Shown: one piece after another, positions 1-64,000 of the stretch | How the letters are laid out: every line of letters starts with the position of its first letter | How positions within the stretch are numbered: position 1 is the stretch's first letter | NCBI GenBank assembly: GCA_946699065.1 | Contig: CAMPDV010001244.1 | Location: forward strand, 62,001 to 126,000 | Direction of reading: 5' to 3' | Length of the DNA: 64,000 nt | DNA from: Loxodes magnus | Taxonomy: Eukaryota; Ciliophora; Karyorelictea; Loxodida; Loxodidae | Notes under the pieces: model-generated | What the model was told of the DNA's origin: nothing | Seen by the model: only the letters and a program-made list of their open reading frames with translations | Database searches by the model: none | Program-made: the position numbers and the translations under genes

Positions 1-684
1 TTACCCTTATTTTCCTATTATTCTCTTTTATTTTTATTAAAATAAGTAATAAATCGGTATATTTGGCCTTTTACTTGCAATATTACAATATTATTTTTTG
101 ATAGGAATCTCTTATATTGGTAGTTATTGTTGTATCTTCATTGGGTTGCTGAGCTATTAGAGCTGCTCTAGCTTAGAATTTCTGGAATTTTAAATTGAAT
201 TTTCAGATTTTAACAACTCAATAGTGTTAATCAGTTTTTAAGTTCGTAGATAAAATCACTAATAGTCTTTGTTAGATTTTTAGTCTTCATCCAAAGGAGG
301 TAGAGATCGTTGACCGCATTCTGCTAATAGTTATTAGATTTGTTGTAGAGGTCTGTTATTTCTTTGATGCCATCCTTTATATATAATAATAATAATATAG
401 TTACATGTAAAGGATTTATCTTCACATGGGTTTTCGACTAAGTATTTTTTTTCCATTTTTTTACACGAATGTAGTAGTTTACCACAATAAATATCTTCAG
501 TTCTTGATAGATATTTCTATTTATAGACTCCTTGCTCAGTTATTTATAGATAATTAATATCCTTCACTTTCTTTGCTGTTCTCTTTACTTTAGTTTTTTT
601 CAGGTTCGGCATTTTTCGTAAAATATGATTCACTTACTTGCAATAATAGCAGCTTAAGATTTAATTTTTCTTTATATTTTCCAT
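1..684 (-). pseudogene. Zinc-knuckle/coiled-coil gene fragment, left-arm copy
   Basis: This is the mirror of the gene at 47364-48133, read with TAA/TAG as Gln. The N-terminus has a zinc-knuckle-like motif (C-x2-C-x4-H-x4-M, last Cys replaced), then a coil-rich stretch. It lacks about 82 bp that the right-arm copy has, so the downstream reading differs. It is cut by the window edge. A diverged relative lies at 15285-15680. The function is unknown, but the architecture resembles the other zinc-knuckle proteins here. Confidence 0.4.
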
Positions 685-906
685 TATATTTTTGTTCTAG
701 AAAATGTATTCTTTTTTAAAAATCTTAAATTAGTATTTACATTTGTTTTATTTTTTATAAATTAATTTAACTTATTCATTTTCTATAGCCATTTTATGTT
801 CTTTATTAAAAATTGATAGTGTCTATTAAAATAATTACTATTCTATTACTATGTTATTTTAGATTAGCTAGCAACGAAATAGTAATATTCATTATTTTAA
901 TCTTCT

Positions 907-1220
907 AATAATTGAAAAGATGGTTGTAGCTGAGAATGACCTTCGTGACCACACTTTTTGGTTTTATGGGTAGGAATAATTTCTTTTTTTGTCGTCGAAA
1001 AAGTTCCTGGTCAGGGTTATTCTCTGAAGGGAATGCTGTCTTTGAGATTATCCGCTCATGGTAGGGACTTGAAACATGGCTGCTCATAGCGATTGAGCTC
1101 CCTAGCAGCTGAGCCTGGAGCACAACAGGATATCCCCGTTATTCCATAAAAAGAGAGTGTCGGGTTGTGCAATCGGAAAGGAGTTTCCGGTCCAAAAACT
1201 TTTTTAGTTGAAATAAAAAA
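907..1220 (+). mobile_element. SINE-like family D, recombinant copy
   Basis: This roughly 314-bp element matches 33250-33564, 43908-44218 and 46827-47140. Near its 3' end is a perfect hairpin, CGGAAA-GGAG-TTTCCG, followed by an A-rich end. Unlike the other copies it has no matching target-site duplication. Its outer flank (894-906) is the flank of the 46827 copy and its inner flank (1221-1237) that of the 43908 copy. It is therefore a hybrid made by recombination between two D elements. The short standard-code ORF inside it is not a gene. Confidence 0.85.
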
Positions 1221-1989
1221 AATGATAATTTTGAAATAATAATTATAAAAGAACTAAATTAAGTTTATTATTCTAGTCAATATATTGTTGTGTTGAAAAT
1301 AGAGGATTTCAGATAAAATTAAGAACAACATTTTTTAAATATAGCTTTAAGTTATAATACTATTTTTACTTAAATTTGTTTATAGTAAATTTAATATATT
1401 TATATTATTTAAATAATTTTAATTAGTGCGAAGTAAATTATAATAAAATAATATTCAAATATTAATCAAAAAGTTTTAAACTTAAAATATAGCAAAAAAT
1501 ATAATAAGATGATATACAGCAAGTTATATTAAAAAAATCATATTATATGGTATTAATGATAACAACCAGAATTTAAAAATCATTTTAATTAACCTTGTGT
1601 AAGCTTTTTAAAAATAAAAAATGGAAAAATGATAAGATTTAGGAATTGTAAATTATTTCGTTAATTTTAATTATATATAAATTTTAATATGAAAGGAGAT
1701 ATATATTTATTTATTTTATATTTTTTAAAGTTTTAATTTTATCATTAAATATTAATTAATTAATTTAATAAAAATGATAATTAATAAATCTATAATATTA
1801 TATTTGAACCAAGCTTAATGAAACTTATTTTAGACTGTGGGTAGTTTACTCCTTATATTTTTACTAGTTTAATATATAATATATTTGTTTAATAAGAAAA
1901 TGTTTTATTTTGCTTATAAAAGTCCTGAAATTATAAATTAATATTTTAATTTTTATTATAATTGACTCATTCATTGTTTCAGTCATAAA

Positions 1990-2540
1990 AATTAAGATTT
2001 GATCTGACGAGATTTTTTTTCTTATTTTATATCCTCTTAATAATTAAATCTGTTAACCACATTAATCACATCCAAAGCGATTTAAAGAAAATTTAATTTT
2101 TATTTCACTAAATCTTCGAGAAATAAGACAATTCTTTGCATTTTAAAACATCTTTAAGAGTGTTAGAATAATTTTATTTTTAAATTAAAGAAAATTAATC
2201 TTTTGACATAATTAGTCTTATGACGAAATCTTTATTAATTCATTTTGGTTTTTGACTCAGTTATGTTCTATCTTATATTTTTAGTCGGAAATGAATTTAT
2301 TTTTTCGTATGAAAGTATAAGAAAGGAGTTTGAAACTTAATCAATTAAATACAGCTGTAATGGTTATTTTTTATCTAACTGCTTGTCTTTAAATAATATT
2401 AGTTTTGCTAAGTAATTTTTAAATGCTTGAGGTTTTTATAAGATTGTATTAAAAAGATTCTATGAAATTCTTTAAGATTGAACTTATGTGCATTTGATAA
2501 ACTTATTCCTAAACTTACATCTAAATGTATTTTTCATATT
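1990..2540 (-). other. Weakly coding-like stretch, left-arm copy
   Basis: This is the reverse counterpart of 42600-43330. Read as Gln at TAA/TAG it is open over long distances and rich in Leu, Ile, Lys and Gln, but no domain was recognised. Openness means little under this code, so this is a hint only. Confidence 0.2.
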
Positions 2541-2718
2541 ACGATTTCCTTTTATTTTATTCGTTAAATAAAATTTTAATAGATAAATTTTTTCAAATTA
2601 CTATTTTTAATCTATTTCTCCAGTTTAAAAATTTTAAAATATAGCAAGAAGATTTTTTATTCTTTTAATGTGTACTTTTACTAGAGATTTATTCTATAAT
2701 TATTATATTATCTAAAAA

Positions 2719-3142
2719 AATGGATGTTGGCCACGTCAGCCAAACTAGTAGGTAATCTGGTGCAGTGTATACTGCATTGCGAGTAATCTTGCACAAGATG
2801 CCACCACGGGGAAGGGTGGATAAGCTCTGTTGAGACGTACCTAACTTACCCTGAGAGTTCTCTCTAGCAGTATGAAAATTTGACTGACGGGCCTTCTAAT
2901 TACCAACTTAATAACTATCTCTTACTTGGACCTTATTCAAGAAGACTGAAGCATTTGACTCAAGATTTTAGAATAATTTTTAATAAGAAGATTCTCCATT
3001 TGGAGAAGCTGAAATAACTCATCGAACCTCTAGAATTTAACAAGAATCGTGAGAACATTTTTAAATATTAAATATTAATATTGAAAGAGCTGCGCGCCAT
3101 CGAGGTGTTACACGCTCTATAATAATTTTTATTTATTTATTA
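2719..3142 (+). mobile_element. SINE-like family A, copy 1
   Basis: The head begins ATGGATGTTGGCC. It contains a palindrome GCAGTGTATACTGC enclosed by GTGCA/TGCAC, so the 5' module can fold. It ends with the shared hairpin at 3086-3118 (AGAGCTGCGCGCC, short loop, GGTGTTACACGCTCT) and a TTTATTTATT tail. GC content is far above the flanks. Related copies are at 8912-9329, 34359-34764 and 41987-42407. No target-site duplication was convincing. Confidence 0.85.
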
Positions 3143-3639
3143 AATTTTTTTATTTTAGCAAATTTATTGAGACGATTTAAATTTTTTATTTCTTTTACTA
3201 AAAAATAAATTTTTTAATTTTTGTAAAATAAATACAAAACATTTTATTATGTTTTTATATTTAGGTACAATAGCTAATTTTAATTTTAATTCTATAAAGA
3301 TATGGTTATAAAGTTAATTAGCTTTAATGTAATTTCTATTTATTATTTTTATTTTTTCTAAAATTTCTTTAAGATTTATTTATTTATTTTTAGTTAAAAG
3401 TTTAAACTTTTAATTAAGTTTTTTATAATTTTTCTTGATAATTTTTTAATATTTCGACTACTTCAAAAAGAAGAAATAGAGTTTTCATTAGTTTTATATA
3501 ATGTAAATTTTTTTTCAAAAAATAAATAGCTTAATATATCATTTTTATTAGATAAGACCTTGTTTAGATATTATAACGAATATATAAACTTGATATATTT
3601 TAACTTTGGTATATTTAGTTTATAATCTTAAAAATTAAC

Positions 3640-4359
3640 ATGATAGCTTAGAGATTAAATTAATATGGTCAACCTATAGGGGAAGACGTACCAGGATGGA
3701 CTCCACGGTAGTGGCCACCACGAAGTGCTCTAACAGGTCGTTATTGCAGGATTGAACCTCTATCGGTGGATCATGCATCAGATCTTTATGATGCAATACA
3801 TCAATCTCCCGACGATAAAAACTTCACTTATCTTTTTTCTGGACCTTTTCATGATAAATAAGAATATATTTCTTTCGTTTAATAGTGCTCTTAAAGTAAT
3901 GACCCACTTTACCATGCAGTAATCGATTTGAAAAGTGGACGTGCTGTTGGTGTAATGTCCTATCTACGAATAGATGTAAATTTTGGCGTGATTGAAGTTG
4001 GTCATATTCTTTTCACTAAACTATTGCAGTAGACAAGAGCTGCAACAGAATCTCAATATTTACTTATGTAAAGAGCTTTCGATGAACTTGGATATAGACG
4101 GTACGAATGAAAATGTGATAGTCTTAATGAACCTTCAAAAGCAGCAGCAATTAGACTTGGCTTCAAATTCGAAGGCATTTTCAGATAAGCTGTGGTTTAC
4201 AAGGAAAGATCACGAGATACTGCCTGGTTTTCTATTATTGATAAAGAATGGCCAAGGGTTAAAAAATCCTTTGAGGTTTGGCTTGATGAAGGAAATTTTG
4301 ATGAGAATGGAAACCAAAAGAAATCGCTTAAAGAAATTCGTGAGAGTTTTCAGGAGTAA
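3640..4359 (+). CDS. GNAT-family N-acetyltransferase, left-arm copy
   Basis: It probably transfers an acetyl group from acetyl-CoA to an amine; the substrate is unknown. Reading TAA/TAG as Gln gives 239 residues without a frameshift. The N-terminus holds [20 protein letters not shown], the middle [10 protein letters not shown] and [12 protein letters not shown], then IEVGHILF, a [11 protein letters not shown] segment, [27 protein letters not shown] and [14 protein letters not shown]. These are hallmarks of the RimL-like GNAT group. Codon 157 is TGA, exactly where relatives have Trp (RRYE-W-KCD). Five other Trp are TGG. The start is ATG at 3640. TAA at 4357 matches the usual end of the family; if TAA is only Gln the frame stays open to TGA at 4651. 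GC is much higher than the surroundings. The twin is at 40768-41487. Confidence 0.85.
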
Positions 4360-5119
4360 TTTAAAAATTAAATTAAATTAAATTTATTATAAAGGAATTA
4401 TTTAATCTAGTTCTATGCAAAGAAATTGTTAACTCAATCATAAATAATAATTTTATAGCAAAACAAGTTTCGTCTATAAAACATTTGCTTGTTATCCCAT
4501 TTAAATTAGACTTTGATTATATAATTAAAAGCTTGTATTAAGAAAAGTCGATATTAGCAATCCTCTTAGATAATGTCCTAAAGAAATTATAATATTTTGG
4601 AGTTGCAACTTGATTTTGCTTCATTATAAGAGATTTTTGTGCTTTATAATTGATTGCTAATTAACTTTTTAAAATCCCTTCTTCTTTACAAAAAGAAATA
4701 TAATTATAATAATTTTAAACTTAAGCAAATTAATAAATCTCTTAGTTATTTTTTATGTATAAATGAAGCTATGGATTTAACGTATCATATAAATAAATGT
4801 TGCAATTTCTTCTTTTAAATTTTTAAATTCTTAAATTTTTACCTTTTTAAACACCATTTAACTAAAATTACCCATATAGCACTCCTTCGTTTCAAATATC
4901 ATCTTTTTGCTAGTAAGTTTAAAATTCAAATTTTAAGATTTTAATAAGATAATCTTCTAGAAAATTTGCAGATTCAGCACTGGCTTTTAAATTTGCTCTT
5001 TGTTAATTCTAATTATCTCCTATTTAAAAAAATTGCTTGCATTTTAACTTTAAAAGACTAAACATTGCTTATTTTATGATATTTTAAATAATTATACTTA
5101 AAAAAGTTATAGTGCCATT

Positions 5120-5690
5120 CAGATTATCAAAGTTTTGACTTTTCAAACTTTTTTTGATTTTTCTAGCTTACTTTGTTGATATTTTTATTCTTAATCGTAC
5201 AGATTCTTTTTATTTTGAGCACCTATACCTGGATTGCCTCATAGAACTATTTCTGCAATCGATTATTGCTAATAGATTGGATTTTTTTAGATGTTGAAGC
5301 CTTTTAAATAATTTAATTCTTTTAATAACCAGGAACTTAATCTTCAAATCTTGAATGTTTACTCGTTCTAAGTATCTTTCAACTGTTTTATTTTCAAAGT
5401 TGGACTAAGATTTAAAAATGTTTATTAGGAGTATTCATAAGTGAATAATTTTCTTTACAGAACCAAGAATTTATTTCAATCTGATGAGGATAAGTTAAAT
5501 AATCTAATTCTAAGATTTATTTTTTAGTCAATCATACTTTTATTTATCTAAAATTTGATTCAAACTCTTATATGATTTGTTGTAATATCTCATAAATTTT
5601 GACTTTCTAAACCAAATATCTATTTAAATAACTTAATCCACATCCTCTTTAAAACTTAAATTGATTTATTTTGCCTTTCCTTTTTTCTAA
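5120..5690 (-). CDS. Hypothetical gene, left-arm copy (frameshifted)
   Basis: This is the counterpart of 39467-39990. On the minus strand with Gln at TAA/TAG it contains segments such as LELDYLTYPHQIEINSWF and RYLERVNIQDLKIKFLV, which read as real protein although in two different frames. No family was recognised. The inner end of the inverted repeat lies just upstream, so the 5' part of the gene may have been lost at the breakpoint. Confidence 0.4.
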
Positions 5691-5758
5691 AAAGACTGAC
5701 TAAATGATTTTATTTTGGCAAGTGTTGGATGTCTTTTTCCATATACTTAATTTTACAT

Positions 5759-8700
5759 AATAAATTTATTTTCTTCGCTGTAAAAATACCTTGTAAATCT
5801 AAATAAATTTTAGATGGTAAATAATGATGGTACCTTAAATATAATTTATATATAGTTTGCTTCTATTTATTATTTTAAGAATCTAATAATTTTATATTTA
5901 TTTAATTTTTATAAAGATCTTTATCTTAATATAGTCATTAAAGATTAAAAATAGTCAAATATACACTAACAAGCAATTCTTTAATAAACCTTATGGATTT
6001 GCTATTTTTCTTCTTTTTACTTAGAATTTGCATAAAGTTGCTACTTTATTTATAGAATGCTCTCTTTAGTTTATTTTTTATATAGAGAATATTTATAACT
6101 AGCATCTCTAATTATTTATTGAGCTAAAGGTTATTTTTCATATTTTATAAAAGATAAAAAATGCTAGATTTTTCTCAAATAGCTCTTTTATAAAAAGTTA
6201 TTAGAGTATTTTTAAATTTAGCTTTTTGCCTTTAATAATTTATTCATATATTAAAAAACATTAACTTATTTCCATAAATAACTTAGAAACTTTTTTGAAT
6301 GTCCTCTCTTTTTTTATCAAAGCAGTTTCTTAATTTTTGCTTTCCTAATATTTCTAGTTTCTTATAGTTTCAACTTTTTTTATTTGTTATTTCTTATCCT
6401 TTAGTGACTCTTTTTTAGTAACCATATAGATTATTTATTGGCTTGCTTAAATATGAAGTTAGAAAGGTTAATAAACAAATTTAGACTCTATGGATTAAGA
6501 CTACTTAGCATTATAGCATTATCTCTAATATAAAAATTATATCCCTTATAGAGTTATCTATTCTTATCTCTTCCTTTTGATTTTAATTTTTATAAATTAT
6601 AAGCGCTCTAGTTTTATCTGCCTTTTAATAATGATTTATCTTTTATGTCTATAATTTGCTAATTTTATCAATGGCTGATCTAATATTTAAAAGTTTTGAA
6701 GATAAATGTTTAAGAAGGAGGACTAAGTTATAATAGGAAAGGCTGATAACAGTTTTCTTAAAAGGCTGAATGTATTCTCGGAAGTCTGGTGTGAGGAGTA
6801 CTTCAAATAGATGAAAGTTAAGTTCAATAAATTTAAAAAACTAAAAAGAAATTAGTGATATTCTTCTCAGGAACTTTTATGATTACTTTTGATATTAGCC
6901 TAAACTTGAAAAGTGGAGTCAATGATATAAAAATAAGAAAAATAAATTTTTAATTATTTGAAATTTTAGAATTCTACTATCTTTAAGGGAGTATAATACT
7001 AAAAATTTTTGATTTTTATTCGATAATTTTAAGAACATGTCTTAAAAAATTATCAATTAAGAAAAAATGCAATGACTTTAGTCTAGAAATCAATAAGATT
7101 ATTATTTGAAGAACTGAATTTAAATTTCTGATACTATCAAATGGAAAGTAGAATCTCAAAGATTATACAAGCAAAAAAAAAAATTTTTTTATGTCTTTAA
7201 AGCAATAAAAGGTACAAATGGAAATATTGCTTAAAAATAGAAAGATTATCAACATATTTATGTAGAATAAATTAAATCTAGCAAGAAGTAGATATGATTT
7301 TTACAAATAAAAGTGAAAACCGTTTTTAAAATGCTTAAAATCAAAGTTCACTAAATAAAGCAAAAAAATTAAAATATCCTAAAAAACTACACAGGTTACT
7401 AGGAAATTTCTATAATTTTTAAACAAAATATAAATAAAGAGCCTGTCTTTCTTAGAATATTATTTATTTTACTTATTTATAACATTTTAAAAGTTTTTTT
7501 TTAAGTCATCAATCATCAAAAATCTCTTATATTGTTACTTAGATGATTATGATATTTCAATATGAAGCTATCAAGCATTATTTATTTTAATTTTTTTAGT
7601 TTAGCAATTATAATATAGCACTTAGAACTATTTTTTAATTAAATTTTGTTCTCTTTAAACATCATTTAGAATTAATATTATAAATATAATGTAAGAAAGA
7701 ACTTCTAAATCTTATTTAATTAGTCTTTCATTTTTATTTTTTATTCTATATGATTATTTCTAAGCTTTAGTTATTTGATATTCAACTTGAGATAATAATC
7801 TTCTTAGCTTCTTAATGATATACTAAAAAATTTATTAATCTAATTATAAATAACTTTTGCACTCTATTAAGCAAAGATTCCTTTTAATGATAGCCAAATT
7901 TTTAAAAGTCCTTTAACTATTTTCACATCCCAAAATAATGAGACACTTTATAATTTTTTAACCTGAATTTAATTTAAATTAACTTAAGCATAATTTTTCA
8001 AAACTACTCAATTTAATTTTAAACTATATTATATTGTAAATTTTCACTATTTATTTCAAATATTTTTGAACATACCCTTAATTTACTTCTCGTTCCAAGA
8101 TATCATAAATTATTTATTAGAAAAAAGCATAATTTCAAGTAAGGCAAAAAAAGTTATTTATTATCAAGTAAGTTAAAGATAATAACTTATAACTTTTTTA
8201 ATTGATTAAAGCATTTTCTAAGCTATTTAATTATTTTCTTTTATATTATAAATTCTTTTCTATCAATCTCTGATTTTATCTTTAACCAGCTTTATAATAA
8301 ATGATTTGATGAAAAAATTGTATTGCTTAAATTATTTTATTTTTGTCATTTAATCTAAAATGAAATTGTACTTTTTTAAATATTTCATATGTGTTTTTAT
8401 TTAGAATTATACTATTGAAATTAATTTTTAATTCCTAGAAAAATAAACACATTATTAATGCTTCAGATTTTTATTCTCTCTTATTAATTCTTTAAAATAA
8501 GTATTTTTAATTCTCTTTTATTTTTAATTTTTTTTAATTAAATAGATTTTAATTTTAAAATAAAAGCCTAAAATAGAAAAAAATTTCCGCCTCAGAGTTT
8601 AATTGATACAATGTTGCAAATATAGAAAATTTAACGTCAAAAAAATGAGAGATATATATTCAACTTGCATTATACTATCGATCTCGAATTTTTTTAAGTT

Positions 8701-8905
8701 TTATGCTTGAAGTATCTTAATGATGAGATTTATTTCCCATTTTTTAATTATTTTATTATATTTCAGCTTTTATATAAAAAGCGAAGAAAATTGATACATT
8801 TTTCAAAATTGTTACTTTTGTTTTTTTATTTTTGTATAATTATAAATTAAAAACTTATTATGTAAGAAAATAAAATTTAATAACTTACCTGCTTTAAATT
8901 TAATC
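5759..8905. other. AT-rich spacer, little recognisable
   Basis: No repeat family or known domain was seen. From ATG 6671 to about 7420 on the plus strand the sequence is mildly coding-like (mixed Lys/Gln/Ile/Leu), but it needs many TGA codons as Trp at unremarkable positions, so it is not called a gene. Confidence 0.4.
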
Positions 8906-8911
8906 CATACA

Positions 8912-9329
8912 AATAATAAATAAATATTATTATAGAGCGCGTAGCATCCCATTGGTGAGCATCTCTTTCCATATTAATATTTAATATTAAAAAAATGTTC
9001 TCGTACTTCTTGTTGCCATTCTAGCTTTCCATTGAGTACGTCAGCTTCTCCAAAAAGTGAAACTATTTATCAAAAATTATTCTTGAATCTTAAACCAAAT
9101 GTTCCAGTCTTCTTGAACAAGATCCAAATTAGAATTAATTATTAAGTCATTAATTAGAAGGTCCGTCAGTCAAACGTTCGTGTTGCTAGCGAGAACCCTC
9201 GGGCAAGTTACTTTGTCTCTTCTGAGCTTATTAGCCCTCCCTTTGGTGGCATACAGTGTGAGATTACTCGAATGTAGCATACAATACACCAGATTACCTA
9301 TTAGTTATCCTGACCTATGCCGATGCAAT
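8912..9329 (-). mobile_element. SINE-like family A, copy 2 (diverged)
   Basis: The reverse complement shows the A head (degenerate), the internal GGTAATCTGGTG-like and CACTGTATGCCACC-like blocks and the GACTGACGGACC block, ending in the hairpin at 8934-8967 and a TATTTATTATTT tail. It is the most diverged of the four A copies. Confidence 0.75.
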
Positions 9330-9639
9330 AAATAGTAGAAATATTATTAATTATGTAGATTCTTAGTAGTCTTTAACAATCTAATAAGTCTTAGAAAATG
9401 AATTTTGAAATTAAGATATCTAAATCATCGAAAACATTATATAAGGTTAAAATGAATCAAAACATATTTAATGTAAAGCTTACAATAAAATTTATTTCCT
9501 TAAGAAAGAATAAACTCATCTGAATGTAAACAGAGAAAAAACAAAAAAATTATAAAAAAATTCTTTAAAAGTATACTAAAATAAATATTATATGCTAGTC
9601 TGGTAAAATATACAAGATATAAAATGCTTAGAATAAATT

Positions 9640-9890
9640 AACTTGGATTCGCCTTTCACCTTTATTGGACCTATAAATCGGCTCAATTTCTTTCTTTCCT
9701 CTATTATTCACCTATATTATACTAACCTTTCCTTAAGAAAGGCAAGAAAGGGTGAGATTATAATGAAATGTTGTCGCCTTCAATGCAGTAAGCTTCCAAA
9801 CAATGTTGATGTTCAATATTAACTGCACATCTCTGTTTGCTCAATTGTTAGTTACCGGAGTCTACAGTCAATTTCCAGCTGACCTCATTT
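9640..9890. other. Unexplained GC-raised island
   Basis: About 250 bases are clearly richer in G and C than the neighbours and contain a short inverted pair around 9727-9750 (CCTTTCCTTAAG / CTTAAGAAAGGC). Read on the plus strand from about 9770 it gives a hydrophobic stretch (FNAVSFQTMLMFNINCTSLF). It is not related to families A-D. It could be a remnant of another SINE or of a membrane-protein exon. Confidence 0.3.
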
Positions 9891-9899
9891 TTTTATTAT

Positions 9900-11013
9900 T
9901 AGTTCAAAGAGTAAAAACAGAAGCTAATTTACATTTAATATAAGAAAGTAAAAATTTATATAGATTTGATTTTAGTAAAATTTTAAGATCTTTTATCAAA
10001 AAATTTAATTTCATTCAAATAAAGTAAAATCAAAAGTTTATTTAAGTAACAAAGACTTTATTTATTCTATATCAACATAATCATAGACAGATATTAGTCC
10101 TAAGTATAGCATTAAGTTATTTTAAATTTAAGATTTTCCTAAATTTAGAAGTGAAGGAAAAATTTAATTTTAAGTAAAGATAGTTCTGTCTAGTGAATAA
10201 CTTCTATTTATTAAGAGAAAACTTTTTCCTGATTTATCACGAAAGTTTCATTTTAGTAGTCTTTTAATTTTGCAAAGAAGAAAATGTTCTTTTGGAAATC
10301 CGAATTTTTTTAAGCATAATAAGTTGATTAAATGTTTCAGAACATTATACTTTGCTTATTCTTTTATTTTAATTCTAAAGCATTATCAATTAAATTTAGC
10401 GCTTGCTTAATAAATTTTTCTTTTAAGCGACATAATAATAATAATTTTAATCCTAATGTTATCACATTTTTTACGATCTAAATATAAAAAATAGCAATGA
10501 TTAAAAATGAAAAATAAGCTAGTTAGAATAATGTGGTAAGTTAATCTGACAGCAAATATGAACGGACTTCTCTTTTTATCTAGTCTTTCAGATATTAAAA
10601 ATGACTATAAATATAGCATCTATTAATAAAGAATATCTTTAATCTACTAAACATCTTTAAAACTTAAATATTTTCTTCTTAGTTTCTTTTATCTCCATAA
10701 TGTAATAAAATTATCTAAATTAAGAGTGAACATAATAACTTTAAAATAAAGCTATTAGGTTTAATAAATTCAAATTATATTGTAGAACTTTATAAAAATA
10801 AGCTTTAAAATTAATTATCTATAGTTTATATTTGAATTCATTAATTTCTATATCCTTGCTTATTTATTAAAGCTATGTGAATTAATAGTTAATTGAAGCC
10901 TATATACTTTAATTCTATTCAACTACTTTACCAACTATAAAATCTACCTTTATTTAAATAATTTATTTTTATAAATACATCAAAATAGAAATTATTATAA
11001 AAATATTCTTTAA
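9900..11013. other. AT-rich spacer
   Basis: Nothing recognisable was seen: no repeat shared with the rest of the window and no domain on either strand. Confidence 0.4.
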
Positions 11014-11522
11014 AACCGCCATAGTTGTTCGAAGGTGAATAACAAGGTCATCTTCATCAGAGTTTGGGAAGTCAAGTACCCATAATCGACGTTATGTCTT
11101 CCTCTGCTTTGGTTCTGCCTCGAGAAATAAGATTCTTAGACCTTCGACGTTGGCTTGACTTGGTTTCGTTTATTTTTAATACTGGAACGAAAAAGAAATA
11201 ATATTGCGAGCTTCATTAGAGGTGGGGAATTTAAGTACCCATAATTGACACATGTCGTCCTCTGCTTTGGTGATGCAATGAGACACAATCCTGCCATGTC
11301 CTTGGACCTCCAACAAGTATTAAAGATTACGAGTATTCTGAGATTATATCAGTATTGAACATTTTTATCAGTACTGAATAATTATACCAGTATTGAACAA
11401 GGTTTATCAGTATCTGATAATTTTATTAGTAGCAAACATTCTTGTCAGTATGAAACATTATTTTAAAGAGCTGCGCACCAATGAGAGTGCTACGCGCCCT
11501 ATAATCAAATTTATTTATTTAT
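11014..11522 (+). mobile_element. Dimeric SINE-like family B, copy 1
   Basis: Two related monomers of about 110 bp follow each other (about 11058-11165 and 11208-11320). Both carry AAGTACCCATAAT, then TCCTCTGCTTTGGT and a GACCTTCGACG/GGACCTCC end. A tract of imperfect repeats of about 20 bp (ATCAGTATTGAACA-like, 11340-11458) follows. The element ends with the shared hairpin at 11467-11500 and a TTTATTTATTTAT tail. A near-full copy lies inverted at 32228-32741 and a truncated one at 12545-12650. Confidence 0.85.
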
Positions 11523-12544
11523 CCATAACCCCGAGTTATTCTGAGGGCCTATATTTATTAATATCTTAATCAGTTAATTAGATGTTTATAAGCATATTTT
11601 AATCCTTATAATTCTATTAAAGTATATATAAGGAGTATTTATAACTACTAGCCTATAATTATGAAAATAATCATTTAAAAGGTTTCTTTTAAACTAATAA
11701 TTTACTTATAAATATCTATTTAATCCTTGTAGTCACTATAATTTGTTACTTTACTTACTTAGTTTCTATTAACTTTGACTAGAAATTATCTATAAAAGGC
11801 ATTATTTTTCTTTTTTAGTACAATTTTTTAAAAGCTTGTGCAAGGTATAAATAGCTATAAAGATAGAATGTCTTTTGGTATTAATATATCCTAGTTTTTC
11901 ATTTTGTCAAACTTTCAATTTAATGATTTATTCTAATTTCTTTTAGTATTTTCTCTTTTAACCATTTTAAATAGTTCCTCTTTTGTATATATTTTATCTT
12001 TCTATATTTTTTCTAGTATCTATTTCAAAAATTTGGAATTTTAGCATATTTTTTATGAAATTTTATAAATAGTTAAATAATCTCATTTCTCCTCTAATTT
12101 TTCACTTTATAATTTCTCAATTTATAAATTTTCACTTAATTGCTCTCAAAATCCTATTAAAATTGAGCCAAACAAACGTGTGAAATTCGGATTATTTTTC
12201 ACTTTCATTTTTGTATAAAATATTAACTGATACAACATTTTTAAAACAAAGAATAATCAAATTTTTTACTTTCCGAAGATTAAAAAAGATCTTTCTTGAT
12301 ATCTGGATTTTTCTACTTAAAAAATAATAATTTATTTTTAAAGCATTTTTTATTAATTGTCTTTTTACTTTTATTTAATCTTATCTAAATTTTCTAGTCA
12401 ATATTTAAAAAGCATTATAGTCTTTCTTGAATTTATATTCCGTTGAACTTTTTAAATCTTTCTTATTATATTAAAATCTATCTCTAAGCTTCTATTATCT
12501 CATTATTTCTCTAATCTTATTATTTTGTAAAATCAATTAAATAA
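11523..12544. other. AT-rich spacer
   Basis: No gene or shared repeat was recognised between the two family-B elements. Confidence 0.4.
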
Positions 12545-12583
<39 letters not shown>

Positions 12584-12650
12584 ATTTGATTATAGAGCGC
12601 GTAGCACTCTCATTGGTGCGCAGCTCTTTAAAAAATGTTTCATAATAAAG
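12545..12650 (-). mobile_element. 5'-truncated family B element
   Basis: This has a long perfect (AAAT)n run (12547-12583, the reverse of the TTTA tail), then the shared hairpin at about 12594-12628 and some 20 bases of B sequence (ATGTTTCAT) before the match stops. It is the typical product of incomplete reverse transcription. Confidence 0.8.
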
Positions 12651-12933
12651 AAAGGACTAGGAAATATCTAAATAAGCAAATCAATGATTAATTAAAAATA
12701 TAATAATGGACATAGACAAACAAAAATACAATTTGTCTATATCTTAAATTTTTTAATAAATAACTACTTGATGCTCATAAATAGAAAATAAAAAGGCATC
12801 CTAAAGTCTTGATAATATTCTTAATCTTATAGATAGCAATAGAAAAGTAACTACACTGTATATCTTCTATATATTAAAAAAATAATTAGTATATTATATA
12901 TATATTACTAAATTAAAAAGTTTAAATTAGAGT

Positions 12934-13671
12934 TTAGTGAACTTGGAGGACTTTCAACCTCGTGTTCACAGGACCAGTTTGATAACCTGGCTGGAACCAG
13001 CTCCCTTCAGAACTCTTTCTGTAGTCGCCTTGGATTGTATACCACTTCGGTTTGTAGATTTGACCTCCTGACGGATAAAATTAGTTACAGAATTCTCGTC
13101 TAATCTTATCCTAATATTAGTACTATTATTTTTCTTATTGTTTTCTATTCCAGTACTATTATTTAATTAATTTCAATTTCTAGCATTGTCTATATTTATG
13201 TCCAGTTTGTTTGCATACAAAGCATCTTGGCTTATTCCTAATTCATTTCTTGTCTGGACTCCTCGGTAAATTAGTAGTTCCTTCTATGTCCATTGGATCT
13301 TGAATTTTCCTAACTTTTAATTCCTACTACTGTTGCTACTTGTTGTTCTCTTCAAGCACAGTTGTTCTCTGCTGCAGCAATCCCATTTCCCTGAAGAAAG
13401 TGTTTTGCTCTCGATCGTAGACTTCCCAGAAGCTTTCTTTCCATTCCTTGAGTTCAGTAACTTGATTTTTTAGAGCTCTATTCTCTAATCGTAGACTCTT
13501 TACTTCCTCCTTCAGGTCAGAGAATGCGACTAAAATTTATGCTTGTTCTTCCTGGAATTGTGGCATCGCAAACTCTCGCACGGCTACTGCTTCTTGCGTC
13601 TCCAGCACCTTTCTATGTCCTTCCTCTTCAGTTGATGTCATCGGGGTAGCCTTTTGGCGCTTTTGTCCCAT
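12934..13671 (-). CDS. Coiled-coil/CCHC zinc-knuckle protein (ORF1/Gag-like)
   Basis: The reading frame of 245 residues runs without frameshift from ATG 13671 to TAA 12934. The N-terminus is MGQKRQKATPMTSTEEEG. A coiled coil spans about residues 60-150 (SDLKEEVKSLRLENRALKNQ), followed by a Gln run, a DPMDIE motif and the zinc knuckle CFVCKQTGHKYRQC (C-x2-C-x4-H-x4-C) at about residues 178-191. The C-tail ends near RLKVLQVH. Such coil plus knuckle proteins bind nucleic acid in retroelement particles; that role is inferred from architecture. One TGA lies just before the knuckle, other Trp are TGG. TAA/TAG are used as Gln. GC is higher than the flanks, suggesting a recent or still functional copy. 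Compare 16064, 38510, 59110 and 60250. Confidence 0.75.
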
Positions 13672-13679
13672 TTTAGTGG

Positions 13680-15284
13680 TTGGCCTGGAAGTTCCTAGTT
13701 GAGTCTATTATTCTTGAAGGTTTTGAGAAGAAGATGTGTGAATTAAAGATGAGGGCTCTTACTTTCTCTCCCCTTTTTAGGAGGTGGTATAAAAGCCTTT
13801 CTTGAACCCTTCTACCATTTTTTTTTATAATTAGTATATTAGGTTCTCATTTTTTATTCTATTTTGAATTTTGATTTTTTTAATTTAATATTTATCTATT
13901 AATTTTAAAATTACCATTTTACCTAACTTATAAATATCAAAATAAAAACATTAAGAAACAATTAAAAATTTAATCTAAGCATTTTTTAATTTATTGGAAC
14001 TATTTTATAAATATTATGTTTATTTTTCTGATTTAACTAATATTTCTATTCTAGAAGTTATTTCATATAATTCTTTTTTTAATTTCTTTATTTTTTAATT
14101 TTTATGGTAATCTTGTGCTTTTTGACCGTATACATACTTCTTAATACTAGCAAAAAAGCATAAATTTAAACCTATCTATTGCTTAAAAAAAGATAGGAAC
14201 ATTTAATCAAAAATTAGAAAAACTTTTTCCGTTTATAAAATTTAACTTTGTATCTATTCATACAGCAAAATGGCAAAAATAATCTTTAAAAATAGAGAAA
14301 AAAAAATTTAATTTTAGCTAAGATATTTAAATTGTAGCATTAATAAAAATTAAATATAAATTTAAATTAAAATTAAAACTTTAAATTTTATAAATAAGCA
14401 TAAAGTTTTAGAATAACTTCCTATATAACATACCTTTTCTTTTTTATTTAGTCAAAAAATAATTTAATTTAATTTAATTAAATAAGTTGCAAAAAAAGCT
14501 TTTAAAAGTAAAATAAAAAGTTTTATCTTTTTGAAGAAAATTTATAATTTAATGATAAAATTAAGAATATAAATATAAGCAAGCTAGAATTAGTTCAAAA
14601 CTATTTTATTTATATAAATTAAATTTTTAAATTTTAATTAAATTAAATATTAAATTGAACAAATTATTATTTTTGAATTTTAAATATAAATAATTGTAAT
14701 TTTAAACAGTAAATTAAAAGTAAACGTTTTTTAAGTTTTTATTTGATAATAATATAAAATAAAATAGAAAGACATCTTTCCAGATTTTGTAAAAAGAATT
14801 AATGTAGCTATTCAAATAAGATGAAAGAAAGTGAAAATACTTTCGTTATGTTTTTTGTTATTAATAATCTTTTTAAAATATTTATATGCATCCCCTAATA
14901 AGAATTTCCGTTTTTAATTATTGTAAATTTTATATTATATAATTTAACATAATTTATTATTGTGATATCGCTTTTTTTGGTTTATTACATTTGAATTTGT
15001 TTCTTAAAAAATATTAATCTAAAACTTTCTTATCTTAATAGCTATGAACTTTGATAGTTTTAAAATTAATTTTAATAATTTTTTCATTGGTTAATCCGAA
15101 TAATTTTACTATTGAATGCATTAATTGCTTTCAGATAAAAAAACTTCATTTTTACATGTAGTTTTTTTCTAGTAAAGTAAACCTTCTTAATGACAATTTA
15201 TTTTAAATAAACTTTACCATTAATTTTCTATTATTCTCTTTTCTTTTACTTAAATTAGTAGAAGCTTCTATCTTTATATTGGCT
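13680..15284. other. AT-rich spacer
   Basis: Nothing recognisable except GC-raised sequence just upstream of the minus-strand gene start (13680-13830), which could hold its promoter and 5' untranslated region. Confidence 0.35.
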
Positions 15285-15680
15285 AACAGTAACACATAAC
15301 GTCACCCTTCGGTGGAAATATATTTTGCTTTAGGTTGTTGTTCTATTTACATTTAATCTTTTATTATTTAGGATTTATCTGGCTTACAGTTTCTAGTATT
15401 TTGAATTTTTCTTACGATTATTCTACTTATAAATCTCTCCCTTAGATTTACTACAATTACTAGTTAGAGTTAATTCTTATCTTAAAATCAAGTTTTTGAT
15501 TTTAAAGATTCTATAGAGTTTAGCATATCTTAAGTTCATTAATAAAGATCATTAACATCTTTGTTAATTAGATGGATCTCCTACTAAAGAAGGAAAACAA
15601 ATTTGATAATTTCCTTCTAATAGTTAGTAGCTTTTATAGGAGAGGCTTGTTTCTTTGGAGTCTTTTTATATATATAATAA
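15285..15680 (-). pseudogene. Diverged relative of the inverted-repeat end gene
   Basis: The minus-strand reading includes INKDVNDLYQWTQDMLNS and later SLKSKTWF. These align with NAVNDLYLLWMKTQNL and YELKTW of the fragment at 47364-48133. The nucleotide similarity is also visible (a TTTTATATATATAATAAT block and the AACTATTAG block). Only the coil-rich part is present; no zinc knuckle was found. It is a third, older copy of that family. Confidence 0.5.
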
Positions 15681-16063
15681 TCTTTAACTTTTTTATCTAT
15701 TTATTTTTTAGGTAAAGTTGAAATACCAATTATTTAAATTTATTACATAGCTTGAAAATATTTAGACTGTTCTTTTATGAATGAATTTAGAATTAATTTC
15801 TTAATTATTATATTTTACTTATTCTTTTTATCTTTATTTAACTTTTATTTTAAGTTCAAAGTTACTTTAAGTTATTACTTAAAATTTATTAATCAATTGT
15901 GAAAATTTAAAACTATTTAATTGATATTGATTAATCGGTTTTTCTTCAGAAAAATAAATCTCAATTTAATGCATAATTTTCCTGATAGCTTTTCGATTTT
16001 TTAAACTTATCAGATTTAATTTGCTTTTTTTAATTTAGACAAATCTTTTTCGTAAAATAAAAA

Positions 16064-16965
16064 ATGGAAGACTTCAAATCAGGTTTCTGCATCACTTTCA
16101 AGAAGGAGAGGAAACCAGAAGCCACTCTCAACCAATCTTCTTTTATTTAGCCCTAACCTTTTTCTTAATAATCCGGAACACAGGCCAAGAAGAACAGAAA
16201 CAATCTAAGAAAGTCATCCATGTAATCACCTCAACGTCTCAGGAAAAGCACAAAAACAGAAAAGTCTGCTTTGTACCATGAGGCCTCAGAGTTTAATCCT
16301 TCTGGTCAGATGAGCAAGGAATAGCTTATCAAAGTAGTACTAAACCTCCAGAAAGAAATCAAGAAGCTAAAGAAGGACAGTGAGAAGCAAATGCAACAGA
16401 TTAATCTAGCAGAAGGAATAGAATCAAGATTAATGTCCTAGGAAAGAGAACTAAGTGCTTTTTGGAACATATTACAAAATCAGAATAACTAATCCTAAAA
16501 TTAGCTACAGAAACGGATTGAAATGGATAACAGACTTGAAAAAATAGAAGAGAAACTGCGCCATTAAATAGAGTAAAAAGAGCAAAGAAGTTATCTAATG
16601 AGAATTGAAAAGGAAGACACAAGAAAACCTAAAAGATTCAGAAAAGACGTTACTATTGCAAATCGGGAGAACATTTATGAAGGAGATGCAAGAAATTCCT
16701 AAATTTCATGAATCAATACTGAATAAAGCAAAGAAAACAGCAAGCACAACAAAGAAAAAATACTGTACCAGAGAAGAATCAGAAAAGACTCTATATGAAT
16801 GAGCTTGGCAAGATCTACAAGAAGAAATCAGAACAGAATGGAAGAAGAAACCGATAAGACCAGTGAGAGAGAGCAAATCGAACTTTTAAACATTTTTATT
16901 AAATCCCTAAGCAATCCTACGATTGGCAGGAAGAGGTGAAATTCCTCCAAGATTGCCAAACTTAA
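16064..16965 (+). pseudogene. Coiled-coil/zinc-knuckle protein with one frameshift
   Basis: ATG 16064 opens a basic N-terminus (MEDFKSGFCITFKKERKPEA), then EASEFNPSGQMSKEQLIKVV and a long coiled coil (QKEIKKLKKDSEKQMQQ). One base is lost or gained near 16630-16655. In the new frame the zinc knuckle reads YYCKSGEHLWRRC, with the first Cys now Arg (CGT for TGT). The C-terminal part ends ...EEVKFLQDCQT at TAA 16963. The Trp of HLWRRC is TGA, while the homologous position at 60250-61614 is TGG. The close relative at 59110 shares the N-terminal and coil blocks. The frameshift and lost Cys suggest decay. Confidence 0.7.
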
Positions 16966-17426
16966 TTTAATTATTAATTTTTTCATAAAAACATTTAAAA
17001 TATTTTTATATTACTAGTAAAAGCCAATTTAATTTTGAGATCTCATTTAATTTCCAAATCTATTCTTTTTATAAAGCATGTTTGGCAAAAATTTAAAATG
17101 CTTCTATTAGTATTTTAACTATTATCTTTCTTAATATAATCCTTATTAAGTTAATTTTGTAGATTTATTCTTGAAGGATGCTACTTGTTATAAGTTTGTT
17201 TATTTAATTATTTGCCAGTTATCCAATGAAGTTAAAAAGCTGATAACTTTTAATTGACAGAAGTTCGAAATATTTAATTTTAATATTTTGCTTAGTTATT
17301 AAATATTAAGAATAAAGTAAAACAATACTAATTATTAAAATACTAAGCATACTGTTATTATCTTAGAAACTTAATTATTTAGGTTAGTTTATAAAATAAA
17401 TTTATAGGATTGTAACATAATTTTTA
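16966..17426. other. AT-rich spacer
   Basis: No feature was recognised before the conserved upstream block of the F-box copy that starts at about 17427. Confidence 0.4.
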
Positions 17427-17489
17427 TGATAAAGATATTAAAACGAATAATTTATGCTTATAAACCACTAAAAATCTATTAATTATAAA

Positions 17490-18935
17490 ATGAAACGGTA
17501 GAGGTAGGAAAATCCTAACATTCAAGAAGAGTAATAGCAAATATAAGAAACTGAAAGTATAAACACAGAGAAAAGATAAAAAACATCTAGTACACATATA
17601 AATTGTTTGCCAATCTATATTATAGAAAACATATTTTCATACTTAAAGTTTAGAGAAATATGTAAAATAGATATGGTTTAAAGAAAATGATAAAATGTTA
17701 AAATTTAATCAATTTAAATGGATGATTATTAAATATTTTTTTGCATTTAACGCTAACTGTAAGAAGAAAGAAGTCAGAAGGTTGAAGAAAATATAAAAAC
17801 ACAATTTTTTCAAAGTGTTAAATTAAACTTCAATAAAATAGTTAGACATAATCCTTCAATTCTTAATATTAGCTTAATAAAAACAGGGTAGATATAATAA
17901 GATCGAGAAGAAAATGAAATAATTAAAAACTAAATAAAAGAAACATTAGCTTACTTAATTGAAATACTCTAAAAAGAAAATAATAAAAGAAAATAATAAA
18001 AGAAAATAATAATAAAATACTTATGGGAAATAAATAGTAAAATTTACTTTAAAAGGTGTTTGTTGAAATAACTACATTGAATAAATCCTAAAAACTTGCA
18101 TTTACTTGTAGAATTTAAAGCTAGATGAGTGTAATATTGAAGAAATAAATTTGAAGCAATTATAATAATTATAGTATCTAAAATATATTTCATTAGATTC
18201 AAACTGAAAAAATAAAATAAAAGGAGATATTCTAAAATTTAATAATCAATGATCTCTTTAGAGTATTTCTTTCTATTATACCCCTATTAAAAACATTCAA
18301 TTTTTAATAGACTATTTAACCTAAAAGAGATAAGGTCTTTAGAAATTAAGATTTAGCATTTAAGATTTAAGTTAAGAATAACTTATTAAATTATTAGAAA
18401 AGTGTCATAATCTTAATAATATATAAATTGATGCTCTTCTTCAAGATAATTATAATTGATTGAGTTATATAGGATAGAATTATAAAAATTTGTAATGTTT
18501 ATCTTTCGAATAATTCAGATTAGGTAAATAGCATTTTATAGACTTTTTTAAAGTTAACATTTCTAAAATACAAAAGCTTAATTTTATTTTCTGTTTTTAA
18601 ATAGATTTATAAGTTATATAACTTTTGGTATAAAATTAGAAACATTTAGAATCGCTTATTTTAAACTCATGTCAAGGAATAAACGAAGAGTGTATTTAAT
18701 ACATTTTTGAAAATAATAGAAGTTTAAAATATTTAAAATTAAGCAGTTTGTAATTTAAAAAAGATAAAATTAAAATAAAAGATAGTGAAGGTAAATTCTA
18801 TGAATTTTGAAATAAAATGAAGCTGCTCTAAATTTCTTACTGTGATTTTGAAGACAAGAAATAAATATAAGATCAAATATAAGAGTTAAAAAATAGGTTT
18901 CCCTTTTTAAAAATAGAATTAATTTAAGACTTTAA
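17490..18935 (+). pseudogene. F-box/LRR-like protein, copy 1 (decayed)
   Basis: With Gln at TAA/TAG, ATG 17490 gives MKRQRQENPNIQEEQQQ and then an F-box core, INCLPIYIIENIFSYLKFRE. A TGA follows at the position of the conserved F-box Trp (QRK-TGA-QNV). Leucine-rich repeats follow in other frames (CIYLQNLKLDECNIEEINL), so it carries frameshifts. F-box/LRR proteins select substrates for SCF ubiquitin ligases. About 60 bases upstream of the ATG are also shared with the copy at 36065, so the duplicated unit includes 5' flanking DNA. The in-frame copy is at 21945-23402. Confidence 0.7.
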
Positions 18936-18939
18936 ATTG

Positions 18940-21250
18940 TTCTTTAATACATTAAAGTTATAATCAGTCTTAGTACATAATTTTTGATAATAATGCTAGC
19001 AATATAATAAATGTTAATTAATTAAAATAAAAACTATTAATTTTATGGTTAAAATAGCATTAATAAATAACTAATTTTAAAGCTAAGTTTAGAAATAATA
19101 GATAATTAATCTCTTATATTTTAAAGTTTAATATATAAGCAAACTATTAAAGTAAACATAAACTAATTAAATAAGTTACTATAAAGTTTTATTTCTTTAT
19201 CTTATAATTTTTCTTAATTTTCTTGCCTATAAGAATGCTACTTTGCTCATATATCTTTCAAGATTTATCAAATTGGAAAGAATCATAGATAATATCAATA
19301 AATTTAGTTTAAATTAAGGAAATAAGTAATTTAATCTATTATGTTATTCTTCATGCTTTTTTACTTTTTTAAGATATGATTTATTACTCTTCTTGCTATT
19401 ACTATTATTGTTCTTTTAAAAGCCACCAATTTATTATAATCACATTATTAATTTTTATTATAAAATAATATCTATAAATATATATTATTTAATAAGCATT
19501 GATACACTTTATTAAAGCTTTAAATAATTTAAAAATAATAAGATAGTTAAATTTAGATCTTATGTTAGATTTAAAATCATAATATAAACGTTTATAATCT
19601 TTCTATCAAATGAGTAATAATCTTTAAACAACTATTTGTTTTACACTTAATCAACTTTTTACATGATTTCATAAGTTTATTTGTATTACTAAAATATTTA
19701 TAATTTCAAAAGCAATTATCAGCAATAACTAATTTTTAAAATCTAATTTGTTCGCAAGATGCTTAGAATAGTTCTATTTTTGGATTTATATTTAAATAAA
19801 ATTTTCATTTTTAAGTTAGGTTTAAAGAATTCTAGTTGCTTTATATGAGCGACTTGCAATTTAGCTTTAACTTTTATAATTAAATAAATATCCAATAAAG
19901 TATTATCATTTTTTACTAACAAGAAAAATGAACGATAAAGTATTATATACCCTAATAGAAATCTAAAAAGGAATATTAATAATTAAAAGATATAAATTAT
20001 CTAATAATATTTAGATATAAATAAATTTTTATTCTAATAATCTACTTATGCTTCTTTATAAGCAAAATACAATACTTAAATTTATGTAGATTAAATTCAA
20101 TTTATACATTACTAAATTGTGTACTTCGATTTTTTAGTTTTTAGAGCAAATTTTTTTTCTAATATAGTAACTTTTATAACTTTTTGTTCTATTGATGATT
20201 TAGATATGATTTAATAGAGTGAACATAATTTATAAAAATAGCTTAAAAAATATATATATAATAATGCATGTACTATCTAAATTTTTTGTACAATTTGAAA
20301 ATATTTAAAGATAATATACTTGGATATATAAGTAAGCATTCAATATATTATATTATTGTTATATATGAAATATAAATAATAGATAACGTTTATAATTATT
20401 TTTCTGTCATTTATAAATTAACATTCCTGATTCATTTACTATTACATAAAAAATATTTACATAAGGATTTTCCAAATAATAAATAAATGCATTTATCATA
20501 TAATAATATATACACATTTTAACTAACTTTCCTTATTTTTATCTAAAAAATAGTATAAGGTTTAACTTAAAGAAACTTTAACAAATTCATGTTTGCCCTT
20601 TTAAATATTTTATTTATTACGAGGTTGATATTTGAAAATATTTTGAATATTTATATTGTAGTTTATTTAATAAAAACCAAGAAAGAGGAGAGCAAACATA
20701 GAATCTTAAAATATCAAAGCTATATAAAATCTTAAAAGAAATTGTTTCAAAAAATAAAGAATTTTCTCTTTACCTTATTATAATTAAATCTTATTTACAA
20801 GGAAAATTGTAACCATTTTAAGTCCAACTTTCTAAATATTTCTAATTTAATTTAATTTAATTTAATTTTTAACTAAAATATTTAAAATTATAGCTTTAAA
20901 TTAATTTGAAGTTATCAAATTTAAGAATTTTATTATCTATAAAGTTATAAAAATTTTAATTATTTCTCTATATCTTAGAGAGTTTTCTAGTTGAATCCTA
21001 GATATAAAAAAATTATTTGACAGAATATCCAGGCTTAGTAATGGCTTGAAATATATAATTATGGAATATGCATTCATTACTTATGATAGTCACGTTTGCA
21101 GAAATGAATAAACAAAAAATCCTTTCATATCATTCGAGGAGTTGTATGGATGGCAATAGTTTAGTTATCATTAAGCAATCAAGATATTTATCATTATTTT
21201 TATCATTATAAATAAGAAATAATAAAATAGATTACTAGCATTTATTAACT
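18940..21250. other. AT-rich spacer
   Basis: No domain and no repeat common to the rest of the window were recognised. Parts read as open under the altered code on both strands, which has no weight in such AT-rich DNA. Confidence 0.35.
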
Positions 21251-21252
21251 AT

Positions 21253-21580
21253 AAATAGAGAGGAGCAATTCTCAAACTGAAATTTACTTAAACTCAGGTA
21301 CCAGAAAGTATCCCATAGGTGAAGAGTCAAAAAAAATTGGTAGGAACCAAGAGAAGATAATTGAAGAGGCATCAAGTAGCATTAACGATGAAAGATGTCA
21401 GATACTAAGGTCTCTTAGGGTAGCGTTCCGATCATAGTTTATAGAAGGCAAAAATCGCAAGGTAATACTAGCACTATGAAAACTTCAGAAAGGAATTTTT
21501 TTCAACTTTAAAAATTTTATTAAAGAGTTCGCAACATTGAGGTGCTACGCACTCTATAATCTCATTTTATTTATTTATTA
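21253..21580 (+). mobile_element. SINE-like family C, copy 1
   Basis: The 5' end is AAATAGAGAGGAGCAATTC. The body contains the C blocks GAAAGATGTCAG, AAGGTCTCTTA and GCTAGC/CTAGCACT-like sequence near the 3' end. It closes with the shared hairpin at 21524-21555 (AGAGTTCGCAAC...GTGCTACGCACTCT) and a TTTATTTATTA tail. Other C copies are at 31126, 33930, 49582, 54345 and 58663. Confidence 0.8.
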
Positions 21581-21944
21581 TTAAAAATATAAGAAATGAT
21601 CTTAAACCTAAAAGTGTCTTGATATTCAGTATTATAAATAATTATTTGGTATAATATTTTAGTAGAACTAAATTTCCTTTCTAAATATATTAATACTAAA
21701 ATAAAAATAGCTTTAAGTATTTGGTTAAACATATTTAATTATAAGATTAAGTCTAAATTAATAATTAGAAGATAGATATTTATATGTTATATAAAGATAT
21801 AAAATCTACTTTAAATATATAGCATTTTCTAATTTAGATTTATTTGTAAAGTTATAAAAGTTGCTTATTTATTACATTATGATTTAAGTTATTTATTTAA
21901 GTAATAGTTAAGAAAGATAAACAAAACTAAATATTCAATAATAT

Positions 21945-23402
21945 TCATTTTATCAATTACTTAAATTAAAAATTTTTATCTACTTTCAGTAAGGGAAACT
22001 TATTACTTAACTCTTCTATCTGTTCTTCCCATTCGTTAGTAGTATAATTAATTTCAAAATCGCATAAAAAGATTTAGAGGATTTTTAAATTGCTTCAGAA
22101 AATATAGAAATTGCCTTCATTATCTTTCATATTTATTTTCTCCTTGCTAAAATACAAACTGATCAGCTTTAACTCTTTTAAGGTTCTATTGTTTTGAAAA
22201 ATATATTCAATACACTCTTCATCTATTGCTTTACAGTATTCTAAAGTTAGTGATTCTAGATGCCTCTAATTTTATATAATAAGCTACATAACTTATAAAT
22301 TAATTTGATCACATTACTACAATTTTAGCTTTTGTATTTTAGAAGCGTTAACTTGAAAAAAAGCTATAAAATGCTATTGCTCACATCAAATATTTTCTAA
22401 AGCTAAAGATGTTAGATTTTTAAAATTCTATCCTATATAATTTAAACATTAACCGTTTTTATTGAAATCCTTACTAATAGTTAATTTATATATATTCTGA
22501 CATTTTTCAAATAGCTGAATAAGTTATTCCTATCTTAATAATCAAAATGTTAGTCTTAACTTCTAAAGATCTTATCCCTTTTTAGTTAAGTAGTCTATTA
22601 AAAATTGAATGTTATTAATTTTGCTGTTATAGAAAGAAATACTTTGAAGAGAGCATTTATTTCTAAACTTTATAATATTTCCTATTATTGCCTTGCTATA
22701 ATTTGAGTCCAATGAGAAGTGCTTTAGATATTATAGCTTATATAAGTTTTTCAGATTCAATTCATAAATGTCGCAATTATCTAGTTTTAAATATTATAAG
22801 TTAGTACAAGCTTTCAAAATCTATCCAATGTAGTTATTTAAGCACTTTCCTTTTAAAGTAAATTTAGTTATTTGCTTTCCATAAGTAATAGGTTCTTTTT
22901 TTTGTGTACTAGTTTATTTAAATTGCTTTTGTTTTAATAGAATTTCAATTAAATAATCCAATGTTTCCCTTATTTTACTTTAAACTACTTCTTTTTCTAT
23001 AGTCTCTTTAAGTAACTTAGTTGTATTTAGTAGATTAATAGTTAAAGTGTTAGGATTATGCTATACTATTTAATCGAATTTCATCTTTACACTTTAATAA
23101 AATTTAGTTACCATTATTTATAAAGTTTCATTAGTTTCCTTTTTGGGCATATTATGCTTAAATAATTATAAGTCATCAATTTCAATACTATTTATTCTAA
23201 CGTTTTATCATTTCTTCTAAACTTAATTACTCTTGCATACTTCTCTATAGCTTAAGTATGAAAATATATTTTCTATAATATACATTGATAAACTATTTAT
23301 ATGTGTCATAGATCATTTCTATCTTTTCTCTAAGGCTTACATTTCTTATATTTGCTATTGCTCTTCTTCAATTTCTCCATTTTCCTATCTCTATCGTTTC
23401 AT
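21945..23402 (-). CDS. F-box/LRR-like protein, copy 3 (frame intact)
   Basis: From ATG 23402 to TGA 21945 the frame stays open over 486 codons with no frameshift if TAA/TAG are Gln and internal TGA is read through. After a Gln-rich start (MKRQRQENGEIEEEQQQ) comes the F-box, MYIIENIFSYLSYREVCK, with TGA at the conserved Trp just after it. Leucine-rich repeats follow: LNNYIGQILKACTNLQYLKL, then KIQKLKLQQCDQINLQ and HLESLTLEYCKAIDEE. Five internal TGA occur and one Trp is TGG. In the paralogues most of these five TGA sites carry other codons, so some may be true stops. The likely role is substrate recognition for an SCF ubiquitin ligase. The full-length frame makes this the best-preserved of the three copies. 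Confidence 0.65.
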
Positions 23403-24027
23403 TTTATACCTATTAAATTTTAATGCTTATAAAGATAAATTATCCGTTTTAATATCATTAGCATAAACCTTAGTTACAATGCTATAGATTTATTTTATAA
23501 AGAAAATGGTAAATATAATTAGATGCTTAAAATAAAATAGGAAGTATTGAAACTTTATAATATTTACACAATAATTAAAATATATCATAGCAAACTAAAA
23601 GCATATAAGTAACAAAACAGTAGATTAACATCTTTTTTTATATATCTACCAAATTTAAAAATCAACAGGAAAGCGCTAATTAAATTATAACATTATTATG
23701 AACAAAAATAATTTAAAAGTTTAAGTTATTTTAAAGTTAAGAAATCTAGAAACTGTTTACAAATAATTAATAAATTTGGGGTAACTAATTAATTAATAGT
23801 TAATTCAAATTAAAAACAAAAAACAATCAAAATCTTAATAAAAATTATTAATTAATTTAAGGCTCATCGATATCTAAATATTTTTAAACAATTAAATAAT
23901 TTTCAATTATTAATGTTTCAACTATGCTTAAAAGTAAAAAGAAACAAATAAAAAAGTAAATAAAAAGAAAGTAGCAAGAATATTTAATTTAAGTAGATAA
24001 AAAGATGTAAGAGGTGATAGAATATAA

Positions 24028-24440
24028 ATGGAGGAAGCAAAGATCGAAAATATTAAAAATATTAAAAAAATGTTTACGAGTCATGGAACTATTTACGCAA
24101 TAGATACCAAAATGTTTATCCTCAAAAATAAACCTAAAAATTGGATAATAAGAGCAATAAAAATTCAAAAATAGCATTGAAAAGCTGAAAAGAGATAACA
24201 AAAGAAGCTAGACTGTAATTAATTAGGACAAGTCTATAAGATAAAAATATAAAAATCATACAAAGAAGTTATAGAATATAATCAACAAATTAACTAAGCA
24301 AGATTTATAAGAGAAATTACTAAATTTCTTGAAAACTATGGAAATTTCCAAAGATGGAAAGACAAAAAATTACCAAAATTAAATATCTTTATTATAGTTA
24401 AAATAGTAAATACAAAAAATAAAAAAAATACTAAAAATTA
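24028..24440 (+). CDS. Possible unrecognised gene
   Basis: ATG 24028 opens a Lys-rich frame (MEEAKIENIKNIKKMFTSHG) that continues with GTIYAIDTKMF and QARFIREITKFLENYGN. Only one TGA is crossed before about 24430. There is no known domain and no second copy in the window. It may be an exon of a larger gene or chance openness. Confidence 0.3.
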
Positions 24441-24489
24441 ATGCTGATAGGATTTATAATGCGTAAAGAATATTATTTATATAATAACA

Positions 24490-25840
24490 ATACTATTTTA
24501 TCTAGAGCTTGCTTTCAGTCATTTGAAACTTAAATAAAACTAGAGTAAAAATTACAGCTACAAATTATAATCAAGATAATCAAAACTAGTAGAAATTTGA
24601 AGAATAATAAGATATTTTTAGGGTTTAATTACTAAAAGGTGGATAAAATAGTTAGCTCTAGTGATGAAATACTATTATACTGATTTCATACTAATAAATT
24701 TGGCAATGTTAACTTCTAAATTAGCATTGATTCTATAATCTAATGTATTAATTAAATTTTAGTCCGTAAATATGTGATTAAAAGTATTAAATTTACAAAT
24801 AATAAAGAATATATAAAACTAAACTGAAATATAGATAGTATAAAATATTATTTTTAATATTATAACTAATGTAAATAGTAAAAGGAGCTTATTAAATGGA
24901 GATTTAATAAATAAGAACACCTTTTTACTATAAGGAAATAAAAACAAAAATAAAATTAGCTTAGAGGTTTGCTTAGCAGATTTAAAATAAAGAAAAATTT
25001 TATTTGTAATTTCTTCAGTTCAAGAAGGAATAAAAGTATATAAATAGAAGAAGAAATCAATTTAATAAAAATGTTAATGAAATGAAATTATTGATATGAA
25101 TCAATTACTTCATTTTAATTATGCTCATTAAGTTTAAGCATCGTTCTTTTCATCTTCCAAATAATCTCCATTGCTTCTTGTACTTTCTTGCTGTTAATCT
25201 TTAGTCTGTCATTTACAAATATACAATTTTAAAATCTTAATGAGATTCAATATTAACTATTGGTTTTAAAGTGAATATTTTTCGAATATCTCTCAAATAA
25301 ATGTTTGAAATAAGTGTCTCTAACTGAGACTCTATAAAGAATTTGTATTAAATAGTATTAAAAAATAATAAGATTTGAGAATTATAATAAGGGAAGAAAA
25401 TAATAATATATATGTAACTATATAAGAAGTAATTTAAATAATAAAACCTAGCTACAAACTTATGCTTTAATATTATGATTCTTTCAATAAAATATAATTA
25501 TCATATAATAAATCAATATTATAATGCTTTCTAATAGAAAATTAAATATTTATATTAAATTATACTTTTTCAAACTTCTTAGCAATGATAGCTCAAGGCT
25601 GCAAAATATGTTTAAAATATCAACAAAACTAATTAAAAATAACCAAATATTTATTAAAATGCAAATATCATAAATAGTAATATGAATAAAAAAGTAAAGG
25701 AGAGTATTGGAAACTTAATAATAAAATAGTTTTTCTATTTTGATTTATAGAAATCCTTGCTAATTTTTAAATAAACAACTTTAGAAAAGGATTTCTAATT
25801 ATTTCCATTGAAAGTAAACTTATTTTAACCTAATAAACTT
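24490..25840. other. AT-rich spacer
   Basis: Nothing certain was seen; plus-strand frames are open under the altered code but no conserved block was recognised. Confidence 0.35.
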
Positions 25841-25846
25841 TATTTT

Positions 25847-28069
25847 TATTTAATTATAGGAGAAACACTAGAAATCATTAAGAGATATGAAAAAAGGCAA
25901 AATAAGCCTTTAATTTATAAATTAATTAATTGCTTAAATATATTCGTTAATATGTTATAAAATATTATAAAAAGTAAAAAATGTATAATTTTTGCTGATA
26001 AGCAGATAGGAAATAAAAATAGTTGCATTTTATATAGCATAATTTCTTAAAAAGAGAAATATACAGGTATTTTGGCTAGAAAATTTAGGAATTTAAAGGA
26101 AATAATAATTATAATTGTTCTAATATTTATAAAGAATCTGTAAAATTAAAATAATCTCGTTACCATTAATTAGTTTCTTATTGGTAAAAAGAGTTTCTTT
26201 ATAAAAAATGTCAAAAATAATAAAATTTAGTTGATATCTATCTTTAAATTAATTAGTACTATAAAGATCTTTTATTAAGCTAATTTATTTACAAATAATT
26301 AATTATTTATTGAAAAATTCTTACTAAAAATATTAAGAATTCAATAATATTAGAATAGTGAAAACATTTTAAGCTGTTTATTATACAAATTATAACTTAT
26401 AATCCTAAAATTAAAAAATAAGTAATAAGACCAATTAAAGTAAAAAATCTAATCATAAAACATAAAGTCATGCATGATACAACGGAGATCGAAGAATTTA
26501 ATTAAAATGTTTATTGAGGATAGAAGTCTAAATACAATAAAGAAAAAATAACATAAAAAATGTACTGATTCTGTAGAATACTTGGAAATTTCAAAAAATC
26601 TTAAAGGAAATATAAAATTGTTTTTTAAATGAAAGCACAAAATTCTAAAAATTCCTAACCAAGATTTATTGATATCTGAAAGCGAATTATATAGGAAAAA
26701 ATACTAAAAGTAAACAAAGAAGTTCCCTATATCTAATAGGTAAATAATGGATTAAATATAAAATTATTGGGATTTTATATATAGGAATAAATTAAGAAAA
26801 GTAATCTTAAAATAGTCAAGATTCATGATAATGAAAATCCAATAAATTCGAAATCTATATATTTTTAAACACTGAACGCTTTAATTGTGGTGATTTTACA
26901 AAGTGGTACCTCGTTAATTAATTATTATTATTTCATTTATCCTTCGGATAATTAACAATATAGTCAATTCCCAACTGAGATTTAGACTTATATTTTTTGA
27001 TAATGATCCTATGCTTGAAATTGGACCTTGCTTGAATAAAATTAACTTACTAATTCCGTATATTCAGCAAATTTCGTGATTGACTCGAAATTTATTAGTT
27101 TTATATTCAATTTAAATTTTTTTAAATCTAACAATCCCCAATTTTTCATATTACCTGTTAGTATTTAATTTAACTTAATTAACAATCATAATAATTATAT
27201 ATTTTAGATTAAGAAAATTAACAAAAGGTTAATATAGATAATTACTTTAATGCTAAAATATAAAAGCTAATTAGACCAAAAATTAAATAAACGAATACTA
27301 CAAAGAATTAACTTTTTAGTTAAACAAAATATTTTCTAATAAAAAATTAAAAAATAAACTAATTTAATAAATATTAAAATGTGCTATTAATAAACCATAT
27401 TAAAATAGTGGATGCAGTTATTTTAAATCCATAAGGAAAGCCTTACATATTTATTAAAAAATTAATAAACTTTCTAGAAAAAAAATGTAATGTTTTGGTA
27501 AATTTGCTTATGTTTTTATAAAAAGAATAACATTTAATTCATCAAAAATATAATTAAAAAATTAGATTTTTCATGAAAAGTACAAAATAATACTTATATT
27601 GATTAGGAATTGAAAATTAAATAAATAGATAATATTACCTAAGAATCCAGAAAAAATTATAAAAAACAGAACATTTCATAAAAGAAATAATTAATTTACC
27701 AAAATATAAAAAGAAATATAGAGATGCATTCTTCTAATAAACAAAAATTAAGCATTTTTAATTAAATAAATGCATTAAATATTAATATTAAAAGAAACGT
27801 AAATTTCTAAAATTCTGTAGCATTTTAAGAGTAAAAATTAAATTTAGATTATCTAATATAAGAATTCAAGAAACTATTTAGTTATAATAAGCATTAAAAA
27901 ATCGAATGCACCTTTAGCTTAAATTAAGATAAAAATAAAAATAATGATTAAAGTAATAATTATTCTATTTTAGCACTGCTATGCTAAAAAATATATTTCT
28001 GGCAGTATAGCAAAATAAAGTAGTTGAAGATATTATTATTCTTTTAGGTTTAATGAATATTTTTAATTT
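25847..28069. repeat. Tandem duplication, unit 1 (about 2.2 kb)
   Basis: The unit beginning TAATTATAGGAGAAACAC recurs 2223 bases downstream. The two units differ at few sites (for example a T-run near 26625 against 28848). Both are bounded by TTTTATTTA-like sequence. The part at about 26685-26925 is also related to 48165-48420 and may contain a decayed coding segment (shared pattern EKQSQN-x-QDS in one frame). No intact gene was recognised. Confidence 0.9.
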
Positions 28070-30299
28070 TATTTAATTATAGGAGAAACACTAGAAATCA
28101 TTAAGAGATATGAAAAAAGGCAAAATAAGCCTTTAATTTATAAATTAATTAATTGCTTAAATATATTCGTTAATATGTTATAAAATATTATAAAAAGTAA
28201 AAAATGTATAATTTTTGCTGATAAGCAGATAGGAAATAAAAATAGTTGCATTTTATATAGCATAATTTCTTAAAAAGAGAAATATACAGGTATTTTGGCT
28301 AGAAAATTTAGGAATTTAAAGGAAATAATAATTATAATTGTTCTAATATTTATAAAGAATCTGTAAAATTAAAATAATCTCGTTACCATTAATTAGTTTC
28401 TTATTGGTAAAAAGAGTTTCTTTATAAAAAATGTCAAAAATAATAAAATTTAGTTGATATCTATCTTTAAATTAATTAGTACTATAAAGATCTTTTATTA
28501 AGCTAATTTATTTACAAATAATTAATTATTTATTGAAAAATTCTTACTAAAAATATTAAGAATTCAATAATATTAGAATAGTGAAAACATTTTAAGCTGT
28601 TTATTATACAAATTATAACTTATAATCCTAAAATTAAAAAATAAGTAATAAGACCAATTAAAGTAAAAAATCTAATCATAAAACATAAAGTCATGCATGA
28701 TACAACGGAGATCGAAGAATTTAATTAAAATGTTTATTGAGGATAGAAGTCTAAATACAATAAAGAAAAAATAACATAAAAAATGTACTGATTCTGTAGA
28801 ATACTTGGAAATTTCAAAAAATCTTAAAGGAAATATAAAATTTTTTTTTAAATGAAAGCACAAAATTCTGAAAATTCCTAACCAAGATTTATTGATATCT
28901 GAAAGCGAATTATATAGGAAAAAATACTAAAAGTAAACAAAGAAGTTCCCTATATCTAATAGGTAAATAATGGATTAAATATAAAATTATTGGGATTCTA
29001 TCTATAGGAATAAATTAAGAAAAGTAATCTTAAAATAGTCAAGATTCATGATAATGAAAATCCAATAAGTTCGAAATCTATATATTTTTAAACACTGAAC
29101 GCTTTAATTGTGGTGATTTTACAAAGTGGTACCTCGTTAATTAATTATTATTATTTCATTTATCTTTCGGATAATTAACAATATAGTCAAATCCCTACTG
29201 AGATTTAGACTTATATTTTTTGCAAATAATCCTATGCGTGAAATTGAACCTAGCTTGATAAAAATTAACTTACTAATTCCGTATATTTAGCAAATTTCGT
29301 GATTGACTCGAAATTTATTAGTTTTATATTCAATTTAAATTTTTTTTAAATCTAACAATCCCCAATTTTTCATATTACCTGTTAGTATTTAATTTAACTT
29401 AATTAACAATCATAATAATTATATATTTTAGATTAAGAAAATTAACAAAAGGTTAATATAGATAATTACTTTAATGCTAAAATATAAAAGCTAATTAGAC
29501 CAAAAATTAAATAAACGAATACTACAAAGAATTAACTTTTTAGTTAAACAAAATATTTTCTAATAAAAAATTAAAAAATAAACTAATTTAATAAATATTA
29601 AAATGTGCTATTAATAAACCATATTAAAATAGTGGATGCAGTTATTTTAAATCCATAAGGAAAGCCTTACATATTTATTAAAAAATTAATAAACTTTCTA
29701 GAAAAAAATAGAAATTTTTTGGTAAATTTGCTTATGTTTTTATAAAAAGAATAACATTTAATTCATCAAAAATATAATTAAAAAAGTTGGATTTTTCATG
29801 AAAAGTACAAAATAATACTTATATTGATTAGGAATTGAAAATTAAATAAATAGATAATATTACCTAAGAATCCAGAAAATATTATAAAAAACAGAACATT
29901 TCATAAAGAATTAATAAATCCACAAATATAAAAAGAAATATAAAGATGCATTCTTCTAATAAACAAAGATTAAGCATTTTTAATTAAATAAATGCATTAA
30001 ATATTAATATTAAAAGAAACGTAAATTTCTAATATTCTGTAGCATTTTAAGAGTAAAATTTAAATTTAGATTATCTAATATAAAAATTCAAAAAACTATT
30101 TAGTTATAATAAGCATTAAAAAATCGAATGCACTTTTAGCTTAAATTAAGATAAAAATAAAAATAATGATTAAAAATAAATAATTATTCTATTTTAGCAC
30201 TGCTATGTTAAAAAATATATTTCTGGCAGTATAGCAAAATAAAGTAGTTGAAGATATTATTATTCTTTTAGGTTTAATGAATATTTTTAATTTTATTTA
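28070..30299. repeat. Tandem duplication, unit 2 (about 2.2 kb)
   Basis: This is a head-to-tail copy of 25847-28069, ending at ATATTTTTAATTTTATTTA. Differences become a little more frequent toward the end (about 29700-30200), mainly small indels in A/T runs. It contains no recognisable gene. Confidence 0.9.
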
Positions 30300-31125
30300 T
30301 AATATGAAATGATTATAAAGATGAAATAAAATTAGTAAAAGTAAGTATACGAGATATTTAATTATTATATTTACATAATATTATCAGAATTATACTTTAT
30401 AGTAAAACCATATATTATAAGATAAAAAATTGATAAAACTTTAAAAATTTACGTAATAAATAAAAGAATTCCTATAGGTAATATTTTAATTATCTTTCAA
30501 TTTTTATGACTTATATTATTTTCCTTTTATGAGTTTAAAATAATTTTAAAAGAATTAAAAAACCAAAGTTTAGGATTATTTTATGAAACTTAAATTTTAG
30601 AAATAACTCAAAAAAATAGTTTCAGAATTTATTGAAATAATTAAAATTATATTACGATAAAAATTAGCCAACGAAATACGATAATAAAAGACTAAGCTTT
30701 CCCAAAAATAGATTTGACAAATTTTTATTAGTTTGTACTACAGACTCATCACAAAGAATGAACATTTCAAAGTATTATAAAAAATATCATAATTTATAAG
30801 TTATTTAGTTGAATTATGTCAGAAATATAAATTGAAAATTACGATATTAATAATTCTGTTAGCAGACATCATTATTGATAACTTTCAAAAATTTCGATAA
30901 TTTTATCGAGTAAAAGATGGATTTATTAACTTTAAGAATTCCCATGTATAAAAAAATGTAATAGAATACTATAGCTTTAAAAAAGTTCCTATGTATTTAG
31001 TTAAACGTGAATACAACGATACTTCAAATGAGTTAGTAGAAGTCAAAATTTTGCAAAAATAATTGAATTCAAAAAATAAAAAAGAGAATTCACGTTAATT
31101 TATTATTATTATAAAGTTTAATTTA
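30300..31125. other. AT-rich spacer, slight coding signal
   Basis: Around 30820-31060 a plus-strand frame contains ISIILSSKRWIYQLQEFP, which looks protein-like, but no family was recognised and the frame is short. Confidence 0.25.
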
Positions 31126-31190
31126 AATAGGGAGAAGCAATCCTCAAACTGAGACATCTTAATCAATTGAGGTGCTACGTGCTCTATAAC
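31126..31190 (+). mobile_element. Family C element with internal deletion
   Basis: The 5' end of C (AAATAGGGAGAAGCAATCC) is joined, after about 20 bases, to the 3' hairpin half (AATTGAGGTGCTACGTGCTC). About 250 bases of body are missing. Confidence 0.7.
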
Positions 31191-32227
31191 ATAAGATTTT
31201 TTTAGATAAAAAAGAGAAAATTATTGAGCAAAAATTCTCATTTGAAAAGGATTCATCTCAGCCAAATTACAGTTAATAAATTATACTTAAAGAACTAAAA
31301 AATAAGTAAGAGTTAAATATTTAACTTTTAAGATAATGCAAGAGTTCGAAGGAAAATTGCATAATCTTATTTCTAAATCTTAAGAATCAAAAAAATGAAA
31401 ATGGAAATTCATCAAATATGAGAATCGAACAGTTAGAAACAAAGTTTAATTAATTCGCGAAGTTGACGGAAAGCATATTTCTTTTAAATATTATTGTCGA
31501 ATGATTATATTGATGTAAAATCCAAAGATTAACCAGAAAATTCCTTTATGTAGGATAAATCGATTACGATATTTCCGGGAAATTATTCTTACTATAAAAT
31601 ACTGCAAACATTTTAAATGAAAACAAATTAAGAATAGTTTAAATTATTGGCAATTAATTAGTAATTTATATTGCACTCCAAATTAAATGTCATAAAGAAA
31701 GTAAATGTATAGAAGGAGTGAAATTATAAGAGATATAGTATTTGCGCAATAAAGAAGGAATGATAAAATGATAGACCGTAAACTTTACTTAAGCAGGATT
31801 AAAGTAATAAAAAAGGGTTGAATTAACAAAAATAGATATTTTTTAAAGGAAAGCAATTAAGACAAAGAATGGGAATTCAAAATTTGACGAAAAAAGTAAA
31901 CTTAAATTCAGTGATAATTTATATTGGAATCACTATAATTAATTATTATTATATTATAATTAAATAAATGTTCTTAATTTAAAGTCTATTTTATTTATAA
32001 TGTATTAATAAATAATTTTTAGTTTTATGATCTAAAAAGTAATAAAATATGAATTAATAATAATTTTTTATTTAAATTTTAAATTTAAGATATACTAATT
32101 TTTCTTATGTACTATTGGAAACTTATTTTATATTATTAATTTTATTTTAATTTTTTACTATATAATATTCTTAATTTTCAAGAGTAATATCTTTTATCTT
32201 TTTTTGTATTTTATAATTTTATTTTAT
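31191..32227. other. AT-rich spacer
   Basis: No gene or repeat was recognised. Confidence 0.35.
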
Positions 32228-32741
32228 AAATAATAAATAAATAAATTTGATTATAGAGTGCGTAGCACTCTCTTTGGTGCGCAGCTCTTTAAAAAAAATG
32301 TTTCATACTGACAAGAATGTTTGTTACTGATAAAATTATCAGATACTGATAAACCTTGTTCAATACTGGTATAATTATTCAGTACTGATAAAAATGTTTA
32401 ATACTGATATAATTTTAGAATACTCGTAATCTTTAATACTTGCTGGAGGTCCAAGGACATGGCAGGATTGTGTCTCATTGCATCACCAAAGCAGAGGACG
32501 ACATGTGTCAATTATGGGTACTTAAATTCCCCACCTCTGATGAAGCTCGCAATATTATTTCTTTTTCGTTCCAGTATTAAAAATAAACGAAACCAAGTCA
32601 AGCCAACGTCGAAGGTCTAAGAATCTTAGTCTCGAGGTCAAACCAAAGCAGAGGAAGACATAAAGTCGATTATGGGTACTTAACTTCCCCAACCTCTGAT
32701 GAAGATGACCTTGTTGTTCACCTTCGAACAACTATGGCGTT
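32228..32741 (-). mobile_element. Dimeric SINE-like family B, copy 2
   Basis: This is the inverted, near full-length counterpart of 11014-11522. It has the tail (AAATAATAAATAAATAAAT), the hairpin at 32255-32288, the tract of about 20-bp repeats (TACTGATAAAAATG-like) and both monomers with ATTATGGGTACTTAA. The 5' end is near the CGAACAACTATGG block. Confidence 0.85.
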
Positions 32742-33232
32742 TTTATAATAAAAAGCTACTTAAACAAAGTTATGTAAATAGTAAAATATAAACTTATTAA
32801 ATCTTAAATTACCATACATTAAAACTAAATTTTAAAATTATATATAATAGTAAAATAAATCATTAAACTTATTTTTATATCATCTAAAATTAAATAAATA
32901 TCAATATCAAATTTTATTCTTATAATAATAAATTTACTTAAGTAGTAAAAATACTTTCAATAAATATGATTCTTGCATTATAAATTGTTCAATAAAGTAA
33001 TATCATAAAATCCAACATATATAGAAATAATCAACAAATTTAAGGATATAATTTAATAATGTAATAAATAAATTATATAAGCTAGTTGCATTTTCATGAT
33101 TTGACTGTATTGTAACCTTGATATATCTTATAATAGCAATTATGAATAAAAACTGCTGAATATTTAAATGAAAGAAATGAAGTAAGAAATAGAAGATTAT
33201 TTTTCGAATCAGATTAAACATAATAGCAAAAA

Positions 33233-33581
33233 CTAAAAAGCAAAATATTAATTAATTAATTTCAACTATAAGAATTTTCGGATTGGAAACTCCTTTCCGA
33301 TTTCACGACCAGACGCTCTCTTTTTAAAGAATAACGGAAATATCCTGTTGTGCTCCAGACACAGCTGCTAGGGAGCTCCACCACTATGAGCAGCCAGGCT
33401 TAAAGCCCCTACAAGAGCGGATAATCTCAAAGACAACATTCCCTTCAGAAAATGGCTCGGACTAGGGATTTTCTCAGCGACAGGAAAGGAACTTGTTCCT
33501 AGCTATAAAACCAGAAAATGTGGTCAAGAAGGCCAATATCAACTCACACAATCTTTTCATTTATCTAAAAAGCAAAATATT
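33233..33581 (-). mobile_element. SINE-like family D, copy 2, with target-site duplication
   Basis: The element occupies 33250-33564. It is bracketed by a perfect 17-bp direct repeat, CTAAAAAGCAAAATATT, at 33233-33249 and 33565-33581. The tail side is TTAATTAATTAAT-like. The 6-bp-stem hairpin near the 3' end is disturbed by one change. The clean duplication defines both ends of family D. Confidence 0.9.
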
Positions 33582-33929
33582 TTGTGGATTTTTATATATC
33601 TTTTGATTTGCTTAAATAGAAATAATAAAGATGTCAATTATGTTGCTTGTAAATTAAAATATCACAACCTACTTTCTGATTTTTATTTATTTTGAGGAAT
33701 TAATTAATCTAGTCAAAAAGAATAAAACATTTATTAAAAGGATAAAATTTATCAAATTTTATGTTTAAATTCTCATAATGGCATATTATATTACTATGAA
33801 ACATATATATTATTATTTATTTTAAGGTAATATGCAAAGAAAGTAAATTAAATATAATTTAATATGTTGTACTTATAATAAATCAATTTATTTAATTATA
33901 TTAGATAAATTAATTAATTAAAAAATCAA

Positions 33930-34252
33930 TAAATTGGGTTATAGAGCGTGTAGCACTCTAGAAGGTGCGCAACCTTTAAATTAATTTTATTTATTGTTAA
34001 TAAAAAATTTTCATTAAAAGCTTCCTCCAGTGTCACTCCCTTGGAAATTCTGTTTTTTAATAGGGCATGGTCGGAGATATGCCCTAAGAGATCTAATTGT
34101 CTGCTGTCTTTCATCAACCGTTACTCAATGCCTCCAGTTCTTTCCTACTTGGCTCCTGCCAAGCTTCTTGATCAGTTCTTCGCTCTTGAAGTATTTCCTA
34201 GTACTTTAATTTAAGTTAAAATTAGTTGGAGGATCTCTCCTCCCTATTTAAA
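33930..34252 (-). mobile_element. SINE-like family C, copy 3
   Basis: In reverse orientation the 5' end is AAATAGGGAGGAGAGATCC, with a small GGAGG/CCTCC hairpin. The body blocks GAAAGACAGCAGA and AGATCTCTTAGGGC match C. The 3' hairpin at 33943-33975 is present with altered loop. A short standard-code ORF inside is incidental. Confidence 0.8.
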
Positions 34253-34358
34253 ATAACTATTAGATATATAAAATTGATAATTTAAAAATGTGAAATAAGA
34301 TGTATTTTCTATTTTATAATTATGGAAACTAACAGTCATTTTATTAAATATATATAAA

Positions 34359-34764
34359 ATGGATGTCGGCCGCGTCAACCAAAATAGTAGGTAATCTGGT
34401 GCAGTGTATACTGCATTGCGAGTAATCTTGCATTAGATGTCACCACGAGGAAGGGTGGATAAGCTTTGTTGAGACGTACCTAACTTACCCCGAGGGTTCT
34501 CTCTAACAGTATGAAAGTTTGACTGACGGGCCTTCTAATTATCGACTTAATAACTATCTATTACTTGGACCTTATTCAAGAAGACTGAAGAATTTGATTC
34601 AAGATTTTAGAATAATTTTTAATAAGAAGATTATCCATTTGGAGAAGCTGACATAACTCATCGGACATCTAGAATTTAACAAGAATCATGAGAACATTTT
34701 TTAATATTAAATATTAATATTGAAAGAGCTGCGCGCTCTATAATTATTTTTATTTATTTATTAT
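34359..34764 (+). mobile_element. SINE-like family A, copy 3
   Basis: This closely matches 2719-3142. The terminal hairpin is collapsed: AGAGCTGCGCGCTCT at 34724-34738 lacks the loop and half of each arm, though the TTTATTTATTTATT tail follows normally. Confidence 0.85.
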
Positions 34765-36003
34765 TGATTTAACTGTATTTATATAGTAAAGATAGATATA
34801 ATGTAATATAATATAATTAAATAATGTGATATAAATATATTATTCAATATTAATTGTTTAAATAGTTAGTAATTTTTATAATTATACTATAATAATATAA
34901 TTTAACTAAATATTCTTTCAATTATTTTAGTTTAGTTAAATTTATGAATATTTATTGTATTAACATTTCCTAATATTTAATTTATTTTATTTCTAAATAT
35001 ATTAATTATTAATATTTAGCATCAGCATAATATTCTTATTTTTATATATTTATACAACTTTCTAAGCTTTTAACTTTAATTACTATTTATATAGAAACTA
35101 TTTTCCTAGCTATAAACATTATAGTTTATCTACATTTTTATCTTTTAGATATATTTTTTAAATGCTTAATATTTAAGCTTTATATTTTATGCGCATTTTT
35201 TCAATTATATTTTTACTTTTCTCGAAGGAATTAAACTCTTTATAATTTTTTAAGGAAGGAGTAAAGTTTGAATGTAAATGAATCAGTTTCATTATAATAT
35301 TTTACTAGTAAAATAAGAAAAATATAAATAATACAAAATGCTAATTAAATAAAAGGATATCGAGTAGTTAGTCTCAAATCAAGCGAATCTTGCTTTTAAG
35401 TTGATAAAATTATATTTTATTTTAAATTAACTCTCCTTTAGTTAAATCGTTATAACCATAATATGAAAGAAATTTATAGTATAAATTAATAAAGGTTTTA
35501 TTTCTCAGATTTGAATCACAATTTTCTGCTTGGTTTTAAGGTGATTTAACAATTTTCTATATTAATATACATGTCTCATTACCCTTGGAGATAGAAAAAT
35601 CCTTTTCGTATTCCTTCTAATATAAGTTTACATTTTTGTTAAAACATTGCAGGATTTAAAATTTTGCTTTTATACGTCTAATATTTTAACTTAATTAAGC
35701 TTTACAAATTAGTTTCTAGGTAATCAGTTTGTATGTTAATTAAAAATATTTTAAAATAAATATATTTTAATTTATTAAAAGGATGAATGGCTTTTAATAA
35801 GTTGATTATTTAATAATTTTATTAGTGATAGAATATGCTAAATTTTAATTAATCTTATTAATAGAAATTTAAAATTATTTTATCTTTTACTTAATTATTG
35901 AGACTAAATAAAGAATACTCTATGTATCTTTATTAGATTAGGCATCTAATTATTTACCTTAGTTTATCAAATCAATTTATAGCATTCTAACATTATTTTT
36001 ATG
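34765..36003. other. AT-rich spacer
   Basis: No feature was recognised until the conserved block upstream of the F-box copy at 36065. Confidence 0.4.
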
Positions 36004-36064
36004 CTAATGATATTAAAACGAATCATTTATGCTTATAAACCACTAAAAATCTAATTATTATAAA

Positions 36065-37505
36065 ATGAAACGGTAGAGGTAGGAAAATCCTAACATTCAA
36101 GAAGAGCTATATGGAAATTAAGAATTCCAAGATTATAACATAGAGAAAAGATAAAAAACATCTAGTACACATATAAATTGTTTGCCAATCTATATTATAG
36201 AAAACATATTTTCATACTTAAAGCTTAGAGAAGTATGCAAAGTTGATTTGGTTTAAAGAAAATGATAAAATGTTAAAATTAATTATTTTGAAATAAATGA
36301 TAATTTCATGTTTTATTTAGTTAAGAGATAATTGTAAGTGGAAGGAAGTCAAAGGGTCGAAGAAAATACTATAGCTTAATTTTTTCAAAGTGTAAAATTA
36401 ACTTTCAATAAAATAGTTAGACATAATCCTTCGATTCTGAATATTAGCTTAATAAAAACAGGATAGATATAATAAGATCGAAAAGAAAATGAAATAATTC
36501 AAAACTAAATAAAAGAAGCATTATCTTATTTAATTGAAATACTCTAAAAAGAAAATAATAAAAGAAAATAATAGTATAATACTTATGGGAAATAAATAGC
36601 CAAACTTACTTTAAAAGGTGCTTGTTGAAATAACTACATTGGATAGATTCTACAAACTTGCACTTACTTATAATATTTAAAATTAGATAATTGTGATATC
36701 GAAGAAATAAATTTAAAAGACTTATAACAATTATAAAATCTAATTTACTTCTCATTAGATTGAAATTATAAAAAGGAAATTATAGGAAATATTCTAAAAT
36801 TTAATAATCAATGATCTATCCAAAGTATTTCTTTCTTTTAGAGCAATATTGCTAATGTTAAATTTTTAATAGACTACTTAACTTTGAAAGGACAGTATCT
36901 TTAGAAGTTAAAACTTAGTGTTTATAAATTAAGTTAAGAATAACTTATTCAGTTATTAGAGAAATGTAATAATCTAAATAAACTGTAAATTGATACTGCT
37001 CTATAAGATAATTATCGCTGATTGAAATATATAGGACAAAATTTTAAAAATCTTAGAAGTTTGTCGTTCGATTTTATTAGATGCGAAAACTAGCACTTTA
37101 TAGAATTTTTTTAATCAAACATTTCTAAAATAAGAAAGCTAAAGTTTAAATAATGTAATAAAATTGATTTATAAGTAATTTAAATTTTACTATAAACTCA
37201 AAAGCATCTAGAATCACTTATTCTAGACTCATGTAAAGAAATAAATGAAGATTGCTTAGTATAAATTTTTAAAAATAATAGAAGCTTAAAATAGTTAAAG
37301 ATACTTTTTTTAAAATTTAAAAAAGAGTAATTAAGTTTAAAAGATAATGAAGGTAATTATTATAAATTTTGAAATCATTTGAAACTGTTTCAAATTTTTT
37401 GCTGCGATTTTAAAAATGAGTCAAATGCAATAGAAATGAAAGTTCAAATAGAAGAGCTAAAAAATAAGTTTCCCTTACTAAAAGTCAAAGCAGATTAAGA
37501 TTTTT
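36065..37505 (+). pseudogene. F-box/LRR-like protein, copy 2 (decayed)
   Basis: It is a direct repeat of 17490-18935 including about 60 bases upstream of the ATG. It has the same start (MKRQRQENPNIQEE), F-box core IYIIENIFSYLKLREVCK and TGA at the F-box Trp site. The LRR part reads CTYLQYLKLDNCDIEEINL in another frame. Further TGA codons at non-Trp sites (for example SLD-TGA-N, where copies 1 and 3 have Ser) and frameshifts point to decay. It lies about 1 kb upstream of the zinc-knuckle gene at 38510. Confidence 0.7.
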
Positions 37506-37509
37506 TACA

Positions 37510-38505
37510 TTAATAAACTTAAATAGATTTTAATTTAATGTCTAATTTTTCTTAATTATATGATAAATCAGTTTATATAAATTAAATCTAATCAAAACTA
37601 TAAAAAATATCATCTAAAATTACTAAAAATTAGAGACTTAAGAATCTTTAATGCTATTGATTTAGTTTATTAATTACTTGAGTATAAATATTTAGACAAT
37701 ATTCTGTAGAAAATACCTCTACTAGCGTTTTAAATAAATTGAGGTAAGATGAGTAATCAATTTTAAGAAATAATTAATAATTAGTCTCATGTATTGAAAA
37801 CTAATAAATTTAAAAATATATTTAATTAGAATATGAATAGTCAATTTTGCTTAAAGATATCTTATATTTAATCTAATCTTAAAGTTACCTAAAAAATACA
37901 ATAATAGCTTAGATAAAATATTTGAATTTAGTTATAGCTATCAGTTATTATAACTTTTTTATGTATAAATTTACAATTTTTCATTAATTTTACTTCACAA
38001 TATTTACTCTAATTTTAGGAGATAAAGTAATTTATCTAAGATTTTTATACTTCAATTCTTGCATTTGATATTAAACAATAAATATATATTTATATAATGA
38101 TGATTAAATAAAATAGATATTTAAATAAATTTTAAAAAGAAATTAAAAATTTCTAAATTATAATCCATATGTATAATTTATCGTCTTATAATATATGAGT
38201 TTATACAGAAATAACTATAAATGTATAAGTAATAATTGAGAGATATTGAATAAAATAATTTTTTGCTTTAATTAAATTTTTTTTAAAATTATATTTATCA
38301 TAATTCCTTTTTGAATTTTTTTGCAGAAAACTAAATTTTTTTAATGGATTTTCAGTTATAAAAATTTAAGCCTAATATATACCCATTCAAACAAGTAGTT
38401 CTTTTTAAAGTTTAACTAGGAAAACTAACTTTGACTTAAGATTCTATATACTAATACAGAATTATATTAAAATTTAGAAAAAACTTTATTTTATTAAATT
38501 ACATA
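37510..38505. other. AT-rich spacer
   Basis: Nothing recognisable was found between the F-box copy and the zinc-knuckle gene. Confidence 0.35.
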
Positions 38506-38509
38506 TAAA

Positions 38510-39358
38510 ATGGCTTCTAAGAAATAACAGAACTTTGAACAAAACATTTAAACAGGAAAATTCTCTAAAAAATAAAAAAACGAAATAGTTACAATGAGTG
38601 AAAGTGAGAAATATGATTGATATGACGAACATTAACCACTTGGAAATCCAGAACTAAAAAAACTTCTGACACAAACTCAAATAGAAATATTATCTAAGTC
38701 ATTAAAAGAGTTTATGTTTAAAAATAGATACCTCACTAATAAAGTAGAAAAATTAGAAAAACTAATAACGTCTTTACTTGAGAAACAATATTAATAATCA
38801 TAAGAAATAGAAGACAAACTGGAACAAAGAATTCTTTAAATTTAATAATAAATTCAGGTTACGCCATTTTCGATTTAACAGAATTAATCAGATCCTATGG
38901 AAATAGAAAATGAAGCCTCAAATTAAAATAAACAGTAAACGTTTATTTAAAATAAGTAGTAAATTTAAATTAAATAAGTGTTACAGGAATAATAGTTTAA
39001 AAGAAGAATAAAATGCTACGTGTGCAATAAATAACACCAATGAAAATACTGCTACTAACTAAGCGAAATTTAAAGAAAGAATAAATAAGATATTTTTAGA
39101 AAACTATTTAGGATATATCCAACATAAAGCGGAAACATTTATAGAAAAAAATTCTTTAATTCAAATCTTAATCCTTGGAGAAATAATTAGGAACGCTAAG
39201 TGCAAGACCAAAACTATTCAGAATATTAAAGGATGGTGCGCTAATGAAGTGCTACACCGCCTAACTAAGCCTAGTAGAAATTAAAGATAAACTAATGGAG
39301 ACAAGCCGATAGAATAGGTCAGATGGCTGACTACTAAGACTTTAACAAAGCTTTTTAA
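38510..39358 (+). CDS. Coiled-coil/CCHC zinc-knuckle protein, complete frame
   Basis: There are 282 codons from ATG 38510 to TAA 39356 with no frameshift. After MASKKQQNFEQNIQTGKFSK comes a coiled coil (about residues 55-105: NKVEKLEKLITSLLEKQ), a Gln-rich segment, a DPMEIENEAS motif (compare DPMDIE at 12934-13671) and a knuckle, CYVCNKQHQWKYC (C-x2-C-x3-H-x4-C). TGA stands for Trp in YDWYDEH, HQWKYC and RQWSAT, and TGG is used twice near the C-terminus. The last quarter is Gln- and Arg-rich. Nucleic-acid binding is inferred from the knuckle. Its stop lies 8 bases before the inverted-repeat boundary. The codons around 39229-39262 also resemble the SINE tail hairpin. Confidence 0.65.
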
Positions 39359-39466
39359 TTTTTTAACTTTATGTAAAATTAAGTATATGAAAAAAGACAT
39401 CCAACACTTGCCAAAATAAAATCTTTTAGTCAGTCTTTTTAGAAAAAAGGAAAGGCAAAATAAATC

Positions 39467-39990
39467 AATTTAAGTTTTAAAGAGGATGTGGATTAAGTTA
39501 TTTAAATAGATATTTGGTAAGAAAGTCAAATTTATGAGATATTACAACAAATCATATAAGAGTTTGAATCAAATTTTAGATAAATAAAAGTATGGTTGAC
39601 TAAAAAATAAATCTTAGAATTAGATTATTTAACTTATCCTCATCAGATTGAAATAAATTCTTGGTTCTGTAAAGTAAATTATTCACTTATGAATACTCCT
39701 AATAAACATTTTTAAATCTTAGTTCAACTTTGAAAATAAAACAGTTGAAAGATACTTAGAACGAGTAAACATTCAAGATTTGAAGATTAAGTTCCTGGTT
39801 ATTAAAAGAATTAAATTATTTAAAAGATTTCAACATCTAAAAAAATCCAATCTATTAGCAATAATCGATTGCAGAAATAGTTCTATGAGGCAATCCAGGT
39901 ATAGGTGCTCAAAATAAAAAGAATCTGTACGATTAAGAATAAAAATATCAACAAAGTAAGCTAGAAAAATCAAAAAAAGTTTGAAAAATC
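39467..39990 (+). CDS. Hypothetical gene, right-arm copy (frameshifted)
   Basis: Reading Gln at TAA/TAG, one frame gives DVDQVIQIDIWQESQIYEIL, then LELDYLTYPHQIEINSWF and NTPNKHFQILVQL. About position 39730 the likely frame changes and continues RYLERVNIQDLKIKFLV and NNRLQKQFYEAIQV. The composition is protein-like, but no domain was identified. An intron or a frameshift may separate the blocks. The inverted copy is at 5120-5690. Confidence 0.4.
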
Positions 39991-40767
39991 AAAACTTTGA
40001 TAAGCTGAATGGCACTATAACTTTTTTAAGTATAATTATTTAAAATATCATAAAATAAGCAATGTTTAGTCTTTTAAAGTTAAAATGCAAGCAATTTTTT
40101 TAATTAGGAGATAATTAGAATTAACAAAGAGCAAATTTAAAAGCCAGTGCTGAATCTGCAAATTTTCTAGAAGATTATCTTATTAAAATCTTAAAATTTG
40201 AATTTTAAACTTACTAGCAAAAAGATGATATTTGAAACGAAGGAGTGCTATATGGGTAATTTTAGTTAAATGGTGTTTAAAAAGGTAAAAATTTAAGAAT
40301 TTAAAAATTTAAAAGAAGAAATTGCAACATTTATTTATATGATACGTTAAATCCATAGCTTCATTTATACATAAAAAATAACTAAGAGATTTATTAATTT
40401 GCTTAAGTTTAAAATTATTATAATTATATTTCTTTTTGTAAAGAAGAAGGGATTTTAAAAAGTTAATTAGCAATCAATTATAAAGCACAAAAATCTCTTA
40501 TAATGAAGCAAAATCAAGTTGCAACTCCAAAATATTATAATTTCTTTAGGACATTATCTAAGAGAATTGCTAATATCGATTTTTCTTAATACAAGCTTTT
40601 AATTATATAATCAAAGTCTAATTTAAATGGGATAACAAGCAAATGTTTTATAGACGAAACTTGTTTTGCTATAAAATTATTATTTATGATTGAGTTAACA
40701 ATTTCTTTGCATAGAACTAGATTAAATAATTCCTTTATAATAAATTTAATTTAATTTAATTTTTAAA

Positions 40768-41487
40768 TTACTCCTGAAAACTCTCACGAATTTCTTTAAG
40801 CGATTTCTTTTGGTTTCCATTCTCATCAAAATTTCCTTCATCAAGCCAAACCTCAAAGGATTTTTTAACCCTTGGCCATTCTTTATCAATAATAGAAAAC
40901 CAGGCAGTATCTCGTGATCTTTCCTTGTAAACCACAGCTTATCTGAAAATGCCTTCGAATTTGAAGCCAAGTCTAATTGCTGCTGCTTTTGAAGGTTTAT
41001 TAAGACTATCACATTTTCATTCGTACCGTCTATATCCAAGTTCATCGAAAGCTCTTTACATAAGTAAATATTGAGATTCTGTTGCAGCTCTTGTCTACTG
41101 CAATATTTTAGTGAAAAGAATATGACCAACTTCAATCACGCCAAAATTTACATCTATTCGTAGATAGGACATTACACCAACAGCACGTCCACTTTTCAAA
41201 TCGATTACTGCATGGTAAAGTGGGTCATTACTTTAAGAGCACTATTAAACGAAAGAAATATATTCTTATTTATCATGAAAAGGTCCAGAAAAAAGATAAG
41301 TGAAGTTTTTATCGTCGGGAGATTGATGTATTGCATCATAAAGATCTGATGCATGATCCACCGATAGAGGTTCAATCCTGCAATAACGACCTGTTAGAGC
41401 ACTTCGTGGTGGCCACTACCGTGGAGTCCATCCTGGTACGTCTTCCCCTATAGGTTGACCATATTAATTTAATCTCTAAGCTATCAT
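40768..41487 (-). CDS. GNAT-family N-acetyltransferase, right-arm copy
   Basis: This inverted twin of 3640-4359 has the same length (240 codons with TAA) and the same TGA at the conserved Trp. Two amino-acid differences were seen: Leu to Ile in the LLQQTR segment and Glu to Lys in NEPSKAAA (here NKPSK). The acetyl-CoA-binding region and the [14 protein letters not shown] end are unchanged. Intact frames in both arms suggest recent duplication, gene conversion or selection. ATG is at 41487 and TAA at 40768. Confidence 0.85.
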
Positions 41488-41986
41488 GTTAATTTTTAAG
41501 ATTATAAACTAAATATACCAAAGTTAAAATATATCAAGTTTATATATTCGTTATAATATCTAAACAAGGTCTTATCTAATAAAAACGATATATTAAGCTA
41601 TTTATTTTTTGAAAAAAAAATTTACATTATATAAAACAAATGGAAACTCTATTTCTTCTTTTTGAAGTAGTCGAAATATTAAAAACTTATCAAGAAAAAT
41701 TATAAAAAACTTAATTAAAAGTTTAAACTTTTAACTAAAAATAAATAAATTAATCTTAAGAAATTTTAGAAAAAATAAAAATAATAAATAGAAATTGCAT
41801 TAAAGCTAATTAACTTTATAACCATATCTTTATAGAACTAAAATTAAAATTAGCTATTGTACCTAAATATAAAAACATAATAAAATGTTTTGTATTTATT
41901 TTACAAAAATTATAAAATTTATTTTTTAGTAAAAGAAATAAAAAATTTAAATCGTCTCAATAAATTTGCTAAAATTAAAAAATTTA

Positions 41987-42407
41987 ATAAATAAATAAAA
42001 ATTATTATAGAGCGTGTAGCACCTCGATGGCGCGCAGCTCTTTCAATATTAATATTTAATATTTAAAAATGTTCTCATGATTCTTGTTAAATTCTAGAGG
42101 TCCGATGAGTTATGTCAGCTTCTAAAAATGGGGAATCTTCCTATTAAAAATTATTCTAAAATCTTGAGTCAAATGCTTCAGTCTTCATGAATAAGGTCCA
42201 AGTAAGAGATAGTTATTAAGTCGGTAATTAGAAGGCCTGTCAGTCAAACTTTCATACTGCTAGGGAGAACCCTTGGGGTAAGTTAGGTACGTATCAACAG
42301 AGCTTATACACCCTTCCCCGTGGTGGCATCTAGTGCGAGATTACTCGCAATGCAGTATACATTGCACCAGATCACCTACTAGTTTGACTGACGCGGCCGA
42401 CATCCAT
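41987..42407 (-). mobile_element. SINE-like family A, copy 4 (right-arm counterpart of copy 1)
   Basis: This is the reverse counterpart of 2719-3142. The hairpin is at 42009-42041 and the tail (AATAAATAAATAAAAATT) precedes it. Against copy 1 it shows clearly more substitutions than the flanking arm sequence does. Confidence 0.85.
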
Positions 42408-42599
42408 TTTTTTAGATAATATAATAATTATAGAATAAATCTCTAGTAAAAGTACACATTAAAAGAATAAAAAATCTTCTTGCTATATTTTAAAATTTTT
42501 AAACTGGAGAAATAGATTAAAAATAGTAATTTGAAAAAATTTATCTATTAAAATTTTATTTAACGGATAAAATAAAAGGAAATCGTAATATGAAAAATA

Positions 42600-43330
42600 C
42601 ATTTAGATGTAAGTTTAGGAATAAGTTTATCAAATGCACATAAGTTCAATCTAAAAGAAAATTCAAAAAATCTTTTTAATACAAATCTTATAAAAAACCT
42701 CTAGCATTTAAAAATTACTTAGCAAAACTAATATTATTTAAAGACAAGCAGTTTGATAAAAAATAACCATTACAGCTGTATTTAATTGATTAAGTTTCAA
42801 ACTCCTTTCTTATACTTTCATACGAAAAAATAAATTCAATTCCGACTAAAAATATAAGATAGAACATAACTGAGTCAAAAACCAAAATGAATTAATAAAG
42901 ATTTCGTCATAAGACTAATTATGTCAAAAGATTAATTTTCTTTAATTTAAAAATAAAATTATTCTAACACTCTTAAAGATGTTTTAAAATGCAAAGAATT
43001 GTCTTATTTCTCGAAGATTTAGTGAAATAAAAATTAAATTTTCTTTAAATCGCTTTGGATGTGATTAATGTGGTTAACAGATTTAATTATTAAGAGGATA
43101 TAAAATAAGAAAAAGAATCTCGTCAGATCAAATCTTAATTTTTATGACTGAAACAATGAATGAGTCAATTATAATAAAAATTAAAATATTAATTTATAAT
43201 TTCAGGACTTTTATAAGCAAAATAAAGCATTTTCTTATTAAACAAATATATTATATATTAAACTAGTAAAAATATAAGGAGTAAACTACTCACAGTCTCA
43301 AATAAGTTTCATTAAGCTTGGTTCAAATAT
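42600..43330 (+). other. Weakly coding-like stretch, right-arm copy
   Basis: Read with Gln at TAA/TAG this gives segments such as LAKLILFKDKQFDKKQPLQL and LNFLQIALDVINVVNRFN with few TGA. No domain is recognised. The counterpart is at 1990-2540. Confidence 0.2.
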
Positions 43331-43890
43331 AATATTATAAATTAATTAGATATCATTTTTATTAAATTAATTAATTAATATTTAATGATAAAATTAAAAC
43401 TTTAAAAAATATAAAATAAATAAATAAATCTCCTTTCATATTAAAATTTATATATAATTAAAATTAACGAAATAATTTACAATTCCTAAATCTTATCATT
43501 TTTCCATTTTTTATTTTTAAAAAGCTTATACAAGTTTAATTAAAATGATTTTTAAATTCTGGTTGTTATCATTAATACCATATAATATGATTTTTTTAAT
43601 ATAACTTGCTGTATATCATCTTATTATATTTTTTGCTATATTTTAAGTTTAAAACTTTTTGATTAATATTTGAATATTATTTTATTATAATTTACTTCGC
43701 ACTAATTAAAATTATTTAAATAATATAAATATATTAAATTTACTATAAACAAATTTAAGTAAAAATAGTATTATAACTTAAAGCTATATTTAAAAAATGT
43801 TGTTCTTAATTTTATCTGAAATCCTCTATTTTCAACACAACAATATATTGACTAGAATAATAAACTTAATTTAGTTCTTTTATAATTATT

Positions 43891-44235
43891 ATTTCAAAAT
43901 TATCATTTTTTTTATTTCAACTAAAAAAGTTTTTGGACCGGAAACTCCTTTCCGATTGCACAACCCGACACTCTCTTTTTATGGAATAACGAAGATATCC
44001 TGTTGTGCTCCAGGCACAACTGCTAGGGAGCTCAATCGCTATGAGCAGCCAGGCTTCAAGCCCCTACCAAGAGCGGATAATCTCAAAGACAGTGTTCACT
44101 TCAGAAAATGACTCTGACCAGGGACTTTCTTAGCGACAGGAAAGGAACTTGTTCCTAGCCATAAAACCAGAAAGTGTTGTCACGAAGGTCATTCTCAGCT
44201 CCCACCATCTTTTCAATTATTTCAAAATTATCATT
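43891..44235 (-). mobile_element. SINE-like family D, copy 3, with target-site duplication
   Basis: The element at 43908-44218 is bracketed by the perfect 17-bp repeat ATTTCAAAATTATCATT (43891-43907 and 44219-44235). The hairpin CGGAAA/TTTCCG and the A-rich 3' end (T-rich on this strand) are intact. It forms the inner edge of the segment missing from the left arm. Confidence 0.9.
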
Positions 44236-44989
44236 AAGAAATATTAATTATTAATGCTAATTATCATTAAAATAAACTGTTATGCTCATTTATTTTTTAA
44301 TTTTTGCATATATTAAAATTAATTATTAGTAAATAAATTTTAGAAATTTTAAATTGTATAAATAATTAATAAAATTTAATTAAAATTACTTATATAACTT
44401 TTTTGCTTATTTAAGCAAATATTATAAATAAGATTTTAAGTAAACTTCGCTAATACTTAAATTTAAAAAATGATTAAGGCAAATAAAAATTAAAAAATCT
44501 TTGAAAATAAAATTAAAGAATTGAAAATAAATTTTTAGTTAAAGATGAATATAATTTTTTAAATTAAGATAAATTAATTTCTTATATTTCTGTCTTGTTA
44601 AATTATATTAGAGATGTTACTATATAAATTAAAACAAATAAATTTTGCTTTCCACAGGTTAGATATGTAAAAAAAATTTGGAAATTAATCTTTTTTTAAC
44701 TTTTGTTTTTTTAATTAAATTTGTTTATTTAGAACTTATATACCTTACAAAAATTTTAAATCATTCATATAAAAAATTGAGTAATAAAAATTTGCTTTGT
44801 GAGTATAATAAATATATCTATATCATTTTTTCCATTATAAAAATAATTCCTAATTAAAGTGAAATTTATTAACTATCTAATTTAAATTATTTTTGATGGC
44901 ATTAGTAAATTAAACTCCTGCTTTGTTTATATACTTTTAATAAGTTGATATAAGGTAGAATAAAATTAATAATATGCTTAAATTTTATT

Positions 44990-45950
44990 TTTTAAATATC
45001 GTATAAATTTATCATGTCAATTATTAATAATCGATCTATTCCCACTTTCCATTATTCAAATCGTAGTTGAATAATTCACTGCATTCGTCGTACTAGAATA
45101 TAATATTTTTGCTGAAAACGGGCTGAGTTAAGCAATAGTTACTTTAAGGAATTTTTTCCCCGAACTTTTTGATTGTTTTAAAGTCAAATATAAGTGTAAG
45201 AATTAATTTATATTTATTTCCGTATACAATAAAAGATTTTAACTAATCAATAAAAATTGCTGATGCTTTAGTCTTATCATCCAGTTTTTTTTATTTTCAT
45301 ATCTTTAATTTTGAATGGAGTCATAAAATTAAATTATGTCCTACTTAGCTCTTTATTGAAAATTATATCCTCCAAACACTTAAACTTTTTAATCGCTCAA
45401 ATCACATCTGAAGATACTTATAGCTTTGAAAATTGATTTTATTTCAATCAAATTTTTTATTTTAAATGATATATCTCACATTAAGTAGCATCTTTGTTAC
45501 TTTCAGCTTAACCAGAATCAATATAAATTAAAGTTTTTTGATCGTAGCAAGTTCGATACCAATTTCTTTTATATAACATTTAGTACTCTTTTATTTATTA
45601 ATTTTGGCCATAAAACGTGAATCTTCTTTGGTTTAAAATTTTTCCGCCACTAAAGAGCAGAATTTCATTTGAGATCTATTCGACACTCACAAAGTCATTC
45701 ATATCGGATATAATTTCTTAATAATCTCATTCATTTTTTACTATATTATAGGTTATTTTTTAGTTAGAATATATCACAAGTGTTTAAATATTTCTGAAAT
45801 ATGGAAAAACTTTCAGAATTGAACAAAATCGTATTTAACAACTCCAATTCCAAATTTTCCAAACAATCTTTAGTAATTTTAGTTATTCGACTGTCTAAAA
45901 AGTTTTCTAACTAACAAAAGCTTTATAAGCAGCTTCTTATAAATATCCAT
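44990..45950 (-). pseudogene. Kelch-repeat-like protein, frameshifted
   Basis: From ATG 45950 the minus strand starts MDIYKKLLIKLLLVRKLF. A different frame from about 45670 contains a Kelch-type series: EILLFSGGK, then RNWYRTCYD, LIYIDSGQAES, CEIYHLKQKI-W-LKQNQFSKL. The end returns to the first frame with LFNYDLNNGKWEQI. The Y-I-x-S-G and W-containing blade strands fit Kelch repeats, which form beta-propeller binding domains. The blade Trp in HLKQKI-W is TGA. Frame changes mean introns or decay. The gene lies wholly inside the segment lost from the left arm. No BTB domain was recognised. Confidence 0.5.
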
Positions 45951-46813
45951 TTTTTCTATTATATGAAAAATTTACAATAAAATTGATATATTTAAATGAT
46001 TAGCAACTTACTAAGAAATAAATTAAAAAAAGGAAAGTTATTTCAAATCAAATTACTTTAGAAATTGAATATAAAAAAAGAGGAACTTTAAAAAATCAAC
46101 TTAATTAAAAAGAATTTTTATCTTTAAAATTATAAACTCTTATAAATTAAAAAAAACATTAGTAAAAATTTAATTTTAATCCTTTAGTTTCCATTCTATT
46201 TCTTAATATTCTCTTTTTAATAAATTCATATTTCTTCATATTGAGAATTTTAGCTCTTCTATCTTAAAATAAAGGCCTGCAAAATAAACAAAAAAATTAT
46301 CTTTCATAATGTTCATCAAATTTTTATTTTTTTAATATATCTCGAAACTATTTTTAAAACTTTTTGAAGTCACAAGCAGATTAAACTAAATATGCAGCTA
46401 ATTAATTAAAAATAATTAATGATTAAATTAAGTTTTAAACAAAAGTATATAAAATAAGAAAGTAAAAATGCAGAAATCTGCTATTTTTATAGCTTTATTA
46501 ATTTTGTTTATAGTTTCATTAAAATAAAAATATTAAAATAAAAAAAAGAAAAAAGTAAGTTTAAAAATAATTTAAAATATAGAAAGATAATTTAAGTAGA
46601 TAGACATTTTAGATGCTTTTATTTTATTCTAATTCCTTTATATTTATAAAATTAAAATTGTATTTAAAGTTAAATTAAACAATATGCTATTAATTATAAG
46701 ATTGAAGCTGATAAAAAACTCAAAGTCATGTGATTAAATGAAAAAATGTATGCAAAAGTATGAAGAAACGATTAAAAATTAAGGGGAAAAATCAGAAAAT
46801 TAATGAATAGCAT

Positions 46814-47153
46814 AGAAGATTAAAATTATTTAGTTTCAACTAAAAGAGTTTTAGGACTGGAAACTCCTTTCCGATTGCACGACCCGACACTCTCTTTTTA
46901 TGGAATAACGAAGATATCCTGTTGTGCTCCAGGCACAACTGCTAGGGAGCTCAATCGCTATGAGCAGCCAGGCTTCAAGCCCCTACCAAGAGCGGATAAT
47001 CTCAAAGACAGTGTTCACTTCAGAAAATGACTCTGATCAGGGACTTTCTCAGCGACAGAAAAAGAAATTATTCCTAGCCATAAAACCAAAAAATGTGGTC
47101 ACGAAGGTCATTCTCAGCTACAACCATCTTTTCAATTATTAGAAGATTAAAAT
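46814..47153 (-). mobile_element. SINE-like family D, copy 4, with target-site duplication
   Basis: The element at 46827-47140 is bracketed by the 13-bp repeat AGAAGATTAAAAT (46814-46826 and 47141-47153). It is in the same orientation as copy 3, 2.9 kb away, which allows deletion of the intervening DNA by recombination. Confidence 0.9.
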
Positions 47154-47363
47154 AATGAATTATTACTATTTCGTTGTTAGCTAATCTAAAATAACATAGT
47201 AATAGAATAGTAATTATTTTAATAGACACTATCAATTTTTAATCAAGAACATAAAATGGCTATAGAAAATGAATAAGTTAAATTAATTTATCAAAAATAA
47301 AACAAATGTAAATACTAATTTAAGATTTTTAAAAAAGAATACATTTTCTAGAACAAAAATATA

Positions 47364-48150
47364 ATGGAAAATATAAAGAAAAATTAAATCTTAAGCTGCT
47401 ATTATTGCAAGTAAGTGAATCATATATTACGAAAAATGCCGAACCTGAAAAAAACTAATTTAAAGAGAACAGCAAAGAAAGTGAAGGACATTAATTATCT
47501 ATAAATAACTGAGCAAGGAGTCTATAAATAGAAATATCTATCAAGAACTGAAGATATTTATTGTGGTAAACTACTACATTCGTGTAAAAAAATGGAAAAA
47601 AATACTTAGTCGAAAACCCATGTGAAGATAAATCATTAACATGTAAATATATTATTATTATTATTATATATAAAAGATAGCATCAAAGAAATAACAGACC
47701 TCTACAACAAATCTAATAACTATTAGCAGAATGCGGTTAACGATCTCTACCTTCTTTGGATGAAGACTCAAAATCTAACAAAGACTATTAGTGATTTTAT
47801 CTACGAACTTAAAACCTGATTAGCACTATTGAGTTGTTAAAACCTGAAAATTTAATTTTAAAATGGAAGTTAGCTTTTTATAAGGTTTGTAGCAAATTTT
47901 AAGGAAGAATTGCATAGACGGAATCGATTATATAAGAAATTTAAAATTCCAGAAAGACTAAGCTAGAGCAGCTCTAATAGCTCAGCAACCCAATGAAGAT
48001 ACAACAATAACTACCAATATAAGAGATTCCTATCAAAAAATAATATTGTAATATTGCAAGTAAAAGGCCAAATATACCGATTTATTACTTATTTAAATAA
48101 AAATAAAAGAGAATAATAGGAAAATAAGGGTAATATATATTTAGAATATA
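47364..48150 (+). pseudogene. Zinc-knuckle/coiled-coil gene fragment, right-arm copy
   Basis: ATG 47364 gives MENIKKNQILSCYYCKQVNH, a C-x2-C-x4-H knuckle whose last Cys is Met. A second Cys/His cluster follows (IYCGKLLHSCKKM), then a coil (AVNDLYLLWMKTQNLTKTIS). After about 47850 another frame reads FQKDQARAALIAQQPNEDTT. It resembles the other knuckle proteins, but here the knuckle precedes the coil. The homologues are at 1-684 (inverted) and 15285-15680. Confidence 0.45.
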
Positions 48151-48164
48151 TTGTACAGTGAAAG

Positions 48165-48420
48165 CTAATTCTATAGGAAAAAATACTCCAATAAACGAAA
48201 AAACTCTCAATTTCTAATGATCAGTGAATAAATTCAACAAAAATGATTGGGATTTAATCTATCGAAAAAATAAAGAAAAATAATCTTAAAATCATCAAGA
48301 CTCTTTATATTGAAGATCTAAACAAATTTGAGATGAACACTTATTTCAAAACAATAAACATATATGTGGTAAACCAAATAAAGGTGACACCACAATAATA
48401 AATTATGTTTTTTTATTATT
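48165..48420. repeat. Diverged relative of the 2.2-kb tandem unit
   Basis: Blocks such as TATAGGAAAAAATACT, TTGGGATTT and AATCTTAAAAT-x-GTCAAGA recur in order with 26685-26925 and 28908-29140. One plus-strand reading gives HQDSLYWRSKQIWDEHLF and HICGKPNKGDTT, so the shared block may be an old exon. Confidence 0.5.
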
Positions 48421-49581
48421 TATTTAGATAAACTTTATAGGGCATATTTAAAATTGTATGAAATAAAGGAAAATATTCTTCAAGTTATACTACTTTATTA
48501 AATAACTTTTTTATATGTTAATAAACTAATTAGAAATCCTAATAATTCTAGTTAGCCCAATTATATTACATTTTTATTATATTTTAACATAAAAAACCAT
48601 AAAATCCAATTTTATTTATATCTAACTTTTCAAAATTATTTTTATCTTAATAAACAAGAAATTTACGAGTGCTTTTTCTTTTTTTTTAGTTTTAAAATTA
48701 AATTAATTCAGATTATACCCTATTTTGATCTTAAATTCTAAAATAGCAAAATAAACTTTAATGTCTTTATTGGATTTGAAATAATAAAAGCATTAAATTA
48801 TAATAAAATTATCTAATTCTCAAAATTTTGAATTCTTAAGAAAATGGTTTGAAAACACTTAAATATTTAATTTTTATTTCCTCAATGATCAATAAAAATA
48901 AATTGAAATCAAAGAAAACTATATTAATATCAAATAAATATACCAATCAATTTTATATGATTGTTTAATTATACAGTTTAGTAAATTAAAGAACATAATA
49001 AGCTTATAATCTATCATATTACATGAATGTTCAGAAATAATAACTCAAAAAATTTATAAAAAAATGCAAAATAATTTTCAGTAGATTTCTTATCATTTTA
49101 AGTTAATAATATATTAATTTTTTTAAACAAATTTTCTATAATTTAAGAACATAAAATTTTCAATTACTATTTAAGTTTTTTAATAACAGTGAAAAATGTA
49201 CTTATTTACTAAATTTCCTTAGATGAAAGATATTTAATGATCATAATAGATATAAAATGTTTATAAGTTATTTTTTATAAAAAAATGATTAAATTATTAT
49301 GAAATCTAAACTGATATTAATATATCAAATAACTAAAAAATATTATGATTGAGTTGATTATAATTTTACCTTCTTTTATAGATTGTAAAAAATCTATTTT
49401 TAATAATTTATATGAATTTTAGCTTTTCAAATTATATTTGAATAAGAGTTAAAATATTTTTTTTATTAGATAAATTTACTAAAATTTTTAAATATTATAT
49501 TATATAATATAAAATGGTGTCTGAGACACAATAAACATCTATTACGAATATCTTAAAAAATAAGTGTAAATAATCAAGATT
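48421..49581. other. AT-rich spacer
   Basis: No gene or repeat was recognised. Confidence 0.4.
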
Positions 49582-49889
49582 AGAGTGCGTAGCCCTTCAA
49601 TGCCACACAGCTCTTTAATAAAGATTTTTAAAGTTAAAAAAATCTGAAGTTTTCCACAGTGCTAGCATCCTTTGTGAATTTCGTCTTCTATAGGGCGTGA
49701 TTGAACGCTTCAAAAGAGATCTTAGTATCCGGCATCTTTCATCTATAACGTTACTTGATGCCTCTTTAATCTTTGTCTTCTCTCTTGGCTTCATCCAAGA
49801 TTCTTGTTCGATTCTTCGCCCTTGGGTACTTCCTGGTACCATATCTTAAGTTGATGTCATATTGAGGGTTGCTTCTCCCTATTTATTTA
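49582..49889 (-). mobile_element. SINE-like family C, copy 4
   Basis: The reverse strand shows AAATAGGGAGAAGCAACCC at the 5' end and the body blocks GAAAGATGCCGGATACT and AAAGGATGCTAGCACTG. The 3' hairpin is at 49582-49614, but the TTTA tail is very short. The 75-codon standard ORF inside is not conserved in frame in the other C copies. Confidence 0.8.
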
Positions 49890-50049
49890 TATTATAAAAC
49901 ATTCAGGCCAAATAAGAATCAGATTAATAATAATAAAACTAATTTAAGAGTTTTTTAGATCTGTACATGAAGAATATCAAATCTATAATAATAATTAAGG
50001 AAACAAAGATTAAAAATTGAAAAATACAATACTATATAAATAGACGAAG

Positions 50050-50640
50050 AGGAAAAAATTAAATTTACTTATATAGAGTAGGCTATCAGCAAGATCTAAT
50101 TTCAAATGCGACAAAATTAGAAGAAATCAACAAATGTTTTAACTTTTTTTGATATTCTAATATTAAAATTAAATGAATTCTAGGAAAACAGAGATTATAA
50201 TAGGAAGCTATTTAAAAGACCTAAGAATGATAATAATGATGTGTACTATTAACATAGAACAAAAATTTTTAATAAGACATAAAAAAGAATAAATTATTAT
50301 ATATTAAAAATTAACACTTTTACAACAGATACTGATGAAGAAACTATATTTGAAAAATTCATAAAAAAGGCATATCAAGAATTCTATTTTTAATATGACC
50401 AACTTAATCAGACTTAATATACAGGATAAAAAAGCTATAATAGTAAATTTAGCAATTTTTGTAAATAATTTTTAGAGGAATAGACTCAGCTGTAAAATCC
50501 AATTTATAAATAAGGATGGTAGATTAAAGAAATTCTAAACTATCTTTTGTACAAGAGAAGAAATTTTCAAGATTACATTATTTAAAAGCTAACTTTTGAA
50601 CTATTAACTCCTTTTAACTTTTTATAATTTAAAAAATATA
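50050..50640 (+). CDS. Hypothetical gene, two frames
   Basis: One frame (50090-50250) reads QDLISNATKLEEINKCFNFF. A second (about 50310-50625) reads TTDTDEETIFEKFIKKAYQE, then QKSYNSKFSNFCKQFLEEQ and QIKEILNYLLYKRRNFQDYI before turning into AT-rich sequence. The second block is convincing protein with no TGA. No family was recognised. A frameshift or intron near 50300 would join them. Confidence 0.45.
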
Positions 50641-50649
50641 TTTAAAAGA

Positions 50650-51447
50650 TTTTTTATTAAAATAAAAATAATAAATAAAAAGGATAGTTTTAAGTAAAAT
50701 TTAAAATGAAAAATAATAAGAATATAAATATAAAATCATAAGAAAAAATTATTCTTTTCCCATTTTAATTTTTTAAATACATATCTTTAATGCTAAATAT
50801 ATTATTTAGATAAGGAACTAATTATCATAGAAAAAGTTTCATTAATAATTTTTAATTATTTAAAGTCAAATAAAAATAAATTTTTCTTTTTAAGTTTACT
50901 TAAGTTTAAAAAATATTTTATCTTGGGTGTAAAGGTTATATTAAACTTTATTAGTAAGAAATTATAATATTGACATTTTAATTTTAAAAAATTAAATATA
51001 TTAAAGTTTTACTTTATTTAGATAGTAAATTTTTAATTAAATTAAGAAAAAATTTATATTTTTACAATGAATGATTCAAATTATAATGAATGACTATTTA
51101 GAATAATTTTTAATTACTCTTAGTTTTAAAATTAAAAATTTATATTTCTATTAATTCCGAAAAAACTGTAAATTTTTATCTTATAGTTACTTAAATATAA
51201 ATTGAAAGATGATTTTTATTTAAAATTACTGTAGATATATTTTTTCATTCATAATAAATTTAAACTAATTTTAATTGAAATATGACAACTCTGCTTTATT
51301 AAAGTTTAAAAATAATTTTTGAAGTAAAAAATAATTTAAAAGATAATTATCAATTCTTTAAACTTTATTTAAATAGAATAATTACAATAATTAACAATAT
51401 TACTATTAAATCAAATTTTTATATTAGAATGTTTATAAAATATTTTA
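50650..51447. other. AT-rich spacer
   Basis: Nothing recognisable was seen. Confidence 0.4.
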
Positions 51448-53590
51448 TCACAAGTAATTAATAATTTTATTTTTATTAAGTACTTATAAGTTAAAAAAAC
51501 ATTAATTTAATTATTCATTTTAAATTTAATTCTAAGTAAAATTATTAAAATATTTCGCACACTTTATTAGAGCTTTTAAAGCATCTTCGATACCATTTTA
51601 TCTTTTTATGATTCCATTATTCTAATTTTTCTCAAGATCTTCCTTTTAAATATAATCTTGATCTTCATAGATGTTATTTTTTTCTTGAATAAGTAAATTT
51701 ATTTATTTTATATCAGTTTCTTCTGAAATTTGATATTAATTTTAAGTTGAAACTTTTTAAACTTATTTTATATAAGTTCCACTTTCAATAGATTCTTCGG
51801 ATTCCATTATAGAACTTAAAGCCTAATAAGAGTAGCAAAAATATCCCCAAATTATATTTATCACGCACTGAGTTTTCATTCATGTGTATATTTTGATAGG
51901 GCGTTTTCTATAGTAATTTAGCATAGATTATCTTATTTTCTTAGGATAATACTTCTCCAACTTACACATTTTTAGAAAAATTATCTAAGCTTTAAAATAT
52001 AGTATTTTAAGGTCATTTTTCTTCTCCAGTATTTGTTACTTCTCATTTTATAAAAACTTTTTCATTTGTAGAATGTTTTTATACTTCCCTTATTTGCTTA
52101 ATAGAAGCTTAAAGGAAAGGTTTTATATGCAAAGTCATAACACATTCTTACGATATATCTATTTCTACATTCTTTCTAAGTATAAAAGTTTAAACCAATT
52201 TTAACTCAATAATCTTAGAAATCGAAAGGTATTTTTCAATATGGCATCTTCATTTCGTTCTAATATCTAACTAATAACAAAGTCTTTACTTGGTTCTTTT
52301 CAAAATAAGCTAACACGTTCTTTCCATGAAGTCTCGCCAATATTATAAATTTTACTATATAATAAAATTACAACTCTATATCTACTTTTTATCCTTTCCA
52401 AAACTAATTATTATCTTAAAGGCATTCAACTTTTCCCTGTATAATTAACTTACTTTATATTTTTCACTTCTTTCTTTTTATTCCAATAATTATTGGTATT
52501 GTTAAGTAAGTTTATAGTTTTCTTTTTCTTAGCTTTATATATTATCTTTTAATTAAGCGATATAATTTTCATACTCTATTTTTTTAATTTCCCATTCTTA
52601 ACTTTTTAACTACTCTTTAGTGTCATCTTATTTATTATTTTATTCTTATTTGTTTTATTGAATTAGTGGCTGAAATTATTGTATTGAATATTAGTTAAAT
52701 ATACTTGTATTTGGTTCTTAAGTTTTATTCTAATTGTAATTATTTAAAGGATTTTCTAATTGATCTCAATAATGTTTTAGAACTATTGATTACCATATAT
52801 AAGATTATCCTGAGACTATATAAGGGGCTACTTATTAATTTGAAACTGCTATTGCTACAGTTATTAATCTTATTAACTACCCTAATGAGGCTGGAATATC
52901 ATCTAGAAGTTATAATTTTGTAATTAGGTATTTTATATTTCTTCTTTATACTCCTCTTTTAGAACATAAATTATTCCTGGCTTTCTAGAAGAATATTGTC
53001 CTTTCACTTCTTCAAATTTATGGCTATAAATAGTTGCAAGCTTTTATAGAACCATCTATTCATTTTCAGAAACCTCAAAATATTTTGCTAATTTAACTAG
53101 ATCTTTATTAAAATATGGTAGGAGCTAAAGTAACGAAGATTGAAAATTATCCAATTACTAAATTGTCTAGCATTACTCATTCATTACTTCTAGGCTTTGC
53201 TTATAATCTTATTCCATAGAAGTAATTTTTAAATTCCTGTCTAATATATCTAAGTCTCACTAAGCTTATTTAACTAAGTAGTAATCTGATCTAGGCTCTA
53301 ATATTTTAGCTACTAGTTCTCTTTCCTTAATTTATTAAATAATGCTTAAAATTCTAATCGTTTTTTCATTTAAATCCTCTATATCAGACCTAGACGTTTT
53401 ATCAAATTAAGCTAAGTTTAATGTGACTTATATGTAAATATTATAACAGCGATTACAAATAACCCTGTAAATTTCATAGCTTATATGAAAAATTTTAGCA
53501 CTCTTGTATTATTTTTTCAAGTTGCTTCTTTCCTTTTCCAAATTTATCAACTTATTCTTCTCCTTTCAGGTTAGTGGAATTAGCTAACAT
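51448..53590 (-). CDS. FW-domain (NBR1-like) protein with coiled coil
   Basis: A probable start at ATG 53590 gives MLANSTNLKGEEQVDKFGKG. The long middle (DIEDLNEKTIRILSIIQQIK; later LPYFNKDLVKLAKYFEVSEN) is coil-rich and ends in a Gln tract. Then comes KVFIK-W-EVTNTGEEK-W-P, matching the start of the four-tryptophan FW domain of NBR1-type proteins (W-x-h-x-N-T-G-x3-W-P). Both Trp are TGA (52043-52045 and 52013-52015). The C-terminal part (SGTYIKQVQKVSTQNQYQ; GIEDALKALIKCAKYF) is in another frame and could be a UBA-like end. A CxxC pair (ICNRCY) lies near the N-terminus. NBR1-like proteins are autophagy receptors; that function is inferred. Two frame changes imply introns or decay. Confidence 0.5.
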
Positions 53591-53599
53591 AATTGATAA

Positions 53600-54344
53600 T
53601 TATTTATTTATAAGATAAAATAAAAAAGGCTTAACCTAAAAATGGCTAAAAATAACATAAGGAAGCCTAATAAATCTAAATAATTAGGTATAATCTTATA
53701 GCATTATGCTTTTATACTGAAATTACATTAGAAAGGTAATTTTTTGAGCTAACTATAAATCTCTTATATCGCTTTTTTTAGAAAAGCTTTAACCTTTGAT
53801 ATAATAATTTCAGTCTAACTATTTTAGAGAAAGTTACTGATATTTTTTAATCTGATAAGTTAAATTTTATCTTATTAGAAATATATTATATACTTATAAA
53901 GATTAAGCTAATATGTAGCTACTTTATGAATGATATTTATAAGATAAATAATATAAAATTGCTTATCTCAGTCTAAATAAACTATAAACATTTTTAATTT
54001 CTTATTCATGCTTAGTATAATCAGTTTTGATAAAATAAGAGAAACTGAATTATATTTTTGAGAATTTATTCTAGTAACTAAAATGAAAAATTATTTTATA
54101 GATAAACAAGTAAGGAACTGAAAAATTGACTATGTTAGGTAAACAAAAAAGTAATAAAATGCTAGTATAATTAAAATTATTTAAATTTGTTATAATGAAA
54201 GTTGCTTTTTAATATTAGTGCTTTAATTTTTTAAAGTTAAGATACTATTTTAGGGTTGTTATAATGAAACTGTAAAAAGAAAACTGTTTCGTAAATATTT
54301 AATTGATTTATTTTAAAGAAATTATAATTAAATTATAATATAAA
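53600..54344. other. AT-rich spacer upstream of the FW-domain gene
   Basis: No repeat or gene was recognised. The promoter of the minus-strand gene would lie here. Confidence 0.35.
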
Positions 54345-54687
54345 ATAATTTAATTAATTAATAAATAAGATTATAGAGCGCGTAGTATCTCAATGGCGCG
54401 TAGCTCTGTAATAAAGATTTTAAAAGTTTAAAAAATTTTTTGAAGCTTTCCACAGTGCTAGCATCTTTTGCGAGTTTCGTCTTCTAGAGGGTGTGATCGG
54501 AATGTTAGTAAGAGATCTTAGTTCTGGCATCTTTCATCAATAATATTACATATTACCTGATGCTTTTTTAATCCTTGTCTTCTCTCTTGGCTCCTACAAG
54601 ATTCTTGTTCGGTTCTTCGCCCATGGATACTTCCTGACACCAGATCTTAAGTCACTGTCAATTGGAGGATTTTCCTCCCTATTTGTT
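54345..54687 (-). mobile_element. SINE-like family C, copy 5
   Basis: In reverse, a 5' hairpin GGAGG-AAAAT-CCTCC is followed by C body blocks (GAAAGATGCCAGAACTAAG, AGATGCTAGCACTGTGGAA) and the terminal hairpin at 54375-54407, then a CTTATTTATTAATT tail. This is one of the best-preserved C copies. Confidence 0.85.
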
Positions 54688-54923
54688 TATATATAATAAG
54701 ACTAAACTCCTCTATTTAAAATAAAATATAACTTGATTAATTTTAAAGATTTAAATCATTTTTTATAGTTTTTACAATAAACATAATAAAAATTAAAAAG
54801 CATTAATATTTGAAATAGAAAAATTAAAACATTTAAAGTTTAAATTGTTTCTAGAATTATTAATCATTTATAATTAGAGTAATTATATATAATAAAATAT
54901 TACACTGAGGGAGAATGATAAAA

Positions 54924-54996
54924 GGAGCCAAACTCCTAGTTGTTATTTTGGCAAATTGCGCCCTTCGGATTATTTCGCGAAGTGATGCGCTTTTTT
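54924..54996 (+). ncRNA. Candidate structured RNA ending in a T run
   Basis: AGGAG-CCAA-ACTCCT forms a small hairpin. It is followed by a two-step stem at 54958-54990 in which GCGC pairs with GCGC and CTTCG with CGAAG. Six T follow at 54991-54996, as expected for an RNA polymerase III end. GC is far above the flanks. No known RNA family was recognised. It could instead be the 3' end of an unlisted SINE; the GC-raised sequence continues to about 55260. Confidence 0.4.
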
Positions 54997-54999
54997 AAT

Positions 55000-55555
55000 T
55001 ATTCTGGTAGATGAGGATTTGATTAAGGATGATTGGAGTTTAATCTTTAGTAGTATCTACATTGGATTACAGAATCGATGGTGGCTTGGCATTACTTAAA
55101 AATTAGTCGGAAAAGATCTATCCTCAAACATATTTTGTGAGGATATTGTGGTCTGTACTTACTGACTTCAAAAGAGAAGAATGCTATCAACAATTTCAAA
55201 AGCAATAAGGAAGATTTCATAAATGGCAATAAATTTAGACTTAAATAAAATGTTAATGATTCCATTAAAGGAGGAATCAGGCTAATCTATTATCATTATT
55301 TCTCAAAGCTACGGCATTAAGCAAAAATTTCCTTATTTTTCTTATGCAACTTAATTTTTTTAATTTGCATAATTATCTAAAATAATATTAACTTAATATC
55401 TGCGTAATTATTTCAAGAATTTTATTAATTAATACAAATAATTAAAAATTAAATAAAAATTGTATTATGTAAGTTTATTTATAAGTATAAGAAAATTAAA
55501 CTTTAAGAGTTTTTAACATTGTCATTACTCTTGAATTTATGAAGTTATGAAAATA
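55000..55555. other. Moderate-GC then AT-rich spacer
   Basis: 55000-55260 is somewhat GC-raised and may belong to the same unit as the hairpin before it. The rest shows nothing. Confidence 0.3.
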
Positions 55556-55559
55556 TTAA

Positions 55560-56190
55560 ATAAGATAAAAGCTTAAAATTTTGGACTTCCAACTCTGATC
55601 CCTTCTTATTCTTTTAGTACTAATTATCTTTTAATTCTTTTTATATTTTCTTCGATACTACGATATTTGTTTCTGCTTTGCTTCATTTAATTTCTTTCCT
55701 TTATGTACTTTTCTTCTATAAATTTACTCTTTTCAATCATCATATTTTTCTCATTTTCTAGAAAATTTGTTCCCTCTTTTTTTACTTTTTATTTAACTAT
55801 CAACAATTTATTTTCAGAATTTTTTCTTCTTTTCAAATCGAAATCTTAATATATTTCTCTGGTTACAGATGCAAGAAAGCTTTTAATCTTTCTCAATATC
55901 CATAGGGTCTATATTGATTTAATATTATTTTACTATTGATTATATATATAAGGTAAATGATTAAATCTCTATTTTATTTATTTAACTTGCCTATTTACCA
56001 CTTACATTTCATTTTTCAGCTAATTTCTTTTTTAAATAGTTATTATCTCGTTTAATCTTCATCAATGCTTAGCACAAGGTTCTAATATTCCTTCAAATTA
56101 ATAACTTAAGCTTTTCGTGTCTGATTTCTGAAAGCTACTATATCTGCTTTTAATAGTTTATGTTTAAGATAGTTTAGTTTCTTTTATTAT
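55560..56190 (-). pseudogene. Remnant of a zinc-knuckle/coiled-coil gene
   Basis: The minus strand carries the family motif DPMDIEKD, followed by a sequence whose bases resemble the knuckle region at 60521-60543 but with shifted frame and lost Cys spacing. The flanks read as Lys/Glu-rich coil (EGILEPCAKHW upstream; KSKFIEEKYIKERN downstream). It is a decayed copy of the family at 12934-13671 and 38510-39358. Confidence 0.35.
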
Positions 56191-56199
56191 AATAAGCAT

Positions 56200-58660
56200 C
56201 AATATTATTTATGCACTATGAATTTTTAAATTATTATTTCTCTCAAATTTAAACAACCTAATAGCTATTATTTCTATATAAATTATCCAAAATTTTTTAA
56301 AAATTTATAAATCCCAAATATGTTAACAAAACATATATTAATTAATTAAAATAACCTCTTAGCGGAAATTTTTAAGCAAATAGGAAACTACTAAAAATAA
56401 AAAAAATAAAATAAGCTAAGTGCAAAAATTAATTAACTTAAAGACTAGCAAATAATAAAATAATAATGAAAAATAAATTATAAAAAATAAATAGCAAAAT
56501 CATTTTTTAACTAGCTAATTATTAGCGTAACTTAAAATTTCAATTTTACTTAATTTACAAAATAACTTTAAAAAAAGTCTTTATAATAATTAAAAAAATA
56601 TGACTATATTATTAAGTTCGAATAATTAACTCTGTAAATTATAAATTTGCAAATAAATAGAATAAAAATTATAAGTAAGATAAAGAAAGTTCATATAATA
56701 GATGATAAATAAGTTTATTTAAATGCAATAAATTATTTTAAAATAACTAAAAAAGGAATAAATTTTATAATTAAAATTTTAAATATATAATAGAAGTATA
56801 AAAAATAATATTAATATTTTTCTAATTAATATAATTCGATTCTTCAAATAAGATTTTAAAAATTACTGAATGTTAAAGTTAATTTAAGTTAATTAATAAT
56901 AAACCATACAGAATAAAAAAGTTTAATAGAAGCAGTAAATCAACCTTTTAATATAATTAAAGAAATTTATTAATTTACTAATAAAATTATAATTAAACAT
57001 TATAATTAAGAAAATATAGAAATTATTTATAAGTTATTAATAATTTTGAAACTAAAATCTATTTAAATTAAAAAATAAAAAAAATAAATTTGTCAATATA
57101 CTAATTATGTATAGTTAAAAAAAACTATTTTTATACTAAGAATATTTTTAATAAGAAATAAATTTAGATAGAATTTTAAAAAAAATATTTCAATATAGCA
57201 AAATTTTATATTTTAATAAGATATTATAAAGGAATAATAATAATAAAAATGAAATATCTCGTTAAAAATATTAAATAAATTTTAATGATAAAATACTTAT
57301 TTTAAAAAAGTTAAAAATTTGATGGCGTGGTTAAACTTTAATATTAAATTAGAATTAAAAGATAAGAATATTAATTTTAAATTTAAGAAAAATTATTAAT
57401 TACAAAAATTTAAATAGAATTATATTACGTAAATTAAATTATTATAATTTTTCACTATTTAAATATTTAACAAATTTATATTATATATTAAATACAATTA
57501 CTTTTCTTAAATAGTTTGCATTAAGGAGAATAATTTTTTATTCTTAAAATTTTTAATCTCAAAAATAAACTATATTTTAAAATATATTTAAATATAAAGG
57601 CCAATTTCTAGTTTCTAATAGAGATAAACGAAAATAAAATTCGAAAAAATAAGATCAAATATTTTTTATAAAAATAAATTTTAGATGGATTTCAACTAAA
57701 CCTAAGTTGAATATATTAAACATTTAAATAATAAAATTAAAAAATAGCATAAATAATCAAAAAAATTTTTGCTTTAAATTTGATTTAAAAAATGAATCAA
57801 CATATTTTAATATTCATTATAGAATATATAATTCTAATAATTCTAAACAAAATGCGAAAAATTTAAATATAAAAAAACAAAAATAATTATAAATTTTTAT
57901 TTTTAAATTATTCTTAATATTATAAGTATTTTCTAATTATTTAAATAAATTAAAAATCCAGTTTCCTATTTTTCTCTTGATTTTATATGCTTATCTTTTT
58001 ATCTTGTTATTTTTAACCTTTTACTTTCTTAAAAAAATAATTTTAGTATTCAATCTAAACATTTTTTTAAATTTTATTTTAAAACTTGATTTATGAATTT
58101 CCAATAAATAGAAAAATCATAAAATTTTATTTATATAAAAGTTTTTAAAATAAAATTTGTTCTTTAGTTAGATACTATACATCCATTAATTTTTAAGCAT
58201 TTTATTAAAAATTTTGATATTTTGGATTTATTATCACTATCAATTCAAAACTAATTAAATATTAAATTTATTACATCACTTTAAACTTTATTGATATATC
58301 TATTTATGTTACTATAAAACTTATTGATCTAACATATAATTATTTTAAAATTTTAATATATAACTAAAATATTTGAATTTAATAAATAATAGAAAATTTT
58401 TAAATTAATTTTATTTATCTTTATTTAAATTTAGTACTTTAAATAAAAAATAAATTAATTATTATAAAGCTATATAATATTTTATTTTTAGCTTCAGATA
58501 GATTATTATCCTTCATTGATCTATCTAATACATTTAATAAATCAGATTTTTATATTACATACTAATAAATTCTTTAATTCTACTTAAAATTACTGATCTC
58601 ATAATTAAAAATTATGCTATTTTTCAGTCTTTTTTTTAATAATTTTAAGTAAAAAATACA
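56200..58660. other. AT desert
   Basis: This is the most AT-rich stretch of the window, nearly free of G and C over long runs. No gene, hairpin or shared repeat was recognised. Confidence 0.5.
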
Positions 58661-58662
58661 CA

Positions 58663-58962
58663 GATTATAGAGCTCCTAGCTCTTTTAATAATTTTTTTTT
58701 TATTTACAAAGATTCTTCATTGAAGTCTTCCTAGAGCTGCATTCCCTTTTTGAGTTTTTCTTCTATAGTGATGTAGGATGCAAGCATAGAGTCACCCTAA
58801 GAGATTCTAGTATGTAGCATCTTTCAACATTAATGCTATTCTATGCCTTCATTCTTATCCTTCTTGACTCCCGCTAATAGTCTCGCTCAGTTTTTCGCTT
58901 ATGGGATATTTCCTGGCTTTAAAGTTTTAGACAATTTAATTGTATAATTACTTTTCCCAATT
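58663..58962 (-). mobile_element. SINE-like family C, copy 6 (old)
   Basis: The C blocks are recognisable in order but strongly mutated (AGATGCTACATACTAGAATC, TCTCTTAGGGTGA). The terminal hairpin is reduced to AGAGCTCCTAGCTCT at 58669-58683. Confidence 0.7.
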
Positions 58963-59109
58963 TAATTTAGCTTTATAAATAAAAAACTATAATTAAATAT
59001 TAATTATCAAAAAAGTGAAGCCCAAGCTTTTTATTAAATAAATTAGATTGGTAAAAATAAAAAAGAATCAGAAAGGAACAAATAGAAATTAATAAAGCCA
59101 AGAAAAAGA

Positions 59110-59783
59110 ATGAGGTCTCCTTCAAAATAAGAAACTAAAATTTAATAAGATTTTTAAGAAACTATACAGCAAGAAGTATCAGAATTTAACATCTAACAAT
59201 AGATAAGCTATGAACAGCTTATAAAGGTGGTGCTTAACCTCCAAGAAGAGGTTTAAAAGCTTCGAAAGGAGAAAGCCAAGCTAAAGAATTAGTGACTGGA
59301 GGACTCTAAGATTCTACTGACCTAAGACTGAACAACCAGAAAAGAGAAATCAGCACACTCTGAAATTATCAACATGAACTACTGAACCAAACAAATTCTC
59401 AAGTCTAAAGGATATAGGACCAAAATTAACAGCTTGAAAACATTCTTCAAAGTTAAAACCTTAACTTCCAACTTAAAAGCATGGAAATAGAAAAAGAATA
59501 CAATGAATAATAATAGTGAAAAATGAAAATAAGGAAAAATAAACTTTTCTACTACTGTAGTAGATAATTACATTTATATAGAAATAGCTGAAAATTCTTA
59601 AAATTTAAAAACAGTATTGAATCTAGGAAAAAAGAAAAAGAGAACAACTTTATTGCAATCAAGAAAGATAAATCTATAGAAGAAAAGAAAATTAATAACT
59701 TCTGTGATCATATTAAATAGGACCTTAAAGAAGAAAACTTTTTGATATTCAAAAGCGACCTTCTCACAAATTTATAAACTTCT
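59110..59783 (+). pseudogene. Coiled-coil/zinc-knuckle protein, decayed
   Basis: From ATG 59110, MRSPSKQETKIQQ leads to EVSEFNIQQQISYEQLIKVV, clearly homologous to EASEFNPSGQMSKEQLIKVV at 16064. After a frame change near 59310 the coil continues (LNNQKREISTL-W-NYQHELL). Its Trp is TGA where the 16064 copy has TGG (ELSAFWNILQ). The knuckle survives as FYYCSRQLHLYRNS, with first and last Cys lost. The tail resembles the 16064 C-terminus. A pseudogene is likely. Confidence 0.6.
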
Positions 59784-60249
59784 TTGAACAGCGGTCATGA
59801 ACTACCGCGAAACTATTTTTATCTATTTAATTAAGAAAAAAATTATTTAAACAGTAAAATAAATACTTGTATAAATGTAAAATTTTATTTGATGAATTCC
59901 GTTTTTTAATTAAATTGATATTAAAAAAAATAAAAGTTTTAATTTATTTTAACTTTAGAATAATTTTAATTATCATACCTATATTAAATAAAATTTTAAT
60001 TATGATTATAATAAAGAAGATCTTTCTTATCAAAAATAAGATATTAAAGTGCTATTGAAATTGTTTAAATCAAATTAAAATTAAAAAAAGTAAAAATTTA
60101 TCAAAAAAACTACTAATTTTTAATTAATTTATATTACAATCAAAACATTATTTGAGTGAATAAAGTAAAAAATATTTATTTTTTATTTTACTTATTTATT
60201 TTAAATAATTTTTAATGATATTTATTAAAAATTTTTAAATCATTATTAA

Positions 60250-61614
60250 TTCATAAAATAACTGTTCGCCTTCCATCTTTATTGAAGTATTAAATGCATA
60301 ATATCTCCGTTCTTGCATTTTCTGTCCTTTCATTGCACTTTTTCCTTGACTTCTATCTTTTATATAATCTGAGTTGAGAATTTATTTTTTTCCAGATTTT
60401 CTCATTTCCCGATGAGGATAAATCCGTCGCTCGTTATTTCAGTTGGTATTAATTAACATTTCTTCAGATATTCATTCTTATTTATTTCAATTGGGGACAT
60501 TTCCTCCATAAATTTCAATTGCTGTTGCAAATAAAGCATCTTTTTCTTGTATTAGGAAATGTCCTTTCTTGTTTTTATATTTCCATTGGAGTTCCTTATG
60601 AAAGCTTCTACAGGTTTTCTGCAATTAATTGGAGTCTCAAATTTAATTTACTCAGTTTTTATCGTCTTGCTCTTGTATTATTCAAATATCATTCTCAAAC
60701 TTGCCATTAGCTCATAAACTCAAGCTTTAACTCTTCAGTCTACCGTATGGACTTCATCATTATCTTCATGATTATCAAATCCTGACTTATTATAAACATC
60801 TCTTCCTTCTGGGAGTTTAATTCTTCTTCGAGTTTATTTATGTTTTTACTAAGTTGATAAATCAGCTGCTTCATCCACTAAGAGTCCATTTGTTCTATTT
60901 CAATATTGTCTAAATCAAAGGCTATAGGATCTATATTGAATTATCATACTTACCTTCTTCGTTTTTTTTATTTCTTTGTTATTATTTTTAGCGATTCAGT
61001 TGAGTGGTCTCTTTTTTCAGTATTCAATGGAGGCGTTGAAAGCTGTGTTAACCTTTCTGTTCTGAATTTTTGTCTCAGTTCTTACTTGTCCTTTGATGGA
61101 ACAAATCTGCTTTATTTTAATTTGTAGGAATTAGCATTTTTATAAGTTCTTCTAATTTTTAGACAGTTCTGGTTATTTTTATTAAGAAGAGCGATAAGTT
61201 GAAGAAGACGTTGTGAGAATATGTGCTTCTGTCTTGATTTTGTTTAAGGTTCTTTTGAGACTATTAGTATAATTATTATTCCGTTACTAAATTATACTGG
61301 ATTAACTGACGTATAATTATTAACAAGCCATTATTTTGATCATCTATGAAGTTCATTAATTCTCTGATTTTTTCTCCTTGGTTGCAAATTATTTCTTGAT
61401 ACTCAGAAATTTTATTTTTCATTTAATCAAGCTATAAAAAAAGTTTGAATTCTCTCCAATCTTACCTGAATTCTTCTGAGCTGTTCCTATCATAATTTTA
61501 CCTTCTGATGAGGAGCTCGATTTCTCTTCTAGTTGTTGTTATTTAAATAATTGCTTCGCCATTTAACTTTGTGCGTTTCTAGTTAAGTCTTTGAAGGCGA
61601 AAAGATTGTTCCAT
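60250..61614 (-). pseudogene. Coiled-coil/zinc-knuckle protein(s), frameshifted
   Basis: The N-terminal part (ATG 61614 or 61562, e.g. MAKQLFKQQQLEEKSSSSEG) is coil-rich (MKNKISEYQEIICNQGEKIR). After a frame change near 60950 it continues QMDSQWMKQLIYQLSKNINK, a second coil, a PMEIQKQE motif, and the knuckle CFICNSNWNLWRKC at about 60500-60545. The His position is Asn. Here LWRKC uses TGG. The basic C-terminus fades near 60250. It may be two fused partial copies. Asn for His should weaken zinc binding. Confidence 0.55.
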
Positions 61615-61737
61615 TTTTTTTTAATAGATAAAAATTTATATTTAAATGAAAAATCATTAAAGAATAATTAAATATTATACACTAGTTGAATAAAAAAATA
61701 TACTATTAAATTATATATAATTTGATTATAAAAAGAT

Positions 61738-64000
61738 ATGAATACATGACGTAGACAGTAAATTAAAAGAATAGAAGATAGATAAAGTTTACAAGTCAAA
61801 GGAAATGGTGTTTATAAGTATCCAAATGGAGATAAATATGAAGGATGTTGAGAAAATGGAAAAAAATAAGGATATGGTAAACTTTACTATTCAAGTGGTG
61901 AAATATATGATGGACAATGATAAGATGATTTAAAATATGGTTTTGGAATATTTAATTATTTAAATGGAGATAAATATGAAGGATAATGAGAAAATGGAAA
62001 AAAATAAGGATAAGGTAAATTTATTTATTCAAGTGGTGAAATATATGATGGACTATGATAAGATGATTTAAAATACTGTTTTTGGAATATTTAATTATTT
62101 AAATGGAGATAAATATTAAGGATATTGAGAAAATGGAAAAAAATAAGGATATGGTAAACTTTATAATTCAAGTGGTGAAATATATGATGGACAATGATAA
62201 GATGATTTAAAATAGGGTTTTGGAATATTTAAGTATCCAAATGGAGATAAATATGAAGGATATTGAGAAAAAGGAAAAAAATAAGGATATGGTAAACTTT
62301 ACTATTCAAGTGGTGAAATATATGATGGACTATGATAAGATGATTTAAAATATGGTTTTGGAATATTTAATTATTCAAATGGAGATAAATATGAAGGATA
62401 ATGAGAAAATGGAAAAAAATAAGTATATGGTAAACTTTATTATTCAAGTGGTGAAATATATGATGGACTATGATAAGATGATTATAAATAGGGTTTTGGA
62501 ATATTTAATTATTTAAATGGAGATAAATATGAAGGATAATGAGAAAATGGAAAAAAATAAGGATAAGGTAAACTTTATTATTCAAGTGGTGAAATATATG
62601 ATGGACAATGATAAGATGATTTAAAATAGGGTTTTGGAATATTTAAGTATCCAAATGGAGATAAATATGAAGGATATGTTGAGAAAAAGGAAAAAAATAA
62701 GGATATGGTAAACTTTATTATTCAAGTGGTGAAATATATGATGGACAATGATAAGATGATTATAAATAGGGTTTTGGAATATTTAATTATTCAAATGGAG
62801 ATAAATATGATGGAATATGAGGCAACGATTTACCATTCACTGGATAAGGAGTTTTTAAGTATCCTAATGGAGATAAATATGAAGGATGTTGAGAAAATGG
62901 AAAAAAATAAGGATATGGTAAACTTTATTATTCAAATGGTGAAATATATGATGGACAATGATAAGATGATTTAAAATATGGTTTTGGAATATTTAATTAT
63001 TCAAATGGAGATAAATATTATGGAATATGAGGCAACGATTTACCATTCACTGGATACGTTGTTTTCAAGTATCCAAATGGAGATAATTATAAAGAATGTT
63101 GAGAAAATGGAAAAAAATAAGGATATGGTAAACTTTATTATTCAAGTGGTGAAATATATGATGGACTATGATAAGATGATTATAAATAGGGTTTTGGAAT
63201 ATTTAATTATTCAAATGGAGATAAATATGATGGATAATGAGAAAATTGTAAAAAATAAGGATAAGGTAAACTTTATTATTCAAGTGGTGAAATATACGAT
63301 TGACAATGATAAGATGATTATAAATAGGGTTTTGGAATATTTAATTATTTAAATGGAGATAAATATGAAGGATAATGAGTATCTGGTAAGAGATAAGGTA
63401 AAGGTATTTTATTTTCTTTTTATGGAGTTGTTTTTGATTGTTTTTGGTAGAATGATTTTATTTTTGACTTTGGATTTTCAAATATTCTAATTAAGTCTAG
63501 ATGATTTGTAATTTTGTTAGATTTTAGTTAAAGACGATTCAATAATATTTATTTTTGGATGATTTTTTGGGAAGTAAGAGTCTTTAAAGTTCTTTTAAAC
63601 CTTTTTCTTACCATCCTTTTACTAGTTTTGAAACTAGTAGTTTCGTTTTTTATTTTAGTAAAAAATAAATATCGTAAAATATTTCATTATTTTTCAATAT
63701 TGAGGATTTATGCTAGCTTTAGAAAGTTAACAAATTTTTTATGAATTTCTAATTCTTTATCTAAAAAATTGATTTTTAATTTAAACCGCATTAACTTTAA
63801 TCTTTTACAAACTATTGTAAGTGACAATTAAAGCAAATTGCATTTTCTGATGTCTATAAACTTATAATAAATTCTAAAAGATTATCTTAGAGCTTCCTTA
63901 ACTTTATTTAAATTTTATTAGGTTTTAGCATTTAAACAGATAAAGTTTGTTATAGAAAGATTGAAGGAGCAAGATATTTAAAGAGCTTTATTTGTACACA
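61738..64000 (+). CDS. MORN-repeat protein, open to window end
   Basis: From about 61800 to 63400 there are some 22 MORN repeats of 23 residues in alternating types: NGDKYEGQ-W-ENGKKQGYG and SGEIYDGQ-W-QDDLKYGFG, with a third type YDGI-W-GNDLPFTG. The Trp of nearly every repeat is TGA; one degenerate repeat at the end (VFDCFW) has TGG. TAA serves as Gln in GKKQG. Two frame disturbances, one extra base near 62075 and two near 62670, together restore the original frame. The putative start is ATG 61738. After the repeats, hydrophobic helices appear (VLLNLFLTILLLVLKLVVSF), and with TGA 63742 read through the frame stays open. MORN proteins scaffold membranes or cytoskeleton; the role here is inferred. 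The gene runs past the window. Confidence 0.75.

Follow-up and report, generated by a model that had tools for sequence, protein, structure and literature searches.

Does TGA encode tryptophan in this genome? The question is raised by a MORN-repeat array near the end of the window, by which we mean the whole 64,000-nucleotide stretch of Loxodes magnus DNA analysed here (contig CAMPDV010001244.1, positions 62,001 to 126,000). An initial annotation, made from the letters alone, had placed TGA on the signature Trp of about 22 repeats and on conserved Trp residues of several other domains, had read TAA and TAG as Gln, and had named two ciliate groups as possible sources, karyorelicts being one of them. 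The organism is indeed a karyorelict, Loxodes, and under table 11 the window contains zero open reading frames of at least 150 codons. Feature coordinates are collected in Table 1.

Table 1 Features of the window and of other contigs (positions refer to the window unless a contig is given)
Feature	Position	Strand	Remarks
Bacterial-type GNAT acetyltransferase gene	3640..4356	+	From homologue alignment; 3' end is a guess
In-frame TGA of the GNAT gene, codon 157, invariant Trp	4108-4110	+	From homologue alignment
Inverted second GNAT copy	40771..41487	-	TGA kept at codon 157
Weak FW (NBR1-type, N_BRCA1_IG) domain, two TGA at the Trp pair	51746..52195	-	Below Pfam cut-off
MORN-repeat gene or gene remnant	61738..63504	+	ATG at 61738; ends inferred from frame
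23 TGA codons on the signature Trp of MORN repeats	61849..63378	+	First at 61849, last at 63376
Frame break 1 in MORN array (+1 relative to repeat unit)	62079..62083	+	70-base unit (regular length 69)
Frame break 2 in MORN array (+2, back to first frame)	62676..62680	+	Unit of 71 bases
Candidate TGA stop of MORN-repeat gene or remnant	63502-63504	+	Inferred from frame
eRF1 genes L010 and L011	Contig C196, about 35 kb apart		436 codons; aligned end to end with solved eRF1
66 tRNA-Trp(CCA) genes	C148:155301-175300		U.C at top anticodon-stem pair; 65 in one run, one adjoining on the opposite strand
48 tRNA-Trp(CCA) genes	C67:481501-491500		A.C at top anticodon-stem pair; sequences read

TGA in the MORN-repeat array

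The array is made up of three successive in-frame stretches (61738-62079, 62081-62677 and 62680-63408), which scored 68.5, 136.9 and 111.9 bits, respectively, against the Pfam MORN profile (PF02493, cut-off 22.5). Its closest solved structures are MORN1 proteins, with radial spoke head 1 among others. As in MORN repeat proteins of the Pfam family and of known structure, the repeat has 23 residues and a YxGxW signature; unlike them, the array is frame-broken and highly homogenised, and its Trp comes from TGA only. Indeed, the 556 codons of the three stretches include 25 TGA, 33 TAA and 6 TAG, and TGG is absent. All 23 signature Trp sites carry TGA and none carries TGG; 22 of them were found by motif, in agreement with the annotated number, and the 23rd, at 62680, is split from the motif by a frame break. 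The three repeat types with differing neighbouring codons that had been described are present, and seven combinations of neighbouring codons occur around the 22 motif sites.

In three alignments with solved structures, judged by eye, the cells opposite the TGA Trp sites contained Trp in 22 of 24 cases and Phe in the other 2. The two remaining TGAs of the array lie at 61747 (codon 4) and at 63301, a Gly position that also faces Gly in the solved-structure alignments (by eye). A profile-score comparison was made on the last third of the array, with TAA and TAG as Gln and ten residues tried at TGA. Trp gave the best Pfam MORN score (111.9 bits), followed by Phe (106.4), Tyr (85.9), Leu (84.8), Ser (69.1), Lys (68.7), Cys (52.0), Arg (49.0), Gln (48.9) and Gly (33.8). 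TGA encodes Cys in Euplotes, and a different amino acid (Cys, Phe or Arg) might be considered here as well. On this profile Phe nearly equals Trp, which counts against the Trp assignment, whereas Cys and Arg fall far below it. For TAA and TAG, the score was 136.9 bits when read as Gln versus 142.0 as Glu, and the array is unable to separate the two.

The MORN units are nearly identical to one another. We counted unit-to-unit substitutions in 18 units, leaving out 4 of the 22 complete ones (lengths 70, 71, 72 and 72). Pairwise comparison of single-difference codons yielded 106 nonsynonymous versus 23 synonymous changes in type A units (n = 10), and 55 versus 0 in type B units (n = 8); no purifying selection between units is shown. 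Additionally, the array changes frame at about 62080 (+1) and 62678 (+2), which the initial annotation had overlooked, and 199 codons are thereby shifted relative to the remainder.

Probably this array is a copy that is decaying or under weak constraint. We lean slightly towards the view that it is a pseudogene in which one or a few TGG-to-TGA changes were spread by homogenisation and which is therefore silent on the code; TGA at 23 of 23 sites, the two frame breaks and the mostly nonsynonymous differences all support this. TGA would then already have been in the ancestral unit or units and have spread by copying, and the pattern may represent one to three old events multiplied in this way. 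Since homogenisation could mean that one to three events lie behind all 23 sites, the caveat that accompanied the initial annotation stands, and the array alone is poor evidence on the code. Such decay may well explain the array, yet it fails as an argument against TGA as Trp, since conserved Trp residues are TGA in unrelated genes too.

TGA in a bacterial-type acetyltransferase gene and in protein kinases

One of these genes encodes a bacterial-type GNAT acetyltransferase and is present in two copies, with 2 differences in the 810 bases that were aligned (40678-41487). Its product scored 229 bits against the solved GNAT 3tcv. Of the homologues listed (120 of 7999), 119 are 56-62% identical to it and one is 47% identical; those named among the 120 are bacteria, mostly Achromobacter, Bordetella, Pandoraea and similar. 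Judged from these comparisons, the gene was likely acquired horizontally from bacteria. The two copies sit in a large inverted duplication, with arms at 1-5760 and 39369-48133 whose pieces are 91-99% complementary and have 34-48 kb between them.

The homologue search read TGA as Trp, and in the alignment each TAA, TAG and TGA was entered as X. The sole TGA in the conserved part of the gene, codon 157, lies opposite Trp in 120 of the 120 listed homologues, which bears out the annotated GNAT Trp. Similarly, four of the five TGG codons face Trp in all 120, the fifth (codon 25) falling in a non-Trp column. The gene thus provides a neat single-gene case, in which a bacterial-type sequence has TGA where every listed relative carries Trp. 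Ten TAA or TAG codons are also found in the conserved part. TAA at codon 183 is opposite Gln in 106 of the 120 listed homologues. In the columns of the other nine, Gln makes up a minority of 3 to 17 of the 120; codon 131, for example, falls in a column with 106 Arg. With these nine codons and one TGG in columns mostly of other residues, the gene has evidently drifted, and a single column speaks for TAA/TAG as Gln in it.

Immediately past the conserved end of the GNAT gene is a TAA (4357), and the next in-frame TGA is at 4651, 98 codons on. This end alone hints at a table 28-like use of TAA, TAG and TGA as either sense or stop. A candidate 17-base GT-AG intron at 4340-4356 was discarded, as by eye it brings no nearby TGA into frame.

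The other annotated domains fared less well. The motif with TGA at the FW-domain Trp pair is present on the minus strand near 52045, and the domain is too weak to pass Pfam: N_BRCA1_IG matched with 18.2 bits (E 0.0038) against a cut-off of 28 when TGA was read as Trp, and gave no match up to E 1 when it was read as Arg. The F-box and Kelch Trp residues said to be TGA were not recovered. Loose motifs in six frames returned 6 strings resembling an F-box and 4 resembling Kelch, but on inspection by eye none was persuasive; Pfam found neither domain in ten selected segments, and nothing in six frames of 48001-61740. The Pfam searches of the window covered these two sets and short queries. The long six-frame queries missed the FW domain that a short query found, and their negatives are therefore weak.

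Genome-wide searches used an assembly of 705,730,643 bp in 7843 contigs. The best 30 of 136 scored protein-kinase matches comprise 7631 codons, with 21 TGA, 61 TGG, 117 TAA and 68 TAG. In these 30, the Trp column of the DxWSxG motif is TGG in 22, TGA in 7 and Tyr in 1. Consistently, 17 of the 21 TGAs share a column with TGG, the other four being in columns without it. Fourteen of the 30 carry one or two TGA codons in frame, and yet their match extends over almost the entire profile. The four kinase TGAs outside TGG columns count against TGA as Trp, as does a locus that is pelota-like by eye (L009): it has a single in-frame TGA, at a site that presumably is not Trp in relatives.

The invariant GNAT column argues against Cys, Phe or Arg, as does the kinase motif, where 29 of the best 30 matches have TGG or TGA, and despite the close Phe score of the MORN array we give almost no credence to any of them. 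Equally negligible, in our judgement, is the reading of TGA as an ordinary stop, by which the usual ciliate code (table 6) would apply and these genes would be pseudogenes or contaminants. The two eRF1 genes described below would suit it, both seemingly ending in TGA and having none internally. Opposing it are the 14 kinase matches with in-frame TGA and nearly full profiles, the concentration of kinase TGAs on Trp columns, which is not expected from random decay, and the published code of the genus, in which UGA is Trp or stop (excerpt of PMC11441545). TGA as Trp is thus upheld by genes outside the MORN array.

eRF1, tRNA-Trp and the genetic code

Each of the two eRF1 genes has four Trp codons, all TGG, and no internal TGA. 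The two genes have 20 and 21 TAA or TAG codons, and one of these, a TAA, is the Gln of GGQ; with these genes aligned end to end, TAA/TAG as Gln is also supported outside the MORN array. L010 is 95% identical to Loxodes striatus eRF1 over 100% of its length, compared with 44-59% for the other 119 listed relatives. The initial annotation had suggested looking for eRF1 changes in the assembly: the stop-recognition motif is GRAQNIKS in both genes, as in L. striatus, versus GTASNIKS in the solved relative. Both genes end ...DEDFL-TGA, followed by a second TGA three codons on, and the L. striatus entry likewise has this Leu as its last residue. Because TGA stands where eRF1 is expected to end, it appears to be a stop as well, and is likely the stop codon of both genes.

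Taken together, the Loxodes nuclear genome almost certainly follows NCBI table 27, the karyorelict code, which reads TAA and TAG as Gln and gives TGA two meanings, Trp in the body of a gene and stop close to the end of the mRNA. This code, with Loxodes, was reportedly described by Seah et al. in 2022. TGA as Trp inside genes was observed in the MORN array, the GNAT gene and the kinases, and TAA/TAG as Gln in the eRF1 genes and at GNAT codon 183. Use of TGA as a stop at gene ends is indicated by the two eRF1 genes only. In these three respects the genome is like table 27, and we found no difference in any of them. As TGA is also a stop, the code is ambiguous rather than simply reassigned. The reading is true and is no new discovery, the code having been published for the genus: an excerpt of PMC11441545 gives table 27 for Loxodes, with UGA as the sole stop and also as Trp at a sufficient distance from the poly-A tail. 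With organism and code fixed, the window is to be translated with table 27. What remains is the single-gene GNAT case, caution on the decayed MORN array and, as described below, large arrays of tRNA-Trp genes with a 4-bp anticodon stem.

Related codes share parts of this pattern. That of Condylostoma magnum (table 28; excerpt of PMC4967479) is alike in TGA as Trp and TAA/TAG as Gln; there TAA and TAG were inferred as stops too, whereas here their sense use only was observed. Blastocrithidia has UGA as Trp in common with Loxodes, and differs in that UAA and UAG are Glu and UAA is also a stop (PMC12153298, in excerpt). Reassignment of all three stops had been annotated as confined to a few ciliates, which does not agree with passages of PMC12153298 and PMC12005148 that report it for Blastocrithidia and the dinoflagellate Amoebophrya.

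A pattern search of the assembly for tRNA-Trp(CCA) gave 129 matches, versus 15 for a reversed control. Our counts cover 117 of the 129, namely 100 listed matches and 17 more on C148; one shortened copy on C67 was not counted as a tRNA. ARAGORN assigned a 4-bp anticodon stem to both the U.C and the A.C form. The stem is 5 bp long in two genes on C110, which also show some mismatches in the T stem. The 4-bp stem was therefore found in 114 of the 116 genes whose stem was read, and among the matches listed nearly all of the 114 copies lie within two tandem arrays. Another pattern match, L043, was rejected, being no tRNA according to ARAGORN.

Such genes are reported for Loxodes, citing Swart et al., in excerpts of PMC13092985 and PMC12005148; the same excerpts state that opening the top anticodon-stem pair raises UGA readthrough, for tRNAs of Blastocrithidia and Condylostoma. 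The 4-bp-stem tRNA-Trp(CCA) is common to Loxodes and both of these organisms (PMC13092985, in part). Amoebophrya sp. ex Karlodinium veneficum likewise combines reassignment of all three stops with this tRNA, whose open pair consists of U and C like that of the C148 genes; by contrast, the 4-bp stem is found in 1 of its 7 tRNA-Trp(CCA) genes, against 114 of the 116 read here (excerpt of PMC12005148).

As proposed in the literature, the 4-bp-stem tRNA-Trp(CCA) would read UGA as a near-cognate codon, and eRF1 would win over it only close to the poly-A tail. A dedicated tRNA-Trp(UCA) need not exist as UGA decoder, given that the genome has the 4-bp-stem tRNA-Trp(CCA). That such a tRNA decodes TGA, as expected in the initial annotation, with the 4-bp-stem genes being incidental, seems to us highly improbable: 114 genes carry a device that raises UGA readthrough elsewhere, and tRNA-Trp(UCA) is reported as not found in Condylostoma, Blastocrithidia and Amoebophrya (both points from excerpts of PMC13092985). 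Our own searches for it bear little weight. A DNA query gave zero matches, and the pattern TGACTYCARATCA... gave one, too short for a tRNA; both missed the CCA genes as well and are thus powerless.

Gene dosage might contribute, an idea that we hold tentatively and consider rather unlikely: 114 copies with the 4-bp stem versus two with the 5-bp stem among the matches covered could let a weak near-cognate tRNA outcompete eRF1 internally, to the extent that tRNA copy numbers in the assembly, which may be off, can be taken at face value. Against it, other tRNA genes also lie in regularly spaced runs (eight that were read are tRNA-Lys), and the amplification may therefore be general. If not yet described, the tRNA-Trp arrays would bear on how UGA is kept readable in an ambiguous code.

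Other features of the window

Rfam at gathering scores and ARAGORN found nothing in the window. A self-trained coding model favoured short stretches rich in GC, among them many repeats, and the TGA share that it returned (2.3%) was discarded. Pfam matches in the ten selected segments were GNAT and, below their cut-offs, HALZ and DUF3157 in 12787-13962. On the minus strand, a reading frame at 12787-13962, perhaps derived from a retroelement, includes CFVCKQTGHKYRQC, which by eye resembles a CCHC zinc knuckle. A dispersed 65-base family has six copies, at 8911, 12571, 32232, 33920, 41986 and 54352, which are 60-100% identical to the reference and share a common core around TTATAGAGCG that is GC-rich on an AT-rich background; it is possibly a short mobile element. 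Finally, 25839-30299 contains a direct tandem duplication of about 2.2 kb with pieces that are 97-100% identical.
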